Shown here piece after piece: positions 1 through 64,000 of a stretch of 64,000 bases of DNA. The stretch comes from Gammaproteobacteria bacterium (GTDB lineage: Bacteria > Pseudomonadota > Gammaproteobacteria > UBA5861). Made by a program: the position numbers and the translations under genes. Below the pieces are notes generated by a model. That model saw nothing but the letters and a program-made list of their open reading frames with translations, was not told the DNA's origin and did no database searches. The stretch spans positions 1 through 64,000 of the forward strand of contig JAKSCV010000108.1 of assembly GCA_022360445.1 (NCBI GenBank). The letters run 5' to 3'. The number at the start of each line of letters is the position of its first letter. The stretch's first letter is position 1.

Positions 1-64
1 GCGTGTAGTAGCGGACGGTATCGGGTGAAATATTGACAGCCTGAGCCATTTCCTGAACATGCAT
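1..64 (-). CDS. MerR-family transcriptional regulator, N-terminal fragment
   Basis: Only the first 21 codons are inside the window; the gene runs off the left edge. Reading the minus strand from the ATG at 64-62, the peptide begins MHVQEMAQAVNISPDTVRYY, the first helix-turn-helix and the R-Y-Y signature of MerR-family activators. A purine-rich ribosome site (GAAGAGAGAG) lies about 7 bases upstream of the ATG. The effector and targets cannot be read because the effector-binding domain is outside the window. A promoter with the over-long spacer typical of MerR-controlled genes lies just upstream, so autoregulation is likely. Confidence 0.75.
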   Translation of the reverse strand, partial: MHVQEMAQAVNISPDTVRYYT

Positions 65-93
65 GATGGACTCTCTCTTCGTACGTTAGTGGT

Positions 94-124
94 ACTCTAC
101 ACCTTGGAGCGAGTCACAGGTCAA
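94..124 (-). promoter_or_regulatory. MerR-type promoter with 19-bp spacer
   Basis: On the minus strand, TTGACC (124-119) and TAGAGT (99-94) are separated by 19 bases. This is longer than the usual 17 and is characteristic of promoters that MerR-family activators remodel. An imperfect dyad, ACCT...AGGT, spans 101-121 within the spacer. It faces the MerR gene at 64. The elements are seen directly; the regulation is inferred. Confidence 0.5.
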
Positions 125-188
125 GCCCGTGTGTTTGCTGTCTACTTTTGACCAGCCTGGTATCGGCTTACCGTTGCCTACTTCGGTT

Positions 189-211
189 GCCCACTGGTGT
201 TGTCAGTGGGC
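189..211 (-). terminator. hairpin after metG, no U-tract
   Basis: GCCCACTG and CAGTGGGC form a perfect 8-bp stem with a 7-nt loop, starting 12 bases past the metG stop. No run of T follows on either strand, so it may be a weak terminator or an RNA 3'-end stabiliser rather than a canonical intrinsic terminator. Confidence 0.4.
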
Positions 212-222
212 GAGGCGTATCG

Positions 223-2256
223 CTATTTGACTTTCATTCCCGGTTCAGCACCGTCATCCGGGGACAGTAAAAATAAATCAGAACCACCAGGGCCAGCGGC
301 CAAGATCATGCCTTCAGAAAGGCCGAAACGCATTTTTCTCGGTTTGAGGTTGGCTACCATCACTGTTTTACGACCGACTAAGTCTTCGGGTGAATAGGCT
401 GACTTGATCCCGGCGAAAACGGTGCGTTCCTCATTTCCCAGGCTCAATGTGAGTTTGAGGAGCTTGTCGGCTGCCTCTACGTGTTCCGCTGCCATGATTT
501 CTGCCACACGAAGATCGATTTTACTGAAGTCTTCAAAGGTGATTTCATCCGCGAGTGGTCCGTTGGGGTTTTCATTGGCCGCGATCACCGTTTGTTGGGC
601 TGTTTCCAAGTCTTCTTTGGACGCTTCAACCATGGCCGCTACTTTTTCCGGCTCGATCCGAGTCATCATCGCTTTGAATGGGTTAATGCGGTGTCCCAGC
701 AAAGGTGCTTGAGCATCGTCCCAGCACAGGGGAGGGATATTGAGGAACGCTTCTGTTTTTTCAGCCAGAACCGGTAAAACCGGTTTGAGGTAGATCATGA
801 GAATACGAAACAGATTGATACCGGTGGTGCAAATGTCCTGTACTGCCTGTTGCTGATCCTCCTGTTTGATTAATTTCCAAGGCTCTTTTTCGGCGATGTA
901 CTGATTGGCTTTGTCCGCCAGCGCCATAATATTGCGAATGGCTTTGCTGTAATTACGGGCGTCATAGTCGTGAGCAATGGACTCAGACTGCTCAGTAAAC
1001 GCAGCCAAAAGCGCGGGCTCTGCAATCGTGTCGCCGAGCATGCCGTCAAAACGTTTGCTGATGAAGCCAGCACAGCGGCTGGCAATGTTAATGGCTTTGC
1101 CGACTAGATCCGAATTGACGCGGGCGACAAAGTCGTCCAAGTTCAGGTCGATGTCCTCGACGTGACTATTTAATTTGGCTGCAAAATAATAGCGCAGGTA
1201 TTCCGGATCGAGGTGGTCCAGGTAGGTACGTGCTTTGATAAAGGTACCACGCGATTTAGACATTTTGGCACCGTCAACGGTGAGAAAGCCGTGGCAAAAA
1301 ACCGCAGTTGGCATGCGGTATCCGGCTCCGTGCAGTATGGCGGGCCAGAACAGGGTGTGGAAGTAGGCAATGTCTTTGCCAATAAAATGGTAAAGCTCTG
1401 CTTGACTATCCTTACCCCAGACGTCGTTAAAATCCTGCCCCGTTTTATCACAGAGGTTTTGGTAGCTGGCCATGTAACCAATGGGGGCATCGAGCCAAAC
1501 GTAAAAGTATTTGCCCGGTGCATTGGGAATTTCGAATCCCCAGTAAGGGGCATCGCGAGAGATGTCCCAATCCTGTAAGCCGGCATCAAACCATTCTTGG
1601 AGTTTGTTAGCGATTTCAGGTTGTAGTTTGCCGCTTGTGATCCATTCTTTTAAGAGCGTTTCAAAATGGTTCAATTTAAAAAAGTAATGTTCGGAGGCTT
1701 TTTTGACCGGCGTCGCGCCCGAAAGAGCCGAAACGGGGTTGATCAAATCAGCTGGGGTATAGGTCGCGCCACACGACTCGCAGGAGTCGCCATATTGATC
1801 TTCTGTTTTGCACTTTGGACACGTCCCTTTAATAAAACGGTCCGGCAGGAACATGCCTGCAGACTCATCGTAAGCTTGCATGATGGTGCGCTGGGAGATG
1901 TGCCCAGTTGATTTCAGGTTGTTGTAAATCGTATTGCTGTAGTGACGATTTTCCTCTGAGTGCGTGGAATAGTAGTTGTCAAAGGCAATGTGGAAGTCGG
2001 CAAAATCGCGGGTGTGCTCCTGGTAAACCGCATCAATGAGCGCCTCTGGAGATGTGTTTTCCGCCTGTGCTTTGAGCATGATAGGCGTACCGTGCGCATC
2101 GTCGGCACAGACATACGTACAGTCATGGCCGCGTGTTTTCTGAAAGCGTACCCAGATATCTGTTTGTAGGTGTTCCAAGAGGTGGCCTAAATGAATAGAG
2201 CCGTTGGCATAGGGAAGAGCACTGGTAACAAGTATTTTTCTTTGTGGTGAGGTCAT
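223..2256 (-). CDS. metG: methionyl-tRNA synthetase
   Basis: Charges tRNA-Met with methionine in the cytoplasm; essential for translation. The 677-residue protein has every class I hallmark. The HIGH-type motif is HLGH at residues 22-25 and the KMSKS loop is at 331-335. A zinc knuckle is formed by Cys146, Cys149, Cys159 and Cys162. The last 110 residues form an EMAPII/Trbp111-type tRNA-binding domain, which also mediates dimerisation in the long bacterial form. The start is the ATG preceding [18 protein letters not shown], where the catalytic fold begins at once. It is transcribed alone and diverges from the Wzz-like gene at 2482. The 225-bp gap between them holds both promoters; I could not pick clear -35/-10 pairs there. 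Confidence 0.97.
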
Positions 2257-2481
2257 AACGGTTCAGGCAACGCATGATGAAAGTGATCCATTATATAGCC
2301 CAGCCTACAAAATGAATATTTTTAAACTACGCTTAAATTAACGTGGGCCAATCTGTGATCTGGGTACCAGTGTTTTTGTCAGCTACGTTTGAACATAAGG
2401 CGAGCGTACGGTACTTGGTTTAGGAAATGCATCAGGAGTGACTGATGGGTCACGAGTGATCGGAATCAGGAGTATGGATAC

Positions 2482-3996
2482 ATGAAAAGCGCAGAAAATT
2501 CAGGGAATGAATGGCATAACTCGCGACTCTACCTTCAGGATTCTCGTTCGTTTGCGAGTATAGAAGATGAAATCTCACTTTATGAGCTGTTTAATGCCGC
2601 CTTAAAGCGAAAAAAAATTATTCTGGGGACGGTCCTTTTCTTTTTTATTGTCAGCTTGGCGTTGGCCCTTATGCGAGAGGAACGTTATCTCTATACCACA
2701 GGCATTGAATTGGGTTCGATCGATGGCGAGGCAACAACCCGGATAGGTTCTCCCGAAACAGTCAAAGAAAAGCTTCAAGTAGCTTATATTCCTCAGACCA
2801 TTGCAGAGTACCGGGCCGAGTATCCGGATGATGAGTACAACTACATCATTGATGTGGCGTTTGGCAAAGGCAGCAAACTGATTGCCTTGAGCAGCAAAGG
2901 CAAGGAAAGTTTAGGTGAAACCTACCTCGAATTGCATCAGCGCGCTGTGGATAAACTCATTGCAGACCATAAAGATAAGTTAGATGTGCCGAGAAACCGA
3001 ATTCGCACGGAATATGAGCAGGCCAGAATTGCACTTGAGAAACTGAAAGAAGAATTAATAATCGGTGTTGAAGAGAAAAGGCTGCAAAAATCGAAGCTGG
3101 ATGCGGCATTTGCGCTGAAAGAATTTGAAGACACAAGCCTGTTTCAAGTGCAGGAAATCAAGTTGTTAAATGAAAAAAGCCGTAAAGAAAGTGCGCTTCA
3201 ACAGCAGGTTAACGAGTCAAAGTTTTACGTGTCACAAATTGATCGACTAATGGAAGATAAAAAACTCCTGCAACGAGAAATTGAGGACCTGAGAGTACAT
3301 TTACAATCGGCCGTTCAGCGTGAGCAGCAGGCTATTCAAAATGTGTCTAATGAGCAAAGTGCCATGTTGTTAATGCTGCTCAGCAAGGAAATTCAGGACT
3401 ACCGGGATAGGCTGATGAGTTTAGAGCAGCAGTTAACGGTCACCCTGGAAGATAAAATCGAAGCCACTCAGCTGAAACATCAACAAAGCCTGGAGGCGCA
3501 AAAAATCCAGCAGAAAGAAGTCAGTGAAGTTCAAGCCCAACTGGATAAGCTTTCTATTGTACGGAACGAGAAGATCAAGAGTTTCACGCACCAGGTGAAC
3601 CTTATTGATGCGGAACTGGCACAGAAAAAACTGAACTTGCAGCAGCATATTCAAGAAGCAGAAGAACACTTCAGGCTCTTGGGGCATCGTCTGGAAGGGA
3701 TTCAGGATACCCGGTCTGTCGCACCGCCGTTGAAATCTGATCAACCAGCAGGTCTGGGAAAGTCTTTAATTGTGGCACTCGGCTTAGCGGCAGGTGCGGC
3801 GATTAGTCTTATGCTCGTCCTGATATTAGAAGGTTATGAGCAATCAAAGCGCAAGTCATTGCTGGGTCATAAACACCGAGGTGAGTCCGTTCCAACCACT
3901 CAACCGAACGCTGCAGGTTTGGCTCAAGGCAACGCCGGTTTGGTTGAACTGGCAGAGGAGATGGATTTACTGGCACAGCAGAAAAAGGCGTCTTAA
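2482..3996 (+). CDS. Wzz/GNVR-type polysaccharide copolymerase (chain-length determinant family)
   Basis: Inner-membrane protein predicted to control the length or export of a surface polysaccharide. The 504-residue protein has the family layout. A cytoplasmic N-terminus (EISLYELFNAALKRKK) leads into transmembrane helix 1 at about 48-65. A long, largely coiled-coil periplasmic segment (about 170-410, rich in K, E and Q heptads) follows. Transmembrane helix 2 lies at about 428-450, preceded by a Pro-containing stretch. It is longer than classical Wzz (about 325 residues), and about 55 residues follow the second helix. There is no kinase domain. An AGGAG site lies 9 bases before the ATG. No polysaccharide genes adjoin it, so its substrate is unknown. 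It ends 15 bp from the convergent trpC. Confidence 0.75.
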   Translation: MKSAENSGNEWHNSRLYLQDSRSFASIEDEISLYELFNAALKRKKIILGTVLFFFIVSLALALMREERYLYTTGIELGSIDGEATTRIGSPETVKEKLQVAYIPQTIAEYRAEYPDDEYNYIIDVAFGKGSKLIALSSKGKESLGETYLELHQRAVDKLIADHKDKLDVPRNRIRTEYEQARIALEKLKEELIIGVEEKRLQKSKLDAAFALKEFEDTSLFQVQEIKLLNEKSRKESALQQQVNESKFYVSQIDRLMEDKKLLQREIEDLRVHLQSAVQREQQAIQNVSNEQSAMLLMLLSKEIQDYRDRLMSLEQQLTVTLEDKIEATQLKHQQSLEAQKIQQKEVSEVQAQLDKLSIVRNEKIKSFTHQVNLIDAELAQKKLNLQQHIQEAEEHFRLLGHRLEGIQDTRSVAPPLKSDQPAGLGKSLIVALGLAAGAAISLMLVLILEGYEQSKRKSLLGHKHRGESVPTTQPNAAGLAQGNAGLVELAEEMDLLAQQKKAS

Positions 3997-4011
3997 GCCG
4001 TTTTCCAGAGG

Positions 4012-4809
4012 TTATGTAAACAGTGTTTGTAGCTGGATGCCTGGATCTTCAGCGCGCATAAACGCTTCGCCGATGAGGAAGGCATGGACCCCGTTGCTTC
4101 GCATGAGCTGGACATCTGCCTGTGTGTGAATACCACTTTCGGTTACGGTGAGCACGGAAGCGGGGATTTCACCTTTCAAGTCGATGGTCGTCTGCAAGCG
4201 CGTTTCGAATGTGCGCAAATTACGGTTGTTAATGCCGATCATCATCGGGTTGAGTTGAAGGGCTGTCTTGAGTTCCTGCCAATCATGGACTTCGATTAAG
4301 ACATCCAGCCCCAAATCCAACGCGAGCACATACAAGTTATGCAGCTGGTTGGTGTCAAGCGCAGACACAATCAGCAAAATACAATCAGCCCCGATATATC
4401 GGGCTTCGTACACCTGATAAGGGTCGATAATAAAGTCTTTACGGAGCACCGGTAGCCGACAAGCCTGTCGCGCTTTTTGCAGGTAGCTGTCATGGCCTTG
4501 AAAAAAATCCTGATCCGTGAGCACAGAAAGGCAGGTAGCGCCCCCTTGAGCGTAACTGTTGGCAATTTCAACCGGATCGAAATGTGCGCGTATCAGCCCC
4601 TTGCTGGGTGACGCTTTTTTAATCTCCGCGATAATGGCCGGTTCGCCGTGTTGAATACGGGCATTCAATGCCTGGGTAAAACCACGGGTATTGGGGGCGT
4701 CTGCCACTTTTTCGCGCATTTCCGTCAGGCTGCAAACGGTTGAACGCTCACGTATTTCTTGATGTTTGCGAGCCAGTATTTTGTCGAGAATATCAGGGGT
4801 TTGAGTCAT
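4012..4809 (-). CDS. trpC: indole-3-glycerol-phosphate synthase
   Basis: Fourth step of tryptophan synthesis: ring closure of CdRP to indole-3-glycerol phosphate in the cytoplasm. The 265-residue TIM barrel carries the family motifs [13 protein letters not shown] (phosphate loop with catalytic Lys), [17 protein letters not shown] and [11 protein letters not shown], plus a VTESGI phosphate-binding segment. It is monofunctional, with no trpF fusion. The reading frame stays open farther upstream to 4992, but that part lies inside trpD in another frame. I place the start at 4809 ([19 protein letters not shown]), which matches the family N-terminus and gives a 17-bp overlap with trpD, consistent with translational coupling. 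Last gene of the trp operon. Confidence 0.95.
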
Positions 4810-5830
4810 TGATCTGAAAGCGTTGAGTGAATTGAATGAATTGGTCGAAGGTTTGCAAAGCGGACTTTTCCGCCAGTACCGAGAGTGCTCTTTCGACACC
4901 TTGCTGTAGCGTACTTGCCAGCCCGACCGTATAAATTGCAGCACCGGCGTTAAGGGCAATGATGTCACGCGCTGCGGTTGCTTCATTGGCAAGTGCCGCG
5001 CGTATCATGGCCAGGCTTTGCTCCGCACTGTTTACCTGAATGTCAGTGAGTGGTCGAGGTGTTAAGCCGAAATCTTCGGGTGTGATGGTGAATGTTTGAA
5101 TCACACCGTTTTTAAGTTCGGCTACATGGGTGGGACCACTCAGGCTGATCTCATCCAAACCTTCTTCAGCGCTGACGATGAGGACATGCTGGCTCCCCAA
5201 GGATTTTAAAACCTGGGCCAGCGGTTCTACCCAGGCTTTATCGAAGACGCCCAATACCTGATTGGGCGCACTGGCAGGATTCGTGAGGGGTCCCAAAACA
5301 TTAAAAATTGTCCGGACACCCATCTCCCGCCGAGGGTTAATTGCATGTTTCATGGCGCCGTGGTGTTTGGGTGCGAATAAAAAGCCAACGCCAACTTGTT
5401 CGATGCATGTGGCGACCTGTTCTGGGTCCAGGTCAAGATTGGCGCCGGCGGCTTCCAGAACATCGGCACTTCCCGATTGGCTGGAGACGGAACGGTTGCC
5501 ATGTTTGGCCACATGTGCGCCAGCGGCTGCGGCAACCAGTGCACTGGCTGTTGAGATATTAAAGGTGCCAGAGGCATCGCCACCGGTGCCACAGGTGTCG
5601 ACCAGGTGATCGGAATGAACCGTGACATGGCTGGCCAGTGCGCGCATGACGGCGGCGGCAGCGGCGACTTCGGTGACGGTTTCACCTTTCATGCGTAAAC
5701 CGATCAGAAAGCCACCTATTTGTGCATCCGTCGCACCGCCGGTCATAATTTGTTGCATGATGCTGGTCATCTCATCATGGTTTAAATCACGGTGTTCGAT
5801 AACCGCGGCAATGCCTTCTTTGATATCCAT
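4793..5830 (-). CDS. trpD: anthranilate phosphoribosyltransferase
   Basis: Transfers phosphoribose from PRPP to anthranilate, the second step of tryptophan synthesis. The 345-residue protein has the [21 protein letters not shown]/pyrophosphate loop, the [19 protein letters not shown] anthranilate-site segment and the downstream [16 protein letters not shown] motif typical of TrpD. It is separate from TrpG, unlike the fused TrpGD of enterobacteria. It lies 20 bp downstream of trpG and overlaps trpC by 17 bp in the same operon. Confidence 0.97.
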
Positions 5831-5850
5831 AGATTGGTTCCCGCAGGTAA

Positions 5851-6438
5851 TTACACTGAATGCTGATTGATAAAGTTATGTAAGAGGTTGTGCCCGTGTT
5901 CAGATAATATCGATTCCGGATGGAATTGAACACCTTCAACATTCAGTGTTTTATGGCGCACGCCCATAATTTCGTCGATCTCCCCATTATCTTTTTCTGT
6001 CCACGCAGTGACCTCCAGGCAGGTCGGCAAGGTGCTTTTTTCAATGACGAGGGAATGGTAGCGTGTCGCTGTGTAGGGGTTGGAAAGCCCGGTAAAGACA
6101 CCGGTATTCTTATGGTGAATTTTTGACAATTTGCCATGCATGATGTCATTGGCGTGTACGATACGTCCACCAAAGACCTGACCGATACTCTGGTGCCCGA
6201 GACACACACCTAGAATCGGGATTTTTCCAGCGAAGGTTTGAATGCACTGCATGGAGATTCCAGCCTTATCAGGCGTGCAGGGGCCTGGTGAGATCACCAG
6301 GTACTTTGGAGATAGCGCTTGGATTTCATCAATGCTGGTTTTGTCGTTACGACGGACTTCAACCGTGAGCCCAAGCTCGCCGAAGTATTGTACGAGGTTG
6401 TAAGTAAACGAATCGTAGTTATCAATCATCAAAAGCAT
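5851..6438 (-). CDS. trpG: anthranilate synthase glutamine amidotransferase subunit
   Basis: Supplies ammonia from glutamine to TrpE. The 195-residue class I amidotransferase shows the [16 protein letters not shown] start and GVCLGHQ with the nucleophile Cys. The catalytic His-Glu pair lies in [10 protein letters not shown] near the C-terminus. Proteins of this type can also serve PabB in folate synthesis; the operon position makes tryptophan the main role. A strong AAGGAG site precedes the ATG at 6438. The next in-frame ATG, at 6429, could also start. The gene overlaps the end of the upstream channel gene by 17 bp, so the channel and trpG are translationally linked. Confidence 0.96.
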
Positions 6439-7237
6439 GGCGCTCTCCTTTTTCCAACCTCTGCTGTAATTGTGCCAGCGCGCGTTGGGTTGCTCTCAGA
6501 TCTTTGAGAATGTCATCCTTGGTGACTGTCTGAATGGCCTCCAACTGTTCTTGCTTAGCCTGGTCAAGATTATTCAGTACCACGGCGATGAATAAATTAA
6601 CGATGACGAATGTGCCGAGCACGACGAAGCTGACAAAGTAAATCCATGCATAGGGGCTTAATTCCATGCCTGTGTACATAATGTCTGTCCAGTCCTCCAG
6701 GGTAACGATACGGAACAGCGTTAAGAGTGACAAACCCAGTGTTTCCCAGTGCTGGGGGTCATGTTGGTGGAAAAGGTGATAGCCGGCAACGGCATACACA
6801 TAAAAGATAATGCTCATTAAGATGACGATGTGCCCCATGCTTGGAATCGAGCGGATCAGGGTAGAGATAATGATGCGTAATTCTGGAATTGTTGAGACCA
6901 GCCTTAACACCCGAAGCAGTCGCGCCAGCCGAGCCACCATCGCCAACTCGCCTGTGGCAGGGATCAATGCCAGGACGATGATCGTGAAATCAAATAGATT
7001 CCAGCCAACACCAAAATAGCGCCTAAAGTCAGGAGTGACAGCGTAAATTTTAATAGCGGCTTCCAAAACAAACGCCGCAAGCACGATCTGATTAATAAGC
7101 GTTAAGACCCCACCATATTCCGCCATAATCGAAGGTGAGGTTTCTAAACCGAGTACGACAGCACTGATCAAAATCAGGGCAACAATGAGATATTCGAATG
7201 CGCGTGTGATGACAATACGCTGACAAAACGCCTGCAT
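6422..7237 (-). CDS. voltage-gated cation channel (NaChBac/Nav family) with Cav-like filter
   Basis: A 271-residue six-transmembrane ion-channel subunit of the bacterial single-domain Nav family, expected to form homotetramers in the inner membrane. S1-S3 occupy about 12-100. S4 has arginines every third residue (Arg103, Arg106, Arg109, Arg112). The pore loop filter is TLEDWTD at 179-185, S6 follows at about 195-222, and a polar coiled-coil tail (about 225-265) probably aids tetramer assembly. Sodium-selective members read TLESW at the filter. Acidic residues at the two extra positions resemble the engineered calcium-selective CavAb filter (TLDDWSD), so calcium permeation is a reasonable inference. 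It sits between trpE and trpG and overlaps trpG. A good AAGGAAG ribosome site lies upstream. Its link to tryptophan is unknown. Confidence 0.85.
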
Positions 7238-7261
7238 AGTGACTTCCTTCTCGTCAATACG

Positions 7262-8749
7262 TTATTGAGTCAGTGGGTGAAGGCCATTGGCAACCATTTG
7301 TGCGGCCCGGAACAGGGCACGCCCTTTGGTCAGGGTTTCCTGCCACTCGGTTTCAGGGATCGAATCATAGACGATCCCGCCGCCGGCTTGAATATGCAAG
7401 GTATTGTTTTTAACCACAGCCGTTCGAATGGCGATGGCGACATCCATATTGCCTTGCCAGGAAAGGTACCCCACCGCGCCGGAGTAGATACCGCGCTTGA
7501 CAGGCTCTACTTCATCAATAATTTCCATGGCGCGAATTTTAGGTGCGCCGCTGAGTGTGCCTGCCGGGAAGGTTGCACGCAGTACGTCAAGCGTCTTCAG
7601 GCCGGGTTTCAACTTGCCGGTGACGTTGGACACGATATGCATCACCTGAGAGTAACGCTCAATGCTCATTTGGTCCGTGACTTTTACAGAACCTGTCTGG
7701 GCAATGCGGCCGACATCATTCCGGCCCAGATCGATCAGCATCAAATGCTCGGCAATTTCCTTTTCGTCAGCGAGCAATTCTTTTTCCAGCGCTGCGTCTT
7801 CAGCTGCGTCTTTGCCCCGGCGGCGGGTGCCGGCCAACGGGCGAACCGTTGCCATACCTTCTTCCAGACGGACCAGAATTTCCGGTGAGGAGCCAACAAC
7901 CTGGTGGTCTCCAAGGTCGACGAAATATAAATACGGTGAGGGGTTGAGATGTCTCAGCGCACGGTAAAGATCAATCGGGTCGTATTCAAAATGAATGGAC
8001 ATGCGTTGAGAGGGAACAACCTGCATAACATCACCATCAATGATGTATTGACGGATTTTATCCACAGCGGCCTTGTAGTAGGTCTCATTTTCAGGAGAGA
8101 TGAAGTCTGCCTCGGTGATAGCGGTGGTGACCGGTTTTTTCTCTGTAGGTGGGATCGGTTGTTTAAGCGCGGATTCAATTTCATCAAGGCGTGCTTGTCC
8201 CCGCGCATAGGCACGCTCTGTTGCAGGGTCAATTTGTAAAATGATGTGCAACATACCGCTGAGGTTATCAAACACGATCACTTCATCGGAGACCATTAAT
8301 AGAATATCCGGCGCGCCGATCGGGTCCGGCTTGGAGCATTTTCCAAGCCGCGGTTCAATATAGCGGATGGTGTCGTAACCGAAGTAACCCACGAGCCCGC
8401 CGGCAAAGCGCGGGAGATCTTCGATGCTATAAACTCGGTATTGCGTTTGGTAGTCCTCAATCCATTTGAGTGGGTCTTCAACCTCATGGGTGTCCGTCAC
8501 TTTGCCATTTACTTTGACGGCCACAGTCTTTTCCCGGACTTCTAAGATGCGTTGGCAAGGTAAACCAATGATGGAATAACGCCCCCATCGTTCGCCACCT
8601 TGTACGGACTCGAATAGATAACTGAAAGGCGTGGCGGCCAGTTTGAGATACACAGACAAGGGGGTATCCAGGTCTGCAAGCACAGATCGGGTTAGTGCAA
8701 CACGGTTATAGCCCTGGCGGGCGAGGTTTTCGAATTGTTCGGGTGACAT
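7262..8749 (-). CDS. trpE: anthranilate synthase component I
   Basis: Converts chorismate and ammonia to anthranilate, the committed tryptophan step. The 495-residue protein has the N-terminal region with the [11 protein letters not shown] and LFESV elements of the tryptophan feedback site. The chorismate-binding catalytic domain shows [61 protein letters not shown] and [16 protein letters not shown]. It is first in the operon after a leader peptide with tandem tryptophan codons, so attenuation is the likely control. The ribosome site (AAGAGA) is modest. Confidence 0.97.
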
Positions 8750-8794
8750 GACAATCTCTTAACATAAATCTAGTTATAGAATAGGCGCTCAAGC

Positions 8795-8831
8795 AAAAAA
8801 GGGTTACCCCAGTCGCCATCGCCATATAACC
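8795..8831 (-). promoter_or_regulatory. putative trp attenuator
   Basis: On the minus strand, GGTTA (8831-8827) can pair with TAACC (8806-8802), and one base later a run of six T follows (8800-8795). An alternative minimal stem is GGG/CCC around the leader stop codon. The Trp codons lie in the loop and the stop codon lies in the 3' arm, so a ribosome in the leader would directly control folding. The stems are short and the mechanism is inferred. Confidence 0.4.
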
Positions 8832-8863
8832 GAATTGTAAGTGTTGCCGTTGTCCGTGAACAT
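8804..8863 (-). CDS. trpL: trp operon leader peptide
   Basis: A 19-codon ORF starting at the ATG 8863-8861 and ending with TAA at 8804. It lies 55 bases upstream of trpE and carries two tryptophan codons almost in tandem (Trp14-Arg15-Trp16), in the penultimate segment before the stop. This codon arrangement is the hallmark of ribosome-mediated attenuation. No clear Shine-Dalgarno sequence is visible before the ATG. A T-tract follows the stop at once. It is too short for homology, so the call rests on position and codon content. Confidence 0.7.
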   Translation of the reverse strand: MFTDNGNTYNSVIWRWRLG

Positions 8864-8895
8864 GTTTTGTTTATAGAGATGAAATGTGAAGTCAC

Positions 8896-8923
8896 ATGGT
8901 AACCAGCTGAGTGTCAGAGTCAA
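8896..8923 (-). promoter_or_regulatory. trp operon promoter candidate
   Basis: Minus-strand TTGACT (8923-8918) and TACCAT (8901-8896) are 16 bases apart. Transcription would start near 8888, about 25 bases before the leader peptide ATG. The -35 matches consensus well and the -10 at 4 of 6. No TrpR operator is recognised. Confidence 0.45.
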
Positions 8924-8939
8924 GTAGCGCGACGCTGTT

Positions 8940-8964
8940 GACTGGTTTATCCTTGATACCAGTC
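8940..8964. promoter_or_regulatory. inverted repeat, operator candidate
   Basis: GACTGGT and ACCAGTC are separated by 11 bases; an inner TATC/GATA pair extends the symmetry with a small bulge. It lies between the trp promoter and the start of the dehydrogenase gene at 8996, with an AT-rich stretch (TAATTTTAATATAT) next to it that could hold the dehydrogenase promoter. The size and symmetry suit a TetR-type repressor. No cognate regulator is encoded nearby. Confidence 0.4.
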
Positions 8965-8995
8965 TAATTTTAATATATCGGTGATGGGAGCTATC

Positions 8996-10147
8996 ATGGA
9001 TTTTAGTTTTACTGAAGAGCAGAACGCGATTCGAGATACGGCTAAGCGCTTTGCGGTTGAGCACTTGTTGCCGAATTACCAAAAGCGCGAGCAAGAGGGG
9101 AAAATGTCTCGCTCTGCTGTCAAAGCGATGGGGGAACTGGGTTTGATAGGTGTCGAGCTACCGGAAGCGTTTGGCGGATTGGGCGCCGATTGCCAAACGT
9201 GTGGTGTCATCATGGAAGAAATCTCGCGCGGCGACTTCAATATGGCGAGTATTCAAATTATGGCCGGTCTGAACGGGCAGATGATCTGTGATCATGCCCA
9301 CGCGGATTTGGCTCATGAATGGGTTCCACGCATTATCAGTGGTGATGCGCTTGTGGCCATCGCGCTCACAGAGCCGCATGCCGGGTCCGATGCCGTGAAC
9401 TTAAAGTTGGAAGCGCAAAAAAGTGGCGATAAGTATCTTTTAAATGGTGAGAAAACCTCCATTTCGCTGGCAACCCAGGCCGATGTCACGATTGTATTTG
9501 CTCGCACCAGCGATGATGGTGCCCGCGGCGTCACGGCATTTTTGGTCCCGATGGATCTACCGGGTATTTCAACCAGTGCTTTCAACGATGTGGGTGGTAA
9601 ATCGATTGGGCGGGGATCTATTTTTTTTGATCAGGTGGAAGTGCCAGCCAAAAATATCATGGGTGACATTGGGCAGGGTTTTAAAATTGTCATGCATGGT
9701 TTTGATTACAGCCGAGTCCTGATTGGGATGCAATGCCTGGGTGCGGCCATGCAATCGGTGGAAGAAACCTGGGCCTACGTGGGTGAGCGGGAGGCCTTTG
9801 GGCGGCCTATTGCCAAATTTCAAGGAGTGAGCTTCCCGTTGGCAGAGGCCGAGACAGATCTGGCGATGGGTCGGTTTCTTTGCTACGAAGCATTGTGGCG
9901 TCGGGACCAAAATCTTCCGCATACAAAAGAAGCGGCAATGTGCAAGTGGTGGGCGCCCAAAAAAGCCCACGATATCCTGATACAGTGTGTTTTACTGCAC
10001 GGACACGCCGGGTGGGGAGACGACTATCCGCACCAGCAACGTATGCGCGATGTTATGGGGCTACAGATTGGCGACGGTACAGCACAAATCCAGAAAATGG
10101 TGATTGCGCGTGAAGTGGCAGGCAAAGTCACTGTCTCACATGTTTAA
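8996..10147 (+). CDS. acyl-CoA dehydrogenase with Asp at the catalytic position
   Basis: FAD-dependent alpha,beta-dehydrogenation of an acyl-CoA, with electrons passed to ETF. The 383-residue protein has the full three-domain fold: N-terminal helices from MDFSFTEEQ, the ALTEPHAGSD flavin/substrate segment near 123-132, the beta domain, and a C-terminal IGDGTAQIQK motif. Where medium-chain enzymes carry the catalytic Glu of YEGT, this protein has Asp360, and the alternative Glu seen in isovaleryl-CoA enzymes is absent (Ser-Arg at 239-240). Similar sequences are often labelled cyclohexanecarboxyl-CoA dehydrogenase; that substrate is only a suggestion. I chose the ATG at 8996, preceded by GGGAG. 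A GTG at 8981 would add five residues. First of three tandem dehydrogenase genes. Confidence 0.85.
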   Translation: MDFSFTEEQNAIRDTAKRFAVEHLLPNYQKREQEGKMSRSAVKAMGELGLIGVELPEAFGGLGADCQTCGVIMEEISRGDFNMASIQIMAGLNGQMICDHAHADLAHEWVPRIISGDALVAIALTEPHAGSDAVNLKLEAQKSGDKYLLNGEKTSISLATQADVTIVFARTSDDGARGVTAFLVPMDLPGISTSAFNDVGGKSIGRGSIFFDQVEVPAKNIMGDIGQGFKIVMHGFDYSRVLIGMQCLGAAMQSVEETWAYVGEREAFGRPIAKFQGVSFPLAEAETDLAMGRFLCYEALWRRDQNLPHTKEAAMCKWWAPKKAHDILIQCVLLHGHAGWGDDYPHQQRMRDVMGLQIGDGTAQIQKMVIAREVAGKVTVSHV

Positions 10148-10198
10148 ATCGCCAGGCTGTCTAATTAATCAATTTAAACTTTGAACTGAGGAGCAAAA

Positions 10199-11368
10199 AT
10201 GGATATTGACTATTCTCCAGAAGACCTTGCATTCAAGCAGGAGCTAAAAGACTGGTTTGAAGCCAATTTAACCCCTGACCTGAAAGCAGCGGCTGAGTCG
10301 GGTGCTGATCTGGGTGGAGCTGTTTCCATTGACCAAATGGTCACTTGGGCTAAAAAGCTTTCGGGAAAGGGCTGGCTGGCACCCAGCTGGCCCAAAAAAT
10401 ACGGTGGGCCAGGCTGGAACACAACCCAACTCTATATTTTCAATGAAGTAAGAGCAGAAGTCGGTGCGCCTATGCCGTTTTCCATGGGTGTCGCCATGCT
10501 TGGCCCTGCCCTCATGAAATTCGGTACACCTGAGCAAAAAGAAAAGTATTTGCCCAAAATTTTGAGCTTTGAAGATTGGTGGTGTCAGGGGTATTCCGAG
10601 CCGGGTGCGGGTTCGGATCTGGCCAGTCTGAAGCTGAGTGCCGTACCTGATGGCGACGATTATGTGCTCAACGGATCCAAAATCTGGACAACCTACGCGC
10701 ACTATGCCAACCGTATGTTTTGTTTGGTGAGGACCAACGCGGAAGGCAAAAAGCAGGAAGGCATCAGTTTTATTTTGTTGGATATGGATACGCCCGGACT
10801 CGATATCCGACCGATCATCTCTATCGATGGTGCGCACCACCTGAATCAAGTGTTTTTTGACAATGTCCGTGTTCCAAAGCGCAATCTGGTGGGTGAAGAA
10901 GGCCAGGGGTGGACCGTTGCCAAATTTCTTTTAACACACGAGCGCAGCAGTATTTCCGGTGTTGCCGAATCCACTGCCAATATCAAACGCATTCGCCGTA
11001 TTGCGGGTGAGCATGGGTATGATGATGATCTGCAAATGCAGCTGAAAATTGCCTCCTCTGATTTAGACTTGATGGCGCTGAGATATACCGAATTTCGCAT
11101 GTTGTCTGGTCTTGAAAGTGGCCAGGTTCCTGGTGCCGAGTCGTCCATGTTAAAAATTAAAGGTACGGAGTTACAGCAGGCCATCAGCGAATTGCGTGTC
11201 GATATGGCCGGACATTATGCCTACCCTTGGCACGCGGATACAGCCGTTGGGCCTGAAGACTTTCGTTATGCGACACAAGTGTATAACTTTGGGCGAGCCT
11301 CAACCATTTATGGCGGCAGTTCGGAAGTTCAATACGGCGTATTGGCTAAAATGGTCTTAGGGCTTTAA
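10199..11368 (+). CDS. acyl-CoA dehydrogenase, pimeloyl-CoA dehydrogenase large-subunit type
   Basis: A 389-residue acyl-CoA dehydrogenase with an N-terminus (MDIDYSPEDLAFKQELKDWF) and insertions like those of the PimC/FadE large subunits. It carries GYSEPGAGSDLASL near 131-144 and a C-terminal IYGGSSEVQYG instead of the YEGT motif. The likely base is Glu248 in THERSSISG, at the position used by isovaleryl-CoA-type enzymes. It lies 51 bp after the previous gene and 13 bp before a partner that lacks the C-terminal motif. That large/small pairing is known from alpha2-beta2 dehydrogenases of pimeloyl-CoA and steroid side-chain degradation. A GAGGAG site precedes the ATG. Confidence 0.85.
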   Translation: MDIDYSPEDLAFKQELKDWFEANLTPDLKAAAESGADLGGAVSIDQMVTWAKKLSGKGWLAPSWPKKYGGPGWNTTQLYIFNEVRAEVGAPMPFSMGVAMLGPALMKFGTPEQKEKYLPKILSFEDWWCQGYSEPGAGSDLASLKLSAVPDGDDYVLNGSKIWTTYAHYANRMFCLVRTNAEGKKQEGISFILLDMDTPGLDIRPIISIDGAHHLNQVFFDNVRVPKRNLVGEEGQGWTVAKFLLTHERSSISGVAESTANIKRIRRIAGEHGYDDDLQMQLKIASSDLDLMALRYTEFRMLSGLESGQVPGAESSMLKIKGTELQQAISELRVDMAGHYAYPWHADTAVGPEDFRYATQVYNFGRASTIYGGSSEVQYGVLAKMVLGL

Positions 11369-11381
11369 GGAGGAGAAACGT

Positions 11382-12518
11382 ATGGATTTGTCATTTTCAG
11401 AAGAGCAGCTCCTTATCAAAGAGTCTGTTGAAAAATTTATTGAAAAAGACTATGACTTTGATGCGCGTAATAAGCTGTTGGAGGTTGAAGAGCGATTCAG
11501 TCGGAATAATTGGAAATCCTTTGCTGAACTGGGCTGGTTAGGCGTCGCCTTGCCGGAAGAATTTGGTGGTTTTGACGGTGGGCCGGTAGAAACCATGCTG
11601 GTGATGGAAGCCTTTGGTAGCGGTATGGTGCTTGAACCCTACATCAGTTCTGTGGTCTTGAGTGGCAGCATCATTAACTTGGGCGGCAGTGCTGCGCAAA
11701 AGAAGGCGCTCTTGCCACCCCTGATCGAAGGTGACTTGCTTTTAGCAACGGCATTTACGGAAAAAGAACCGACCTATGCCCCGGCCACTGTCAACGTGAA
11801 GGCAGAAAAGCAAAGTGATAACTACATCATTAATGGTGAAAAGGCTGTGGTTCTTGATGCGCCCTCGGCAGACAAGCTGATTGTTTCTGCCCGAACAGCG
11901 GGTGAAGCGACAGACCCATCGGGTATATCCCTGCTTTTGGTGGATGTGAATGCCCCAGGTATTACATTAACCCCTTACAACACCATGGATGGCGCTCGAG
12001 CCGCCAATATTACTTTTACCAATGTCCAGGTGAGCGCCAGCGACCTTATTGGTGAAGCTGGGGATGGTTACGAAACGCTCAGCCGTGCCATTGAGCTGAC
12101 AACAGCAGCACTGTGTGCACATGCCGTAGGCATGATGCAGAGTGCTTATCAGGCAACGTTGGATTATATTAAAACGCGTGAGCAATTTGGTGTGCCCATC
12201 GGCAAATTTCAGGTTCTCCAACACCGATTGGTTGATATGTATATGGCCTTGGAGCAGGCGCGTTCCATGGTTTATATGGTGTCGATTGATGTGGCAAGCA
12301 GTGATGCCCTGACTCGTCAAAAAGCAGTTTCTGGTGCCAAAGCCTATGTTGGCAAGTGCGCACGGTTGATTGCTCAGGATTCCGTTCAAATTCATGGCGG
12401 AGTTGGTATGACCGAAGAGCTGAATGTTGGCCATTACTTCCGTAACCTTACGTTATTTTGTAACGCATTGGGCAGCACTGATTATCACTTGAAGCGCTAT
12501 GCCGAGCTTACAAAATAA
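11382..12518 (+). CDS. acyl-CoA dehydrogenase, small-subunit type
   Basis: A 378-residue divergent acyl-CoA dehydrogenase related to PimD-type small subunits (MDLSFSEEQLLIKESVEKFIEKDYDF). The central flavin segment is degenerate (ATAFTEKEPTYAPA). The C-terminus, after HGGVGMTEELNVGHYFRNL, lacks both the Glu/Asp-Gly-Thr motif and the helix-G Glu. It therefore probably acts with the preceding gene product as a non-catalytic or FAD-sharing subunit. The 13-bp spacing and strong AAGGAGGAG site support co-expression. The substrate is unknown. Confidence 0.82.
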   Translation: MDLSFSEEQLLIKESVEKFIEKDYDFDARNKLLEVEERFSRNNWKSFAELGWLGVALPEEFGGFDGGPVETMLVMEAFGSGMVLEPYISSVVLSGSIINLGGSAAQKKALLPPLIEGDLLLATAFTEKEPTYAPATVNVKAEKQSDNYIINGEKAVVLDAPSADKLIVSARTAGEATDPSGISLLLVDVNAPGITLTPYNTMDGARAANITFTNVQVSASDLIGEAGDGYETLSRAIELTTAALCAHAVGMMQSAYQATLDYIKTREQFGVPIGKFQVLQHRLVDMYMALEQARSMVYMVSIDVASSDALTRQKAVSGAKAYVGKCARLIAQDSVQIHGGVGMTEELNVGHYFRNLTLFCNALGSTDYHLKRYAELTK

Positions 12519-12541
12519 CTTAATCTTTTGAGGGTTGCCGG

Positions 12542-13588
12542 GTGAGTCAGGACAGAGTCATTTCGCCGCAGTCAGACGCTGTGGAATCGGTTCAAGAAAA
12601 GGCCATACGGCCTCATCGTCTGTCTGATTACAGAGGCCAAAAACGTGCGCGTGAGCAAATGGAAATCTTTATTGCCGCAGCACGCGAGCGCAATGATCCT
12701 TTGGATCACTTGCTCATTTTTGGCCCACCCGGCTTGGGTAAAACAACACTGGCAAATATCGTAGCCCACGAAATGGGGGTGCATATTCGCCATACTTCTG
12801 GTCCGGTGCTTGAACGCCCGGGCGATCTGGCTGCTTTGTTGACCAATGTTGAACCGAATGACGTTTTGTTTATCGACGAAATTCATCGTCTCAGCGCTGT
12901 GGTTGAGGAAGTTTTGTATCCCGCTATGGAAGACTGCCAGCTGGATATTATGATCGGCGAAGGGCCGGCAGCGCGTGCAATCAAATTGGATCTCCCGCCT
13001 TTTACTTTGGTCGGCGCGACGACTCGGGCCGGCTTATTGACGTCGCCCTTGCGCGATCGTTTTGGCATTGTGCAGCGGCTTGAGTTCTACCATGCCGAAG
13101 ATCTGGCCGCCATTGTTGTGCGTTCTGCGGCGATTCTGGGTGTTCAGATCGACCAAGCTGGCGCAATGGAAGTGGCGAAGCGGTCACGAGGAACGCCGCG
13201 CATTGCTAATCGACTGCTGAGGCGGGTGCGTGACTATGCACAAGTACGAGCAGAGGGCGTCATCAATAAAACGGTTGCCAGCGAAGCGTTGGACATGCTG
13301 CAAGTCGATTCGCTCGGGCTGGACAACATGGATCACCGGCTTTTGTTAGCCATCATCGAAAAGTTTGATGGAGGGCCAGTTGGGGTCGAAAACCTCGCCG
13401 CAGCCATTGGTGAAGAAGCAGGCACTATTGAAGATGTGATCGAGCCTTATTTAATTCAGCAGGGGTTCATGATGCGTACACCCCGTGGCCGAGTGGTAAC
13501 GGGTAGAACTTACCAAAACTTGGGTTTGCCTCAGCCCGAGGGACATAAGCCACCTGAGGAAGAAGAACAAACTTCTCTTTTCTCGTGA
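12542..13588 (+). CDS. ruvB: Holliday junction branch-migration ATPase
   Basis: Hexameric DNA motor that works with RuvA to move Holliday junctions for RuvC. The 348-residue protein has the RuvB Walker A ([13 protein letters not shown]), Walker B (FIDEIHRL), sensor 1 ([11 protein letters not shown]), arginine finger region (SPLRDRFGI) and the C-terminal winged helix ending [15 protein letters not shown]. The start is a GTG at 12542 with GAGGG upstream. It lies 23 bp after the dehydrogenase gene. ruvC and ruvA, which normally precede it, are not in the window. Confidence 0.97.
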
Positions 13589-13597
13589 TGAACTGAG

Positions 13598-14551
13598 ATG
13601 AATTTCGGTACGGATTTCGACGTATTAACCCGAGTCTACCAATGGCTTTGTCATGGGAAGCGTCCTTACTTGTTTACCGTGATTGAAACCTGGGGCTCTT
13701 CACCCCGGCCTGTGGGTGCCCATATGGCACTTGAGCCGGAGAGTGGTCAGATTGCCGGGTCTGTGTCCGGTGGTTGCGTTGAAGACGAATTGTTGGCCAT
13801 GGTTCGCCAGCATGATATTCCAGATCAACCTGTTTTCGAATGTGTATTTGGCGATAGCCCGGATCAGGCCGCTCGATTACAGTTGCCCTGTAATAGTATT
13901 TTGCGCATCGTGGGGGAGCGGCCAGATGATGCGGCCCAGTTGAAAACGATACTGCGTTCTATTGCTGAGCGAAATTGTCTTGAACGCGAGCTGAATCTCG
14001 TCAACGGTAAAGTCAGACTCAACAAAGCTGTGTCAACATTCAACGAGTCGACCGTTTTGGAGGAGAACTTAGTCAAAAAAATATACGGGCCATTGTGGGA
14101 GTTGATGGTCATTGGAGCCACTGATATTGCCCGCTACCTGGCGGATTTTGCACCGTCATTAGGCTACCGAATGACGGTGTGTGAGCCGCGGGAATCTTAT
14201 CGAAATACGTGGGATTTGGCTCAGATTCAGATTGACCCTGGCATGCCGGATGACGTAGTGGTGACGCGGGTTAACCACGCTCGGTTTGCCGTCCTGGCCT
14301 TAACCCATGACCCTAAGCTTGATGACATGGCTTTATTGACGGCGCTGGAGTCGCCAGCTTTTTATGTGGGTGCCATTGGTTCGAAAAAAACAGATGCCGT
14401 ACGGAGGGAAAGGTTAGCTTTGCTTGATATGCCAGCCGCTGCGATTAATCGGCTGAAAGGTCCGGTTGGCTTGCCAATTGGTAGTAGATCCCCACCCGAA
14501 ATTGCCATTTCAATTCTTGCAGAGCTGGTTAAAATAAGATCGATCAAATAA
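13598..14551 (+). CDS. XdhC/CoxI-family protein
   Basis: A 317-residue relative of XdhC, the chaperone that binds molybdenum cofactor and promotes its sulfuration and insertion into xanthine dehydrogenase-type enzymes. Seen are the N-terminal ETWGSSPRPVGAHMAL and GSVSGGCVEDEL motifs of the XdhC_CoxI domain. A C-terminal Rossmann-like domain (MVIGATDIARYLADFA) ends with VGAIGSKKTDAVRRERL. No molybdenum hydroxylase or cofactor gene is nearby. It is inserted between ruvB and ybgC, 9 bp after ruvB, with a weak ribosome site, so it may rely on coupling. Confidence 0.85.
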   Translation: MNFGTDFDVLTRVYQWLCHGKRPYLFTVIETWGSSPRPVGAHMALEPESGQIAGSVSGGCVEDELLAMVRQHDIPDQPVFECVFGDSPDQAARLQLPCNSILRIVGERPDDAAQLKTILRSIAERNCLERELNLVNGKVRLNKAVSTFNESTVLEENLVKKIYGPLWELMVIGATDIARYLADFAPSLGYRMTVCEPRESYRNTWDLAQIQIDPGMPDDVVVTRVNHARFAVLALTHDPKLDDMALLTALESPAFYVGAIGSKKTDAVRRERLALLDMPAAAINRLKGPVGLPIGSRSPPEIAISILAELVKIRSIK

Positions 14552-14615
14552 AGTGCAGCGGTGACTGGGTTCCGTGTAGTGGAACTTTCGTGTAGAAGTT
14601 TAGGACTGATTAGCA

Positions 14616-15056
14616 GTGAATGAAGGCAGTTATACGGAAGGCATCTTTTCTTGGCCGGTGCGAGTTTATTATGAAGATACTGACTTTGCTGGCGTTGTTT
14701 ATTATGCCAATTACCTTAAATTTATGGAGCGCAGTCGAACGGAATACTTGCGTTTTTTAGGCGTAGAACAAGGTACTTTACGGGCTGAGAACAATTGCAT
14801 TTTTGTGGTTCGACAAGCACTGGTTGATTTCCATCAAGCCGCACGCTTTAACGACGCATTGAGCGTTCAAACATCCGTCAAATTGAAAAGAAAGGCGAGT
14901 ATCCTGTTCCATCAGCGCATTGAAAAAGTAGAAGAAGAGGGAAAAAAATTGTTGATTTGTTCGGCTGATGTCACCATTGCCTGTGTGGATGCAGGTACTT
15001 TTCGACCCATGAGGATCCCTCGTTTTTTATTGGAGGTTTTTGAGCGTGACAGCTGA
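14616..15056 (+). CDS. ybgC: acyl-CoA thioesterase of the Tol-Pal cluster
   Basis: A 146-residue hotdog-fold 4HBT thioesterase acting on acyl-CoA or acyl-ACP in the cytoplasm. The motif VYYEDTDFAGVVYYANYLKFMERSR contains the catalytic Asp of the family. The likely start is a GTG at 14616. It ends 11 bp inside tolQ, the conserved first position of tol-pal operons. Its exact role in the envelope cluster is not settled for the family. Confidence 0.93.
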   Translation: MNEGSYTEGIFSWPVRVYYEDTDFAGVVYYANYLKFMERSRTEYLRFLGVEQGTLRAENNCIFVVRQALVDFHQAARFNDALSVQTSVKLKRKASILFHQRIEKVEEEGKKLLICSADVTIACVDAGTFRPMRIPRFLLEVFERDS

Positions 15057-15744
15057 TCTTTCATTGATTCATCTGATTGCAAATGCCAGCGTGTTGGTGC
15101 AAGTGGTCATGGTCTTGCTCTTTCTTGCATCCATTCTTTCCTGGGCCGTCATTTATGGTAAATCGAGGCAACTGAATCTGGCAAAAAAAGAAGCCGACCG
15201 GTTTGAAGAGATTTTCTGGTCCGGAGGAGATGTGGGTGATATTTATAAAAAACTACACCCGCAACGCGATGAGCTCAAAGGAATGGAGCGCATTTTTGAA
15301 GCGGGTCTCTCGGAGTATGGGCGTTTGCACCGGAAAACGAATGACCCGGAATCGGTCATTAGCGGTGCTCAGCGGGCGATGCGGACCTCCCTTGCCAGAG
15401 AAACCGATGAGATCGAAGCTAATTTATCCTTTCTTGCTACCGTCGGCTCAACCAGCCCGTATGTGGGCTTGTTTGGTACCGTCTGGGGTATCATGAATTC
15501 TTTCCGTGCGCTCGGAAATGTTCAACAAGCAACGTTGTCAATGGTCGCGCCTGGCATTGCTGAGGCACTCATTGCCACGGCGATGGGGCTTTTTGCCGCT
15601 ATTCCAGCTGTGATTGCTTATAATCGGTTTGCGAATCAAGTTAATCGTTTGTTGAGCAGTTACGATAACTTCATCGAAGAGTTTTCTACTTTGTTGCAGC
15701 GTCAGATTTATGCCAGCAAGGAAAAGAAAATCCAAGTGTCATGA
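15046..15744 (+). CDS. tolQ: TolQ, proton-channel subunit of the Tol-Pal system
   Basis: Inner-membrane MotA/TolQ/ExbB-type subunit that with TolR uses the proton gradient to energise TolA. It has three transmembrane helices: about 14-36, and a pair near 135-195 containing TSPYVGLFGTVWGIMNSF and the IAEALIATAMGLFAAIPAVIAYN signature. I prefer the GTG at 15046, nine bases after GGAGG, over the TTG at 15040, which is too close to that site. The result is 232 residues. It overlaps ybgC at the start and tolR (ATGA) at the end. Confidence 0.96.
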   Translation: MTADLSLIHLIANASVLVQVVMVLLFLASILSWAVIYGKSRQLNLAKKEADRFEEIFWSGGDVGDIYKKLHPQRDELKGMERIFEAGLSEYGRLHRKTNDPESVISGAQRAMRTSLARETDEIEANLSFLATVGSTSPYVGLFGTVWGIMNSFRALGNVQQATLSMVAPGIAEALIATAMGLFAAIPAVIAYNRFANQVNRLLSSYDNFIEEFSTLLQRQIYASKEKKIQVS

Positions 15745-16166
15745 GTAAACAGGCTGCGTCACGAAAAGCACCCATGTCGGAAATTAACGTCGTTCCTTAC
15801 ATTGACGTCATGTTAGTTTTACTGGTGATCTTTATGATTACGGCGCCACTGTTGAAAACAGGTGTAGAAATTGATTTGCCTGATGCAGCTGCTAAACCAC
15901 TGGATGCTGATCAAAAAGATCCGATCATTCTAACGGTTAACCAAGAAGGGCTGTTATTCTTGAACATCGGCGATGATCCTGATCAATCGCTTTCTGCTGA
16001 AGCGGTCATGATCAAAGTCTCAGCCATCCTCAAAAACAGGCCCGGCGCTCCCGTGCTGGTGGCAGGCGATACTGGGGTGGATTACGGTGCTGTGATTCGA
16101 GGTATGACAATACTGCAAACAGCGGGTGTTAAGCAGGTTGGCTTGATGACGGAATCTGGTCAATAA
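15741..16166 (+). CDS. tolR: TolR, inner-membrane Tol-Pal subunit
   Basis: A 141-residue ExbD/TolR protein. It has one transmembrane helix near the N-terminus (VVPYIDVMLVLLVIFMITAP) containing the proton-responsive Asp, then a periplasmic domain that binds peptidoglycan when activated. The start overlaps the tolQ stop by ATGA, indicating coupled translation. The MSEINVVPYIDVMLVL motif is textbook for the family. Confidence 0.96.
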   Translation: MSKQAASRKAPMSEINVVPYIDVMLVLLVIFMITAPLLKTGVEIDLPDAAAKPLDADQKDPIILTVNQEGLLFLNIGDDPDQSLSAEAVMIKVSAILKNRPGAPVLVAGDTGVDYGAVIRGMTILQTAGVKQVGLMTESGQ

Positions 16167-16170
16167 GCTT

Positions 16171-17097
16171 ATGCTCTGGGAAATGTTGAAAAAACACCCA
16201 TGGGCGATTGGGATATCGGTTTTAGGCCATGTGATGGTCATTGCGGTATTGATAATTAGTTTAGATAGCGGCCCGAAACCTTTATCCGTTGAATCTGGAG
16301 CCGAGCCTATAAAAGCAGTCGTAGTCGATGAAAAGAAAATTGACGAGGAAGCCCAAAGGCTGAAAGCATTAGCGGAAAAGAAAAAAGCTGAAGCATTGGC
16401 AAAAGAAAAGAAAGAGCAAGAGGCTTTACGTAAGCTAAAGGCCGAAAGGGAAAAAGAAGAGTCTCGCCTGAAGCAGGCCGAGCAGGAGCGCGCCGCACTG
16501 GAGAAAAAGCGAGAGGAAGAAGCGGTCCGGCTGGCAGAGATCGAAAAACAACGAAAGGAAGAAGCTGAAAAAAGAGCAAGAGAAAAGCAAAAAGCTGAAG
16601 CCAAACGCCAGGAAGAAGAAAAGCGTTTAGCTGCGGAAAAAGCCAAACAAGAAGCCGAAGAAAAACGCAAGAAGGAGGAAGAAGCTGCACGAAAGGCTGC
16701 TGAGCAGCAGCGTGTCGCCGAATTGGAAGCCGAACGTGCGCGAGAGGAAGCAAGGGTAAGAGCGTTGGCAGAAAAACGCGCGAGTGAAACTAGTCGTCAG
16801 GAAGCCCGGCGTTTGGAGGGATTGAATGCCCAGTACGAAACGGCCATTAAACAAAAGATTCAACGTAACTGGATTAAGCCTCCTGGTGTACCTATCGGTA
16901 TCAAGTGTGAAGTCTCTGTGATCCAGTTGCCAACAGGCGATGTCATTGCAGTGAGCGTAGAGAGTTGTACGGGAGGCGGGGAAAGTTTACGGCGCTCTGT
17001 TGAAAATGCGGTGAGAAAATCGGATCCTTTACCCCAAGCGCCTGACCCTAAATTGTTCCAACGTCAAATACAAATAACATTTTCAGCGGATAGTTAA
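16171..17097 (+). CDS. tolA: TolA, envelope-spanning Tol-Pal protein
   Basis: Transmits force from TolQR to Pal across the periplasm. The 308-residue protein has an N-terminal transmembrane helix (about 13-31). A very long, highly charged Ala/Glu/Lys/Arg helical domain (about 50-210) follows, then the C-terminal domain III, a compact fold beginning near YETAIKQKIQRNWIKPPG with two Cys that may form a disulfide. The repetitive middle gives long open frames on the opposite strand that are not genes. Confidence 0.94.
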   Translation: MLWEMLKKHPWAIGISVLGHVMVIAVLIISLDSGPKPLSVESGAEPIKAVVVDEKKIDEEAQRLKALAEKKKAEALAKEKKEQEALRKLKAEREKEESRLKQAEQERAALEKKREEEAVRLAEIEKQRKEEAEKRAREKQKAEAKRQEEEKRLAAEKAKQEAEEKRKKEEEAARKAAEQQRVAELEAERAREEARVRALAEKRASETSRQEARRLEGLNAQYETAIKQKIQRNWIKPPGVPIGIKCEVSVIQLPTGDVIAVSVESCTGGGESLRRSVENAVRKSDPLPQAPDPKLFQRQIQITFSADS

Positions 17098-17100
17098 TAG

Positions 17101-18411
17101 ATGAAAAGAGATCGACGTTTACTAAATACGCTACTTGGCCTGTTGCTTATCGTCATGGCCGTTCCAGCCCATGCTGTTCTGAAAATAGAAATTACTCAGG
17201 GAACAGAAGGGGCATTGCCTATCGCCATTGTTCCTTTTGGCTGGGAAGGGCCCGGTGAGCCCCCAGAGGATATCGCTGGAATCGTTGCTGCCGACTTATC
17301 ACGCAGTGGCGCTTTTGCACCGATTCCATTTGATCGTTTGGTCGCGCGTCCTGAAAGTGGTGCAGCCGTTAACTTTCAAAACTGGAAAGTGACAGGTGTT
17401 GAGAGTTTAGTCATTGGGCACATGAAATTGACCGGCCCAGGCACTTACGTGATTCAGTTTCAACTATTTGACGTGTATAAAGAGCAGCAACTCCTTGGCT
17501 TCAGCTTTCCTGTAAAGAGCGAATCCCTGCGCGTTGTCGCACATGAAATCAGCGATCTGATTTATGAAAGGTTGATTGGTATACGGGGCGCATTTAATAC
17601 CCAGGTTGCCTACATTACGGCGCGTAAAACGTCCAATGGCGGGAAAAAATATGTGCTTGAACTTTCGGATGCAGATGGGCATGCCCCGGCAGAAATTCTT
17701 TCATCTACACGGCCGTTGATGTCGCCTGCTTGGTCACCAGACACTTTACGCATTGCATACGTATCTTTCGAAAATAAAGAAGCTGCAGCGATTTATACTC
17801 AAGTTATCGGGACAGGTGTACGACGTAAAATATCTTCTGTAAAAGGGATTAATGGCTCTCCTGCTTGGTCTCCTGACGGTAAGTGGCTGGCTTTAACGCT
17901 TTCACACAAAGGTAATCCAGATATTTATGTGATGGAGCTTGCCAGTGGAAGAACCCGGCAAGTGACACGTAGTCGTGCAATTGATACCGAGCCCACTTGG
18001 TCTGCCGATGGGCAGTCGATTATTTTTACCTCTGACCGTAGTGGATCACCACAAATTTACGAAATCGCCATGACCGGAGGCTCGGCTAAACGGTTAACAT
18101 TTGAAGGCCGGTATAATGCCAGCCCAGCAATATCACCTGATGGAAAAACACTGGCAATGGTCCATTTTAATCAAGGAAAATACCAGATCGCGGTCCTGGA
18201 TCGCCCATCTGGAGTGCTGCGAGTTTTGACTAATGGGCAATTGGACGAATCGCCCAGTTTCGCACCGAATGGCAGTATGATTTTGTATGCAACTCAATAT
18301 CGCGGCCGGGGAGTTTTGGGTGCAGTCTCAACAGATGGCCGGGTGCAACAACGGTTTACTTTTGCTGAAGGTGATGTCCGGGAGCCGTCGTGGTCGCCTT
18401 ATATTCAATAG
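17101..18411 (+). CDS. tolB: TolB, periplasmic beta-propeller
   Basis: Periplasmic partner of Pal and TolA. The 436-residue protein has a signal peptide cut after about residue 25 (LIVMAVPAHA). An N-terminal alpha/beta domain is followed by a six-bladed propeller made of WD40-like PD40 repeats, seen as repeated WSPDG-type motifs (SPAWSPDGKWLAL, EPTWSADGQSIIF, SPAISPDGKTLAM). It follows tolA by 3 bp. Confidence 0.96.
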   Translation: MKRDRRLLNTLLGLLLIVMAVPAHAVLKIEITQGTEGALPIAIVPFGWEGPGEPPEDIAGIVAADLSRSGAFAPIPFDRLVARPESGAAVNFQNWKVTGVESLVIGHMKLTGPGTYVIQFQLFDVYKEQQLLGFSFPVKSESLRVVAHEISDLIYERLIGIRGAFNTQVAYITARKTSNGGKKYVLELSDADGHAPAEILSSTRPLMSPAWSPDTLRIAYVSFENKEAAAIYTQVIGTGVRRKISSVKGINGSPAWSPDGKWLALTLSHKGNPDIYVMELASGRTRQVTRSRAIDTEPTWSADGQSIIFTSDRSGSPQIYEIAMTGGSAKRLTFEGRYNASPAISPDGKTLAMVHFNQGKYQIAVLDRPSGVLRVLTNGQLDESPSFAPNGSMILYATQYRGRGVLGAVSTDGRVQQRFTFAEGDVREPSWSPYIQ

Positions 18412-18502
18412 CATTGGAACAGAGAAGGTCATCGATACTTTGAAATGAAAAGTAGTTTCGGAAACCTTCTTAAGTAAAGAAAAAACACAAAGGAGAATAA
18501 AT

Positions 18503-19045
18503 GTGAAACAACGTATTTTGGTCACTCTAGCTGTGCTGATCCCTCTTTTTCTTTCAGCATGTGGTACAGCGAATAACCAGCCTGTTGATGCTGCGCCAAC
18601 ACCTGTACAAGCTGAGCCGGAGTCTCCAGCTCCCGCGCCTGTATCATCAACACCGCCTGAGAGTACAACAGGGTTTACTCGAGAGGCGCTGTTTGATCAA
18701 ACAAGTGTTCTGGCCGACAGAATCATTTATTTTGACTTTGATAAGAGTGAGATCAGGCCAGAGTATATGACAATTATCGAAAACCATGGTGAGTATTTAG
18801 CCACCTATCCTGATGTGAGAGTTCGCTTGGAGGGGCATACCGATGAGCGCGGGTCTCGTGAGTACAATATTGCTTTGGGTGAGCGCAGAGCTCTTTCTGT
18901 GAGACAGATGTTACTTCTTCAGGGCGTTAGTGAAGAACAGATTACAACGATCAGTTTTGGTGAAGAGCTACCCGCCTTGGACGGGCATGATGAAAGTGCC
19001 TGGTCGCGAAACCGGCGTGTTGAATTTGTTTACGATGCTAATTAG
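18503..19045 (+). CDS. pal: Pal, peptidoglycan-associated lipoprotein
   Basis: Outer-membrane lipoprotein that binds peptidoglycan and TolB. The 180-residue precursor has a lipobox (FLSAC, lipidated Cys near residue 20) and a Pro/Ala-rich linker. The OmpA-like domain starts at IIYFDFDKSEIRPEY and holds the LEGHTDERGSREYNIALGERRA peptidoglycan-binding signature. The start is a GTG at 18503 after AAGGAG. The ATG at 18501 is out of frame and stops at once. A 91-bp gap from tolB may hold its own promoter. Confidence 0.96.
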   Translation: MKQRILVTLAVLIPLFLSACGTANNQPVDAAPTPVQAEPESPAPAPVSSTPPESTTGFTREALFDQTSVLADRIIYFDFDKSEIRPEYMTIIENHGEYLATYPDVRVRLEGHTDERGSREYNIALGERRALSVRQMLLLQGVSEEQITTISFGEELPALDGHDESAWSRNRRVEFVYDAN

Positions 19046-19064
19046 CCCATAACCAGGTGAACTG

Positions 19065-19880
19065 ATGATCAAGTTTTCACATTATCTGTTGTTCGTTCTA
19101 ACAAGCGTCTCCGTCACTTCTTCATGGCCTGCCTTTGCAGATCAGAATGAAGGCAGGAGTTCAAATCTTGAGCAGCGCGTTCAAAAGATTGAACGGATCA
19201 TAGATAATAAAGTACTGGTGGATTTGATCCAACGCATTACTTCATTGGAAGAGGAAGTTAACCTGCTTCGCGGTGAGATTGAAAGCCAGAATCATGCCCT
19301 AGAAATGATGAAAAAGCGGCAAAGAGACCTTTACCTTGACAGTGATCGCCGGTTAAGAGAGCTTGAAAATAGAGCGGGTTCGGTATCATTGGGTCATGAT
19401 GCTTCCTCAGCAGAAGTCAATGCGCCCGAACAAACGGTAGCTTCAGCAGTGACAGGAGAATCTTCCGTTTCGGTGCCAACTCAAGTCGACAGGGCGCAGG
19501 AAAAGGCTGCATATAATAAGGCTTTTAATTTCCTTAAAGAGGGACGTTACGCAAAAGCGATTGAGTCATTTGGCAGTTTTCTCGTTGCCTACCCATCGGG
19601 TGACTATTCCGATAATGCACGTTATTGGCTAGGGGAATCGAAGTATGTTTCACGTCTTTACCCAGAAGCTATTGCTGATTTTGAGCGAGTGGTTAAAGAT
19701 CATCCGGAAAGCCCTAAAGTAGCCGATGCGAAACTAAAAATTGGTTATGCCTACTATGAGCTCAAACGTTGGGATGAAGCAAAGTCTATTCTAAGTGGCT
19801 TGGTTTCGGAATACCCGGATACGCCGATTGCTCGTCTAGCAGGTAAGCGGCTTGAACGTATTGGGAAAGAGGGTCATTGA
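19065..19880 (+). CDS. cpoB: CpoB/YbgF, Tol-associated coordinator of division and PBP1B
   Basis: Periplasmic protein that in E. coli coordinates Tol-Pal constriction with peptidoglycan synthesis. The 271-residue precursor has a signal peptide (cut near SSWPAFA), an N-terminal trimerising coiled coil (about 32-105) and three C-terminal tetratricopeptide repeats from AYNKAFNFLKEGRYAKAI onward. It is the last gene of the operon, 19 bp after pal, and is followed by a hairpin. Confidence 0.94.
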   Translation: MIKFSHYLLFVLTSVSVTSSWPAFADQNEGRSSNLEQRVQKIERIIDNKVLVDLIQRITSLEEEVNLLRGEIESQNHALEMMKKRQRDLYLDSDRRLRELENRAGSVSLGHDASSAEVNAPEQTVASAVTGESSVSVPTQVDRAQEKAAYNKAFNFLKEGRYAKAIESFGSFLVAYPSGDYSDNARYWLGESKYVSRLYPEAIADFERVVKDHPESPKVADAKLKIGYAYYELKRWDEAKSILSGLVSEYPDTPIARLAGKRLERIGKEGH

Positions 19881-19893
19881 TCTGCTGAGAGCT

Positions 19894-19916
19894 GGTTAAG
19901 GCCTAAAGCCTTAGCC
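19894..19916 (+). terminator. hairpin at end of tol-pal operon
   Basis: GGTTAAGGC and GCCTTAGCC can form nine pairs (one G-U) around a 5-nt loop, 14 bases after cpoB. No T-tract follows, so termination may be weak or factor-dependent. Confidence 0.4.
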
Positions 19917-19950
19917 TCAATGATTTAAGATAAAATTCATAATTGTCTCT

Positions 19951-19978
19951 TTGACTCCTGGTCATTCTACGTTATCAT
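19951..19978 (+). promoter_or_regulatory. tRNA-Lys promoter
   Basis: TTGACT (19951-19956) and TATCAT (19973-19978) are 16 bases apart, and the -10 ends 15 bases before the mature tRNA 5' end. Both boxes match the sigma-70 consensus at five of six positions. A strong, separate promoter is expected for a tRNA gene. Confidence 0.65.
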
Positions 19979-19993
19979 TGTCGTTTTAGATCA

Positions 19994-20069
19994 GGGCCGT
20001 TAGCTCAGTCGGTAGAGCATCTGACTTTTAATCAGGTGGTCGAAGGTTCGAATCCTTCACGGCCCACCA
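19994..20069 (+). tRNA. tRNA-Lys (anticodon TTT)
   Basis: A 76-nt cloverleaf. The acceptor stem GGGCCGT pairs with ACGGCCC, and the D loop contains AGCTCAGTCGGTAGAGC. The anticodon stem CTGAC/ATCAG encloses TTTTA with anticodon TTT. The T arm is AAGGTTCGAATCCTT. The CCA end is encoded at 20067-20069. Confidence 0.97.
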
Positions 20070-20254
20070 TCGCGCCATTTTTCCGAGTACGTTATTTCCT
20101 ACCCTTTCACAGCTATTTTTTTAGTTATGTTGTGACTTCCTTGTAATTTTCACCAAATAGCGCTGATTTACTTCTCAATAAAGGTTATTATATTGAGCTT
20201 ATTTTTGTGACCAGCACGTGCTTTTGCCAAAGGCCTTTTCTTGGAGAGAGTTTC

Positions 20255-21856
20255 ATGACAATTAATATCAACTTGTCAGCTTATGGAATTGAGGATGTCA
20301 AAGAGATTGTCCACAACCCATCGTATGACCTACTTTTTGCTGAAGAAACGGCGGAAGGCTTAAAAGGCTATGAAAAAGGAGTCGTCACGGATCTTGGCGC
20401 TGTTGCGGTTGACACAGGGATATTTACAGGCCGCTCTCCAAAAGATAAATATATCGTTGAAGACGATGTAACACGCGAAACACTTTGGTGGTCCGGTCAG
20501 GGTAAGAATGACAACAAACCTCTAAGTGAAGACACATGGAAGCACTTAAAATCGCTTGTAGGGCAACAGCTTTCTGGCAAAAGACTTTTTGTTGTTGATA
20601 CATTTTGTGGCGCTAACGAGAATACACGTTTAAAAGTTCGATTTGTGACAGAGGTGGCCTGGCAAGCTCACTTTGTCAAAAACATGTTTATTCGCCCGAC
20701 AGAGAGTGAATTGCAAGATTACAAGCCGGATTTTGTTGTATTAAACGGAGCTAAGACAACCAACCCACAGTGGAAAGAACAAGGCTTGAACTCTGAAAAC
20801 TTTGTTGCCTTTAATCTGACTGAAAAAATGCAGTTAATTGGCGGGACATGGTATGGCGGCGAAATGAAAAAGGGTATGTTCTCAATGATGAACTACTTTT
20901 TGCCGCTCAAGGGTATTGCATCTATGCATTGTTCTGCGAACGTTTGTGAAAAAGGGGATGTTGCAATTTTCTTTGGCCTCTCTGGCACAGGAAAAACGAC
21001 ACTTTCGACGGACCCCAAAAGGCAGCTCATTGGTGATGATGAACACGGCTGGGATGATGATGGTATTTTTAATTTTGAAGGCGGTTGTTACGCTAAAACT
21101 ATTGGTTTAAGTGCCGAATCAGAGCCGGATATTTATCACGCAATTAAGCGCGATGCACTGCTTGAAAACGTCGTAGTCCGGGAAAGTGGCGCAGTTGACT
21201 TTAATAGTAACGAAAAAACAGAAAATACTCGCGTTTCATATCCTCTTTATCATATTGAAAACATCGTAAAGCCTGTTTCCAAAGCTGGGCATGCGAGCAA
21301 GGTGATTTTTCTGTCAGCTGATGCTTTTGGTGTACTTCCACCGGTTTCAAAGTTGACCCCTGAGCAGGTCAAATACCACTTTTTGTCCGGCTTTACGGCA
21401 AAGTTGGCTGGAACTGAAAGAGGAGTCACGGAGCCTACCCCCACTTTCTCGGCATGTTTTGGTGCTGCTTTCTTAACCTTGCACCCCACAAAGTACGGTG
21501 AAATTTTGGAAAAACGCATGGCTGCATCGAATGCAACGGGTTATCTGGTGAATACAGGCTGGAACGGCACTGGAAAGCGTATTTCCCTCAGTGCGACCCG
21601 AAAAATTATCGATGCGATTCTGGATGATTCTATTGAGCAACAAGACTTCCAGCAGATTCCTGTTTTTAATCTTGCTGTTCCTCTTAGCCTTCCTGGCGTC
21701 GATGCAAATCTTTTAGATCCTCGATCAACATATCAAGATGTGGGTGAGTGGGAAGTAAAAGCAAAAGATCTGGCCGGTCGTTTTATCGAAAATTTCTCAC
21801 GCTATACTGATAATGAAGAAGGTCGCTCGCTTGTTGCGGCAGGACCGCAACTATAA
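20255..21856 (+). CDS. pckA: phosphoenolpyruvate carboxykinase (ATP)
   Basis: First committed gluconeogenic step: oxaloacetate plus ATP to PEP, CO2 and ADP, in the cytoplasm. The 533-residue protein has the kinase-1a loop GLSGTGKTT at 241-249 and the metal-binding kinase-2 region [13 protein letters not shown]. It also has the [12 protein letters not shown] substrate segment and the C-terminal [12 protein letters not shown] motif, which define the ATP-dependent family. I use the ATG at 20255, preceded by GGAGAGAG. An in-frame GTG at 20207 lacks such a site. It ends 14 bp from the convergent protease gene. Confidence 0.96.
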
Positions 21857-21869
21857 CGACTTCATGACG

Positions 21870-23327
21870 TTAAGGCTTAGAAGGTAGCTGACCATTTTTT
21901 AAAATGGCCAGCTTTGCTGTGATCCTTTCATAATCAGCAGACCCCTGCTGAGTTGTTTTCAAAGCGTATTTCAGCTGGCTGATCGCGTCTTCAATTTGAG
22001 CCAATTTAATATGATAATCGGCCAGGGATTCTAAGCTGGCTGTTCTGTTGTTGGCCAATCCAGCACTTTTAGCTTGCAGTTGAAAAAACGGCGCTGGAAC
22101 TTGATCAAATGACCGAGTATAGCTTGCTAGGTATTGGTAGGCCTTAGCGGGATTCTTCTCGTCAATTAAAACTTCGGCGTAACGCCAGATAGCTGGCGAA
22201 AATTCAGGATAAGTTTTAAGCAATGCTTCAAAAAGAACTTCTCCTTGTTGGAGGTTTTCCAGCCGGGCAACGCCGTCAGCCTCAAGTAAACGAATCAGAA
22301 GGTTTTCAGGGTAGGTTGTTTTGAGTGCCTGTATAAACAACTGTGCCTCTTTGCGTCTTCCACTGTGTACGGCGGTAAGCGCTGCGCGATAATGATCTGA
22401 GAGAGTTGCACGATCCGTTTCGTTTATGTTTTGTAAATGGAATGCTCTTTCTCGCTCGCTTGACAACAGCCATTGCAATCGTGCCTGAATCAGCTGGAAG
22501 TCAACAGTATTAATGACGTGGTTCCCGGAGGACAGGCGTGCAGCTCTGTTTTGAGCTTCCGCAATACGATTTTGTTCTAGCGGATGTGTGCGTAGAAACT
22601 CGATACTTTCCCTGCCAAAACGGTTGTTTTGTGTTTGTAGTATTGAAAAGAATTCAGCCATGCCTCTGGGAGAGTAGCCGGCCTGAGCCAAAAGGTTAAT
22701 ACCAATACGGTCTGCTTCGTATTCGTTTTTGCGTGTGAAGTTGATACTATTTTGAGCACTCGCAGCAATGCCTGCAGACAAGGCGGCTTGCATTGCTGTT
22801 GAATCTTGAAGGCCGCCTAGGACAGCAATAAGAATAGCGGCAGTGAGAGGTAGGTTTTGCTTGTTGGCTTCTTTAATGCGATGAGCGATATGTCGCTGAG
22901 TCACATGAGCAATTTCATGTGCGACCACGCCTGCGAGTTGACTTTCGTTTTGAGCCGACAGAATAGTGCCCGTATTAATGCCGACATATCCCCCAGGAAC
23001 AGCAAAGGCGTTAATTCGACTGTCGTTAATTGTGAAAAAGTGGAATGTTTCGCTGCCGTTGTTACTGGCGTTAAGCAAGCGATTTCCCAAGCTCGCTATA
23101 AAGTAATTGGTTTCAACATCATCGACAATATCAAGCTCTTTTCTGGCTTGGGCCATAAACGCTTGTCCCAGCTTTTTTTCTTCAGCAGGAGATATGACTA
23201 GGTCAACAGGTTCGCCGATGCTAGGGAGATTGATATCCGCAATGCTCAGTGTAGAAAATACAAGCGCCGAAAGCGCTAGTAGTGGCCCGAATGTTCGGCG
23301 TATGTGCTTGACTCGTTGCTTGTTCAC
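21870..23327 (-). CDS. bepA: BepA/YfgC-like periplasmic M48 metalloprotease with TPR domain
   Basis: Periplasmic zinc protease/chaperone for outer-membrane protein quality control. The 485-residue precursor has a signal peptide (about 1-30). The M48 domain has HEIAH at 137-141 and the third ligand in NEYEADRIG. A C-terminal set of tetratricopeptide repeats (about 310-480) follows, as in E. coli BepA. It diverges from the TusA-like gene at 23467, an arrangement also seen in pseudomonads. Its last codons overlap a hairpin that may terminate pckA. Confidence 0.9.
   Translation of the reverse strand: MNKQRVKHIRRTFGPLLALSALVFSTLSIADINLPSIGEPVDLVISPAEEKKLGQAFMAQARKELDIVDDVETNYFIASLGNRLLNASNNGSETFHFFTINDSRINAFAVPGGYVGINTGTILSAQNESQLAGVVAHEIAHVTQRHIAHRIKEANKQNLPLTAAILIAVLGGLQDSTAMQAALSAGIAASAQNSINFTRKNEYEADRIGINLLAQAGYSPRGMAEFFSILQTQNNRFGRESIEFLRTHPLEQNRIAEAQNRAARLSSGNHVINTVDFQLIQARLQWLLSSERERAFHLQNINETDRATLSDHYRAALTAVHSGRRKEAQLFIQALKTTYPENLLIRLLEADGVARLENLQQGEVLFEALLKTYPEFSPAIWRYAEVLIDEKNPAKAYQYLASYTRSFDQVPAPFFQLQAKSAGLANNRTASLESLADYHIKLAQIEDAISQLKYALKTTQQGSADYERITAKLAILKNGQLPSKP
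21886..21913 (+). terminator. putative pckA terminator inside bepA 3' end
   Basis: AGCTG-A-CCATTTT pairs with AAAATGG-C-CAGCT (one mismatch, very short loop), followed on the plus strand by TTTGCTGT. It begins 30 bases past the pckA stop and lies within the last codons of the convergent protease gene. The T-tract is weak. Confidence 0.45.
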
Positions 23328-23466
23328 ATAAGAAGATATTGCAAAGAATGATACTCACTTTACAGATCGTGGTTTGAGCTGGCAAGTTACGTCCGTGAAA
23401 GCTGGTTAAGCACTTGTCGTTCTTAAGTTCTGTCGTCATTAAATAAGGGGTTCATAGGGAGGTGTC

Positions 23467-23697
23467 ATGGTTGAGTATGAGCACACACTTGATGTGAAGG
23501 GGTTGCAGTGCCCGCTTCCCATATTAAAAGCAAAAAAGGCGCTCGCGCAGTTGGTCTCAGGAGATGTCCTTTTTGTGATAGCCACTGACCCTGGGTCCGT
23601 TCGAGACTTTGATGCATTTTCCCGCCAGACAGGACATACGATGTTGGAGTCCTATGAGCGAGATGGCAGCTATCATTTTCTGATAAAGAAATCCTGA
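23467..23697 (+). CDS. TusA-family sulfur-carrier protein
   Basis: A 76-residue protein of the TusA/SirA/YedF family. The signature Cys-Pro-Leu-Pro lies at residues 15-18, where the Cys carries persulfide sulfur. The DPGSVRDFDAF and C-terminal FLIKKS segments fit the two-layer alpha/beta fold. It could feed tRNA thiolation or another sulfur relay; the family is broad and no partner genes adjoin. A strong AGGGAGG site precedes the ATG. It is divergent from the protease gene. Confidence 0.88.
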   Translation: MVEYEHTLDVKGLQCPLPILKAKKALAQLVSGDVLFVIATDPGSVRDFDAFSRQTGHTMLESYERDGSYHFLIKKS

Positions 23698-23719
23698 CCC
23701 GCTGTTGCCGGGAGTAAAT

Positions 23720-23728
23720 TGCTATAGT
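23720..23728 (+). promoter_or_regulatory. extended -10 promoter candidate for ilv operon
   Basis: TGCTATAGT matches the extended -10 element (TGnTATAAT) with one mismatch, about 95 bases upstream of the acetolactate synthase start. No good -35 is seen. A small dyad, GTTAA-N6-TTAAC (23794-23809), sits just before the ribosome site. No leader peptide rich in Ile, Leu or Val codons was found. Confidence 0.3.
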
Positions 23729-23823
23729 TCGTGTACGAGAGCATGTAAACCATGTAGAATTGCTCAGTTATTCGGTGTGATTTTTTTAGTTAAGTTAAAC
23801 AGTGTTAACTCAGAGGTAAATCC

Positions 23824-25551
23824 GTGAAGTTATCTGGTGGAGAGATTCTTATCCACGCCCTCGAAGAAGAGGGGGTTGAATGTATTTTTGGCTATCCCGG
23901 TGGTGCCGTTTTACACATCTATGATGCGCTGTTTCGGCATGACAATATTCAACATATTTTGGTGCGTCATGAACAGGGAGCAACGCACGCTGCAGATGGA
24001 TATGCGCGGGCTACAGGTAAACCTGGCGTTGTACTTGTAACGTCGGGGCCAGGTGCTACAAATGCCGTAACAGGCATCGCAACAGCCTTTATGGATTCCA
24101 TTCCGATGGTGATCATCACAGGCCAGGTTTCCTCGAAATTGATTGGTACGGATGCCTTTCAGGAAGTGGACTGTGTTGGGGTTACACGTCCAGTCGTTAA
24201 GCATAACTTCCTTGTAAATGATGTGACCAAACTGGCCGAGACAGTCAAAAAAGCATTTTACGTTGCGCAAACTGGGCGGCCGGGACCGGTTGTTGTTGAT
24301 ATCACAAAGGACGCGACGGACCCGAATATAAAAGTACCTTATATCTACCCAAAAAAAGTGGAAATGCGTTCGTACAATCCGACTTTGGTCGGACATCCTG
24401 GGCAAATACGCAAAGCAGTGGACCTTTTACTCAAGGCAAAGCGTCCAATGATCTATTATGGTGGTGGTGTTGTACTGGGTGAGGCTTCTGCTGAATTAAC
24501 AGAGCTGGCACGGCTACTTGGCTATCCTGTTACGGGTACATTGATGGGGTTAGGTGCTTACCCAGCAACTGATGAGCAATTCGTCGGCATGTTGGGTATG
24601 CATGGAACCTATGAAGCTAATATGGGGATGCACCATTGTGATGTATTGTTTGCAGTGGGTTCACGGTTTGATGACCGCATCACGGGTGAAATCAGCTCGT
24701 TTTGTCCACATGCCGAAATTATTCATATCGATATTGATCCGGCGTCGATCTCCAAGAATGTTCGTGTAGATGTACCCATTGTTGGACATGTCAAGAAAGT
24801 ACTGACAGATATGCTAGAAATGGTACGCGAAACGGACAACCGAGGTGAAGCAGCAGTCTTTGCGTTGGATTCATGGTGGTCTCAAATTGATAAATGGCGT
24901 TCCGTAAAAAGTTTGGAGTATGACCGCAGCAGTGGCCTGATCAAGCCGCAGTATGTGATTGAAAAACTGTGGGAAGTCACAAAGGGTGACGCGTATATCA
25001 CCTCCGATGTTGGTCAGCACCAGATGTTCGTGGCGCAGTATTACAAATTTGATAAACCTCGTCGTTGGATAAACTCCGGTGGTTTAGGCACGATGGGGTT
25101 TGGATTACCGGCTGCAATGGGCGTCAAATTAGCATTCCCAGGAGCAGATGTTGCATGTGTGACGGGTGAAGGCAGTATTCAAATGTGTTTGCAGGAATTG
25201 TCTACCTGCTTGCAATACGATGCACCTGTAAAAGTCATCAACCTTAATAATGGTTATCTGGGGATGGTCAGGCAGTGGCAAGAATTTTCCTACAACAGCC
25301 GTTACTCGCACTCGTATGTTGATGCCTTGCCAAACTTCTCCAAACTAGCGGAGAGTTATGGGCACATTGGTATGAAAGTTGACAATCTGAGCGATGTAGA
25401 GCCCGCCTTAAAGGAAGCTTTTGCACAGAAAGATCGCCTTGTTTTTTTAGACCTGCTGGTTGACCCTTCTGAAAATGTCTATCCGATGATTGAAAATGGC
25501 AAAGGCCATCATGAAATGCGTGTGAGACCTGGTCAGGAGCCAATATCATGA
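23824..25551 (+). CDS. ilvB: acetolactate synthase large subunit
   Basis: ThDP- and FAD-dependent enzyme for the first common step of branched-chain amino acid synthesis. The 575-residue protein has the ThDP-activating Glu50 in VRHEQGATHAADGYARATG, the FAD-domain segments and the ThDP/Mg motif GEGSIQM...NLNNGYLGM near the C-terminus. The symbol could equally be ilvI; the two are not separable by sequence alone. GTG start with AGAGGT upstream. ATGA overlap with the regulatory subunit gene. Confidence 0.96.
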   Translation: MKLSGGEILIHALEEEGVECIFGYPGGAVLHIYDALFRHDNIQHILVRHEQGATHAADGYARATGKPGVVLVTSGPGATNAVTGIATAFMDSIPMVIITGQVSSKLIGTDAFQEVDCVGVTRPVVKHNFLVNDVTKLAETVKKAFYVAQTGRPGPVVVDITKDATDPNIKVPYIYPKKVEMRSYNPTLVGHPGQIRKAVDLLLKAKRPMIYYGGGVVLGEASAELTELARLLGYPVTGTLMGLGAYPATDEQFVGMLGMHGTYEANMGMHHCDVLFAVGSRFDDRITGEISSFCPHAEIIHIDIDPASISKNVRVDVPIVGHVKKVLTDMLEMVRETDNRGEAAVFALDSWWSQIDKWRSVKSLEYDRSSGLIKPQYVIEKLWEVTKGDAYITSDVGQHQMFVAQYYKFDKPRRWINSGGLGTMGFGLPAAMGVKLAFPGADVACVTGEGSIQMCLQELSTCLQYDAPVKVINLNNGYLGMVRQWQEFSYNSRYSHSYVDALPNFSKLAESYGHIGMKVDNLSDVEPALKEAFAQKDRLVFLDLLVDPSENVYPMIENGKGHHEMRVRPGQEPIS

Positions 25552-26042
25552 GTCGTCATATTATTTCCATACTCCTTGAAAACGAATCAGGTGCGCTGTC
25601 ACGCGTGGCAGGCTTATTCAGTGCGCGTGGGTACAACATAGAATCCTTAACAGTTGCGACAACTCATGATCCTACTTTGTCGCGTATGACTATTGTGACC
25701 GCCGGTTCTGATGAAGTGATCGAGCAAATTACCAAACAGCTTAACAAGCTCGTCGATGTTGTCCGCTTAACCGATCTGACGGAGTCATCACACATCGAAC
25801 GTGAGTTAATGATGGTGAAGCTCAAGGCCACAGGTGACTATCGTGAAGAAATTAAACGGCTTAGCGATATTTTTCGTGGGAAAATCATTGATGTCACTGA
25901 AAGTAGCTACATTGTTGAGTTAACGGGAGATAGCGGCAAGCTGGATGCTTTTATCCAATCGGTTGATGAAGATGTCATTCTCGAAGTTGTCCGCTCAGGT
26001 GTAACGGGCATTTCACGCGGTGAAAAAAGCCTAAAATTCTAA
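25548..26042 (+). CDS. ilvH: acetolactate synthase small regulatory subunit
   Basis: A 164-residue regulatory subunit that activates the catalytic subunit and confers valine feedback inhibition. An N-terminal ACT domain (HIISILLENESGALSRVAGLFSARGYNIESL) binds the effector. The C-terminal ACT-like part includes RELMMVKLKATGDYREEIKRL. The start codon overlaps the ilvB stop by four bases, so the subunits are coupled. Confidence 0.96.
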   Translation: MSRHIISILLENESGALSRVAGLFSARGYNIESLTVATTHDPTLSRMTIVTAGSDEVIEQITKQLNKLVDVVRLTDLTESSHIERELMMVKLKATGDYREEIKRLSDIFRGKIIDVTESSYIVELTGDSGKLDAFIQSVDEDVILEVVRSGVTGISRGEKSLKF

Positions 26043-26055
26043 TTCCTCGCTGTGA

Positions 26056-27096
<1,041 letters not shown>

Positions 27097-27110
27097 TTCG
27101 ATTAATCTGC

Positions 27111-27133
27111 TGGGTGGCGTTAATGGCCACCCA
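27111..27133 (+). promoter_or_regulatory. hairpin at the pssA start region
   Basis: TGGGTGGC and GCCACCCA form a perfect 8-bp stem with loop GTTAATG. The stem holds one possible start codon (GTG 27114) and the loop holds another (ATG 27123). It may mark the ilvC 3' end or restrict pssA initiation. No T-tract follows. Confidence 0.4.
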
Positions 27134-27914
27134 CACTCCCCTGGGGGCTCAGAGCGCAACCTTTATGGATTCTGATACAGACGAAAAGAAACCACGCCGC
27201 GCCATCTACCTCCTGCCCAACCTACTGACAACCAGCGCCCTTTTCGCGGGTTTTTTTGCCATTATTTCCGCTATGGAAGGACACTACCAGAATGCGGCGA
27301 TTGGCGTCCTTTTAGCGATCATTCTGGATGGCCTGGATGGGCGAATAGCTCGTTTAACCAATACACAATCTGATTTCGGGGCCGAGTACGACAGCCTTGC
27401 TGATGTGGTCTCATTCGGGGTTGCACCGGCTCTTATTGTCTATGAATGGTCGCTTTCTGGACTACGAGATCAAGGTTTTATTCAGTTCGGATGGGCCGCT
27501 GCGTTTTTGTATATGGCCTGTGCGGCTTTAAGATTGGCGCGTTTCAACACTGGCATCTCTCAAAGTGATAAACGTTTTTTTCAGGGATTGGCCAGCCCGG
27601 CAGCAGCTGCAGTCATTGTGACGCTCGTTTGGATGGCGGTTGATACCGGCCTCAGTGGTCGTGAGTTGATACCTATTGCTTTGATCGTAACCGTAGGGAC
27701 AGGTTTGCTCATGGTCAGCAAATTCACCTATTACAGCTTTAAAGATGTTGGCTCTTACATGCGGATATCTTTTTTGATGCTGTTAGCAATTGTGTTTGTG
27801 TTTGTTTTTGTATCATTGGACCCTCCTAAAGTGGCTTTTGGAGGGTTTGTACTTTATGCCTTATCGGGCCCGTTTTGGTTTCTTTGGCGCTGGTTCCGGC
27901 GTCGTGTACACTGA
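27123..27914 (+). CDS. pssA: CDP-diacylglycerol-serine O-phosphatidyltransferase
   Basis: Integral membrane enzyme making phosphatidylserine, the precursor of phosphatidylethanolamine. The CDP-alcohol phosphatidyltransferase signature D-G-x2-A-R-x8-G-x3-D-x3-D is present (DGLDGRIARLTNTQSDFGAEYDSLAD), with about eight hydrophobic helices. This is the type II enzyme, not the phospholipase-D-like E. coli form. The start is uncertain. GTG 27114 and ATG 27123 lie in a strong hairpin. ATG 27165 (MDSDTDEKKPRRAIYLLPN) keeps all conserved sequence and would give 249 residues. The gene is often placed after ilvC in related bacteria. Confidence 0.92.
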   Translation: MATHTPLGAQSATFMDSDTDEKKPRRAIYLLPNLLTTSALFAGFFAIISAMEGHYQNAAIGVLLAIILDGLDGRIARLTNTQSDFGAEYDSLADVVSFGVAPALIVYEWSLSGLRDQGFIQFGWAAAFLYMACAALRLARFNTGISQSDKRFFQGLASPAAAAVIVTLVWMAVDTGLSGRELIPIALIVTVGTGLLMVSKFTYYSFKDVGSYMRISFLMLLAIVFVFVFVSLDPPKVAFGGFVLYALSGPFWFLWRWFRRRVH

Positions 27915-28116
27915 AATTTTGTGTTGATAGCTGTTATCCAACAAGGCAGCAAACCTTTATCTTTCTTATTCGCAATGCGCCATAAGGCGATTAAAATACA
28001 TCGTTGAAAAAAACAGAGCGATCGAATAATTAAATCGATGAGATAAGGGTTTTGCCACAGAGCTTTTAGTTGTGGTGCGACTTAAATTACGAATAAAACA
28101 GGTTGGAATAGAATCG

Positions 28117-29667
28117 ATGGAAAAACCAGAACAACTTATTATTTTTGATACGACCATGCGGGATGGCGAGCAAAGCCCTGGCGCCTCAATGACGTTGGAA
28201 GAAAAGCTGCGTATTGCAACGCTTTTAGAGAAGATGCGTGTGGATGTGATCGAAGCGGGCTTTCCGATAGCGAGCCCGGGCGATTTTGAAGCAGTGAAAG
28301 CCGTTGCCGAGCGAGTCAAAGATAGCACTGTTTGTGCGCTTGCTCGTGTCGCCTATGAAGATATTGATGCCGCTGGGCAGGCCATCAAACCAGCAAATTC
28401 CGGGCGTATCCATACGTTTGTTGCAACCTCAGATATCCATTTAGAGCAAAAACTGCGAATGGACCCAGAGGATGTTCTTAAGCAAGCAGTTGCCGCTGTT
28501 AAACATGCCCGCAAGTACACGGACAATGTTGAGTTTTCACCTGAAGATGCTGGCCGCTCCAATCTTGATTACTTGTGTCGTGTGGTTGAGGCCGTCATCA
28601 GCGCCGGTGCCCGTACCGTGAATATCCCCGACACGGTTGGTTACAATGTGCCTGAGCAATTCGCCGAAAAAATCCGCTACTTGATGAATAACGTGCCTAA
28701 CATCGATAAGGCGGTTGTGTCTATCCATTGTCATAATGATCTGGGATTGGCAGTTGCCAACTCACTGGCTGCAATCCATGTGGGAGCCAGACAAGTTGAA
28801 TGCACGATTAACGGCTTGGGTGAGCGAGCAGGCAATGCTTCGCTAGAGGAAATTGTTATGGCCGTGCGTACACGGCAAGATTACTTTAATGTGGATACCT
28901 GTATTGATACTTCACAAATTGTCCCCTGTTCTAAATTGGTATCGAACATCACAGGTTTTCCCGTACAGCCGAATAAGGCGATTGTAGGAGCGAATGCCTT
29001 TTCACATGAGGCCGGTATTCATCAGGACGGTGTGATTAAAGCGCGGGAAACCTACGAGATCATGCGTGCCCAGGATGTCGGGTGGGATACGAATAAGCTG
29101 GTCTTAGGCAAGCACTCCGGTCGTGCCGCATTAAAGCAACGCCTGGAGGTGCTCGGTGCCCAGTTCAATTCCGCCGGAGACCTGAATGAAACATTTGAGC
29201 GTTTCAAAGCGCTGGCGGACAAAAAACACGAAATTTACGATGAGGACTTAATTGCGCTTATGACGGCGGTCGGAAACGAGTCCGAAGACGAGCATATTCA
29301 ACTTGTGGATTTAAAAGTGACTTCTGAAATGGGAACTCCTCCTGAGGCGTGTGTCAGTTTGAATATCGACGGGGAAACGCAACAGGCCAGCGCTGTGGGT
29401 GATGGTCCGGTGGATGCCACATTCAAAGCGATCGAAAGCTTGATGAACAGCGGTGCCACTTTAAAATTGTACTCAGTCAATGCCATTACCAGCGGAACAG
29501 ATTCGCAAGGTGAAGTGACAACTCGGCTGGCCAAAGATCAGCGTATCGTCAACGGCCTCGGGGCAGATACGGATATTCTGGTCGCGTCAGCGAAGTCTTA
29601 TGTGAATGCGCTCAACAAATTATTGCAGGGAAGTGACCGAGCTCACCCCCAGCTCAGTACGGTTTAA
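28117..29667 (+). CDS. leuA: 2-isopropylmalate synthase
   Basis: Condenses acetyl-CoA with 2-oxoisovalerate, the first leucine-specific step. The 516-residue class I protein has the metal/substrate motif [16 protein letters not shown], the [18 protein letters not shown] His-x-His site, [14 protein letters not shown], and the C-terminal LeuA allosteric domain (about 385-510) for leucine inhibition. I start at ATG 28117 rather than at 28072, because the family begins at EQLIIFDTT. The 200-bp gap after pssA shows no Leu-rich leader peptide. Confidence 0.96.
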
Positions 29668-29684
29668 GACCAGGACCCCCGGCC

Positions 29685-30218
29685 TTGGATGAAGCGACTC
29701 GGCGGCATTATCTTGCTCTACTGGAGATTCCCCTATGGGTTGCCCGCGACCAGCATGCAGAGTTGCCGCCTGAAGTTGGAGTGGAACCTGTCAGCGATGA
29801 ACAGGGGTGGGGACTATGCTGTCAAACGATTGATGAACACGTCCTGGGACCACTGGTGCTCTTTGAAATTCAAGCGCCTGATGAGCCCACAACATTAGCT
29901 TTTTTACAGGGAAAACAACGGACACTCCTAACAGCCATGTTATCGAGTATTGGTCAGTTGTTGGATGGCCTCAGCTATGGCACTGCCTCTTTTGCTCCAC
30001 TTGGCTCAACATCGGCATCACTTCCGCCTGAAAAAACGGGTGTTGTCTTCGTTCGGCCCCGTGATCTTGAGAAGCTAGGCGTACCATGTGGAGATGACAT
30101 TATTATAGGGGGGGTGCCTTGTTTAACCTGTTGGCACCCTGCGTATTTACTGGAAAATCCTATGGAAAAGCGCCAGGCGTGGGCTGTTATGCAGCGCTTA
30201 GCCGGTCGTTGTGGATAG
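29685..30218 (+). CDS. putative DNA polymerase III psi subunit (HolD-like)
   Basis: A 177-residue protein encoded just before, and overlapping by 8 bp, rimI. In E. coli and pseudomonads the gene at this place encodes the psi subunit of the clamp loader, which links to SSB through chi. The sequence is poorly conserved, so position is the main argument. The C-terminus (CWHPAYLLENPMEKRQAWAVM) closely resembles the last motif of family-4 uracil-DNA glycosylases. The rest of the protein lacks the FeS Cys set and the GEAPG active-site loop of those enzymes. TTG start at 29685 with AGGA nearby; it is the only in-frame candidate near the leuA end. Confidence 0.55.
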   Translation: MDEATRRHYLALLEIPLWVARDQHAELPPEVGVEPVSDEQGWGLCCQTIDEHVLGPLVLFEIQAPDEPTTLAFLQGKQRTLLTAMLSSIGQLLDGLSYGTASFAPLGSTSASLPPEKTGVVFVRPRDLEKLGVPCGDDIIIGGVPCLTCWHPAYLLENPMEKRQAWAVMQRLAGRCG

Positions 30219-30693
30219 TCACAATGTACAAGTCCGTAAAATGCAGTGGGCTGATTTGCCTTCTGTTTATCGTATCGAACAAGCCAGCTATTCTCACTCC
30301 TGGAGCGAGAAAATGCTTCGGGATAGTCTTCGATCGAATGACTATTGCTTCGTGGCCGAATGGCTGGGTGCCGTTTGTGGTTACCTGATATCTATGTCGG
30401 CTGTGGATGAATTACATCTTCTTAATATCTGTGTCCGGCCTGATGTGCAGCAAAGTGGGTGTGGCAAGCAGTTGCTCGAAGCTCTGTGTTCCAAGGCACA
30501 AGCTTCAGGGATGAGCCTGATTCTCCTCGAAGTCCGCGTCTCAAATACTGCGGCGCAACGGCTATATCAGAACTTTGGGTTTGAATATATCGGAACACGA
30601 AAGAATTATTACCCCGCAACGACTGGGCGTGAAGACGCTCTTGTCATGAAATTGACCTTGTCACCTGAAGTCAATGTGACTCAGTGCCGATAA
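30211..30693 (+). CDS. rimI: ribosomal protein S18 alanine N-acetyltransferase
   Basis: GNAT-family enzyme that acetylates the N-terminal alanine of S18. The 160-residue protein has the acetyl-CoA motif NICVRPDVQQSGCGKQLLEAL, the RVSNTAAQRLYQNFGFEYIGTRKNYYP segment diagnostic of RimI, and DALVMKL at the end. GTG start inside the last codons of the upstream gene, implying coupled translation. Confidence 0.93.
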   Translation: MDSHNVQVRKMQWADLPSVYRIEQASYSHSWSEKMLRDSLRSNDYCFVAEWLGAVCGYLISMSAVDELHLLNICVRPDVQQSGCGKQLLEALCSKAQASGMSLILLEVRVSNTAAQRLYQNFGFEYIGTRKNYYPATTGREDALVMKLTLSPEVNVTQCR

Positions 30694-30860
30694 TAATCCG
30701 AGACATGTGAATCAGAGAACGAGTTTGCGAATTACTTCGCGTAGGGTCTGTGTTCCTTACGATAGTCTTTGTATACAAATTTTTCTGTTCATATTTCATT
30801 GGTTTGTAAATAGATCTGTCGATTTTATTAGCATAGAGTCGTCACAACATTGGATTAATA

Positions 30861-32258
30861 ATGGTCACAGTTCGTTTCTCAAAACACTACTTCAGCTTGC
30901 CTTTTTTATTACTCTGTGCACTTGAGTTTGCCACACTTTACGGCTCTGTATATTTTGCTGCGTTTGTACGTTTCTCTGGTGCTGAATATGAAATACCAGC
31001 AGCTAAATTGTGGCTGACAGCTCTTGTTTTTACAGTAGTGATGGTTATTTGCCTGATCTCGATGGGGCTCTTCCAAACACGCAGCCGTGTTGAAGCTTCC
31101 AGTATTTTGCTTCGGATTATTTTGGGCTACCTTGCTGGTGGTGCAGTTTTGATGTTGATTTTCTACAGCATTCCCTCGCTAAACCCCGGTCGAGGCGTTT
31201 TATTACTCTCGACGATGATCTCTTTCTTTGTGATTGGTACTTTGCATCCGGTATTTTTTAGTCTAGTTGATGAAGAGCTGCTGAAAAGAAAAGTACTGGT
31301 GTTTGGTTCTGGGGATCGGGCTAAAAGCCTGGAACGCTATATGCGGCGTAAGTCGGACCGCCGAGGGTTCGAAATCGTCGGCTATGTTCAAGCCAATGAA
31401 AATGAAACAGCAATCGAAGAAGACAAGCGTTTAAGCGTGGGTGATCAACTTTATCAATATATTTTCAACCGAGGTATTCAAGAAGTTGTCATTGCCCCAG
31501 ATGACATGCGTGGCGGCCTGCCAGTTGAAGAGCTATTGTCTTGCAAAATGAGTGGTATCAACGTGCTGGATATTCAAAAGTTCATCGAGCGGGAAGCGCG
31601 CAAAATTGAAGTCGAAATCTTGCAACCCGGCTGGCTACTGTTTGATGATGGTTTTAAAACGCACGCAGTTTATGGTTTTTTTAAACGTGCTTTTGATCTT
31701 TTTGCCAGCTTTCTACTGCTCTCGGTTACGTGGCCGTTTATGCTGGCAACAGCCATTGCCATCAGTATTGAAGAGGGTTTTAAATCCCCCAAGTTTTATA
31801 AGCAAGTCCGCGTGGGACTCAATGGCGAACCCTTTAAAGTGATTAAATTCAGAAGCATGCGTGTCGATGCTGAAAGCGATGGCAAAGCTCGTTGGGCAAC
31901 AAAAAATGACAACCGGATCACCCGCGTGGGTGACTTTATTCGTAAAACCCGGCTGGATGAGTTGCCACAAATTTTCAATGTCCTCAAGGGCGAAATGAGC
32001 TTCATTGGGCCGCGGCCGGAACGCCCTGAGTTTGTCGCAAGGCTCAGAGAATTCATCCCGCTGTATGATGATCGACACCGCGTAAAACCGGGAATTACCG
32101 GCTGGGCACAACTGAAATACCCGTACGGCGCGTCAGACCAGGATGCCATTCAAAAACAAAAATACGACCTTTACTACACTAAAAACTGGTCTCTTTTGCT
32201 CGACGTGCTGATCTTAATGCAAACCGTCGAAGTCGTCCTATTTGGTAAAGGCCGCTAA
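30861..32258 (+). CDS. PEP-CTERM/XrtA-locus-type sugar transferase (EpsB-like)
   Basis: A 465-residue polyprenyl-phosphate glycosyl-1-phosphate transferase expected to start an exopolysaccharide repeat unit on undecaprenyl phosphate. Four to five N-terminal helices (about 10-125) are followed by a CoA-binding-like Rossmann domain (VLVFGSGDRAKSLERY). Next comes the LQPGWLLFDDGF segment typical of the TIGR03013-like subfamily. The bacterial sugar transferase domain has a helix at about 278-300, KVIKFRSMRVDAE, TRLDELPQIFNVLKGEMSFIGPRPERPEF and KPGITGWAQL. No other polysaccharide or exosortase genes are next to it. The 167-bp upstream gap probably carries its promoter. Confidence 0.88.
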   Translation: MVTVRFSKHYFSLPFLLLCALEFATLYGSVYFAAFVRFSGAEYEIPAAKLWLTALVFTVVMVICLISMGLFQTRSRVEASSILLRIILGYLAGGAVLMLIFYSIPSLNPGRGVLLLSTMISFFVIGTLHPVFFSLVDEELLKRKVLVFGSGDRAKSLERYMRRKSDRRGFEIVGYVQANENETAIEEDKRLSVGDQLYQYIFNRGIQEVVIAPDDMRGGLPVEELLSCKMSGINVLDIQKFIEREARKIEVEILQPGWLLFDDGFKTHAVYGFFKRAFDLFASFLLLSVTWPFMLATAIAISIEEGFKSPKFYKQVRVGLNGEPFKVIKFRSMRVDAESDGKARWATKNDNRITRVGDFIRKTRLDELPQIFNVLKGEMSFIGPRPERPEFVARLREFIPLYDDRHRVKPGITGWAQLKYPYGASDQDAIQKQKYDLYYTKNWSLLLDVLILMQTVEVVLFGKGR

Positions 32259-32286
32259 CAAAAGCACCATTTCCTGTTTCTGCTAC

Positions 32287-32344
32287 TGCCTGATTGCGTT
32301 ATCCTTTACCTGAAATTTCACAGGACCAGGGACGCAGTCAGGTA
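32287..32344 (+). other. two-tier RNA hairpin in intergenic region
   Basis: Bases 32287-32299 pair with 32332-32344 in 13 consecutive pairs, two of them G-U. An inner stem CCTG/CAGG (32309-32312 with 32321-32324) closes an 8-nt loop. It lies between the sugar transferase and ligase genes, with no T-tract, so it is not an intrinsic terminator. It could be a small RNA or a leader structure for the ligase mRNA. Confidence 0.35.
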
Positions 32345-32414
32345 TGCATGAAATCCATCGAAATACCCCTGTGCCCCGGTTGTAACACATTTATTCAATA
32401 TTAAGGGGACTATC

Positions 32415-33923
32415 ATGGGGTTATATGACTACACCCTATACAGCGTTTTCGAGCGGAATGCCAAAGTGCATGGCAACCGGGACGCTTGGGTATGTGGGGA
32501 ACAGCGGCTCACACACAAGCAATATCTCGAAGAAGTCAACAAGCTCGCCAAAGGCTTATTGGAGCAAGGTATAAAAAAGGGCGACCGGATTGGCATACTG
32601 GCCCAGAACTCCATCGAATACGCCTTACTCTACGGCGCTTGTGCCCAAACCGGCACCATTTTATTACCGGTCAATTGGCGTTTACAGGCAGAGGAAATCG
32701 AATACATCATCGGTGATGCTACTCCTACCATCATGTGTGCTGGAGAAGAGTTCCAGGAGCAGGTGAGCGCCCTGGCTGAAAAGAACAATCTCACTGGTAA
32801 GTGCTATGCCATTGGTGAGGCCAAAAGCGGCTTCAAACCTTTCAGCAGCCTGCTGGATAACGATGGTGAATGTCCGGCAATTGATGTTGCCGCCACAGAT
32901 GATTACCTCATCATCCACACCGCCGCAGTGGGCGGCCACCCACGGGGTGCCACTTTATCCCACCAGGGTCTGATCGTCTCCAACCTCCAGTCAACCGCTT
33001 ACTGGCACTTCAGCCCAGACGATTGTCACCTCATTCTCTTGCCACTTTTTCATCTTGCCGGCTTGGGTATGATGCTTTCTGTCAACCATGCAGGTGGGAG
33101 AAACGTCATCATGGCGAAGTTTGAGCCCGATACTGTGCTCAACCTCATCGAACAAGAAAAAGTCTCGGCCTTTGGCACCTTCCCACCCATTCTGCAAACC
33201 CTCTTGGATCTTAATGAAAAGCTCAAGCGAGACATCTCCAGCCTGCGGGCACTGAGCGGATTAGAGCCTCCAGAAGTGGTTAAAAAATACGAAGAACTGA
33301 CTGGTGGTACCTTCTGGACGGCGTTTGGGCAAACAGAAACCTCGGGCTTTGTCACCCGCGCCCCCTATTTTGAGCGCCCCGGATCCGCAGGTACGCCCAG
33401 CATTGCCGCTGAAGTGGAAATCATGGACGAAGAAGGCAACATCCTGCCACCAGGACAAACAGGTGAAATCGTTGTACGCGGCCCCATGGTCTTTAAAGGC
33501 TACTGGAACCTGCCTGAAGATAATGCACATACCTTTCGGTTTGGCTGGCACCACACCGGTGACAAAGGCAAATTTGATGAAGACGGTTACCTTTTCTACA
33601 TGGGCCGAATGCCAGAAAAAGAACTCATCAAACCCGGTGGTGAAAACGTTTACCCGGCTGAAGTCGAGCAAACCCTGTGCGAGCACGCATTAGTCAAAGA
33701 AGCCTCTGTGATCGGCGTGCCCGACAGCAAATGGGGAGAAGCCATTAAAGCCATTTGTGTCCTGGAAGCCGGCGCTACACTGGACAAAGCGGAACTCATT
33801 GAGTTCGTTGCCAGCAAAATTGCCCGCTACAAAAAGCCTCACCATGTGGAATACGTCGAGGCCTTGCCCAAGCTTGAAGATGGTGAAATTGATCGGGATA
33901 AAGTCAAAGCCGAACACGGGTAA
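32415..33923 (+). CDS. AMP-dependent acyl-CoA ligase-like protein with altered ATP and Lys motifs
   Basis: A 502-residue member of the ANL (adenylate-forming) superfamily. Conserved parts include FGQTETSG, HHTGDKGKFDEDGYLFYMGR and KPGGENVYPAEVE. Two core motifs differ from canonical enzymes. The ATP loop reads TAAVGGHPRG at 169-178 instead of TSGTTGxPKG. The C-terminal catalytic Lys of the GKI motif is Glu491 (GEIDR). Related sequences with these changes occur as a subfamily annotated as fatty-acid ligases, so activity is possible but unproven. An AAGGGG site precedes the ATG. A tatD gene follows after a hairpin. Confidence 0.8.
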   Translation: MGLYDYTLYSVFERNAKVHGNRDAWVCGEQRLTHKQYLEEVNKLAKGLLEQGIKKGDRIGILAQNSIEYALLYGACAQTGTILLPVNWRLQAEEIEYIIGDATPTIMCAGEEFQEQVSALAEKNNLTGKCYAIGEAKSGFKPFSSLLDNDGECPAIDVAATDDYLIIHTAAVGGHPRGATLSHQGLIVSNLQSTAYWHFSPDDCHLILLPLFHLAGLGMMLSVNHAGGRNVIMAKFEPDTVLNLIEQEKVSAFGTFPPILQTLLDLNEKLKRDISSLRALSGLEPPEVVKKYEELTGGTFWTAFGQTETSGFVTRAPYFERPGSAGTPSIAAEVEIMDEEGNILPPGQTGEIVVRGPMVFKGYWNLPEDNAHTFRFGWHHTGDKGKFDEDGYLFYMGRMPEKELIKPGGENVYPAEVEQTLCEHALVKEASVIGVPDSKWGEAIKAICVLEAGATLDKAELIEFVASKIARYKKPHHVEYVEALPKLEDGEIDRDKVKAEHG

Positions 33924-33936
33924 TCGGGTTCAGGAG

Positions 33937-33956
33937 CTGCCTTCGCGAGAAGGCAG
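33937..33956 (+). other. hairpin with GCGA tetraloop
   Basis: CTGCCTTC and GAAGGCAG form a perfect 8-bp stem closed by GCGA, a GNRA-type tetraloop, between the ligase stop and the tatD start. No T-tract follows. It may stabilise or end the upstream mRNA, or limit tatD translation. Confidence 0.4.
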
Positions 33957-33965
33957 TCAACCCTT

Positions 33966-34736
33966 GTGAGACTAATCGATTCCCACGTTCACCTGGATGA
34001 CCCACGGTTCGATCCGGACCGGGAGGTTGTAATACAGCGTGCCAGAGCTGCTGGCATCATTGCCCAAATCATTCCCGGTGTGACCGAATCCCGTTGCGAA
34101 ACCGCCCGCCAGATTGCACGACAACATAGCGATATTTTTGTTGCCTACGGTCTGCATCCTATGTTCATGGTTGAGCACCAAGCCGATCACCTGGACGCCC
34201 TGCGTGAGCGTGTGGCACAGTACAAACCGGTTGCCATCGGTGAATGCGGACTGGACTTCTACGGTGGGGATGAAGACAAAACCGCGCAAATTGACTACTT
34301 TCAGGCACAAATTGAAATCGCCTGCACGCATGACCTCCCACTTATACTCCATGTGCGCAAAGCGCTGGACCAAGTAACGGCTATTCTTGCCGCCAGTGGT
34401 CACCACAAAGGCGTGCTGCACAGCTTTAGCGGCAGCGAACAGCAGGCCAAGCGACTCTTGGATTTGGGCTACCATATCAGCCTGGGTGGGCCTGTTACCT
34501 ACTCACGGGCTAAACGTCTGCGCCGGCTTATTACGGTCCTCCCGCTGGACGCTCTCCTGCTGGAGACCGACGCCCCGGACCAACCCGGTAGTTTGCACCA
34601 AGGCCAGCGGAATGAGCCGGCCTACCTGAGCGAAGTCCTCAACACATTTTCCCAGCTGCGCAAACAAACACCCGAAACGATTGCCGCTGCGACGACCCAA
34701 AACGCCATTGAGCTATTCCAACTGCCTACATTTTAA
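33966..34736 (+). CDS. TatD-family metal-dependent hydrolase (putative deoxyribonuclease)
   Basis: A 256-residue TIM-barrel hydrolase of the TatD/YjjV group. Metal ligands are visible as DSHVHLDD at the N-terminus, GECGLDFY, the His in LILHVRKA, HSFSG and the Asp in LLETDAPDQ. The family acts as 3'-5' DNA exonuclease or in D-aminoacyl-tRNA handling, depending on member. GTG start at 33966; an AGAAGG ribosome site lies within the preceding hairpin. The gene is probably co-transcribed with the ligase. Confidence 0.9.
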   Translation: MRLIDSHVHLDDPRFDPDREVVIQRARAAGIIAQIIPGVTESRCETARQIARQHSDIFVAYGLHPMFMVEHQADHLDALRERVAQYKPVAIGECGLDFYGGDEDKTAQIDYFQAQIEIACTHDLPLILHVRKALDQVTAILAASGHHKGVLHSFSGSEQQAKRLLDLGYHISLGGPVTYSRAKRLRRLITVLPLDALLLETDAPDQPGSLHQGQRNEPAYLSEVLNTFSQLRKQTPETIAAATTQNAIELFQLPTF

Positions 34737-34842
34737 AGCCGGGCCGAAAACCACAGTGTTTTGGGATGGTACCGACGAGCTGGTTGACTTGATCATCAAC
34801 TTTCAAAGTGAGAGGGTCAATCAACGGACATGTTAGTACCGA

Positions 34843-34863
34843 TTTTATCAACAGTTGATAAAA
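34843..34863. repeat. perfect 10-1-10 inverted repeat
   Basis: TTTTATCAAC-A-GTTGATAAAA. It lies in a stretch without genes (34737-35003), downstream of tatD and downstream of the broken DUF302 gene on the opposite strand. The A-rich/T-rich ends would allow a bidirectional terminator, though the stem is AT-rich. An operator is the alternative. Nothing else is recognised in that stretch. Confidence 0.45.
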
Positions 34864-35003
34864 CCGTGTTCAGGTGGCGGGCCCCGGCAGCTCTCTTGTT
34901 CGAGGACCTTTTCAAGTCAGTCAGACTTCAACTTTTCGCCTATGGTACAAATAGACAAAAGGTGACTTGGTTGATGTTAGTTTGGCTTGATAGGAATATG
35001 GAT

Positions 35004-35390
35004 TTAGACGTCTAACCGTTCTCGAATGCCTTCCAGCTTGGCTTTGACTGCTGTGGCCAGAGGTCGTGAATACCGGGTTGTTGGGCAAGGCCCAGCACGG
35101 CTTGGGGGGGCATAAAGGCAATAGTAACGGTGGTGTCTTCCTCTTCTTGTATAACCACATGACATGGCAACAGCAAGCCAATGTCGGGCTCGGCCGACAG
35201 GGCTTTAAGCTCAGGGTTGCAGGCCCCCAGAATGATGTAAGGGCGTTTCTCTATCCCCAGTTTCTTTTTTTAACGTGGCTTTTACGTCAATTTCCGTCAG
35301 TACACCGAAGCCTTCTTTCGATAATTCTTCGGTGATTCACTTGATCGTATCTTCATAGCGACCTTTAAATGTTGTCGTAAATCCGTACAT
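35004..35390 (-). pseudogene. DUF302-family protein, broken by a stop and two frameshifts
   Basis: Translating the minus strand from ATG 35390 gives a DUF302 start (MYGFTTTFKGRYEDTIK), then an in-frame TGA at 35339-35337. The protein continues with ITEELSKEGFGVLTEIDVKATL. At a run of seven A (plus-strand T, 35265-35271) the frame shifts to KRPYIILGACNPELKALS and the characteristic LLLPCHVVIQEE and TIAFMPPQAVLGL segments. Near 35055-35065 a second shift is needed to reach KAKLEGIRERLDV and the TAA at 35004. The whole family-length protein (about 128 residues) is thus recognisable in three pieces. A GGAGAG site precedes the ATG. DUF302 proteins have no firmly known role. Confidence 0.85.
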
Positions 35391-35595
35391 GGGTCTCTCC
35401 AAAAGCAGAATAAGTTGAGTAATACTATAAAAGTTACCACAACACCCAAAACAGAGGCAGCTGAGTCGGTGTCCAGACTCCCTGGTTTCGCCAAGCGCTG
35501 AAATCTTCAATCGGTCAGCAGGGTGTGTTGTGGCTATTTTGGCCTTGTTTTTTCTGGCTAAGTTATGATTTACACACAAGATGAGGGGCTCACCA

Positions 35596-36690
35596 ATGAA
35601 ACGGAGCAACCGATATCTAACGTTTGTTTTTACAGCGTTTATTGCCATATTGGCGTCTTGCGGTAGCGAGTCGACTCGCGAGGAAGCAAGCACCGTCAGT
35701 GAATCGGCCTTAAGTCCCGATTGCTTTATCGAACACCCGGAGAATCCGATTATCACCTCCGGTGACTTTTCTGCCGAGCTGTCTCTTACACAGTCCACCT
35801 GGAATGACCCGCACGTGATTAAAGAAGGCAATACCTACTACATGTATGCCTCTTCTGATGATCACTTTAACCACGACATAAAAATTTACCGTCTGTCATC
35901 AATGGACGGTATTCAATGGCAGCCGGATCCGGCACATCCTGTTTTGGGAAAAAGTCCGGGCGAATGGGATAGTCAAAGTACAGAAACCCCGGCAGTTATC
36001 AAGCTAGCGGACACATACCATATGTTTTGGACCGGCTACGCCGATTACACAAACGTTACCGATTTCAAAATCGGACACGCCACATCTCTTGATGGGGTTA
36101 CCTGGGTTAAAGATGAAAACTTTTTAATTGGCCCCTCGGCCCCGCACGCGGACCCTAACTTTGAGTTTGACCAGTATGTCGTGGCCGAGCCGGCGCCTGT
36201 CGTTTTCAACGGTATGATCTACCTGTACTTTTCTGCATTGGGGATCAATGCCGAGTTGGGAAAAACCCAGCAAGTGATTGGAGTCATCACTTCAAGTGAC
36301 GGGATTCATTGGACCGCGCCACAGCCTGCGATTATTCCCGATCAGTCGCTTTATCCAAGAGAAAGCCCCGAATACTACAAAGGCTACTCAACACCACACG
36401 CCCTTGTGCTTGATCAACAAATTCATCTTTTTTTTGACGTTATTCGCACTAACGAGGCTGATACATTGTTCAGCCAGCAAAAAATTCATCATGCGGTCTC
36501 CGCAAATGGGATAAATGGCTGGCAACAGGATGAAAAAGCGATCATCGATTATCGCGATGCGGCATGGACTGAAGATGAAGTACGATCCCCTGCCGCTTAC
36601 CTCGAAGGAGACCAGCTATTACTGTGGTACGCTGGGCATTCTCTGTCCCCCGTATCTTTGGGAATTGGACTTGCCACGTGCCTGCGATAA
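35596..36690 (+). CDS. lipoprotein with GH43-like beta-propeller
   Basis: A 364-residue predicted lipoprotein. A signal peptide ends in the lipobox ILASC (Cys near residue 21). The rest has glycosidase-like five-bladed-propeller repeats: NPIITSGD, TWNDPHVIKEGNTYYMYASS, ETPAVIKLADTYHMFWTGY, VAEPAPVVFNGMIYLYFSA, STPHALVLDQQIHLFFD and VRSPAAYLEGDQLLLWYAG. The spacing matches GH43/GH130-type folds, and the first blade Asp in NDPHVI could be catalytic. The substrate is unknown. An earlier in-frame ATG at 35581 exists, but the GAGGGG site favours 35596. No carbohydrate-use genes flank it. Confidence 0.72.
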   Translation: MKRSNRYLTFVFTAFIAILASCGSESTREEASTVSESALSPDCFIEHPENPIITSGDFSAELSLTQSTWNDPHVIKEGNTYYMYASSDDHFNHDIKIYRLSSMDGIQWQPDPAHPVLGKSPGEWDSQSTETPAVIKLADTYHMFWTGYADYTNVTDFKIGHATSLDGVTWVKDENFLIGPSAPHADPNFEFDQYVVAEPAPVVFNGMIYLYFSALGINAELGKTQQVIGVITSSDGIHWTAPQPAIIPDQSLYPRESPEYYKGYSTPHALVLDQQIHLFFDVIRTNEADTLFSQQKIHHAVSANGINGWQQDEKAIIDYRDAAWTEDEVRSPAAYLEGDQLLLWYAGHSLSPVSLGIGLATCLR

Positions 36691-36722
36691 CAGTCAGCTT
36701 AATCTAAACCGTTTATTTTACC

Positions 36723-36857
36723 AGGGCCTGTTCCCACTGATTAATTCGCTCTTGTCGTTACCGCTCGCTCATTTAGAATAACGAAACCTCTCTCGCTGTG
36801 TCTAAAGAGCAAAAAATGGCGTGTGGGGGTGTCAATTAATGAGTGTGAACAGGCGCT
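36723..36857. mobile_element. MITE-like 135-bp inverted-repeat element
   Basis: Terminal arms 36723-36746 and 36834-36857 are inverted copies with 21 of 24 matching bases, beginning AGGGCCTGTTC on one side and AGCGCCTGTTC on the other. Further inside are GCTCTT/AAGAGC (36748-36753, 36805-36810) and TCGTTA/TAACGA (36755-36760, 36779-36784), so the whole element can fold into one long hairpin. No coding frame is present, and I see no clear target-site duplication. It lies in the gap between the lipoprotein and pYEATS genes. A non-autonomous IS remnant or a structured RNA are both possible. Confidence 0.45.
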
Positions 36858-36923
36858 AAGTAAGTCCGTGAGAGACCGGCGGTAAATTCATATGAGCAGC
36901 GGTTAATGACAGGAGATTTAAGT

Positions 36924-37463
36924 ATGACGACAAAGGAAATCATTGATGCCTTGTTAAAACTGCTAGAGCTCATCATTTCCTGGCCCACCTTATTTTTGCT
37001 AATGGGGATCGTCTTTTACAAAGATGTGAAAGAGGCGATGCCTAATTTGCTCAAACGGATCAGGAAGGCTCCCGGCGGCTGGGAGTTTGATGAAGAACTT
37101 CAGGAAGTGAAAGCAGAAGTTGCGGAATTGATCAATAAAAATGAAATTGAAAAAGACAGCACCGTTTTAAAAGTTGATCCACACAAAATACACTTAACTC
37201 ACATCAGTACACCACTGGATGGGAAGTACTGGTCGGTGACCGCTAAGCTGGAAGCGCCCGAAGACTTTATGAGTCTGATTGAACGAGTGGAGTTTGAACG
37301 GCACCCCACGTTTAAAAATCGCACCCATGTTGTTCGTGAACAGCCTTTTGTAGACAAAATCAAGTGCTGGGGAGCGTTCACAATGAAAGCGCACATTTAT
37401 CTCAACGACGGACAAGTCATCAAACGCCAACGGTTCCTGACGCTGAGCGAAACCACTGATTGA
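36924..37463 (+). CDS. membrane-anchored protein with putative prokaryotic YEATS (pYEATS) domain
   Basis: A 179-residue protein with one transmembrane helix near residues 14-32 (LIISWPTLFLLMGIVFY). A charged amphipathic stretch (about 33-75) follows, and then a cytoplasmic beta-rich domain (about 85-175). That domain contains WSVTAKLEAPEDFMSLIERV, FERHPTFKNRTHVV and KCWGAFTMKAHIYLNDGQ. The order of a hydrophobic strand, a HPTF motif, a WG-F strand and an acidic-Gly hairpin matches the YEATS immunoglobulin-like fold. pYEATS domains occur in predicted bacterial conflict and signalling systems. Its ligand is unknown. I chose ATG 36924, 9 bases after AGGAG, over 36906. No partner effector adjoins. 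Confidence 0.6.
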   Translation: MTTKEIIDALLKLLELIISWPTLFLLMGIVFYKDVKEAMPNLLKRIRKAPGGWEFDEELQEVKAEVAELINKNEIEKDSTVLKVDPHKIHLTHISTPLDGKYWSVTAKLEAPEDFMSLIERVEFERHPTFKNRTHVVREQPFVDKIKCWGAFTMKAHIYLNDGQVIKRQRFLTLSETTD

Positions 37464-37784
37464 TCAAAGAAGTCACTGGCCGGCAATGCCTTTATTGTGC
37501 CGCTTGCGCACCTCACTCAGAGGGTTATTTGACCTCTCATTCTTTCATAACCACTTGAAAGTCTAGTCTATTTTTGAGTAACACCATAAAAATGTAGTGG
37601 AACTTTGGGGACCATGTTGCTGTCCAAAATAAAGTTTAAGAGCATTGCATCACATTGCTGTAGCCACCAAATCCAAGGTTTCTACAGACGGTTTAAGGGA
37701 ATAAAAACAATTATCCGGTGATTCAAAGCGGTTACAGGCTGTTTTTGAACTCATCTATGTTAGCAACTATGGAGTTGAGGAATC
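37464..37784. other. gene-free stretch, nothing firm recognised
   Basis: This 321-bp gap between the pYEATS and methyltransferase genes has no ORF with coding character, no tRNA and no convincing terminator. It must hold the methyltransferase promoter; a TTGAAC-type box near 37745 lies too close to the start codon to be persuasive. Confidence 0.4.
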
Positions 37785-38618
37785 ATGTCTTACGATCAAT
37801 CAGTATCTGAACATTACTTACACGGTAGTTTGTTAAGTGCGATTGAAGCGGCACTTCCCGCTTTAGGTAAAAGTATCGAAAATGTCACGATTGACGACCT
37901 GGCACCGGTTGATGAATTTCATATTGGCGGGCGGCTGGCGACGGACCATCTCATGGGAGAACTCCAATTTTCTGAAGGCTACCATGTGCTGGATGTAGGC
38001 TGTGGCTTAGGTGGTCCCGCCCGGTATGTCGCCACTCACCATAAAAACGCGGTGACAGGGATCGATTTAACCACCGAGTATATTGAAACCGGAAACGCTT
38101 TGTGCAGCTGGGTGGGTCTGGGAGAGCGCGTCACCCTCCAACAGGGAAACGCGTTGACAATGCCTTTTGAAAGCCAAACCTTTGAGGGTGCCTACATGCT
38201 CCACGTAGGGATGAACATTGAAGATAAATCAGCACTCTTTTCCGAAATCTATCGGGTGCTCAAACCGGGTTCAACTTTTGGCGTTTATGATGTCATGCGT
38301 CAAACGGAGGGGGATTTAAGCTACCCAGTCCCATGGGCCAGCGAAAGCAGTATGAGCCAGCTGTCCACGTCCATCCAGTACAAACAAGCGTTAACTGCGG
38401 CCGGTTTTGAGGTATTTTATGAGAATAATCGTCGTGATTTTGCTCTGACCTTTTTCAACAACCTACGTGCCAAAACGGAAGCAGAAGGTGGGCCGCCACC
38501 GCTTGGATTGCATACCCTCATGCAGAAAAGTTCTGGCCCTAAAATTAAAAATATGGTGACGGGTATTTCGGAAGGCATTATTGCGCCCGTCGAGGTTATT
38601 GCCAAAAGGCGCCCCTAG
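37785..38618 (+). CDS. class I SAM-dependent methyltransferase
   Basis: A 277-residue small-molecule methyltransferase. The SAM motif I is VLDVGCGLGGPARYVA, motif II includes GIDLTTEYIETGN, and LQQGNALTMPFESQTFEGAYMLHVGMNIEDK resembles the glycine/sarcosine/dimethylglycine and tocopherol-type subfamily. The substrate cannot be told. TTGAGGAATC precedes the ATG. A tautomerase gene follows 100 bp later on the same strand, possibly in one transcript. Confidence 0.85.
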   Translation: MSYDQSVSEHYLHGSLLSAIEAALPALGKSIENVTIDDLAPVDEFHIGGRLATDHLMGELQFSEGYHVLDVGCGLGGPARYVATHHKNAVTGIDLTTEYIETGNALCSWVGLGERVTLQQGNALTMPFESQTFEGAYMLHVGMNIEDKSALFSEIYRVLKPGSTFGVYDVMRQTEGDLSYPVPWASESSMSQLSTSIQYKQALTAAGFEVFYENNRRDFALTFFNNLRAKTEAEGGPPPLGLHTLMQKSSGPKIKNMVTGISEGIIAPVEVIAKRRP

Positions 38619-38717
38619 TGACAGCGAAAGGATGTGTTTCTCAGAGCAAAGTGAGCGGAAGGTCGGATTGGGTTAATCTTAGTCTCTCATTGAATCATCA
38701 GACTTTGAAGGAATCCC

Positions 38718-38912
38718 ATGCCAATTATTCGTGTAGAAATGATCGAAGGGCGCAGCGCTGAGCAAAAGCAGGCCCTCTCACAAGCCTTAACGGATGCGTT
38801 TGTGCAAACGTGTCAGGGTAAGGCCGAATCTGTTTATGTCGTGATTGAAGATGTTAAAAAAGAAAACTGGGCAATTGCCGGCAAGTTGGTTTCCCAGAGG
38901 AGTGAGTCATAG
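38718..38912 (+). CDS. 4-oxalocrotonate tautomerase-family protein
   Basis: A 64-residue tautomerase of the 4-OT/MSF superfamily. The mature protein would start with Pro (MPIIRVEMIEGRSAEQKQ), the catalytic base of the family. The typical second half (YVVIEDVKKENWAIAGKLVS) includes the E-V/K-NW segment. It may act on an enol intermediate; a link to the adjacent convergent CoA-thioester operon is possible but unproven. A GAAGGAA site precedes the ATG. Confidence 0.88.
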   Translation: MPIIRVEMIEGRSAEQKQALSQALTDAFVQTCQGKAESVYVVIEDVKKENWAIAGKLVSQRSES

Positions 38913-38970
38913 ACAGTCAGGCTGCCGAATGCGGGTAGCCCAAAAGTGGCCACCCGCACGCTCTAAAGCG

Positions 38971-39759
38971 CTATTTGCCTTGAAAGTTGGGCTTGCGCTT
39001 TTCATTAAACGCTGCCACGCCTTCTTTGGAATCGGTTGTCGTGTGGAGAAAGTTGGCCCATTGGCGTTCAATTTTCAGGCCGCTGGCGGTGTCTGAATCA
39101 AAAGCGGCCAGTGCACAAGCCTTCAGTGCCGTTTGTGAAACCGGAGCGCCTTTTAGGTACGGTGCACTCAATTCTTTCGCCGCTTGCAGGACATCGGCCG
39201 CAGGTGCGATGGCTTGGGCAAAACCCCAATCCAATGCGGTCTGACCATCAATCGGATCGCCTGAGAGCATCATATGTTTAGCACGTGAAAGGCCAATCAC
39301 ACGCGGCAATCGCTGAGTGCCGCCAGCCGCTGGTAGAACACCGAGCCTGACTTCAGACAACGCAATGCGTGAGTTATCAGCAACGACGCGGACATCACAC
39401 GCCAGGGCCAGCTCGCACCCACCGCCGTAGGCGATACCCGACATCGCAGCCACAATCGGTTTAGGGTATGTTTCCATGCGGGTAAAAAGCTGATTGATGC
39501 CGTCCAGAAAGCGTTTGGACGCCAACGCCGGGTTGTTGCCTTTGGCTCGGGCATGCACGCTTTTTAAGTCAGCCCCGGCGCAAAAGGCCCGCTCACTTCC
39601 CGTAATAATGAGCACTCGGGGCTCAAGCTCGCCTTCTAGTGTGTCCAGCAGTTCAGTGAGCTCTTCACCCAGCTCGATGCTAATGGCATTGAGCAGGTCA
39701 GGGCGGTTGAGTGTGATAATCCCGTAAGGGCCATCCTGTTCATACAGTAGTGATGACAT
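38971..39759 (-). CDS. enoyl-CoA hydratase
   Basis: A 262-residue crotonase-fold enzyme adding water to a 2-enoyl-CoA. Both catalytic Glu are present: Glu116 in YGGGCELALACD and Glu136 in LSEVRLGVLPAAGGTQRL. The oxyanion-hole segment is FCAGADL. It is therefore a hydratase rather than a BadI-type ring hydrolase. I start at the ATG at 39759, six bases after GGAG; ATG 39762 and TTG 39771 are alternatives. Last gene of the nine-gene minus-strand operon, 25 bp after the SDR. Confidence 0.9.
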   Translation of the reverse strand: MSSLLYEQDGPYGIITLNRPDLLNAISIELGEELTELLDTLEGELEPRVLIITGSERAFCAGADLKSVHARAKGNNPALASKRFLDGINQLFTRMETYPKPIVAAMSGIAYGGGCELALACDVRVVADNSRIALSEVRLGVLPAAGGTQRLPRVIGLSRAKHMMLSGDPIDGQTALDWGFAQAIAPAADVLQAAKELSAPYLKGAPVSQTALKACALAAFDSDTASGLKIERQWANFLHTTTDSKEGVAAFNEKRKPNFQGK

Positions 39760-39784
39760 CATCTTCTCCAAAGGTTGTGAATCG

Positions 39785-40594
39785 TTACAGCGTCATGGAA
39801 TAACCGCCATTGACGGGAATGGTCTGGCCGGTAATAAAGCTGGATGCGCCCGAGGCCAGAAACAGTACCATCGCCGCTGGGTCAGATGGTTCACCAAAAC
39901 GCTTAATCACATAGCGTGACAGGGCTTTTTTGGCGATATTCGGGTTACTCTTAACGGCTTCGGCCGACTTGGCTGTGGCCGGGGTATTCGTTGCACCCAG
40001 TGCGACACAGTTGGCGGTGACATTGTGGCGGCCGAGCTCTTTGGCCAGGCCACGGGTAAAGCCAGCCGTACCGGCTTTGGCCCCGGAGTAAACAAGCAGG
40101 TTGTTGGGCTCGCCAACGCGACCTGCGTCTGAAATGATATTGATCACACGGCCGTATTGTTTTTCGATCATGTGCGGTATGAGTGCGCGGCAGGTGAACA
40201 TTGGGGAGTAATAATTAACACGAATCCACATTTCCCAGTCTTCTGGTGACGTTTCAAAAAAGCTCTTCCTGCTGGCCAGCGCTTCGGCGGTGGCTGGGCC
40301 CGCATTCCCCGCATTGTTAACGAGAATGTCCACACCGCCCAATTGGCTTTTGGCGTCTTCAGCCATCTGTTGGACCTTTTTCCAGTCGGTAATGTCGGCA
40401 GGGAGCGCGAGCCCTTTGGAACCGGCTGCATCGACTTCGGCCGCTACGGCTTGCGCACGTTCGGCGACAATGTCGTTGATGATCACGCCTTGAGCGCCGT
40501 GTGCTGCCATGAACAAGGCAATCTGGCGTCCGACACCTTGGCCGGCCCCCGTAATCAGAGCGACTTTTCCGGAAAGATCGAGTAAATCAGACAT
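39785..40594 (-). CDS. short-chain dehydrogenase/reductase (BadH/FabG-like)
   Basis: A 269-residue classical SDR expected to oxidise the 3-hydroxyacyl-CoA made by the hydratase. Cofactor motif TGAGQGVG begins at residue 15 and NNAG lies at 93-96. The catalytic triad is Ser155, Tyr169 and Lys173. Asp41 at the end of the second strand (INDIV) suggests NAD rather than NADP. It resembles 2-hydroxycyclohexanecarboxyl-CoA dehydrogenase (BadH) in length and motifs, but FabG-like functions cannot be excluded. Same operon, 42 bp after the CoA-transferase-family gene. Confidence 0.88.
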   Translation of the reverse strand: MSDLLDLSGKVALITGAGQGVGRQIALFMAAHGAQGVIINDIVAERAQAVAAEVDAAGSKGLALPADITDWKKVQQMAEDAKSQLGGVDILVNNAGNAGPATAEALASRKSFFETSPEDWEMWIRVNYYSPMFTCRALIPHMIEKQYGRVINIISDAGRVGEPNNLLVYSGAKAGTAGFTRGLAKELGRHNVTANCVALGATNTPATAKSAEAVKSNPNIAKKALSRYVIKRFGEPSDPAAMVLFLASGASSFITGQTIPVNGGYSMTL

Positions 40595-40636
40595 GTTAAT
40601 TTCCTTTTGAATGATTAATTTAAAAATGGTTGATAC

Positions 40637-41803
40637 TTAATCCGTTTGGATCTCATTCGTTCTGATTGCGCCTGATCTCAGAGCATTTTGTAATGTCTCA
40701 TCATCAATACCTGAGCGGCGGAGTACCTCCAACGTGTGTTCGCCTTGTGCAGGTGCCTGCGTATTCGAGGGAGTATTTTCGTTAACACCCATCATAACGG
40801 GATAGCGCATTTGCAGGCCATTTGCGTCCTGAAAAAATCGTTGGCGGGCCTGGATTTGCGGGTCGTCCAGGATGTCACGTGTCTGATTGAGTGGTGCTGC
40901 AGGTACGTCAGCTTGCTCAAAGAGAGGAATCCAGTCGTCCCGCCTTTTTGTTTTTAAGGCTTTTTTGATCTCGGCATCGATGTGTTTGGGGTTGCTTTCT
41001 CGCGGATCAGGGTTTTGAGTGGGCCAATCCTCATGACCGATCACCTCACACAGACCCTTCCAAAACTGGGGTTCGATCGCGCCAAGCGTTAACCACTTGC
41101 CGTCTTCACATGGGTAAGCGCCATAGCCCGGCATGGCATGGGTTTGTGCTGTTTGGCCTTTTTCATCGTCAGCGCCTATGTGGGCTGCTCGCATAGGCAG
41201 GGCAATGGCGGCCGCTGAATCTGTCATGGAAACATCAATACGCTCGCCTTCGCCAGTCTTTTGGCAGCGGTAAACGGCAGAGACGATGGAGAGTGCCGCG
41301 AACAGTGCTGAGCTTTCGTCGGCCACCGGCAAAGGGTTGGTTTCCCCGGTTTTGGAGCCGTTATCCAAAGCGCCTGCAACGCCCATGTAGTTGGCGTCAT
41401 GGCCGGGCCAGTCCCGGTAAGGACCGGTTTGCCCAAAGCCGCTGATGGAGCAATATACCAGCTGGGGGAAGTCACTTTTGAGTGCGTCATACCCCATGCC
41501 TAACCGCTCCATCACTCCCGGGCGAAAGCTTTCTAGGAGGACATCAGTATCCGCCAATAACGCACGGAGAAAGGCGCAGCCTTCATCGGTCTTCAAGTTG
41601 AGGGCAACCGATTGGTTACCGGCATTGAGCAAGGTGTAAGCTGCGGGGCGGAAACTACGCATGTAATCACCGAGTCCCGTGTCTTCGACTTTGATCACTT
41701 CTGCGCCCAGTTGACGCAGCAGCATGCTGGCGTAGGGTCCGGGCAATAAACGGCTTAAATCTAGAATTTTGATACCGCTTAGGGGTTGGTCTTTATTTTC
41801 CAT
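40637..41803 (-). CDS. CaiB/BaiF family protein, alpha-methylacyl-CoA racemase-like
   Basis: A 388-residue class III CoA-transferase-fold protein. The catalytic Asp162 (PLPVADES) is common to the family. In addition GHD at 134-136 gives His135, aligned with the racemase base that true CoA transferases lack. That pair favours alpha-methylacyl-CoA racemase activity, which would fit a branched or ring-substituted substrate whose alpha-carbon must be set to the form accepted by the dehydrogenases. CoA transfer remains the alternative. It lies 6 bp after the PaaK-like gene. Confidence 0.85.
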   Translation of the reverse strand: MENKDQPLSGIKILDLSRLLPGPYASMLLRQLGAEVIKVEDTGLGDYMRSFRPAAYTLLNAGNQSVALNLKTDEGCAFLRALLADTDVLLESFRPGVMERLGMGYDALKSDFPQLVYCSISGFGQTGPYRDWPGHDANYMGVAGALDNGSKTGETNPLPVADESSALFAALSIVSAVYRCQKTGEGERIDVSMTDSAAAIALPMRAAHIGADDEKGQTAQTHAMPGYGAYPCEDGKWLTLGAIEPQFWKGLCEVIGHEDWPTQNPDPRESNPKHIDAEIKKALKTKRRDDWIPLFEQADVPAAPLNQTRDILDDPQIQARQRFFQDANGLQMRYPVMMGVNENTPSNTQAPAQGEHTLEVLRRSGIDDETLQNALRSGAIRTNEIQTD

Positions 41804-41809
41804 CGTCGT

Positions 41810-43123
41810 TTACTTCTTCTTGGTGCGGTCCATGAATTTAACCAGTTTATGCGGCGCTGGGCGGGGGATAACCTCTAACGGCACCCAGGTGATTTCAGAG
41901 GCCACCCCCAGATTTTGTGAAAAGGCTGTGGCCAACTTGTCGCGCAGTGCATCCGGGTCGGATGTGAGTGCGTCATCGTAACAAATGGAAACCGTCAATT
42001 TGTCTTGTACCGGTGCTTCTTTGCTGATGAAAAATTGGGCTTTGGCCGTTTCTGGAAAACGCTGCAGAATACGCTCAATGTCATAAGGCAAAAAGCTGTT
42101 GCCGTTGACATTGACCCGCCAAATGGAGCGCCCCAGGATTTTTCCATAGGGGTGCGAAAAATGGGTGGAGTGATCGCCCATCATGTCGATAAAGTCTTCG
42201 GTAGCAAAGCGGATGTAAGGCACGCCTTTGACCCGCAGATTGGTTGCGATGAGTTCGCCTCGGCCGACATCTCCAATTTTTTCCATCGAGTCCGGGTCAA
42301 ACACTTCCGCATAACCGATATCTGCCCAGTAGTGGGCGCCGGGCAGTTCCGGGTCGCCCCCTTCAAAAAACCAGCAGTAACTTTCGCCGCAGCCACCGCC
42401 GTCGCTGATCTGGACGCCGCCCCAATCGCGCTGAATGTTTTCCCGTGCGGTGTCTGTCAATGACTCGCCCATGGTGCTGATGATTTGAACCTGGCCGAGA
42501 ATGTCATGCGGATCTTCTCCCGCTTTGTGAATGGCGTCCAGCAAGAGCGCTGCGGCCGTTTCGGTGGTAATCATGGGAAAGGCATCGGGTTTGTAAGCCT
42601 TGATGGCTGAGACGTTGATGCCCGTCATGACCGGACGCATTTGTAAACGACGGATAACACCCCAAGTGATGGGTGTCAGCCAGTGCCAGTTGCCATGGCG
42701 AGTCATCACTCGCATGCCGGGGCGGTAGCCGGCATCCCAGTAGGACCGGCAGATTGCCTCGATCGCAATATCCAGGTCCTCTCGCGTGTAGCCCCCCATC
42801 GTGGGCCAGCCCGTGGTGCCCGATGAGGTCCAGATGGCAACCAGCTGGGACTGAGGTACACAGGCGAGCCCACCGTAGGGGTCACCGGTGGCGATCTGGT
42901 AGTCGCGAATGTCATCTTTGCGTACGATGGGCACGTGTTGTTCAAAGTCGCCCCAAGTTTGGATCTTTTCTGGACGCAGTTTATGTTTGTCGTAGAGCTG
43001 CCGGTAGAAAGGCGAACGGTCGTAAACGTAATTGAGTTGTTGCTTGATCAGTTTCAGTTGCAAGGCTTTCAGGTCTTGCTGTGGCATGGTCTGCGCTGTT
43101 TTGTTCCAGTAGTCCGGTTTCAT
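41810..43123 (-). CDS. phenylacetate-CoA ligase (PaaK)-like adenylating enzyme
   Basis: A 437-residue PaaK-type ligase with the ATP motif SSGTTG at residues 100-105 and the N-terminal LKLIKQQLNYVYDRSPFYRQL signature. The central VQISDGGGCGESYCW acid-binding region is present. The C-terminal lid (GRSIWRVNVNGNSFLPYDIE) ends with HKLVKFMDR carrying candidate Lys. The acid substrate is not phenylacetate by default; pocket residues differ. It starts 14 bp after a shorter homologue lacking the ATP motif, so the two probably work together. It presumably feeds acid into the pathway as a CoA thioester. Confidence 0.85.
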   Translation of the reverse strand: MKPDYWNKTAQTMPQQDLKALQLKLIKQQLNYVYDRSPFYRQLYDKHKLRPEKIQTWGDFEQHVPIVRKDDIRDYQIATGDPYGGLACVPQSQLVAIWTSSGTTGWPTMGGYTREDLDIAIEAICRSYWDAGYRPGMRVMTRHGNWHWLTPITWGVIRRLQMRPVMTGINVSAIKAYKPDAFPMITTETAAALLLDAIHKAGEDPHDILGQVQIISTMGESLTDTARENIQRDWGGVQISDGGGCGESYCWFFEGGDPELPGAHYWADIGYAEVFDPDSMEKIGDVGRGELIATNLRVKGVPYIRFATEDFIDMMGDHSTHFSHPYGKILGRSIWRVNVNGNSFLPYDIERILQRFPETAKAQFFISKEAPVQDKLTVSICYDDALTSDPDALRDKLATAFSQNLGVASEITWVPLEVIPRPAPHKLVKFMDRTKKK

Positions 43124-43137
43124 GTTTTATCCTCCCC

Positions 43138-44163
43138 TTACTCGATGTAGAACCGCGGTTCATGGGTACCACAAGGGCTCGGTGATCGATCGAGATAACC
43201 CTGGATCTCTGTCTGGTAGCGGACTAGGGGGGCTCCGCGTACAAAGCGGGGTGTCACGGTAAGGTAGCCACGTTCGCCATCGGGCAAACGTTGCCCGGCC
43301 TGATTAGTGATTTCCACGGAAAACATGTCATCAGCAATGATAAACCCGTTACGATCCTCAGTTTCCTGCGCGTAGAAGAAGGCCTCCCAGACTTGCAGGG
43401 TCTGATAAATGGTTACGCCCCACTTTTGTTCCAATTCGGTACGGGCCTGTGACGTCAGGGGTTCGGATTCTCTGAGCACGACGAAGTCATAGCCCAGGTC
43501 ACGGATTGTTTGATTGTTTTCTTGGAGTTTGTCCTGTACGGCCGCCATGTGTTCGCGGTTAGCAAAGATGGTTTTCGGCTTGAACAGGGTGGCGGTGGCA
43601 ATCGTTCGGGGAGCTTCAAATGGGACAATTTCCAACCGCAAAGCGGTAACGCCGAGTACCTCTTCCACCGAAGGGGCCAGGTAGGATGAAGATCCAGCAG
43701 CCGAGGTGATATAACACATGACGAACGGATCATTCCCCCAGCTTAAGGTTTGCACGACATCTTCGCGCTTAATGCCGAGCAAGCTCCACTGACGGCAGAG
43801 CAGTGAAATGACCTGCTGTCGCTCCTGTTCGGTAATCGGCACGTAGTATTCCATGCCTTCAATGGTGGACAGCGGCGTCAGCGTGAATCCCAGCGGGGTA
43901 AAAATATACAAAAAAGAACGTTCTGGAATGGCGCGGCGACCGGCGTAAAGGTCAGTTTCGTCGACGTGAGCGCCTTTCAGCAGGTCGGCCTGCCGGATGA
44001 CCGGTAAATCTTCCAAACGATCGGTTGTGAGACCCTGCCACAATTTTTTATAGAGCGGTGTGCTCGATGCGATGGCCAGTAGGCTGCGCAGTTCAATGTC
44101 TGCTTCGGGCTTAATATGGCGACGGTCTACTTGCGCCGCCGGATTCCAAAGGCGTGCTTCCAT
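43138..44163 (-). CDS. degenerate PaaK-like protein without the ATP motif
   Basis: A 341-residue relative of the N-terminal part of PaaK ligases. It has the helical start (LRSLLAIASSTPLYKKLW) and the fold up to VWEAFFYAQETED and GERGYLTVTPRFVRGAPLVRYQTE. Where the SSGTTG loop should be it reads FTPLGFTLTPLSTIEG, and the C-terminal lid domain with the catalytic Lys is missing. It is not obviously truncated by mutation: the frame is intact, the ribosome site (GGGGAGGAGG) is strong and it sits in an operon. A regulatory or structural partner of the adjacent full-length ligase is the best guess. Confidence 0.75.
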   Translation of the reverse strand: MEARLWNPAAQVDRRHIKPEADIELRSLLAIASSTPLYKKLWQGLTTDRLEDLPVIRQADLLKGAHVDETDLYAGRRAIPERSFLYIFTPLGFTLTPLSTIEGMEYYVPITEQERQQVISLLCRQWSLLGIKREDVVQTLSWGNDPFVMCYITSAAGSSSYLAPSVEEVLGVTALRLEIVPFEAPRTIATATLFKPKTIFANREHMAAVQDKLQENNQTIRDLGYDFVVLRESEPLTSQARTELEQKWGVTIYQTLQVWEAFFYAQETEDRNGFIIADDMFSVEITNQAGQRLPDGERGYLTVTPRFVRGAPLVRYQTEIQGYLDRSPSPCGTHEPRFYIE

Positions 44164-44196
44164 TTTTCCTCCTCCCCATTTTAAGAGAATTTATTG

Positions 44197-45309
44197 TTAT
44201 TTTTTGAAGACAGCGACGGCGCAAACACCCCCATAACCTTGTGTATGGGTAATGGCGGCTTTAGGGTCATTCTGTACTTGCCGGGTGCCGGCTTCTCCGC
44301 GCATTTGCCAGGTAATTTCACAGACTTGGGCGACACCCGTCATACCCAGAGGGTGGCCTCGGGCTTTCAGGCCGCCACTGGGATTCACGGGTAATTTACC
44401 GGTTATGTCGGCATGGCCTTCCTCAATAAACCAGCCTCCTTCGCCGATAGGGCAAAATCCCAGCTCTTCGTAGTGCATAATTTCCCCAATTGTGAAGGCA
44501 TCATGGCACTCGGCTAGCTGGATATCTTCGGCGCCAATACCAGCCATTTCATATGCGGTTTCAGCGGTCCGACGGCTGGCTTCCCAATCGTCAACCCCGT
44601 AACGTGATGTTTCCACTGAGCTGCCTGCCACATAAATCAATGGCTTTTGAGTAAAACGCCGGGCCACTTTGTCACTGGCCAGTACAATGGCTGCTGCTCC
44701 ATCCGATGTGGGGCAGCACTCCAGTAGTTTGATGGGGTCGCAGACCAGTCGCGAGTTCATAACCTCTTCGAGGGTGACTTCATTGCGGTACTGGGCGATC
44801 GGGTTTAAAGCGCCGTTTTTATGATTTTTGACGGCGACCATGGCCATCTGCTCTTCCGTTGTACCAAACTCATGCATGTGTTTTTTGGCTTTGAGAGCGT
44901 ACAGAGAGGGCATGACGTTCAGGCCCATGCGCGCGCCGAAAGAGGAGGGTTCGCCAATGCCGCCAATGACACCGCGTTGCATTTTCTCAAATCCGGCGAC
45001 CAGCACCACATCATGCGCGCCGGACAAGATGGCTTGTGTGGCCATGTGAATAGCAGTTGTGCCGCTGGCGCAGGCGTTTTCAACGTTGAACATGGGAATG
45101 CCCGTCAAACCAAATTCCTGGCCGATAATTTCGCCGGCCGAAATACCCTGGCGGGTGTGTGAGGCAAAAAAGGCTTGGATATCAGTCCAGTTGGTACCGG
45201 CATCGTCGAGCGCATTTTGCGCGGCCGTGAAGGCAATGTCGGTAAATGTTTTATCGGGGTGACGGCCGCAGGGATGCATGCCTGCGCCGATGATTGCAAC
45301 TTGAGTCAT
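44197..45309 (-). CDS. SCP2/lipid-transfer-type thiolase
   Basis: A 370-residue thiolase of the sterol-carrier-protein-x type. The nucleophile is Cys80 in NVENACASGTTAI. ECHDAFTIGEIM, NPSGGLKARGHPLGMTG and THTQGYGG complete the active site. These thiolases usually pair with a DUF35 zinc-ribbon/OB-fold protein, encoded here 24 bp upstream. The family includes true beta-ketothiolases and the Ltp2-type retro-aldolases of steroid side-chain degradation. Because Cys80 and the GHP His are intact, thiolysis is the first guess. Confidence 0.88.
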   Translation of the reverse strand: MTQVAIIGAGMHPCGRHPDKTFTDIAFTAAQNALDDAGTNWTDIQAFFASHTRQGISAGEIIGQEFGLTGIPMFNVENACASGTTAIHMATQAILSGAHDVVLVAGFEKMQRGVIGGIGEPSSFGARMGLNVMPSLYALKAKKHMHEFGTTEEQMAMVAVKNHKNGALNPIAQYRNEVTLEEVMNSRLVCDPIKLLECCPTSDGAAAIVLASDKVARRFTQKPLIYVAGSSVETSRYGVDDWEASRRTAETAYEMAGIGAEDIQLAECHDAFTIGEIMHYEELGFCPIGEGGWFIEEGHADITGKLPVNPSGGLKARGHPLGMTGVAQVCEITWQMRGEAGTRQVQNDPKAAITHTQGYGGVCAVAVFKK

Positions 45310-45333
45310 GGCTTATCTCCTGTGAAATCAGTC

Positions 45334-45768
45334 TTAGGCCGGAATAAAAACGGGTCCGAGCACCTGTCGATCTTCAGCGTCGTTAAACAACGGGCGGATA
45401 TCCGTTGTAACCCGCATTCCTATCTCGGCTTGTTCTGGTGTGCAGCCGAGCAGCTGGGTTGAGACTTTGACTCCGTCATCGGTGGTGACCTGAACGATGA
45501 TGTAAGGCACGTCGCCTTTCCAGTCCGGTGAGCCCTGGCGGACCACGGTAAATGACTTCAACTCACCGCCAGCGGCCAGTGGTGTGTGTGTCATGTCGGC
45601 TTTGAAACAATTGGGGCAGCGCAGAACGGCTGGGAAAACAGCTGTGCCACAATGTGTGCATTTGGCGGCGACAAAATGAGGTTTGCCATCTTCACTAAAG
45701 GTGAATGTGTCTTTCGCAACCGGTGTTGCCCAGCCTTTTTCCAAGGCTTCCTGGTAGTTTGTTGCCAT
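45334..45768 (-). CDS. DUF35 zinc-ribbon/OB-fold protein
   Basis: A 144-residue protein with a rubredoxin-like zinc ribbon (CTHCGTAVFPAVLRCPNC) followed by an OB-fold (about 70-135). Such proteins bind SCP2-type thiolases and probably channel acyl-CoA. An ATG at 45780 also opens the frame. It is part of the sequence ATGGAGAACCACATG, in which GGAG serves as ribosome site for the ATG at 45768, so I choose the latter. It is placed between a dehydrogenase gene and the thiolase. Confidence 0.88.
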   Translation of the reverse strand: MATNYQEALEKGWATPVAKDTFTFSEDGKPHFVAAKCTHCGTAVFPAVLRCPNCFKADMTHTPLAAGGELKSFTVVRQGSPDWKGDVPYIIVQVTTDDGVKVSTQLLGCTPEQAEIGMRVTTDIRPLFNDAEDRQVLGPVFIPA

Positions 45769-45782
45769 GTGGTTCTCCATGG

Positions 45783-46931
45783 TTAATTAAAAGCCCGCAG
45801 GCCTGTCAGGCCCCGACCGATAATGAGTTTTTGAATTTGTGTTGTGCCATCGGGAATGGTCAAAAGGCGGGCTTCTCTAAAATAGCGCTCAACAGGAAAC
45901 TCGCTCGAGATGCCACAAGCGCCATGTATTTGAACCGCTTTTGAGGCCACATCGATGGCCGCTTCAGTGGCATAGCCTTTGGCCATTGATGTTTGTATGT
46001 CGCAGCGTACGCCCTGGTCGACCAGGTAAAGCCCACGCAGGGCGAGTAGTCGTGCGTTATCGGTCAGCGTGGCCATGTCCGCGATCATTTCCTGGATCAT
46101 TTGGTGTTGCGCGATGCGCTTGCCCCACTGTTCGCGTTCCTGGGCATAAGCGATGGCCAGATCGAGACAAGCCTGGGCAATGCCTACTGATAACATCGCA
46201 ACGTATGCGCGTGCGGTCTGGAAGCCCACCAGGGTGATTTGCAGGCCTTTGCCTTCATCGCCCACCTGCCGCCAGTCAGGGACTTTGGCATCGAAACTCA
46301 GCGTGGCGGTGGACCATTCGTTCATCGCCATTTTAGGAATATCACGGGAGGTATAGCCGTCTTTGCGTTCGACGAGGAAGCGCGACAGGCCGTTTTTACC
46401 GTCACCGGTGCGAGCCACCACTGATGCAATGTCCGAGATATTGCCGTTGGAGATCCAGACTTTTTCGCCGGATATGGACCAGCCATCCTCAGTGCGTGTG
46501 GCCCGGGTGGAGACATCTGCTGTGTTGGAGCCCACGTCAGGCTCGGTGATGGCACCGCAACCGATCATCTCAGCGTTCAGCATTTTCTGCAGATAAGTAT
46601 CCTGTTGCTTTTTGCTGCCGGCCATTGCAATCCGGTTTGTCATGGCCGAATGGATGAAAGCGGTACCCGCCAGGCCAGGAAAGGCACGCGACAAGCGCTC
46701 CGTCAGAAGTCCCTGCATGACATTCGATAAGCCGTAGCCGCCCACAGATTCGGGGGCTGTGCCTGCGATATAGCCAAACTCTGCCAGCTCAGCAAGCACC
46801 TGGCGAGCAACCGATTTGGGTAGTGGTACGTCGTTGTATGCCTCGCGCAAAGGCTTAATACGCTTTTCGATGAAGCGATCGACCGCATCGAGCAGCAGTA
46901 ATTCTTCTTCCGTACGTTTTAAAAACTCCAC
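45783..46931 (-). CDS. acyl-CoA dehydrogenase, paralogue A (Asp type)
   Basis: A 382-residue acyl-CoA dehydrogenase with AITEPDVGSNTADV (flavin/substrate segment), EREQWGKRIAQHQMIQ and a C-terminal IPDGTTQIQKLIIGRGLTG. The residue at the classic catalytic Glu position is Asp361, and the helix-G Glu is absent. It is clearly homologous along its whole length to the neighbouring gene at 46983, with shared stretches such as FPVERYFREAR versus YPVERYFREAR. This indicates a tandem duplication followed by divergence, so the two may dehydrogenate successive intermediates or form a heteromer. Confidence 0.88.
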   Translation of the reverse strand: MEFLKRTEEELLLLDAVDRFIEKRIKPLREAYNDVPLPKSVARQVLAELAEFGYIAGTAPESVGGYGLSNVMQGLLTERLSRAFPGLAGTAFIHSAMTNRIAMAGSKKQQDTYLQKMLNAEMIGCGAITEPDVGSNTADVSTRATRTEDGWSISGEKVWISNGNISDIASVVARTGDGKNGLSRFLVERKDGYTSRDIPKMAMNEWSTATLSFDAKVPDWRQVGDEGKGLQITLVGFQTARAYVAMLSVGIAQACLDLAIAYAQEREQWGKRIAQHQMIQEMIADMATLTDNARLLALRGLYLVDQGVRCDIQTSMAKGYATEAAIDVASKAVQIHGACGISSEFPVERYFREARLLTIPDGTTQIQKLIIGRGLTGLRAFN

Positions 46932-46982
46932 CGTGTCCTCCTGCGGGGTTGTCCGGTGTTATTGTTAGGTTACCGAATGAGC

Positions 46983-48134
46983 TCAGAACGCGGGCAAGCC
47001 GGTGAGGCCGCGCCCAATAATTAACTTTTGGATCTGCGTTGTGCCATCGGGGATGGGCAAAATCCGAGCTTCCCGGAAATAGCGCTCCACCGGATATTCT
47101 TTGGAAATACCGTAAGCACCGTGAATTTGGACTGCCATGGAAGCAACCTTAACGGCCATTTCCGTGGCATAAGCTTTGGCCATGGACGTTTGCACATCGC
47201 AACGCACGCCCTGGTCGACCAGATAAAACCCGCGGAAGGTGAGCAAACGGGCGGCGTCCACCATTGTGGCCATATCGGCGAGCATTTCTTGAATCATCTG
47301 GTGCTGGCCAATGCGTTTGCCCCATTGCTCACGTTCTTTGGCGTATTCAATGGCGCATTCCAGGGCCGCCTGTGCGATTCCCAGCGATAGCGTGGCCACA
47401 TAACAGCGAGCGGTTTGAAACGCGATTAACGTGCTGGATAGGCCCGCACCTTCGTCGCCAATTTGTCGCCAGGCGGGCACATAGACCTGATTAAAATGGA
47501 CATTGGAGGTTGGCCACTCGTTCATCGCCATTTTCGGGATATCCTGAGTAGTGTAACCATCGGTGCGTTCGACAATAAAACGGGACAAACCACCTTTGCC
47601 CTCACCGGTGCGGACGATAGCGGTGCAGATATCTGAAATATCCCCGTTGGAAATCCATGACTTTTCGCCGTTGATCACCCAGCCGCCATCGTCATGGCGT
47701 TTTGCGGTGGTCTGGATATTGGCTGGGCTGGAACCCACGTTGGGCTCGGTGATGGCGGCACAGGCAATCATCTGGCCGCTCATCAGCTTTTCCAGGTAAG
47801 CGTCCCGGTGTACATCGGTGCCATCCACCGCAATGCGTGTCGCTGATGAGGATGTAATAAACGTTAAACCTGCCAAACCGGGGAAGGCCTTCGCCAGGCG
47901 TTCATAAAGGAGGCCCATCATGGTTTGGGAAAGACCAAAACCACCTACGTCTTCCGGTGCACTGCCGCCAATAAAACCCAATTGAGACAACTCACCAAGA
48001 ATTTCGTGCGCGACAGATTTTGGAATGGGGGTATTGTTATAGTCTTTCCACAGTGGCTTGATGCGATTTTCAATAAGTTTGTCAACGCTATCCAGCAACA
48101 CGCGTTGCTCTTCGCTGATCTGGACAAAATCCAT
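46983..48134 (-). CDS. acyl-CoA dehydrogenase, paralogue B (Asp type)
   Basis: A 383-residue acyl-CoA dehydrogenase, first gene of the nine-gene operon. It shows AITEPNVGSSPANI, EREQWGKRIGQHQMIQEML and IPDGTTQIQKLIIGRGLTG with Asp363 at the catalytic position. It is a close paralogue of the next gene, 51 bp downstream. The start is the ATG of MDFVQISEEQRVLLDSVDKLI, with GGGGAGG upstream. A palindromic operator candidate lies 180 bp upstream, so this is probably where pathway-specific control acts. Confidence 0.88.
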   Translation of the reverse strand: MDFVQISEEQRVLLDSVDKLIENRIKPLWKDYNNTPIPKSVAHEILGELSQLGFIGGSAPEDVGGFGLSQTMMGLLYERLAKAFPGLAGLTFITSSSATRIAVDGTDVHRDAYLEKLMSGQMIACAAITEPNVGSSPANIQTTAKRHDDGGWVINGEKSWISNGDISDICTAIVRTGEGKGGLSRFIVERTDGYTTQDIPKMAMNEWPTSNVHFNQVYVPAWRQIGDEGAGLSSTLIAFQTARCYVATLSLGIAQAALECAIEYAKEREQWGKRIGQHQMIQEMLADMATMVDAARLLTFRGFYLVDQGVRCDVQTSMAKAYATEMAVKVASMAVQIHGAYGISKEYPVERYFREARILPIPDGTTQIQKLIIGRGLTGLPAF

Positions 48135-48315
48135 CCCTTGTTTACCTCCCCGGGCTATGTTTTGTTTTTATGAACTGTATTGGTAGAACCTTTGCCGGAA
48201 AGCTTATGCGAAGCCAGGGGTTGAATCAATGTTTCTTTACTGGTGGGGAAGAATTTATTTATTTGATCATCGGTTGCAGGCGCTGTGCATCCGCATGATG
48301 GCAACTAATCGATTC

Positions 48316-48341
48316 TGTCAATGGACAAATTTGTATTGACA
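48316..48341. promoter_or_regulatory. palindromic operator candidate upstream of nine-gene operon
   Basis: TGTCAAT (48316-48322) and ATTGACA (48335-48341) are perfect inverted repeats. Between them lies a second palindrome, ACAAATTTGT (48325-48334), offset by one base. On the minus strand a TTGACA lies within the repeat and could be the -35 of the operon, so binding would block transcription. A TetR- or FadR/GntR-type site is plausible; no such regulator is encoded in the window. The rest of the 407-bp gap (48135-48541) shows no gene. Confidence 0.5.
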
Positions 48342-48531
48342 TCGGTAGACGACTGCCAGGTGACAGCGCTTGTTGAGCCGCCCTCGCGCCCGGAGGATTG
48401 ACTCGGACAAACAGAGGAGGGCAAAAGCGGTTTGTGCTTGAGGGTGGTCGTGTAAAAACGTGTCAGTGCCTACCTTACAACACAGGGAGTTTTTGTTGCA
48501 GGGTTTGTCGCAAAAAGAGCGTCAGAGGCCT

Positions 48532-48553
48532 GGCCTGGGTATTAACCCTGGCC
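48532..48553 (-). terminator. hairpin with the stop codon in its loop
   Basis: GGCC-A-GGGT pairs with ACCC-A-GGCC around a 4-nt loop that contains the first bases of the TAA stop of the flavoprotein gene. A T5 run follows only 15 bases later, so intrinsic termination is doubtful. Confidence 0.35.
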
Positions 48554-49486
48554 AGCGGCGGTGTATTCGGCTTTAAGCTGGTCGATGATCATTTTTGCGC
48601 TGCTGACGGTTTGAATGCCGCCTACGCCGTGACCTGCGCTCCAGATATCTTTCCAGCGTTTTTTATGTTGCATGTCGGGGTTGAGGTCGGTGGTGACTTC
48701 CACCGAACCGTGTTCGCGTATGGGCAGGTTGTTTGGATCCAGTCCGGCAGCTTGAATACTGGGAATGAGCATATTGGCGTCCAGCCCGGTAAAGGCTCGG
48801 GTGAGCAGGATATCGTCCATTTTGGCGTCAACCAACATTTTCCGGTAAGCGTCCTGAGCCATGCTTTCGCTGGCGGCGATAAAGCGGGTACCCATGTAGA
48901 CCAGGTCTGCCCCCAGCATTTGTGCCGCGCGGATGGCCACGCCGTCGGTGACGCCACCGGCCAGGACGATCACGCCGTCAAACATTGCGCGTACGGCCCG
49001 TGTGAAGGCGAAGGGGTTGGCCCAACCGGTTTGCCCGCCGGAGCCAGCACACAGGAGAATTAACCCGTCAACGCCCGAGGCGATGGCTTTTTCGGCATGG
49101 CGAATGGAGACGATGTCGGCATAGACCTGGCCACCGTAGCTGTGTACGGCCTCGACGACGTCTTTGGGGTTGCCCACGCTGGTGATGACGATGGGTGTTT
49201 GGTATTTGACAAGCAGATCCACGTCATCTTGTAGCCGGGGGTTGGTTTTGTGTACGACCAGATTGGCGGCCACCGGTGCCCAGTGAGGGTGTTGGGTTTT
49301 GGCGTCTTCGAGGCTGGCCAGCCAGCTTTCCAGAACGTCGGTGCTGCGGGCATTGATAGTGGGAAAACTACCGATAACACCATTGCTGCAGCAGGCGGCG
49401 ACGAGTTCGGGACCCGAGACCAGAAACATGGGGGCGGCAATGGCGGGTAGGCTCAGTTGGGATGAGATCGAGGTAGGGAGTGCCAT
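48542..49486 (-). CDS. nitronate monooxygenase-like FMN protein
   Basis: A 314-residue TIM-barrel flavoprotein of the nitronate monooxygenase/2-nitropropane dioxygenase/FabK superfamily. Seen are the N-terminal AAPMFLVSGPELVAACCSNGVIGSF, the LCAGSGGQTGW glycine loop, VLAGGVTDGVAIRAAQMLGADLVYMGTRF (phosphate-binding strand) and the conserved late AGHGVGGI. Members oxidise nitronates or reduce enoyl-CoA; which applies is unclear. I start at ATG 49486 (AGGAG seven bases upstream). The Pro-rich N-terminal extension of the longer frame is not conserved. It follows the kinase gene by 28 bp. Confidence 0.85.
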   Translation of the reverse strand: MALPTSISSQLSLPAIAAPMFLVSGPELVAACCSNGVIGSFPTINARSTDVLESWLASLEDAKTQHPHWAPVAANLVVHKTNPRLQDDVDLLVKYQTPIVITSVGNPKDVVEAVHSYGGQVYADIVSIRHAEKAIASGVDGLILLCAGSGGQTGWANPFAFTRAVRAMFDGVIVLAGGVTDGVAIRAAQMLGADLVYMGTRFIAASESMAQDAYRKMLVDAKMDDILLTRAFTGLDANMLIPSIQAAGLDPNNLPIREHGSVEVTTDLNPDMQHKKRWKDIWSAGHGVGGIQTVSSAKMIIDQLKAEYTAAGQG

Positions 49487-49514
49487 AGAGTCTCCTGTGG
49501 CGGGTGGATGAGGG

Positions 49515-51428
49515 TTATGCGGGAGCGGCGGTGGCTTCGGTTGTGTTTTCCGAAAAGGTTTCAATTGGCAGAGTGAGTATGATGCGGGTGCCCTGGCTAC
49601 TGGAGTCCAGCTGTAGAGCCACGTTGATCAGTTTGGCTCGCTTTTGCATATTGTTCAGCCCATAGCCTGTTGGCTTGTGCGGGTTTTTCTGGATGCCCGT
49701 GCCATCGTCGCGAATGGTGAGAACAACGGCGTGTTGCCCAGCTTCCTCACGGGTTTCGGTGCTGAGGGTGATGGTCCTGGCCTGGGCATGTTTGAGGGTA
49801 TTAGTGACGAACTCCTGCAGGATACGCATGATTTGCAGAGCTTTTTCGGGGCCGAATTCGGGGATGTCCGGCACGAGTCTGACTTGCCAGTCGAAGGTGA
49901 GGCCGGCGTTGTGCAATTGAGGCGCCACCCGTTCTCTGAACATGCCGAGCATGGTGAGAAGGTCGCCACCGGCGGAGTCGAGTGAGTCGATCATTAACCG
50001 CATGTCGCTCAAGGCGCCGCGCAGGGATTCTTTAATCCGGCCCGCTTCTGTGTTGCCGGCTTCGACCATAGCCAGGGTGGAGACCAATGTGCCGCCCATG
50101 CCGTCGTGCATGTCGCGGGTGATGCGCTCACGCTCCTGAGCCAGTAGTTTCTCATTCTCGAGTTTGTTTAAGCGACGGAAGTTGATTTCCAGTTGCTTAC
50201 TCTTTTCTTCAACGCGCTGTTCCAGCTCGCGGTTGAGGACTTCGGTTTCTGTGACGGAAGCGACGAATCGCCGGATGAGGATGCTACCGAAAACGCCAAG
50301 CAAGACCGGGGCAGCATAGTGTAGGTAAAGGCCCCGTTCCCAACCATCAAAACCGAGGAAGACCATGATGTCGTGTGCGGAGTAAATCAAAATCAGTACA
50401 CCGCACAGGGCGAGCGCCTGGATTTCATTGTGTTTTTGGCGCCAGCCTTCCACGATCAGTTTTATGATCACATAAGCCCCTAATATAAAGACAATCAGGT
50501 ACCAGACTTGCTCTGCCGCAAAGTAAAACAAGTCTTCTGGAAGCGTCAGTAAGGAGAGGGAGGCCAATAGCATAAACAAGGTGATGGCTTTTTCTCGTTG
50601 TGGGAGGCATTGCCCGACAAAACGGTGGGTGTAATGCATCATGGCAATGCCAAAGTACCCAATAGTGGCGTAGGCAACCCACTCCCAGATCCGGGTGGGG
50701 ATGGGGATATCCCGTACCAGAACATTGAGGTTGTGAACGGCCCAGATTAGGTTTGCCAGACCAAAATAACCGTAGATGGTTTCCTGCCGGCGAATGCTCC
50801 AGAGCAGACAGGCGAGCAAACCCATGGCGATAAGCACGGCGGTAATCATTTGAACGACACCCACCCGCAGAAACTCGATGGTTTCGTGCATGTCGTAGAG
50901 TTCTGACTGTGGGGCAATGATCACATCGCTGAGGGACCCGTGCCCGGCGTGCAGGCCTTTAACTCGAATGAGAATTTCATTCGTGTCGGGCTGGATTAAT
51001 GTCGTTGGAATGTTGGCCAGCAAAGGTTGAACCCAGTGCCGGGCGACAGGGTCTTGGAACTGGCCGCCACGACCAATTTCGATACCGTTAAAAAAGATGG
51101 CAGCATTCATGGTGATTGATGGCAGCAGGATGCCTAGCAGTTCATTAGTCTGGGCTGGAGTTGCCATCATCACTCGATACCAGGCCTCGTCCAGCGAGGT
51201 GTTTTGGTGATCGGTGTTGCCCCAATGATGGGGGAACGCAGCGGGCTCCCAGTTTACGTTGATTAACTCGCTGGGGTGTGTGGCGGTGGAGGGGGTGTAC
51301 TCTACGGAGAGGACATTTATGCGGTGCTCAGGTCCCGGTATGCTGTAGGTAAATGAGCTAAGAGCGAAAATCACGACAAAAAGGTAAGCAAGAGCCCATC
51401 CCGTTGTAAATTGAGCATGGTTTTTCAT
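49515..51428 (-). CDS. NarL-type membrane sensor histidine kinase
   Basis: A 637-residue kinase. One N-terminal helix (about 10-30) precedes a periplasmic beta-rich domain (about 35-180). Seven hydrophobic helices at about 185-392 follow in a 7TMR-DISM-like arrangement. A coiled coil (about 396-430) leads to the HisKA_3 dimerisation helix with phospho-acceptor His441 in DMHDGMGG, then the HATPase domain (LQEFVTNTLKHAQ, RDDGTGI, TGYGLNNMQKRA). The extracytoplasmic domain suggests a sugar- or small-ligand-like signal. It pairs with the regulator gene 21 bp upstream. Confidence 0.9.
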   Translation of the reverse strand: MKNHAQFTTGWALAYLFVVIFALSSFTYSIPGPEHRINVLSVEYTPSTATHPSELINVNWEPAAFPHHWGNTDHQNTSLDEAWYRVMMATPAQTNELLGILLPSITMNAAIFFNGIEIGRGGQFQDPVARHWVQPLLANIPTTLIQPDTNEILIRVKGLHAGHGSLSDVIIAPQSELYDMHETIEFLRVGVVQMITAVLIAMGLLACLLWSIRRQETIYGYFGLANLIWAVHNLNVLVRDIPIPTRIWEWVAYATIGYFGIAMMHYTHRFVGQCLPQREKAITLFMLLASLSLLTLPEDLFYFAAEQVWYLIVFILGAYVIIKLIVEGWRQKHNEIQALALCGVLILIYSAHDIMVFLGFDGWERGLYLHYAAPVLLGVFGSILIRRFVASVTETEVLNRELEQRVEEKSKQLEINFRRLNKLENEKLLAQERERITRDMHDGMGGTLVSTLAMVEAGNTEAGRIKESLRGALSDMRLMIDSLDSAGGDLLTMLGMFRERVAPQLHNAGLTFDWQVRLVPDIPEFGPEKALQIMRILQEFVTNTLKHAQARTITLSTETREEAGQHAVVLTIRDDGTGIQKNPHKPTGYGLNNMQKRAKLINVALQLDSSSQGTRIILTLPIETFSENTTEATAAPA

Positions 51429-51449
51429 ATTTTTGGTGAGGTGTCCTGA

Positions 51450-52160
51450 TTATTTGTCTGTGCGAATATCCACAAGGCCGAGTTGAACGGCTTCGAATAC
51501 CGCTTCACTACGGGATTTGACTTCCAGTTTGCGGTAAATATGTTTGATGTGTGAGGTCACAGTGTGAGGTGACAGGTTCAGAATGCCGGCGACTTCATTA
51601 AAGGTAAAGCCACGGGTGATGTACTCCAGGACATCGGTTTCCCGTTTTGTGAGTTTGGGGATATCCGCGGGAGGTGGTTTTTCCGGCTGTTTGGTTTCTT
51701 TTTCCTCAGGCAAGTGAGGCGCATCGTGGCGAAAGCTTTTGAGAATGTGACGGGCAATAGAGGCGCTGATTGGGCTGCTGCCTTTGAGCATGTCAATAAT
51801 GGACTCGCCAATGTAGTCGGCCGGGCCGTCTTTTAATAGGTAACCGGTGGCACCCGCCTCAATGGCTGAGACCACATTACGTTCATCGCCAAATACAGAG
51901 ATCACCATAATTTCAATGGCTTCACTGAGTTGCCGCGCTCTTCGGATCAGTTCGATACCGTGGCCATCCGGTAGTCCGAGATCGGTCAGGACCACATCTG
52001 GTGGTGTCTTTTCCAGCTGATTCAGGCCTTCTTTTAACGTGGCAAACTGCCAGGGAACCTGGAGCTGATCGTGTTTATTCACGGCAGTGGCCAATCGTTC
52101 TCGTGTTGGCCCGTCGTCTTCGACCAGTAAAACTGTGTAGACCTTGGATGAATTAACCAT
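51450..52160 (-). CDS. NarL/LuxR-type response regulator
   Basis: A 236-residue regulator. The receiver domain has acidic residues Glu14-Asp15-Asp16, phospho-acceptor Asp60 (VVLTDLGLPDGHG), the switch Ser of VISVF and Lys in GYLLKDG. A Pro/Lys/Glu-rich linker (about 150-165) leads to the GerE helix-turn-helix (LTKRETDVLEYITRGFTFNEVAGILNLSPHTVTSHIKHIYRKL). It is the first gene of the regulator-kinase-flavoprotein operon. Targets may include the downstream catabolic operon, but this is only suggested by position. Confidence 0.92.
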   Translation of the reverse strand: MVNSSKVYTVLLVEDDGPTRERLATAVNKHDQLQVPWQFATLKEGLNQLEKTPPDVVLTDLGLPDGHGIELIRRARQLSEAIEIMVISVFGDERNVVSAIEAGATGYLLKDGPADYIGESIIDMLKGSSPISASIARHILKSFRHDAPHLPEEKETKQPEKPPPADIPKLTKRETDVLEYITRGFTFNEVAGILNLSPHTVTSHIKHIYRKLEVKSRSEAVFEAVQLGLVDIRTDK

Positions 52161-52277
52161 GTGTTTACCACATTGCGTGATGATTTTGGCATATAGTAAT
52201 AATTTTGCTTGGCTTCGTCACTATTCCGCTTGTGTTAAATTATGTGTCAAGGTCGAAGACTAAATGAATGATTTTTG

Positions 52278-52793
52278 ATGAATATTTTTCTTGTTGGCCC
52301 AATGGGTGCAGGTAAGACAACGGTTGGGCGAGAGCTTGCACGTCGGTTGAAAAGACACTTTTACGACAGCGATCGTGAGATTGAAACACAATCAGGTGTT
52401 GATATTGCTACGATTTTTGAATTTGAAGGCGAGCAGGGTTTTCGTGATCGGGAGGCGGCGATGATTGATAAGTTGACACAGTTAAACGATATCATTCTGG
52501 CAACCGGTGGCGGTGCCGTATTACGTGCAGAGAACCGTGTTCACTTGTGTGGCAGAGGGCATGTCATTTTCTTGGATATCAGCTTGAAAGAACAGATGCG
52601 GCGCACGAATAAAGACAAAAAGCGGCCCCTATTACAGACGGAGGATCGCTACAAGACATTGCAAAAGTTGCGTCAGGAAAGATTGCCCATTTACCAGAAA
52701 ATGGCTGATTTCCAGGTACAGACCGGCCAGGGCAATATGCGCCATGTTTTGCAAAAAGTGCTGCATCATTGTGAGCAACACCATGTTTGTTAG
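52278..52793 (+). CDS. aroK: shikimate kinase
   Basis: Phosphorylates shikimate in the chorismate pathway. The 171-residue P-loop kinase has [15 protein letters not shown], the shikimate-binding [16 protein letters not shown] and ATGGGAVLR motifs, and the lid segment [11 protein letters not shown] 52278 is used; the in-frame TTG just before it is unlikely. The ribosome site is poor. It is followed by aroB, the usual order. Confidence 0.95.
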
Positions 52794-52810
52794 TGGAGTA
52801 TGAAGACCAG

Positions 52811-53890
52811 ATGATTCAGTTTGATGTTGACTTGGGTGCCCGTAGTTATCCTATTCACATTGGCCAGCACGTGATTGAGCCGTTTTTGGCGGATGCCATT
52901 TCCGGCGATACCGCGTTAGTGGTCACAGATGAGCATGTCGCGCCATTGTTTCTGAACAAAGTGCTGTCCCAGCTTGAGCATCTCAAAACGGACAGCGTCG
53001 TCTTGCCAGCTGGTGAGCAGCATAAGAATCTTACAACGCTGACGACCATTTTTGATCGCTTGCTTGAGCGTCGCTTCGATCGACACACGACATTGATTGC
53101 CTTGGGCGGGGGCGTGGTTGGCGATATGACCGGGTTTGCTGCCGCCTGTTACCAGCGAGGTGTTGACTTCATCCAGATCCCAACAACGCTGCTGTCTCAG
53201 GTAGACTCTTCGGTTGGGGGCAAAACGGGGGTTAACCATCCACTGGGCAAGAACATGATCGGGGCCTTCCATCAGCCTCAATGTGTGCTCATTGATACGG
53301 ACAGCCTGTGCTCGTTACCGCCAAGAGAATACAAAGCCGGGATGGCGGAGGTCATCAAATACGGCTTGATTAATGATCGGCCATTTTTTGACTGGCTGGT
53401 GACACACCATGATGCTTTGATGGAGGGAAATCTTAACTTGCTGGCAGAAGCAATCGAGCGCTCCTGTCGGAATAAGGCCAAGATCGTCGCCAAAGATGAG
53501 CGGGAAAGTGGGGTGCGTGCCTTATTGAATCTGGGTCACACCTTTGGGCATGCCATTGAAGCAGGCTTGGGCTATGGCAAATGGTTGCACGGGGAAGCGG
53601 TGGCTGCGGGTATGTCGATGGCGGCGCATTTCTCCCAACAACTCGGGCTGCTCGATAAAGAAGCTGTTCAACAGGTTGATGCTTTGCTTGAACACACAGG
53701 ATTGCCGCGTTTGCCCCCGGCCGGTATGAGCACACAGGTCTTTCTCTCTCTTATGTCAGCCGATAAAAAGGCCCGTCGTGGCGTGATCAACCTGATTTTA
53801 CTTAAAAACATTGGCGAGGCTTTTGTGTGCAGTGACTACCCCTCGGCCGAGTTGGAATTGTTTTTAGACCGCTATTTGTCCTCGCAATGA
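52811..53890 (+). CDS. aroB: 3-dehydroquinate synthase
   Basis: NAD- and metal-dependent cyclisation of DAHP to 3-dehydroquinate. The 359-residue protein has [56 protein letters not shown] and the metal-site segments AEVIKYGLI and [12 protein letters not shown] start at ATG 52811 ([18 protein letters not shown]), matching the family; the open frame begins at a TTG at 52787. It lies 17 bp after aroK. Confidence 0.95.
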
Positions 53891-53924
53891 TGATGGAACC
53901 TTCGAAACCGACTATCGTAAATCT

Positions 53925-55637
53925 ATGAGCCAACTTGACGATCAACGGGCCCAAGTCAGCGCAGCCGCCTTAACACAGTATGGGCTTTCGGAACAGCCTT
54001 TTGACGCCATCCGGCGGCCGGAGAGTTATGTCTTAAACCCCGCTCTGGAAGATCAACTGAGTCTGTTGGTATATAACCTGCGCTACGGTGATCACCTACT
54101 GGTGCTCAAAGGCGGGGAGGGCAGTGGCAAAACATCGTTATTGATGCATTTGATTGAGCAATCAGCAGGGGTTTTGCAGGTGTTTGTTATCCGTGGGCAT
54201 CGGGCGCTACAAGCAAAACAGGTTGTTGAAGATTTACTGAAAATGCTCGCGCCAGGAACCGCTGCGGATAAGCTCGCTGATATTTCTCTCTTGGGCCAAT
54301 TGATTGCAAGCCGCAGCCTGCCAGATGTCCCCGTTGTGATGGCCATTGATGATGCCGAGTGCATTTCTGCTCATGAGCTTGCGTCACTGCTTAATGTGTT
54401 GAATGAGGTCTCTGATATGTTGAGAGAACCTCCGAAAATCATGCTGATAGGGTGCCCACAAATTGAAGGCCTGTTGTCAGAAATGTTGATGAATAATCAC
54501 CTGGCAGGCAAATTGTTTTATTCCGAACTGAGCGAATACGATGCTCAGCAGACAGAGCATTACCTCGAAGTGCGTTTGAAGCGTGCTGGCTTGCAGGGCG
54601 AGATTCCTTTCAGTCATGATGCAGTACAGCAGATTGCTCAAGAGTCGCAAGGCTGCCCCGCACAGATCAACCGGCTCGCCGCAGACGTGCTGAATCAGTC
54701 GGTTTTGGCCACGGAGACGACATTAGAAACCGAGGTGGCGGTGCCAACCTCTCTTGAGCCGGAAAGCCGTTTCAAACGGATAGGGCTATGGAGTTTGATG
54801 TTGCTGGGTTTTGCCATGGTGTTTGGTGCGATTGTTTTATTTAGCGCCGACTCTGATCCCGCACAGGTGCCGTCAGATCCAGTTGCCAACGAGACCGTTA
54901 CGGGTAAAGTCGTCCGGCGGGCATTGGCGCTACCCGAGCAAAACGTTGAGCAGACTTCGGTAGATGCAGTCCCTCAAGAGGACTCCACCGAGGCAGTCCG
55001 GCGTACACGAGCGGTTGACAATAATGAAGGGGAGGAAAAAACGGATCCTGCGTCACCCCAAACAATGGTGAATAATCCTCCACCCATGGTGGCTGAACCG
55101 GAAAGCTCTTCGGAAGACAAAAAGGTTGAAGAGGGGACCGCGGCTGAGACTGAAACGGCACCAAATACATCTTCAGTAAGTGCCAAGTTGCCTGAGCCAG
55201 CTAAGGAAAACGCCAAACCTCAATCAACGGGCACATCACCTTCTGTTGAGTCAAAACCTGCAAGTGTGAAACCAGCACAAGCTGAGCAATCTACGCAAAA
55301 AAACGCAGTAAAACCGTTACCTACTATGGCGTTGAATGACCGTGAGACAGTGGTCTGGTTGAAATCACAAAATCCCCGGCACTTTTCAGTCCAGTTGATT
55401 GCTTCACGTAAACGCCAAGTGGTTGAAAGCTTTATGGCGCGGCACAAAATTCCTGTTCGGCACGGCATTCTTCGAACCCGCCGCGGTAAGGAAACCTGGT
55501 TTATTGTGTTGGCGGGGGCATACCCTGATGCGGTCGAGGCGCGAAAATCAGTGACCCGGTTGCCCTCAGAGATACGTGCCAATGGGCCTTGGGTGCGCAG
55601 TTTGATGTCCATTCAAGGGGCCTTATCCGGGCGTTAA
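53925..55637 (+). CDS. damX: DamX-like AAA ATPase with C-terminal SPOR domain
   Basis: A 570-residue bitopic inner-membrane protein. The cytoplasmic ExeA-like AAA domain (about 20-270) has Walker A GGEGSGKTS at 63-71 and a Walker B-like MAIDDAE. One transmembrane helix lies at about 288-308. A long Pro/Glu/Ser-rich periplasmic linker (about 310-470) precedes a SPOR domain (about 482-560, HFSVQLIASRKRQVVESFM) that binds denuded septal peptidoglycan. E. coli DamX lacks intact ATPase motifs, whereas this pseudomonad-like form keeps them. It follows aroB by 34 bp in the conserved aroK-aroB-damX order. Confidence 0.9.
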   Translation: MSQLDDQRAQVSAAALTQYGLSEQPFDAIRRPESYVLNPALEDQLSLLVYNLRYGDHLLVLKGGEGSGKTSLLMHLIEQSAGVLQVFVIRGHRALQAKQVVEDLLKMLAPGTAADKLADISLLGQLIASRSLPDVPVVMAIDDAECISAHELASLLNVLNEVSDMLREPPKIMLIGCPQIEGLLSEMLMNNHLAGKLFYSELSEYDAQQTEHYLEVRLKRAGLQGEIPFSHDAVQQIAQESQGCPAQINRLAADVLNQSVLATETTLETEVAVPTSLEPESRFKRIGLWSLMLLGFAMVFGAIVLFSADSDPAQVPSDPVANETVTGKVVRRALALPEQNVEQTSVDAVPQEDSTEAVRRTRAVDNNEGEEKTDPASPQTMVNNPPPMVAEPESSSEDKKVEEGTAAETETAPNTSSVSAKLPEPAKENAKPQSTGTSPSVESKPASVKPAQAEQSTQKNAVKPLPTMALNDRETVVWLKSQNPRHFSVQLIASRKRQVVESFMARHKIPVRHGILRTRRGKETWFIVLAGAYPDAVEARKSVTRLPSEIRANGPWVRSLMSIQGALSGR

Positions 55638-55770
55638 CAGGTGGCTGTGTACGATGCATTTGTACTTTCTGCGCTGGACTGGTTTAGAATAAAAACAAAA
55701 TTCCCATTTTCATTATTTAAGACAGTTCATTGAAAGCCCGCCGCTGCGGCTGATGATTAAGAGGTTACGC

Positions 55771-56646
55771 ATGACACAATCCCGATTTACCGGCACCGAT
55801 TCCTACGTCGCAACAGATGATTTAACGATGGCCGTGAATGCCGCGCTGACGTTGGAACGGCCACTTTTAATTAAGGGGGAACCTGGCACAGGGAAAACCC
55901 AGTTGGCTGAAGAAGTTGCCAAAGCTCTGGATACAAACTTGATTCAGTGGCACATTAAATCAACCACAAAAGCACACCAGGGGCTTTATGAATACGATGC
56001 GGTGTCTCGTTTGCGTGATTCCCAACTCGGTGATGAAAAAGTCCACGATATTGCGAACTACATCGTCAAGGGTAAATTGTGGGAAGCGTTTGAATCTGAC
56101 AAGCGTTCGGTACTTTTGATTGATGAAATTGATAAAGCCGATATCGAGTTCCCCAATGACCTCTTGCAGGAATTGGACAAGATGGAATTCCATGTCTACG
56201 AAACCAAGCAAGTCATTACTGCGCGCCAGCGGCCACTGGTTATTATCACCAGTAACAATGAGAAAGAATTACCGGATGCGTTCTTACGCCGATGCTTTTT
56301 TCACTACATCAGCTTTCCAGACACATCCACGATGGAACAGATCGTAAATGTGCATTTTCCCGACTTAAAGAAGGACATGCTATCTGAGGCGCTGAAAGTC
56401 TTTTTTGATGTACGTGAAGTACCGGGCTTGAAGAAAAAGCCTTCCACCTCGGAACTGCTCGACTGGATTAAACTTCTGCTGGCCGAGGATATTCCGGCAG
56501 AAGAGTTACACGGTGATGACCCGAGAAAAGCCATCCCGAAATTGCACGGCGCACTATTGAAAAATGAACAGGATGTCCACTTGTTCGAGCGGTTAGTGTT
56601 TTTGAACCGCAAAAAAAGCGCCCAGGGAAATGTCGATCCGCGCTGA
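55771..56646 (+). CDS. MoxR-type AAA+ ATPase
   Basis: A 291-residue MoxR-family ATPase thought to act as a chaperone with a VWA-domain partner. Walker A KGEPGTGKTQ is near residue 35 and Walker B is LLIDEIDKADIEF. Sensor 1 is IITSNNEKELPDAFLRRCFF with the arginine finger; the sensor 2 region follows. ATG 55771 with AAGAGG upstream is preferred over 55753. The VWA gene follows after 22 bp, a conserved pairing. Confidence 0.92.
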   Translation: MTQSRFTGTDSYVATDDLTMAVNAALTLERPLLIKGEPGTGKTQLAEEVAKALDTNLIQWHIKSTTKAHQGLYEYDAVSRLRDSQLGDEKVHDIANYIVKGKLWEAFESDKRSVLLIDEIDKADIEFPNDLLQELDKMEFHVYETKQVITARQRPLVIITSNNEKELPDAFLRRCFFHYISFPDTSTMEQIVNVHFPDLKKDMLSEALKVFFDVREVPGLKKKPSTSELLDWIKLLLAEDIPAEELHGDDPRKAIPKLHGALLKNEQDVHLFERLVFLNRKKSAQGNVDPR

Positions 56647-56668
56647 GTTCATAACAGAGAGTTGACCT

Positions 56669-57856
56669 ATGTTCCTCGAATTGTTTTTTAAACTTCGCAA
56701 AGCGGAAGTCCCTGTTTCTATTACGGAGTATTTAACCTTGCTCGAAGGGCTTGATAAAAACCTTGCAGGGTACAGTGTGGATGACTTTTATCACTTTTCC
56801 CGCTTATCACTGGTCAAAGATGAACGGTTTTATGACCGCTTTGATGTGATTTTTGGTGAGCATTTTCAAGGCATCAAAGCTGCTTTGGATGAAATTTTTG
56901 GTGAAATTCCCGAGGAGTGGTTGAGAAAACAGGCTGAATTGTTCCTGAGCAAAGAGGAAATGGAGCAGATTGAGGCCATGGGCGGCTGGGATGAGCTGAT
57001 GGAGACTCTGAAAAAGCGGCTAGAGGAGCAAAAAGACCGACACCAAGGGGGTAACAAAATGATTGGCACCGCCGGGCGATCGCCTTTTGGCGCTCAAGGG
57101 TATAACCCGGAAGGTGTGCGCATTGGTCAGGAAAAGTCTCGGCACCGGCGAGCGGTTAAGGTCTGGGATAAACGGGAATATAAAAATTTAGACGACTCTG
57201 TTGAGTTAGGCACACGCAATATCAAAATGGCCCTGAGAAAGTTGCGTAAGTTTGCGCGCCAAGGTGCAGCAGAGGAATTGGATCTGGATGGAACCATCAG
57301 TTCCACAGCAAAAAATGCCGGTTTGCTGGATATCAAAATGGTGCCTGAGCGGCATAACGCCATCAAAGTGCTGTTGATGTTTGATATCGGTGGTTCGATG
57401 GATGACCACGTTAAGCTATGTGAAGAGCTTTTTTCAGCAACCAAAACCGAATTCAAACATTTAGAGTATTTTTACTTTCACAATTTTCTCTATGAGGGGT
57501 TGTGGAAAGACAACCGCCGTCGGCATGCAGATAAGACACCAACCCTGGATGTCATGCATAAGTATGGATCTGACTATAAATTGATTTTTGTAGGGGATGC
57601 GACTATGAGCCCATACGAAATCACCTATGCAGGTGGCAGTGTTGAGCATTGGAATGAAGAAGCGGGTGCCGTGTGGTTGCAACGGTTACTCGATGTTTAT
57701 CCACATGCTGTATGGTTAAACCCCGAGCCTGAGGTTCGATGGGAACGTACTCCGTCGATAAAAATCGCCAAAGAACTGATGTCGGACAGAATGTATCCGC
57801 TGACGATTTCTGGTTTGGATGAGGCGATTAAAGAGCTGTTGAAAAGAACGCACTAG
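56669..57856 (+). CDS. CoxE-like VWA-domain protein
   Basis: A 395-residue protein with a helical N-terminal region and a C-terminal von Willebrand A domain. The metal-ion-dependent adhesion site reads Asp239-Ile-Gly-Gly-Ser243, so the first Ser of DxSxS is Gly, as is common in the CoxE group. Downstream metal-site elements include FVGDATMSPYE. The family works with MoxR ATPases, for example in metal insertion into CO dehydrogenase. No such client is nearby, so the target is unknown. Confidence 0.88.
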   Translation: MFLELFFKLRKAEVPVSITEYLTLLEGLDKNLAGYSVDDFYHFSRLSLVKDERFYDRFDVIFGEHFQGIKAALDEIFGEIPEEWLRKQAELFLSKEEMEQIEAMGGWDELMETLKKRLEEQKDRHQGGNKMIGTAGRSPFGAQGYNPEGVRIGQEKSRHRRAVKVWDKREYKNLDDSVELGTRNIKMALRKLRKFARQGAAEELDLDGTISSTAKNAGLLDIKMVPERHNAIKVLLMFDIGGSMDDHVKLCEELFSATKTEFKHLEYFYFHNFLYEGLWKDNRRRHADKTPTLDVMHKYGSDYKLIFVGDATMSPYEITYAGGSVEHWNEEAGAVWLQRLLDVYPHAVWLNPEPEVRWERTPSIKIAKELMSDRMYPLTISGLDEAIKELLKRTH

Positions 57857-57885
57857 TTGTGAGCTTGGGAAATACCTTTAGATGC

Positions 57886-60800
57886 TTATATCTGGGTTTC
57901 TTGATGGACTAAAAGCGGTGTGAGTGACTCCGCTGATTGCGGTGGGCTGAAGTAAAAACCTTGTATCAGGTCGCACTGTTCCGTTTGGAGAAGCGCGAGT
58001 TGGTCTTTGCTCTCCACGCCCTCGGCGGCCACCACCATTTGTAATGCGTGAGCCATGGCAATAATGGCTTGAGTGAGCGCTAAATCTTCTTCGTCATCAG
58101 CAATGTCACGTACGAATTCCCGGTCGATTTTCAGCTTTTTAAAAGGAAAGCGCTTAAGATAACTGAGCGACGAATACCCTTTTCCGAAGTCATCAATCGC
58201 AAGACTGATGCCCAAGGCATTTAATTCCATCAGCGTATTGCGTGTACTGGGGAGGTTGTCCATGAGCAGGGTTTCGGTGACTTCCATCTCGAGTAGATTG
58301 GCGGGGACGTTATGATTGGTGATGATGCGTTTTACGCGGTCTATAAAGTCTGTGTGGTGCACTTGCCGAGGGGAAATGTTGACAGATACTTTAATATTTT
58401 CTACACCTTGATTCAGCCAGCTTTTAAGTTGGCAAATGGCTGTTTCCAAAACCCACTCCCCAATAGGTGTGATCAGATCAGTTTCTTCAGCGATACTGAT
58501 AAGTTCTTGTGTTTTAATTTTCCCCAGCTTCTGATTTTCCCAGCTTAATAGTGCCTCGATACACTCGATCTTTTTGGTGTAGGTGTTATGTTGAGGCTGA
58601 TATTTTAACGTGAGCTCTCCCAGTTCCAGAGCATGTCGTAAGTGATTTTCCAGCTCAAGGCGCCGTTGGGCTTCTTCATTCATGGAAGGCTGGAAAAACT
58701 GTAATCGGTTGCGGCCTGTTGCCTTGGAGTGATACATGGCCGTATCAGCATGCCGCATGAGATCTTCCGGTGTTTCGCCATCGGTTGGGTAGGCGGTTAT
58801 CCCAATGCTTGCGCCAATATAAACCTTTTTGTTTAACACATAAAACGGAGATGCGATTTCTTCCAGGATTTTTTCTGCAATCAGGCGCGACTGGGTAGGT
58901 TTATCCTCATCCGGCAAGATAACGATGAACTCATCGCCGCCCAGCCTGGCGACAGTGTCCGTATCTTTGACGCATTGCCGTAATCGGTTGGCGGTTTGAA
59001 CCAATAATTGGTCGCCAGCGCCATGTCCCATAGAGTCATTCACTTTCTTGAAATGATCCAGATCGATGAACATTAGAACAACAAACCGGTGTTTATATTT
59101 TGCCGATGTGATGGCTTCAGACAGGCGATCTTTCGCCAAAAGGCGATTAGGTAGGCCAGTCAGTGAGTCAAAGTAAGCCTGTTTAAGCAGCATGGATTCC
59201 TGTTGTTTGCGTTGCGTCATGTCCTCACGAATGACGAGATAGGATTGCACTTTTCCATCGTCTTCCTTGATCGGGGAGAATGTCACTTCTTCCCAGAAAG
59301 GCACGCCGGATTTATTCTGGCTGTATAGCTCCACGCTGCATGGTTGGCCTCTACCAAGACTTTGTTCGATTTTATTAACCGTATCGATGGGCGTGTTGGG
59401 GTTAAGGAGAAAATGGGACGGTTTGCCGACGACTTCTTCTGCAGTATATCCGGTAATTTTTTCAAATTGGTTATTAACGTATTCGATCTCGGACGTCGGG
59501 CTAATGAGCATGATAGCCGCTGGGCTGTGCTGTACGGCTTGTGAAAGTTGCTTCAAGCGCGCCTGGTTTTGCTTTTTTTCTGTAATGTCCCGTGCGCACA
59601 CTGCAATACCGATGACCTTTCCCTGACGGTTGGCATGAGGAAACAGTTTATACTCCAGCCATTGTGAATTTCCGACATCAGGAAACTTGACATAAGCATC
59701 AAATGTGACGGCTTCATTTTTCAGGCAACGTTCGTAATGAGGCTTTAGCACGTTTAAAAAGTAACGTTTTCCCAACATTTCAGCAGCAGTTTTACCAATC
59801 CACTGTTCACGAGGAAGGTGAGAGAGTTTTGTGTAGCTTTGATTGACAGCCTGATAGCGGAACTCCCGGTCGATTAGGGCCATGAAATCTTGGCTGGCCG
59901 AAACAATGTGTTCGTATCTTTCAAGTGCATCTCGGGCTTCCTCAATTTCGGTCACATCCTGACAACTGATTTGAAAGCCTTTTATTTTCCCGCCGTCCTC
60001 TTTGAAAGGGTAGCCGCGCACGATAGTGTGTCGAGTTGAGGCATTATGATCTTTGAAGCTCACGAGTGTTTCATTATTGTTGCCGCTTAAACAGCTTGAG
60101 CAGAAGTCCTTAAGGTGTTGGTTGTAGAATTGTTCACCCACAATTTGCTTGAATGTCAAGTCAGTGTGCTGCTGTGTGAGAGAAAAGGTTTGATTAAAAC
60201 TATGATTTGCTAAAACAAGTTTTTGGTCTGGATCGAACAGCGCAATTAGGTTTTTGGATGTAAGAACAATGTTTTCGTAATATCGGAGTTTCTTTTCGGC
60301 GCGTTTTAAGTCCGTAATGTCTCGGCTGGTCACCGCTACCCCGGCAATTTCGCCTTGGGGATCCCGGTAAGGCGCATAGCGGACATCTGCGTAGTGTTCC
60401 TCAGCTTTAGGCCAGGTATAGCGTGTTTGGTAGTTGACAGTATGCCCTTGCAGGCAGTGGTCCATATAAGGTTTGATGGTTTCGTTAAAGTAGGGCTCAC
60501 CGACCAAGTCGGCTACGGATAAGTCTGTAATTTCACCCACTTCACGTTGCATTGTATCAGTGACTTTCTGATTTGCCGCAAGATAGCGGTACTCCGTATC
60601 TACAAGTGCTAAGGCATCAGTCGAAGCTAGGACAATATTCTTATAGTGATGCAGAGTTTCTTCTGTTTTACGAATGTGGGAGATATCCTGGGCTGTGCCA
60701 TACAGGCGAATCGGTTGCCCTGGCTCTTGTTTGAAGCGTCCTTGTATAAGAAAGATGTTGCTTTGTTTTTCTGATGAGTAGAGTGTGACTTCAACCTTGA

Positions 60801-61473
60801 AGGGTATTTGGTTTGTTAAACTTTTCTGAATGGCGAATTTGATTTGCCTTCGATGGGGGTGTTTCAGATGCTTTAATATTTTACGGTAGCTTAAAGTTTT
60901 GTTTTTATATGAGAAATTGTGTTTGAAATCTAAGTCTCTGGAGAGAATGATCGTGTCTTCTCCCAGTGTCGCTTGCCAGCTGTATACGTTTGCAATACTT
61001 TGTGCTTGCTGCAGCTCATTCTGGCTGTCAGTCAGCTCTTTTTTTGCTCTGTGAAGGGCATCTTGGATACGTTGTCTCTCGGTGATTTCAGTGATAATGC
61101 CAACGACACCAATCGGCTCACCCTCTGCGTTTTTATATGTGGTTTTGTAACAGCAGTAACAAGCTGAGTGGCCATTACTGAACGTAATCCACTCGTCATA
61201 TTCAACCGGAGAGCCTGAGGTTAGGGTGAGTTGGTCAAAGTGTCTGTGTCTTTCGGCCTCCTCTTTTGACACCAGGTCGTAATCGGTGAGCCCAATAACG
61301 CATGATTTTGATCGTTTGAGAAAGTCAGCAAAGGCTTGGTTGCAGTAGGTAAAGATACCTTTTAAGTTTTTGCAAAAAATGAAATGTGGAAGAGTGTCTA
61401 AGAAAAGGGTATTTTTGGAGCCTCTGAGATTCGGGAAATATTCTGATGTAATCTCTGAGAGTGTTTCATCCAT
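57886..61473 (-). CDS. six-PAS GGDEF-EAL cyclic-di-GMP enzyme
   Basis: A 1195-residue cytoplasmic protein without transmembrane helices. Six consecutive PAS domains occupy about 20-760; most end in the PAC-type D-I/V-T-E/D-x-K/R motif. A GGDEF domain has an intact RLGGDEF active site, and an EAL domain follows with EALLSW, DDFGKGYSSLSYLKRFP, AEGVE and QGFYFSPP all kept. Both diguanylate cyclase and phosphodiesterase activities are possible. The cyclase inhibitory site reads KDTD instead of RxxD, so product feedback may be lost. It lies 39 bp after the REC/GGDEF gene, same strand, and is probably co-expressed. Confidence 0.9.
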   Translation of the reverse strand: MDETLSEITSEYFPNLRGSKNTLFLDTLPHFIFCKNLKGIFTYCNQAFADFLKRSKSCVIGLTDYDLVSKEEAERHRHFDQLTLTSGSPVEYDEWITFSNGHSACYCCYKTTYKNAEGEPIGVVGIITEITERQRIQDALHRAKKELTDSQNELQQAQSIANVYSWQATLGEDTIILSRDLDFKHNFSYKNKTLSYRKILKHLKHPHRRQIKFAIQKSLTNQIPFKVEVTLYSSEKQSNIFLIQGRFKQEPGQPIRLYGTAQDISHIRKTEETLHHYKNIVLASTDALALVDTEYRYLAANQKVTDTMQREVGEITDLSVADLVGEPYFNETIKPYMDHCLQGHTVNYQTRYTWPKAEEHYADVRYAPYRDPQGEIAGVAVTSRDITDLKRAEKKLRYYENIVLTSKNLIALFDPDQKLVLANHSFNQTFSLTQQHTDLTFKQIVGEQFYNQHLKDFCSSCLSGNNNETLVSFKDHNASTRHTIVRGYPFKEDGGKIKGFQISCQDVTEIEEARDALERYEHIVSASQDFMALIDREFRYQAVNQSYTKLSHLPREQWIGKTAAEMLGKRYFLNVLKPHYERCLKNEAVTFDAYVKFPDVGNSQWLEYKLFPHANRQGKVIGIAVCARDITEKKQNQARLKQLSQAVQHSPAAIMLISPTSEIEYVNNQFEKITGYTAEEVVGKPSHFLLNPNTPIDTVNKIEQSLGRGQPCSVELYSQNKSGVPFWEEVTFSPIKEDDGKVQSYLVIREDMTQRKQQESMLLKQAYFDSLTGLPNRLLAKDRLSEAITSAKYKHRFVVLMFIDLDHFKKVNDSMGHGAGDQLLVQTANRLRQCVKDTDTVARLGGDEFIVILPDEDKPTQSRLIAEKILEEIASPFYVLNKKVYIGASIGITAYPTDGETPEDLMRHADTAMYHSKATGRNRLQFFQPSMNEEAQRRLELENHLRHALELGELTLKYQPQHNTYTKKIECIEALLSWENQKLGKIKTQELISIAEETDLITPIGEWVLETAICQLKSWLNQGVENIKVSVNISPRQVHHTDFIDRVKRIITNHNVPANLLEMEVTETLLMDNLPSTRNTLMELNALGISLAIDDFGKGYSSLSYLKRFPFKKLKIDREFVRDIADDEEDLALTQAIIAMAHALQMVVAAEGVESKDQLALLQTEQCDLIQGFYFSPPQSAESLTPLLVHQETQI

Positions 61474-61512
61474 GTGGCTATGGAACCTCGAAAACGTTTG
61501 GAGAATGCTTAT

Positions 61513-63333
61513 TTAGGTCGCTGAGTTGGCCGCCTTATGCTGGCGGCTTGCTATGGGACTATGACTTTTTTCTCTGGGTTTGGGTAGGCAAGGGAACGTT
61601 TCGTTGTTATCACATAAGAACGCATGGTACAGGCCACGGTGCTTGGCAATTTGACAACCCAGCTGGGTTTTTGACAGCATTTGACTGCCGCTGAATTGAG
61701 CGAATTTATGAATGCTCAAGAGTCCTGCAGCACAGGTGAGCCGGGCAAACTTCATTTGCAGTGAGACTGCGTAAATTTTTTGTATCAGCTTTCGGGTCAC
61801 ATACAGTGCGTCTTCGGCATGATTGTGGGTGATGATGACGCCAAATTGTCCATTGCCCAGATAACCGATGAGATCGGTTGTTCGAAAACTATCTGTGAGC
61901 ACTCGTGCAACGGTGCGAACCATGTTCTCGCTTTTTGCGATTGATACCGGCTTAACTGCGCGAACTTGCTGATGGCCTCGGGCACAATATTCGACATCGA
62001 TAATAAGCAGGCTCGTATAAGCCTGGCTGCGAGTGGTTCGTCGAACTTCGTTATTCAGGAATGACTCGAAGTAGCGTTTGTTCATTAAGCCGGTGAGCGC
62101 ATCATAAGTTAAGTTATTCCAGGTACGTGGATCGACAACCGTCGACTCCTCTTTTGGGGAAAACTCAACGATTGAGCCGGCAACGGTTCCTTCGAGTGTC
62201 AGTGGGCGAATCGTGTAATTGACACTTATGGCTTTGCCCTGGTAGTCAAAGAAAACACCATCCATGTTCTGGGTGGTAATTTCATGGGCATAAGCCCGGT
62301 GAATTTCACAGGCTTCCGGGGGGACAGGTTTGCCACTGACATCGGAGTGATGAAACAAGTCGTGAGCCCGTTTGCCGACAAGGTTGCTATCCTCAGCGTA
62401 GCCTAGGAGCGTTTTGGCACGAGAGTTGACAAACGTGAGATAACCTTTTTTATCCACACCGTATACACCGTCTTTGACGGACCCCAAAATTGCATCTAAA
62501 CGGTTATGATCTTCTTTGAGTTGTTTTTTCCCCCGAATCAGGTGACTGATAGCATCAATACGCGCTAGTAATAACTCACTGGATTCATTTTTAAACATGC
62601 ATTCCACGGCGCCTGCACGCAGGCTTCTGTGGATAATGTGGTCAGAGTAGGTGCCGGTCAAAATGGCACAAGTCATGTGTTGAGTTTTGTCGTCGGATAG
62701 CAGTTTGCTGCATAACTCGTCACCGGTTGACTCTTCCAGATAAAAATCAATGATTGCGATATCAAAATTACTTTGTTGTGCGGCTACCAACCCTTTTTCC
62801 GCCGTGTCGACGACGCTGACTTTATAACCATGAAGATTTAATAAGTCACTGAGTGCATAACGGATGCTGGGAGAGTCATCAACCACCAGAATGCTGATGT
62901 CACTATTAGGAAATTTTGAAGAAAACACCTCGGCTTCCTGGCTGATATCCTGACCAATCAGTTTGTTTACGAGGTTTTTTGAGGATTGGTACGCTTTCCA
63001 AGGAACTAAGACAGTGTGGTCCCGAGTAGCCACCCATGCGCGTGTATCTGCACGAAGGTCCTGGGCGAGAATAATGACCGGTAAATCGTGGAAGTCTGGT
63101 GCTTCTAAGAGCTTTAAAAACTCGCTACCGCCTTCAATTTTCCGCGATTTGGGCCAACCCGCAATAACACACTGGTATTCAGTTTCGAATGTGGTGTACT
63201 GAGAAGACAGTGCTTTTGAGGCTTCCACATAGCTAGAAAAGCTGTGGACTTCATAGTCAGAGCTTTCATAGAAACCCTGTAGCACGTAACGCATCGTTGC
63301 TGATGCCTCGACCAGCATTATTTTTGAACTCAT
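61513..63333 (-). CDS. dual-REC, PAS and degenerate GGDEF signalling protein
   Basis: A 606-residue protein. REC1 (1-125) is degenerate: the acidic pocket is Glu9-Ala10 and the phospho-acceptor position is Gly59 (CVIAGWP). REC2 (about 146-265) is intact, with Asp152-Asp153, Asp196 (IIDFYLEE), the Thr of LTGTY and Lys in FKNES. A PAS domain follows (about 283-395). The GGDEF-like domain (about 412-560) has LGNGQFGV in place of GGDEF and should be catalytically dead. The last 40 residues are basic. It is likely a phosphorylation-controlled receptor or partner for the adjacent GGDEF-EAL enzyme. Confidence 0.85.
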   Translation of the reverse strand: MSSKIMLVEASATMRYVLQGFYESSDYEVHSFSSYVEASKALSSQYTTFETEYQCVIAGWPKSRKIEGGSEFLKLLEAPDFHDLPVIILAQDLRADTRAWVATRDHTVLVPWKAYQSSKNLVNKLIGQDISQEAEVFSSKFPNSDISILVVDDSPSIRYALSDLLNLHGYKVSVVDTAEKGLVAAQQSNFDIAIIDFYLEESTGDELCSKLLSDDKTQHMTCAILTGTYSDHIIHRSLRAGAVECMFKNESSELLLARIDAISHLIRGKKQLKEDHNRLDAILGSVKDGVYGVDKKGYLTFVNSRAKTLLGYAEDSNLVGKRAHDLFHHSDVSGKPVPPEACEIHRAYAHEITTQNMDGVFFDYQGKAISVNYTIRPLTLEGTVAGSIVEFSPKEESTVVDPRTWNNLTYDALTGLMNKRYFESFLNNEVRRTTRSQAYTSLLIIDVEYCARGHQQVRAVKPVSIAKSENMVRTVARVLTDSFRTTDLIGYLGNGQFGVIITHNHAEDALYVTRKLIQKIYAVSLQMKFARLTCAAGLLSIHKFAQFSGSQMLSKTQLGCQIAKHRGLYHAFLCDNNETFPCLPKPREKSHSPIASRQHKAANSAT

Positions 63334-63601
63334 TCTACTTTTTCAGCCAGCTAAATTTGGTGTACACCGTGGTTGTCTTTTTAATCACTAACACATTATT
63401 AGCACAATACAGAAAAACTTTATCGTGAACTCATTCAATAGTTCGTGAAGTGATGTCTGGCTTTTTTCGGTGGTCAATGCTGGTGATCAATTTAAGGCTT
63501 TGATCGTTAAGATATTTTGAGTGACTTAAGGGTACCTGCCGCTAATAACAGTGTTTTGTATTGTGCCAGCCTGCGGCAGCAGGTTTGTTAATTTTGAATT
63601 A

Positions 63602-63625
63602 GGGGAGCTTATTTCAAAACTCCCC
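63602..63625 (-). terminator. hairpin after epimerase gene
   Basis: GGGGAG and CTCCCC form a 6-bp stem around a 12-nt AT-rich loop, 9 bases past the epimerase stop. A second small hairpin, CCTGC-GGCA-GCAGG, lies at 63570-63583. Neither has a full T-tract. The rest of the 63334-63634 gap should hold the promoter of the REC/GGDEF gene; nothing else is seen. Confidence 0.4.
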
Positions 63626-63634
63626 CAGGCAAGT

Positions 63635-64000
63635 TTAAGCGTTGTAAAAGCCCCGATACCATTCCACGAAATTTTTAATGCCGGTTTCCACAGAGGTCGA
63701 GGGACGGTAGCCGACATCTTTTTCCAAGTCATCAACATCTGCATATGTGGCGGGCACATCACCGGGTTGAAGTGGCAGCATGTTTTTTTCTGCTTTTTTG
63801 TCCAGGCAGCTCTCCAATGTTTCAATGAAGTAGTTCAACTCAACCGGGTTATTACTGCCAATATTGTATAAGCGGTAAGGTGCTGCACTTGTGCCAGGGT
63901 CCGGGTTGTCACCTGTCCAGTTGTCATTGGGCGTGGCGATTTTATCCAAAGTGCGTATCACGCCTTCCACGATGTCATCGATGTAAGTGAAGTCCCGCTT
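63635..64000 (-). CDS. NAD-dependent epimerase, UDP-glucuronate 4-epimerase-like, C-terminal fragment
   Basis: The C-terminal 121 residues of an extended-SDR nucleotide-sugar epimerase; the gene continues beyond the right edge. It opens in frame with [20 protein letters not shown], the substrate-binding segment of UDP-glucuronate/galacturonate epimerases. [32 protein letters not shown] and [19 protein letters not shown] follow. The product would feed capsule, LPS or exopolysaccharide synthesis, perhaps the start of a polysaccharide locus outside the window. Confidence 0.92.

Follow-up and report, generated by a model that had tools for sequence, protein, structure and literature searches.

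The gene at positions 29685..30218 (forward strand) of the window, as we call the whole 64,000-nucleotide stretch analyzed here, very likely encodes a psi (HolD)-type clamp-loader subunit that arose from a decayed family-4 uracil-DNA glycosylase (UDG4). Its product shares both ends and its gene position with UDG4s and psi proteins and its predicted fold with UDG4s, graded intermediates connect these two families, and the degenerate forms are associated with the presence of Ung. A preliminary description of this DNA had suggested a glycosylase ancestor for this psi lineage, with the catalytic and FeS parts of the fold lost since. The UDG-like fold, the graded intermediates, the profile comparisons, and the Ung distribution described below support that origin, and the last three also point to such an origin for psi beyond this lineage.

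The gene, a probable degenerate UDG4, encodes 177 amino acids from a TTG start (stop included in the coordinates), within a 193-aa open frame that contains no ATG, GTG, or TTG upstream of this start. As seen in the sequence, it lies directly upstream of rimI (30211..30693, forward strand, GTG start), a frequent neighbor of UDG4 and psi genes in the class, and overlaps it by 8 nt, so that the overlap given in the preliminary description is borne out; this is the position of a psi gene, and in E. coli K-12 holD and rimI overlap by 32 nt. The gene order at the locus is presumably ilvC, pssA, leuA, the window gene, and rimI, the first three having been named by sight.

Next, the protein can be divided into a peptide, a linker, and a core. 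The N-terminal peptide TRRHYLALLEIPLWVAR (residues 5 to 21; 29697..29747, forward strand), delimited by profiles and carrying Glu in place of the usual Gly, is a putative clamp-loader anchor by analogy with E. coli psi. The YLxAMGIxxW start is common to the UDG4s of the class and to psi, and HYLALLEIPLWVAR of the window protein fits YLxAMGIxxWxxR, the N-terminal motif of the class UDG4s. A profile of intact-UDG4 N termini matched the window protein with an E of 6.7e-7, indicating that this end is also UDG4-like, a point absent from the preliminary description, and the psi N-terminal profile matched residues 5 to 22 (E 0.015), which identifies a psi-type peptide at the sequence level. The peptide is followed by a probable flexible linker (residues 22 to 46; 29748..29822, forward strand), with a mean pLDDT of 54, 48, and 66 in the blocks of residues 21 to 30, 31 to 40, and 41 to 50.

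The UDG-like/psi-like core spans residues 47 to 177 (29823..30215, forward strand). The UDG motif A (..IIGEAPGxxED) is replaced by the remnant LVLFEIQAPDE (residues 57 to 67; 29853..29885, forward strand), in which FEIQAPDE stands at the place of the absent GEAPGxxED. The four FeS cysteines of UDG4 are absent as well, the aligned positions being C, I, a gap, and S. Conserved features include the core helix LLTAMLSSIG (residues 81 to 90; 29925..29954, forward strand), comparable to LLNAMLxAIG of UDG4, and the C-terminal UDG4 motif HPAYLLENPMEKRQAW (residues 151 to 166; 30135..30182, forward strand), which parallels HPAYLLRSPxEKRKAW of the class UDG4s. The latter begins with HPAYLL at residues 151 to 156, corresponding to the UDG4 HPxxLL, and its Lys and Trp are kept in most psi proteins. 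The UDG4-like C terminus, which had been noticed before, is thus confirmed; the match is weak for the single sequence and above chance once relatives are included, as judged by hhalign against shuffles.

Family models applied to the single sequence gave little signal. TIGR00758 matched residues 144 to 173 (E 0.011; 15.4 bits, below the curated cut-off of 125.3), while Pfam at E up to 10 returned neither UDG nor psi and no meaningful match, and the psi models (PF03603, NCBIfam) at E up to 10 did not match either. A single-sequence PDB search returned an unrelated ABC transporter alone (E 0.62). There was no match in the viral contigs searched, and a plasmid search returned 11 Azospirillum records with UDG-like pieces.

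To our knowledge, descriptions of E. coli psi give an alpha/beta fold and no link to UDG. The AlphaFold model of the window protein (pLDDT 75.8, pTM 0.65), built from an alignment that contained UDG4s and E. coli psi, placed family-4 UDGs first in Foldseek (1ui1, E 1.8e-5, probability 1.00). Aligned with VIA-align, residues 47 to 177 superimposed on 1ui1 with a Z of 9.7 (rmsd 3.6, 122 residues), and residues 51 to 177 on the psi chain 3sxu_B with a Z of 7.1 (rmsd 3.1, 99 of its 102 residues), a value below 8 that can reflect a common arrangement. The model of a Pfam-psi protein over the cut-off (L041; pLDDT 88.6), whose alignment lacked intact UDG4s and included E. coli psi, also ranked a UDG4 at the top, namely 1ui0, with a Z of 12.2 over 122 residues at 26% identity (Foldseek E 4.4e-6). 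With psi chains 3sxu_B and 1em8_B, this model reached a Z of 8.1. Argonaute MID domains reached a Z of 7.5 to 7.9 against the L041 model and 5.8 in the window-model comparison, and unrelated chains outranked psi in the Foldseek search with the L041 model. Since the psi values are barely above those of the Argonaute domains, it is sequence and position, more than structure scores, that link the protein to psi. PDB searches with profiles of intact UDG4s only (A2) or degenerate forms only (A3) also count against this link: they returned UDGs, and psi chains were absent at E up to 10. Overall, the predicted fold of the window protein is UDG-like when checked against UDG4 and psi, and the unrelated fold that the preliminary description had named as grounds for rejection did not occur.

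Profile comparisons were then used, with hhalign E-values that refer to single comparisons. The profile of 13 psi proteins against 59 intact UDG4s reached a probability of 98.7 (E 4e-16), and psi against UDG4 without the N terminus reached 96.7 (E 3.5e-10). The window protein against the 59 intact UDG4s gave 97.5 (E 8e-12; score 76.5, the highest of 60 column shuffles being 24.8); without its N-terminal peptide it gave 95.4 (E 1.7e-8; score 58.2, shuffle maximum 23.9), and against psi it gave 90.7 (E 1.2e-6). In each of these five comparisons, the real score was reached by 0 of 60 column shuffles. Pfam searches of 50 alignment members at E up to 0.01 recognized UDG in 41 and psi in 21, with no match for the window protein, so that at least 13 members match both families. 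These results bear on the possibility that psi is a Rossmann-like protein of separate origin, the window lineage having merely gained UDG4-like ends from a UDG4 gene through recombination or convergence. The direct similarity between the window protein and UDG4 is strongest at the C-terminal end and the psi structural matches are modest, as such a history would predict, and the description of E. coli psi mentioned above counts in the same direction. Nevertheless, the core-only comparisons are strong (96.7 for psi and 95.4 for the window against UDG4, with 0 of 60 shuffles), UDG4 structures match along the whole core, and the gap is filled by degenerate full-length UDG4s, which makes this history highly improbable.

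The N-terminal peptide gave reciprocal matches. At E < 0.1, the psi N-terminal profile matched 57 of 59 intact UDG4s, 0 of 59 reversed sequences, and 0 of 2093 other ORFs. Because the 59 had been picked partly by patterns including an N-terminal motif, the test was redone on the 30 best-scoring UDG4 loci of the class, whatever their N terminus, and the N-terminal profile of the 13 psi proteins matched 29 of these 30 at E < 0.1 and 27 of them at E < 0.01; the single miss, L074, came from a slice that had been cut too short. Conversely, of the 14 proteins made up of the window protein and 13 psi proteins, the UDG4 N-terminal profile matched 13 at E < 0.1. It also matched 2 of 2093 decoys, L085 and L125, which were frames upstream of rimI with psi-like ends.

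To describe the locus across the class, 377 genomes with a completeness of 95% or more were sampled. Chi was found in 332 of them, rimI in 335, UDG4 in 308 (261 over the cut-off), and Pfam psi at E up to 0.01 in 23 (19 over the cut-off). Five of the 23 psi matches (L047, L048, L050, L052, and L054) were UDG4 proteins whose N terminus alone aligned with psi positions 2 to 28; by hand tally, among the other 18 genomes an over-cut-off UDG4 was present in G229 alone, in a 524-aa frame. A UDG4 or psi gene lay directly upstream of rimI in 22 of the 30 best UDG4 loci (26 of which had rimI), in 24 of the 30 best rimI loci, in 16 of the 23 Pfam-psi loci, in 19 of 24 and 10 of 10 loci of further sets, and in 25 of 30 loci from a search of chi-bearing genomes without an over-cut-off UDG4. 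Two results count against the proposed origin: among loci picked for lacking a good UDG4, a detected UDG or psi stood beside rimI in 11 of 20, and the psi/degenerate profile had no match in 31 of the 80 chi-bearing genomes without an over-cut-off UDG4. Two of these 80 (G115 and G171) really carry an intact UDG4 with an intein-like insert.

The gene upstream of rimI grades from intact UDG4 through degenerate forms to psi. The series includes four-Cys UDG4s without the active site (L095, L099, L101, L105, L113, and L118 to L120), FeS-less forms with the HP motif (the window protein, L037, L038, L041, L042, and L126), and, at its end, classic psi (E. coli, L033, L036, and L051). The genome of L126 was considered as a possible Pseudomonas and rejected, as it belongs to Granulosicoccaceae. 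In a residue alignment of 50 rows (24 intact, 25 degenerate/psi, and the window protein), the L, G, I/V, and W of the N-terminal peptide were kept in all 25 degenerate/psi rows, and the C-terminal K and W each in 24. All four cysteines were kept in 13 of the 25, and 10 of these 13 lacked GExP, suggesting that loss of the active site tends to precede loss of the FeS site.

Two long frames upstream of rimI, L085 and L086 (G142 and G352; family f140; 296 and 392 aa), carry RRAYLDAMQVASWLPR and a C-terminal KAELWKALRR, and appear to be long psi-like proteins with proline-rich linkers, possibly of the Pseudomonas type. Their hhalign probabilities were 37 and 14 against UDG4 and 56 and 62 against psi, weak values that count against a common origin, and no NCBIfam model matched L085 or L128. 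In the intact UDG4s of G115 (L196) and G171 (L201), the reading frame is extended by a large intein-like insert placed precisely at the third FeS Cys (KC/CRPP). The insert starts with CLRYN and ends with VVHN before the Cys, and its DGTL and FMDDG stretches are as in LAGLIDADG inteins.

The genome that holds the window was also searched. The preliminary description had named a separate, clear holD elsewhere in the genome as evidence against the psi assignment, and no other psi was detected in this 98%-complete genome with PF03603 at E up to 10. Chi is encoded on contig C87 (E 9e-43) with W57 and F64 kept, as expected of a psi partner, and Ung on contig C63; there is no over-cut-off UDG4. The only other UDG4-profile match is a 193-aa protein (CQTC, IIGQAPG) on contig C27 (L001, 1351-1932, reverse strand), which looks like another family of the UDG superfamily. 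That catalytic and FeS residues are gone and that the gene overlaps rimI by 8 nt would also fit a UDG4 pseudogene in decay that has no clamp-loader role and persists only through this overlap. We regard this as very unlikely, because the frame is open in a genome with such a chi and no other psi found, and because the ends are kept across the 25 degenerate/psi rows and in a second species of the genus, whose two readable parts are 84% and 76% identical to the window gene.

Loss of the glycosylase features coincided with the presence of another uracil-DNA glycosylase. Among 38 genomes carrying a degenerate or psi form, 36 had an over-cut-off Ung match, compared with 1 of 42 genomes carrying an intact UDG4 (Fisher p 3e-19, uncorrected for ancestry), the two groups having been fixed before the Ung search and spanning, by hand tally, 22 and 37 family codes, respectively. 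Degenerate/psi forms were judged from sequences, and some (e.g., in G057, G172, and G305) still score over the TIGR00758 cut-off; intact forms were those over this cut-off with GExP, G020 being judged by score alone, the third Cys being Ser in G027 and G031, and L050 (G204, GEAPGNEEE) counting as intact here and as degenerate in the residue alignment. Since the intact group consists of the best UDG4 matches plus one further locus set, it is not representative of all lineages, and the Ung sample includes very little of the betaproteobacterial ones. The 36 matches include one with internal stop codons (G261) and one cut by a contig end (G175). Two degenerate forms without Ung, in G077 and the 1.1-Mb G040, count against the association; the sole intact-UDG4 genome with Ung, G336, has the FeS loop KCRPADDR, and G017 has a sub-cut-off Ung match. 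Within families f33 (G033 and G305) and f65 (G371 and G172), one genome has an intact UDG4 without Ung and the other a degenerate form with Ung. On a tree of 69 RimI proteins, from which 11 of the 80 genomes were left out (10 loci without rimI, and G020), parsimony gave 11 intact/degenerate changes and 12 Ung changes, with 11 independent contrast pairs on the unsupported best tree and 1 on supported branches; with a single supported contrast, the tree is too weak to count independent events. Judging from the Ung distribution, psi probably originated in lineages where Ung had rendered catalysis by UDG4 redundant, with UDG4 kept for its putative clamp-loader role.

As described in the consulted part of a review, the psi N terminus binds domain III of the tau subunits in E. 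coli, and chi binds SSB (PMC3290774). By analogy, the N-terminal peptide of the window protein would dock on the tau/gamma collar, and the flexible linker would join it to a UDG-fold core that, without FeS cluster or active site, would hold chi, which in turn would bind SSB. Intact UDG4s of the class bear this peptide as well and are mostly encoded upstream of rimI; on the simplest account, a UDG4 with a clamp-loader anchor may already have been a component of the fork. Once family-1 Ung had become responsible for removing uracil, the active site of UDG4 would have decayed, then the FeS site, and then much of the core, with the N-terminal peptide and the C-terminal helix retained, so that the scaffold stayed. 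The broadest form of this proposal, in which UDG4 is the ancestral psi, an active FeS enzyme that bridges the DnaX collar and chi-SSB and couples uracil scanning to replication before its Ung-driven decay to the psi of E. coli, Pseudomonas, and the window, has in our judgment an even chance of being correct.

Such a role of intact UDG4 may account for the missing psi of chi-bearing bacteria. Chi is known in alpha-, beta-, and gammaproteobacteria and psi in gammaproteobacteria only, according to the section of the review consulted, where it is left undecided whether psi has diverged past recognition or chi binds tau directly (PMC3290774); a chi with a conserved psi site and no psi is noted in an excerpt of an earlier report (PMC3197488). 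According to the portion of PMC8378479 consulted, F64 and W57 of chi lie buried at the contact with psi. Both residues were kept in all 31 aligned chi proteins (that of the window genome and the 30 best-scoring), and 28 of those 30 came from genomes with an over-cut-off UDG4 (hand tally); this conservation is supportive only, because the site is also used by YoaA.

A further alternative bears on the extension to intact UDG4, and not on the descent of psi. In this view, intact UDG4 uses its N-terminal peptide to bind some other partner, or for no binding at all, and psi adopted the peptide later, intact UDG4 never having been in the clamp loader. Among 30 UDG4 loci of a phylum sample, the psi N-terminal profile matched one at E < 0.1 (L206, of the same class), and at E < 1 it matched 0 of 27 UDG4 loci of other classes. 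The N terminus of these other-class UDG4s differs, yet chi is present in 26 of the 27 genomes, which would fit late adoption. Within the class, however, the psi profile matches 29 of the 30 best-scoring UDG4s and chi W57 and F64 are kept in 31 of 31, with the YoaA caveat, and we consider late adoption rather unlikely. The UDG4s outside the class (L208 to L235) have N-terminal motifs of their own, YLREIGVQTP, FYxEAGVD, and YLExSGIPML, to which the psi profile is blind; the first two had been spotted by eye and were not supported by this profile. In several of them (L209, L210, L213, L219, L229, L233, and L235), the usual CxxC and KC cysteines are absent (FDGCALK.., AWRPPGNR) and GEAPG and HPxxLL are kept; these may resemble the FeS-free BdiUNG (5gn2), which appears among the structure matches of L041.

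Compared with known systems, the window protein shares with E. coli psi (HolD; PF03603, TIGR00664; 1em8, 3sxu, and 3gli) an xxLxxLGIxxW-type N-terminal peptide, the rimI overlap, and a basic residue (R in E. coli) plus W in the C-terminal helix; its core may have the psi fold as well, given the modest match of the model with 99 of 102 residues of 3sxu_B. In contrast to E. coli psi, it is longer (177 versus 137 aa), keeps the UDG4 HPAYLL and the motif A remnant, and is unrecognized by the Pfam and NCBIfam psi models. Psi of Pseudomonas is described as highly divergent in the part of PMC8879598 consulted, and that of P. aeruginosa (HolD, PA4679) is, like the window protein, divergent, longer, missed by ordinary homology search, and flexible in its N-terminal part, according to excerpts of PMC8879598 and PMC3197488; L085 and L086, possibly of the same type, align weakly with UDG4. 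With family-4 UDGs (TIGR00758; Thermus 1ui0, Sulfolobus 4zbx), the window protein shares the core fold, HPAYLL, and the LLxxMLxxIG helix, whereas their FeS cysteines and GEAPGxxED are both lost. The Thermus, Thermotoga, and Sulfolobus PDB chains align from profile position 53 to 59 on and, as deposited, thus lack the N-terminal peptide.

Among the best matches in the open-licence PMC literature, we found no published link between psi and UDG. Vaccinia D4 and the gammaherpesvirus UNG are precedents for the principle, being glycosylases that serve as structural parts of replication (PMC1936997, PMC5934625), as proposed for psi; they are viral, have other partners, and are presumably independent cases. 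Should psi be an inactivated UDG4, and should intact UDG4 bear the same anchor, the puzzle of chi without psi becomes testable. The proposal, if true, would also describe how a replisome subunit arose, as an enzyme turned into a scaffold by way of graded intermediates, and would tie base-excision repair directly to the bacterial fork.

We also observed, elsewhere in the window (32415-33923, forward strand), an acyl-CoA-synthetase-like protein with the unusual nucleotide-binding motif HTAAVGGHPRG, the common motif of these enzymes being TSGTTGxPKG.

What the first reader, a model, noticed from the sequence alone, without database searches (positions are those of the whole stretch)
38971..48134. 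Nine-gene operon for degradation of an unidentified CoA-activated acid
Nine minus-strand genes with gaps of 6-51 bp encode ligase, racemase-like, two dehydrogenases, hydratase, SDR and thiolase functions: a full beta-oxidation round plus stereochemical correction. The set differs from the known paa, bad, ali and steroid clusters in using two PaaK-like proteins and an AMACR-like enzyme. Alicyclic, terpenoid or branched acids are candidates.
Basis: partly seen in the sequence, partly recalled or inferred. Interest (0 to 1): 0.7.

Follow-up and report, generated by a model that had tools for sequence, protein, structure and literature searches.

The report
Branched-acid β-oxidation operon with pseudo-ligase
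Nine neighbouring bacterial genes most likely load a bulky or branched acid onto coenzyme A and cut it once by beta-oxidation; the parts are ordinary, but one gene is a conserved 'dead' copy of the loading enzyme, and similar dead copies sit beside that enzyme in unrelated bacteria.

Summary
In detail: nine co-directional genes at 38971-48134 with gaps of 2-51 bp. Order and spacing are conserved in a second species (UBA5861 MAG, 89-98% amino-acid identity), and all nine are under purifying selection. They encode two acyl-CoA dehydrogenases, a DUF35/OB-fold subunit plus BbsB/SCP2-type thiolase, a full PaaK ligase, a second PaaK-like protein, an AMACR-like CaiB protein, an SDR and an enoyl-CoA hydratase. 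It lacks the P-loop, the ribose-binding Asp and the C-terminal domain, yet is conserved (dN/dS 0.04). Short PaaK-derived proteins ending near the same boundary sit next to or near CoA-ligase genes in Massilia, Sphingomonas, Novosphingobium, Rhodococcus and Mycobacterium. Three features (AMACR signature, Pro-Asp instead of Tyr-Glu in both dehydrogenases, SCP2-type thiolase) point to an alpha-substituted acid. BoxB, BcrB/C-type reductase and ring-hydroxylating dioxygenase were not found, which weakens the aromatic reading. The substrate remains unknown. No exact counterpart was found outside this genus in the sampled collections. Verdict: a new variant of a known kind; the pseudo-ligase is the part worth testing.

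The parts
46983..48134 (-). Acyl-CoA dehydrogenase A (383 aa); loop J-K motif PDGTTQIQ at residues 362-369: Asp in place of the usual catalytic Glu, Pro in place of the usual preceding Tyr
   Evidence: Pfam ACAD domains; PDB alignments; position; dN/dS 0.046
45783..46931 (-). Acyl-CoA dehydrogenase B (382 aa, GTG start), 66% identical to A, same PDGTTQIQ motif
45334..45780 (-). ChsH2/DUF35-type zinc ribbon (CxxC x2) plus OB-fold protein, predicted non-catalytic subunit of the thiolase (BbsA-like)
   Evidence: Pfam PF12172/PF01796; PDB matches 6ok1_B, 9myr_B, 6esq_E, 7pxp_A
44197..45309 (-). SCP2/BbsB-type thiolase (370 aa) with Cys in ENACASG, HDAF at 269 and GHPLG at 318
   Evidence: PDB matches 6hsj, 6esq, 7pxp; residue positions; alignment A8
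43138..44163 (-). Catalytically dead PaaK paralog (341 aa): no SGTTG P-loop, A7 Asp replaced, C-terminal domain absent; predicted partner of the ligase
   Evidence: No Pfam hit; weak PaaK-model hits; hhalign to PaaK profile 98.8%; alignment A5; dN/dS 0.042
41810..43123 (-). Full-length PaaK-family CoA ligase (437 aa) with SSGTTG, TED and a C-terminal HKLVK Lys
40637..41803 (-). AMACR-like CaiB/family III protein (388 aa) with GHD, Asp and GAIEPQF, predicted 2-substituted acyl-CoA epimerase
   Evidence: Pfam PF02515; best PDB match M. tuberculosis MCR with all three acid/base residues conserved; alignment A7
39785..40594 (-). SDR 3-hydroxyacyl-CoA dehydrogenase-like (269 aa) with YxxxK
38971..39771 (-). 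Enoyl-CoA hydratase (266 aa, TTG start) with both crotonase Glu residues (GGGCELA, SEVRLG)
48135..48541 (-). 407-bp gene-free leader upstream of the first gene; probable promoter region (no consensus sigma-70 match found)
   Evidence: gap of 413 bp conserved in the sister MAG

Best explanation
A catabolic operon for an alpha-substituted (alpha-methyl-branched or alpha-alkyl/alicyclic) carboxylic acid. Proposed steps: (1) the PaaK ligase, probably as a hetero-oligomer with the dead PaaK paralog 43138-44163, makes the acyl-CoA. (2) The AMACR-like protein epimerises the alpha-carbon, so that both stereoisomers enter. (3) One or both paired ACADs make the alpha,beta-enoyl-CoA, with an Asp base and a widened pocket. 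(4) The crotonase hydrates it. (5) The SDR oxidises the alcohol. (6) The thiolase/DUF35 pair cleaves the alpha-substituted 3-oxoacyl-CoA, releasing a chain-shortened acyl-CoA plus an alpha-substituted short acyl-CoA (propionyl-CoA if the substituent is methyl). Shown: gene identities, conserved catalytic residues, conserved gene order and purifying selection, and loss of the ligase motifs in 43138-44163. Inferred: co-transcription, direction of the pathway, each reaction, the ligase hetero-oligomer and the substrate class.
For: All enzymes of one beta-oxidation round are present with catalytic residues. The CaiB protein keeps the AMACR His/Asp/Glu with GAIEPQF, not seen in the CaiB proteins of comparable clusters. 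Both ACADs have Pro-Asp where Tyr-Glu is usual; PMC11659651 reports that smaller residues at the Tyr position go with alpha-substituted substrates. The thiolase has the nucleophilic Cys and HDxF of SCP2/BbsB thiolases, not the YDxF/Y of Ltp2/Sal aldolases described in PMC12329534. Related thiolases act on alpha-substituted substrates: benzoylsuccinyl-CoA for BbsAB (PMC10818641); the ibuprofen thiolase IpfDE yields propionyl-CoA (PMC9195938). The operon is conserved in a second species with low dN/dS. The genome shows 53 ACAD matches and 12 SCP2-type thiolase matches, fitting a specialist in complex acids. The dead PaaK is conserved and recurs; PaaK dimerises through its second sub-domain (PMC4432964), roughly the region that the dead copies keep.
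Against: No substrate-specific orthology, transporter or characterised regulator ties the operon to a compound. Asp-type ACADs also occur in other genes of this genome, so the motif is not exclusive to alpha-branched substrates. The acid/base Cys of HDCF-type SCP2 thiolases is Ala here (as in BbsB). The fold model of 43138-44163 was too poor to use (mean pLDDT 38), so hetero-oligomer formation has no structural support of its own. No RNA data.
Confidence: 0.62

Rival explanations
1. Side-chain beta-oxidation of an aromatic acid (arylpropionate or benzylsuccinate type) that ends in benzoyl-CoA, a bbs-like pathway with a ligase instead of the CoA-transferase.
For: Same enzyme kinds as bbs (DUF35 + thiolase, CaiB, ACAD, ECH, SDR); the PaaK family often takes aryl acids; thiolase matches 7pxp and the BbsB model at 238 bits.
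Against: BbsB/BbsA scores are far below cut-off (238 of 750; 37 of 250). One CaiB and one SDR instead of the pairs BbsEF and BbsCD. No BoxB, no HGD-D (BcrB/C-type) and no PF00848 dioxygenase in a 98%-complete genome. Class II benzoyl-CoA reductase was not tested.
Confidence: 0.15
2. Retro-aldol (Ltp2/Sal-like) steroid side-chain pathway.
For: DUF35 + thiolase-fold pair and paired ACADs, as in steroid clusters; PaaK/pseudo-PaaK clusters in Massilia, Sphingomonas and Novosphingobium carry such aldolase-like proteins.
Against: The thiolase has the nucleophilic Cys and HDAF rather than a YDxx motif; an SDR for the 3-hydroxyl is present, which the aldol route does not need; no HsaA over cut-off in the genome.
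Confidence: 0.06
3. The operon runs in the synthetic direction (reductive chain extension of a branched acyl-CoA).
For: [quoted passage not shown]
Against: A CoA ligase and epimerase for free acids are expected in breakdown; no carrier protein, ketosynthase or thioesterase in the run; ACADs normally pass electrons to ETF.
Confidence: 0.07
4. 43138-44163 is a decaying ligase pseudogene and the rest is an ordinary operon.
For: Loss of P-loop, A7 Asp and C-terminal domain.
Against: dN/dS 0.042 at dS 0.53, intact frame in two species, in the middle of an operon with ribosome-binding site; other truncated PaaK proteins recur next to or near ligase genes elsewhere.
Confidence: 0.05

Closest known systems
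bbs operon (benzylsuccinate beta-oxidation, anaerobic toluene degradation)
   Same: DUF35 subunit + thiolase, family III CaiB, ACAD, ECH and SDR in one operon; thiolase aligned to 7pxp (BbsB) with shared HDAF
   Different: Ligase instead of the two-subunit CoA-transferase, one SDR instead of two, AMACR signature in the CaiB protein, a dead PaaK, two Asp-type ACADs; below curated cut-offs
bad/ali cyclohexanecarboxylate pathway
   Same: ACADs give their third-best NCBIfam score to a cyclohexane-1-carbonyl-CoA dehydrogenase model; the SDR scores on BadH
   Different: Below cut-offs (238 of 650; 166 of 431); no BadI-type ring hydrolase; thiolytic end instead
DUF35-thiolase-SDR-ECH-CaiB modules on proteobacterial plasmids (Azospirillum, Novosphingobium, Salipiger, Cupriavidus; substrate unknown)
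   Same: Thiolase 42-45% identical, with SDR, ECH and CaiB beside it or nearby
   Different: No PaaK, no pseudo-PaaK, no ACAD pair in the stretch
Natrinema caseinilyticum plasmid cluster
   Same: SDR, ECH, two ACADs, DUF35, thiolase, PaaK and a second PaaK without SGTTG within 12 kb
   Different: Archaeal, 23-42% identity, genes on both strands, second PaaK keeps its C-terminal domain, no CaiB in the run
PaaK + short 'hypothetical protein' pairs (Massilia putida, Rhodococcus DMU1, R. jostii RHA1 pRHL2, Mycobacterium branderi, Sphingomonas paeninsulae)
   Same: Full PaaK directly followed by a truncated PaaK-derived protein without P-loop or C-terminal domain
   Different: The short protein also lacks about 100 N-terminal residues; the thiolase-fold proteins of the Massilia and Sphingomonas clusters look like aldolases
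Ibuprofen ipf cluster (IpfF ligase, IpfDE thiolase)
   Same: From the literature and own knowledge: CoA ligase plus two-gene thiolase acting on an alpha-methyl acid, releasing propionyl-CoA (PMC9195938)
   Different: Uses a ring dioxygenase; no beta-oxidation enzymes; sequence not compared here

Membership tests
bbs operon (benzylsuccinate beta-oxidation) | BbsA and BbsB above curated cut-off | tested here: not met
   NF053628 238 of 750 bits; NF053627 37 of 250 bits
bbs operon (benzylsuccinate beta-oxidation) | Two-subunit CoA-transferase BbsEF and two-subunit dehydrogenase BbsCD | tested here: not met
   One CaiB and one SDR gene
bad/ali cyclohexanecarboxylate pathway | Cyclohexanecarboxyl-CoA dehydrogenase and BadH above cut-off | tested here: not met
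   TIGR03207 182/186 of 575; NF043006 214/238 of 650; TIGR03206 166 of 431
paa phenylacetate pathway | PaaK and PaaF/PaaG above cut-off | tested here: not met
   TIGR02155 140 of 646; NF007239 207 of 371; TIGR02280 168 of 345
Ltp2/Sal steroid aldolases | YDHF/YDCY motif and no nucleophilic Cys | tested here: not met
   Gene 44197-45309 has ENACASG and HDAF
SCP2/BbsB-type thiolase with DUF35 subunit | Nucleophilic Cys, HDxF, GHP motif, adjacent DUF35 gene | tested here: met
Alpha-methylacyl-CoA racemase (AMACR/MCR) | His126, Asp156 and Glu241 (MCR numbering, from own knowledge) with GAIEPQF | tested here: met
   All conserved in the alignment to 1x74/8rmw
Alpha-methylacyl-CoA racemase (AMACR/MCR) | Epimerase activity on 2-methylacyl-CoA | not testable with these tools
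   Needs an enzyme assay
PaaK-type CoA ligase, for gene 43138-44163 | P-loop SGTTG, ribose-binding Asp, C-terminal domain | tested here: not met
   alignment A5; no AMP-binding Pfam hit
PaaK-type CoA ligase, for gene 43138-44163 | Common descent with the PaaK N-terminal domain | tested here: met
   hhalign 98.8%, 313 columns; negative control 0.3%
PaaK-type CoA ligase, for gene 41810-43123 | P-loop, A7 Asp, C-terminal domain with Lys | tested here: met

The most novel reading that the evidence does not exclude
PaaK-family CoA ligases of several catabolic operons work as obligate hetero-oligomers of one active subunit and one truncated, catalytically dead PaaK paralog. The dead subunit fills the dimer interface and shapes the acyl pocket or recruits the next enzyme: an apparently undescribed two-subunit form of adenylate-forming ligase, here attached to a new alpha-substituted-acid pathway.
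Probability: 0.33. Interest if true: 0.6.

Novelty: new variant of a known kind. Interest (0 to 1): 0.4.

Why it matters
The operon adds a conserved, uncharacterised route for a bulky acid in a gammaproteobacterial genus known here only from MAG-like assemblies and unusually rich in acyl-CoA dehydrogenases. More generally, it points to an overlooked protein family: PaaK-derived pseudo-ligases annotated as 'hypothetical', sitting beside active ligases in Proteobacteria and Actinobacteria, with a looser parallel in a haloarchaeon. If they form hetero-oligomeric ligases, many catabolic clusters are misread when these genes are ignored, and reconstitution of the ligases from a single gene may fail.

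Tried and rejected
AlphaFold model of 43138-44163 with the permitted four-sequence alignment: mean pLDDT 38, not used for fold search. Search for the short pseudo-PaaK family in 398 proteobacterial genomes: nothing at E<=1e-6 in that sample, so its spread was judged from plasmids only. Literature: nothing on UBA5861, on PaaK with an OB-fold thiolase, or on an Asp-based ACAD with cyclohexane. Rejected: dead PaaK as a decaying pseudogene (dN/dS 0.042); Ltp2/Sal aldolase (motifs differ); direct bbs, ali, bad or paa orthology (scores below cut-offs). NMO/histidine kinase/response regulator were left out of the operon (407-bp gap, link unproven). Consensus promoter and terminator scans found fewer sites than shuffles and were not used.

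Full report
Observation. The nine minus-strand genes are real and lie where stated. The window belongs to a 3.46-Mb, 98%-complete genome. Its only held congener is the MAG 'Halothiobacillaceae bacterium UBA5861', class Gammaproteobacteria. The same nine genes occur there in the same order with gaps of 57, 2, 24, 47, 14, 6, 42 and 13 bp and 89-98% amino-acid identity. Nei-Gojobori dN/dS is 0.025-0.22 with dS 0.20-0.53, so every gene, including the odd PaaK-like one, is under purifying selection. Co-transcription is likely but unproven.

Gene by gene. 46983-48134 and 45783-46931 are acyl-CoA dehydrogenases, 66% identical. Where typical ACADs read Y-E-G-T in the J-K loop, both read P-D-G-T: Asp replaces the catalytic Glu and Pro the preceding Tyr (alignments). 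A paper on the naphthalene-pathway enzyme ThnO says the Tyr position becomes smaller in enzymes for alpha-substituted substrates (PMC11659651); it lists Gly or Ala, not Asp, as alternatives to the Glu. The same PDGT motif occurs in ACADs of roseobacter and Caballeronia clusters that also hold ECH, thiolase, SDR and often CaiB. 45334-45780 is a ChsH2/DUF35-type zinc ribbon plus OB fold. 44197-45309 is an SCP2/BbsB-type thiolase; it has the nucleophilic Cys (ENACASG) and HDAF, like BbsB 7pxp, and not the YDHF/YDCY of the Ltp2 and Sal aldolases. 41810-43123 is a complete PaaK-family ligase. 40637-41803 is a family III (CaiB) protein whose closest solved relative is the M. tuberculosis alpha-methylacyl-CoA racemase, with the acid/base His, Asp and Glu (GAIEPQF) all kept; the residue numbering His126/Asp156/Glu241 is from own knowledge. 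CaiB proteins of comparable clusters lack the GAIEPQF form. 39785-40594 is an SDR with YxxxK, and 38971-39771 a crotonase with both Glu residues.

The dead PaaK. 43138-44163 matches no Pfam family and only weakly matches PaaK-related NCBIfam models. By profile comparison it is homologous to the PaaK N-terminal domain over 313 columns (98.8%; negative control against CaiB 0.3%). In alignment A5 it lacks SGTTG, has Ile where PaaK has the ribose-binding Asp, and stops where the C-terminal domain would begin. It cannot be a second ligase of the ordinary kind.

Recurrence. In Massilia putida, Rhodococcus sp. DMU1, Rhodococcus jostii RHA1 pRHL2, Mycobacterium branderi and Sphingomonas paeninsulae a 'hypothetical protein' of about 220-235 aa directly follows a full PaaK gene; in Novosphingobium resinovorum it precedes another AMP-binding gene, about 14 kb from a PaaK. 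These proteins align to PaaK from about residue 104 to 334 (97%; control 0.3%) and also lack the P-loop and C-terminal domain. Their resemblance to the window protein itself is weaker (74%), so independent truncation is possible. In Natrinema caseinilyticum the second PaaK also lacks SGTTG, though it keeps its C-terminal domain. All six plasmid records with a detectable match have a CoA-ligase gene adjacent, but six is few, and a sample of 398 proteobacterial genomes gave none at E<=1e-6. PaaK forms a homodimer through its second sub-domain (PMC4432964), roughly the part that the dead copies retain. A hetero-oligomer of active and dead subunits is therefore a reasonable inference; it is not shown, and the fold model obtained was unusable.

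What it most likely does. Three independent features favour an alpha-substituted acid: the AMACR signature, the Pro-Asp pocket of both dehydrogenases, and the thiolase type. The proposed route is ligation, epimerisation, dehydrogenation, hydration, oxidation and thiolysis, giving propionyl-CoA if the substituent is methyl. An aromatic end product is disfavoured: no BoxB, no HGD-D (BcrB/C-type) and no PF00848 dioxygenase were found. Class II benzoyl-CoA reductase was not tested. No HsaA of the aerobic steroid ring pathway passes its cut-off. Alicyclic, terpenoid and branched acids all remain open. The genome holds 53 ACAD matches and had the most first-look candidates (66) of 114 sampled gammaproteobacterial genomes, which fits a specialist in complex acids.

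Relation to known systems. The operon is not a member of bbs, bad/ali, paa or the Ltp2/Sal systems by curated cut-offs or motifs, although it works like a bbs pathway with a ligase. The DUF35-thiolase-SDR-ECH-CaiB module is common on proteobacterial plasmids. Outside the genus, no cluster with the whole gene set was found in 369 gammaproteobacterial genomes searched with the ligase, 398 proteobacterial genomes searched with the thiolase, or the plasmid records inspected; the closest is N. caseinilyticum. These are samples with limited inspection, not a proof of absence.

Verdict. A sound observation and a mostly sound interpretation, with an unknown substrate and one overlooked feature, the conserved pseudo-ligase, that is worth an experiment.

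Noticed in passing
window 8981-12518: Three tandem acyl-CoA dehydrogenase genes on the + strand between a trp gene cluster and ruvB, only distantly related to the operon's pair (27-29% identity where compared).
   Followed up: partly
own genome G000 (L030-L059): 53 acyl-CoA dehydrogenase matches in 3.46 Mb, several in tandem pairs or fours; the highest first-look candidate count among 114 sampled gammaproteobacterial genomes.
   Followed up: partly
window 48542-52160: Nitronate monooxygenase-like gene (NMO), a 7TMR-DISM histidine kinase and a LuxR-type response regulator upstream on the same strand; possible regulator of the operon. An NMO gene also occurs in the Novosphingobium resinovorum cluster L077.
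   Followed up: partly
window 38718-38912: Short + strand ORF resembling a 4-oxalocrotonate tautomerase, convergent to the operon's end.
   Followed up: no
window 36906-37463: Protein with a C-terminal prokaryotic YEATS (pYEATS) domain, next to a GH32/GH43-like protein at 35581-36690.
   Followed up: no
L021, L076, L077 (thiolase-fold genes): Annotated thiolases without the nucleophilic Cys and with YDHF, so probably Ltp2-like aldolases, in clusters that also hold PaaK.
   Followed up: partly
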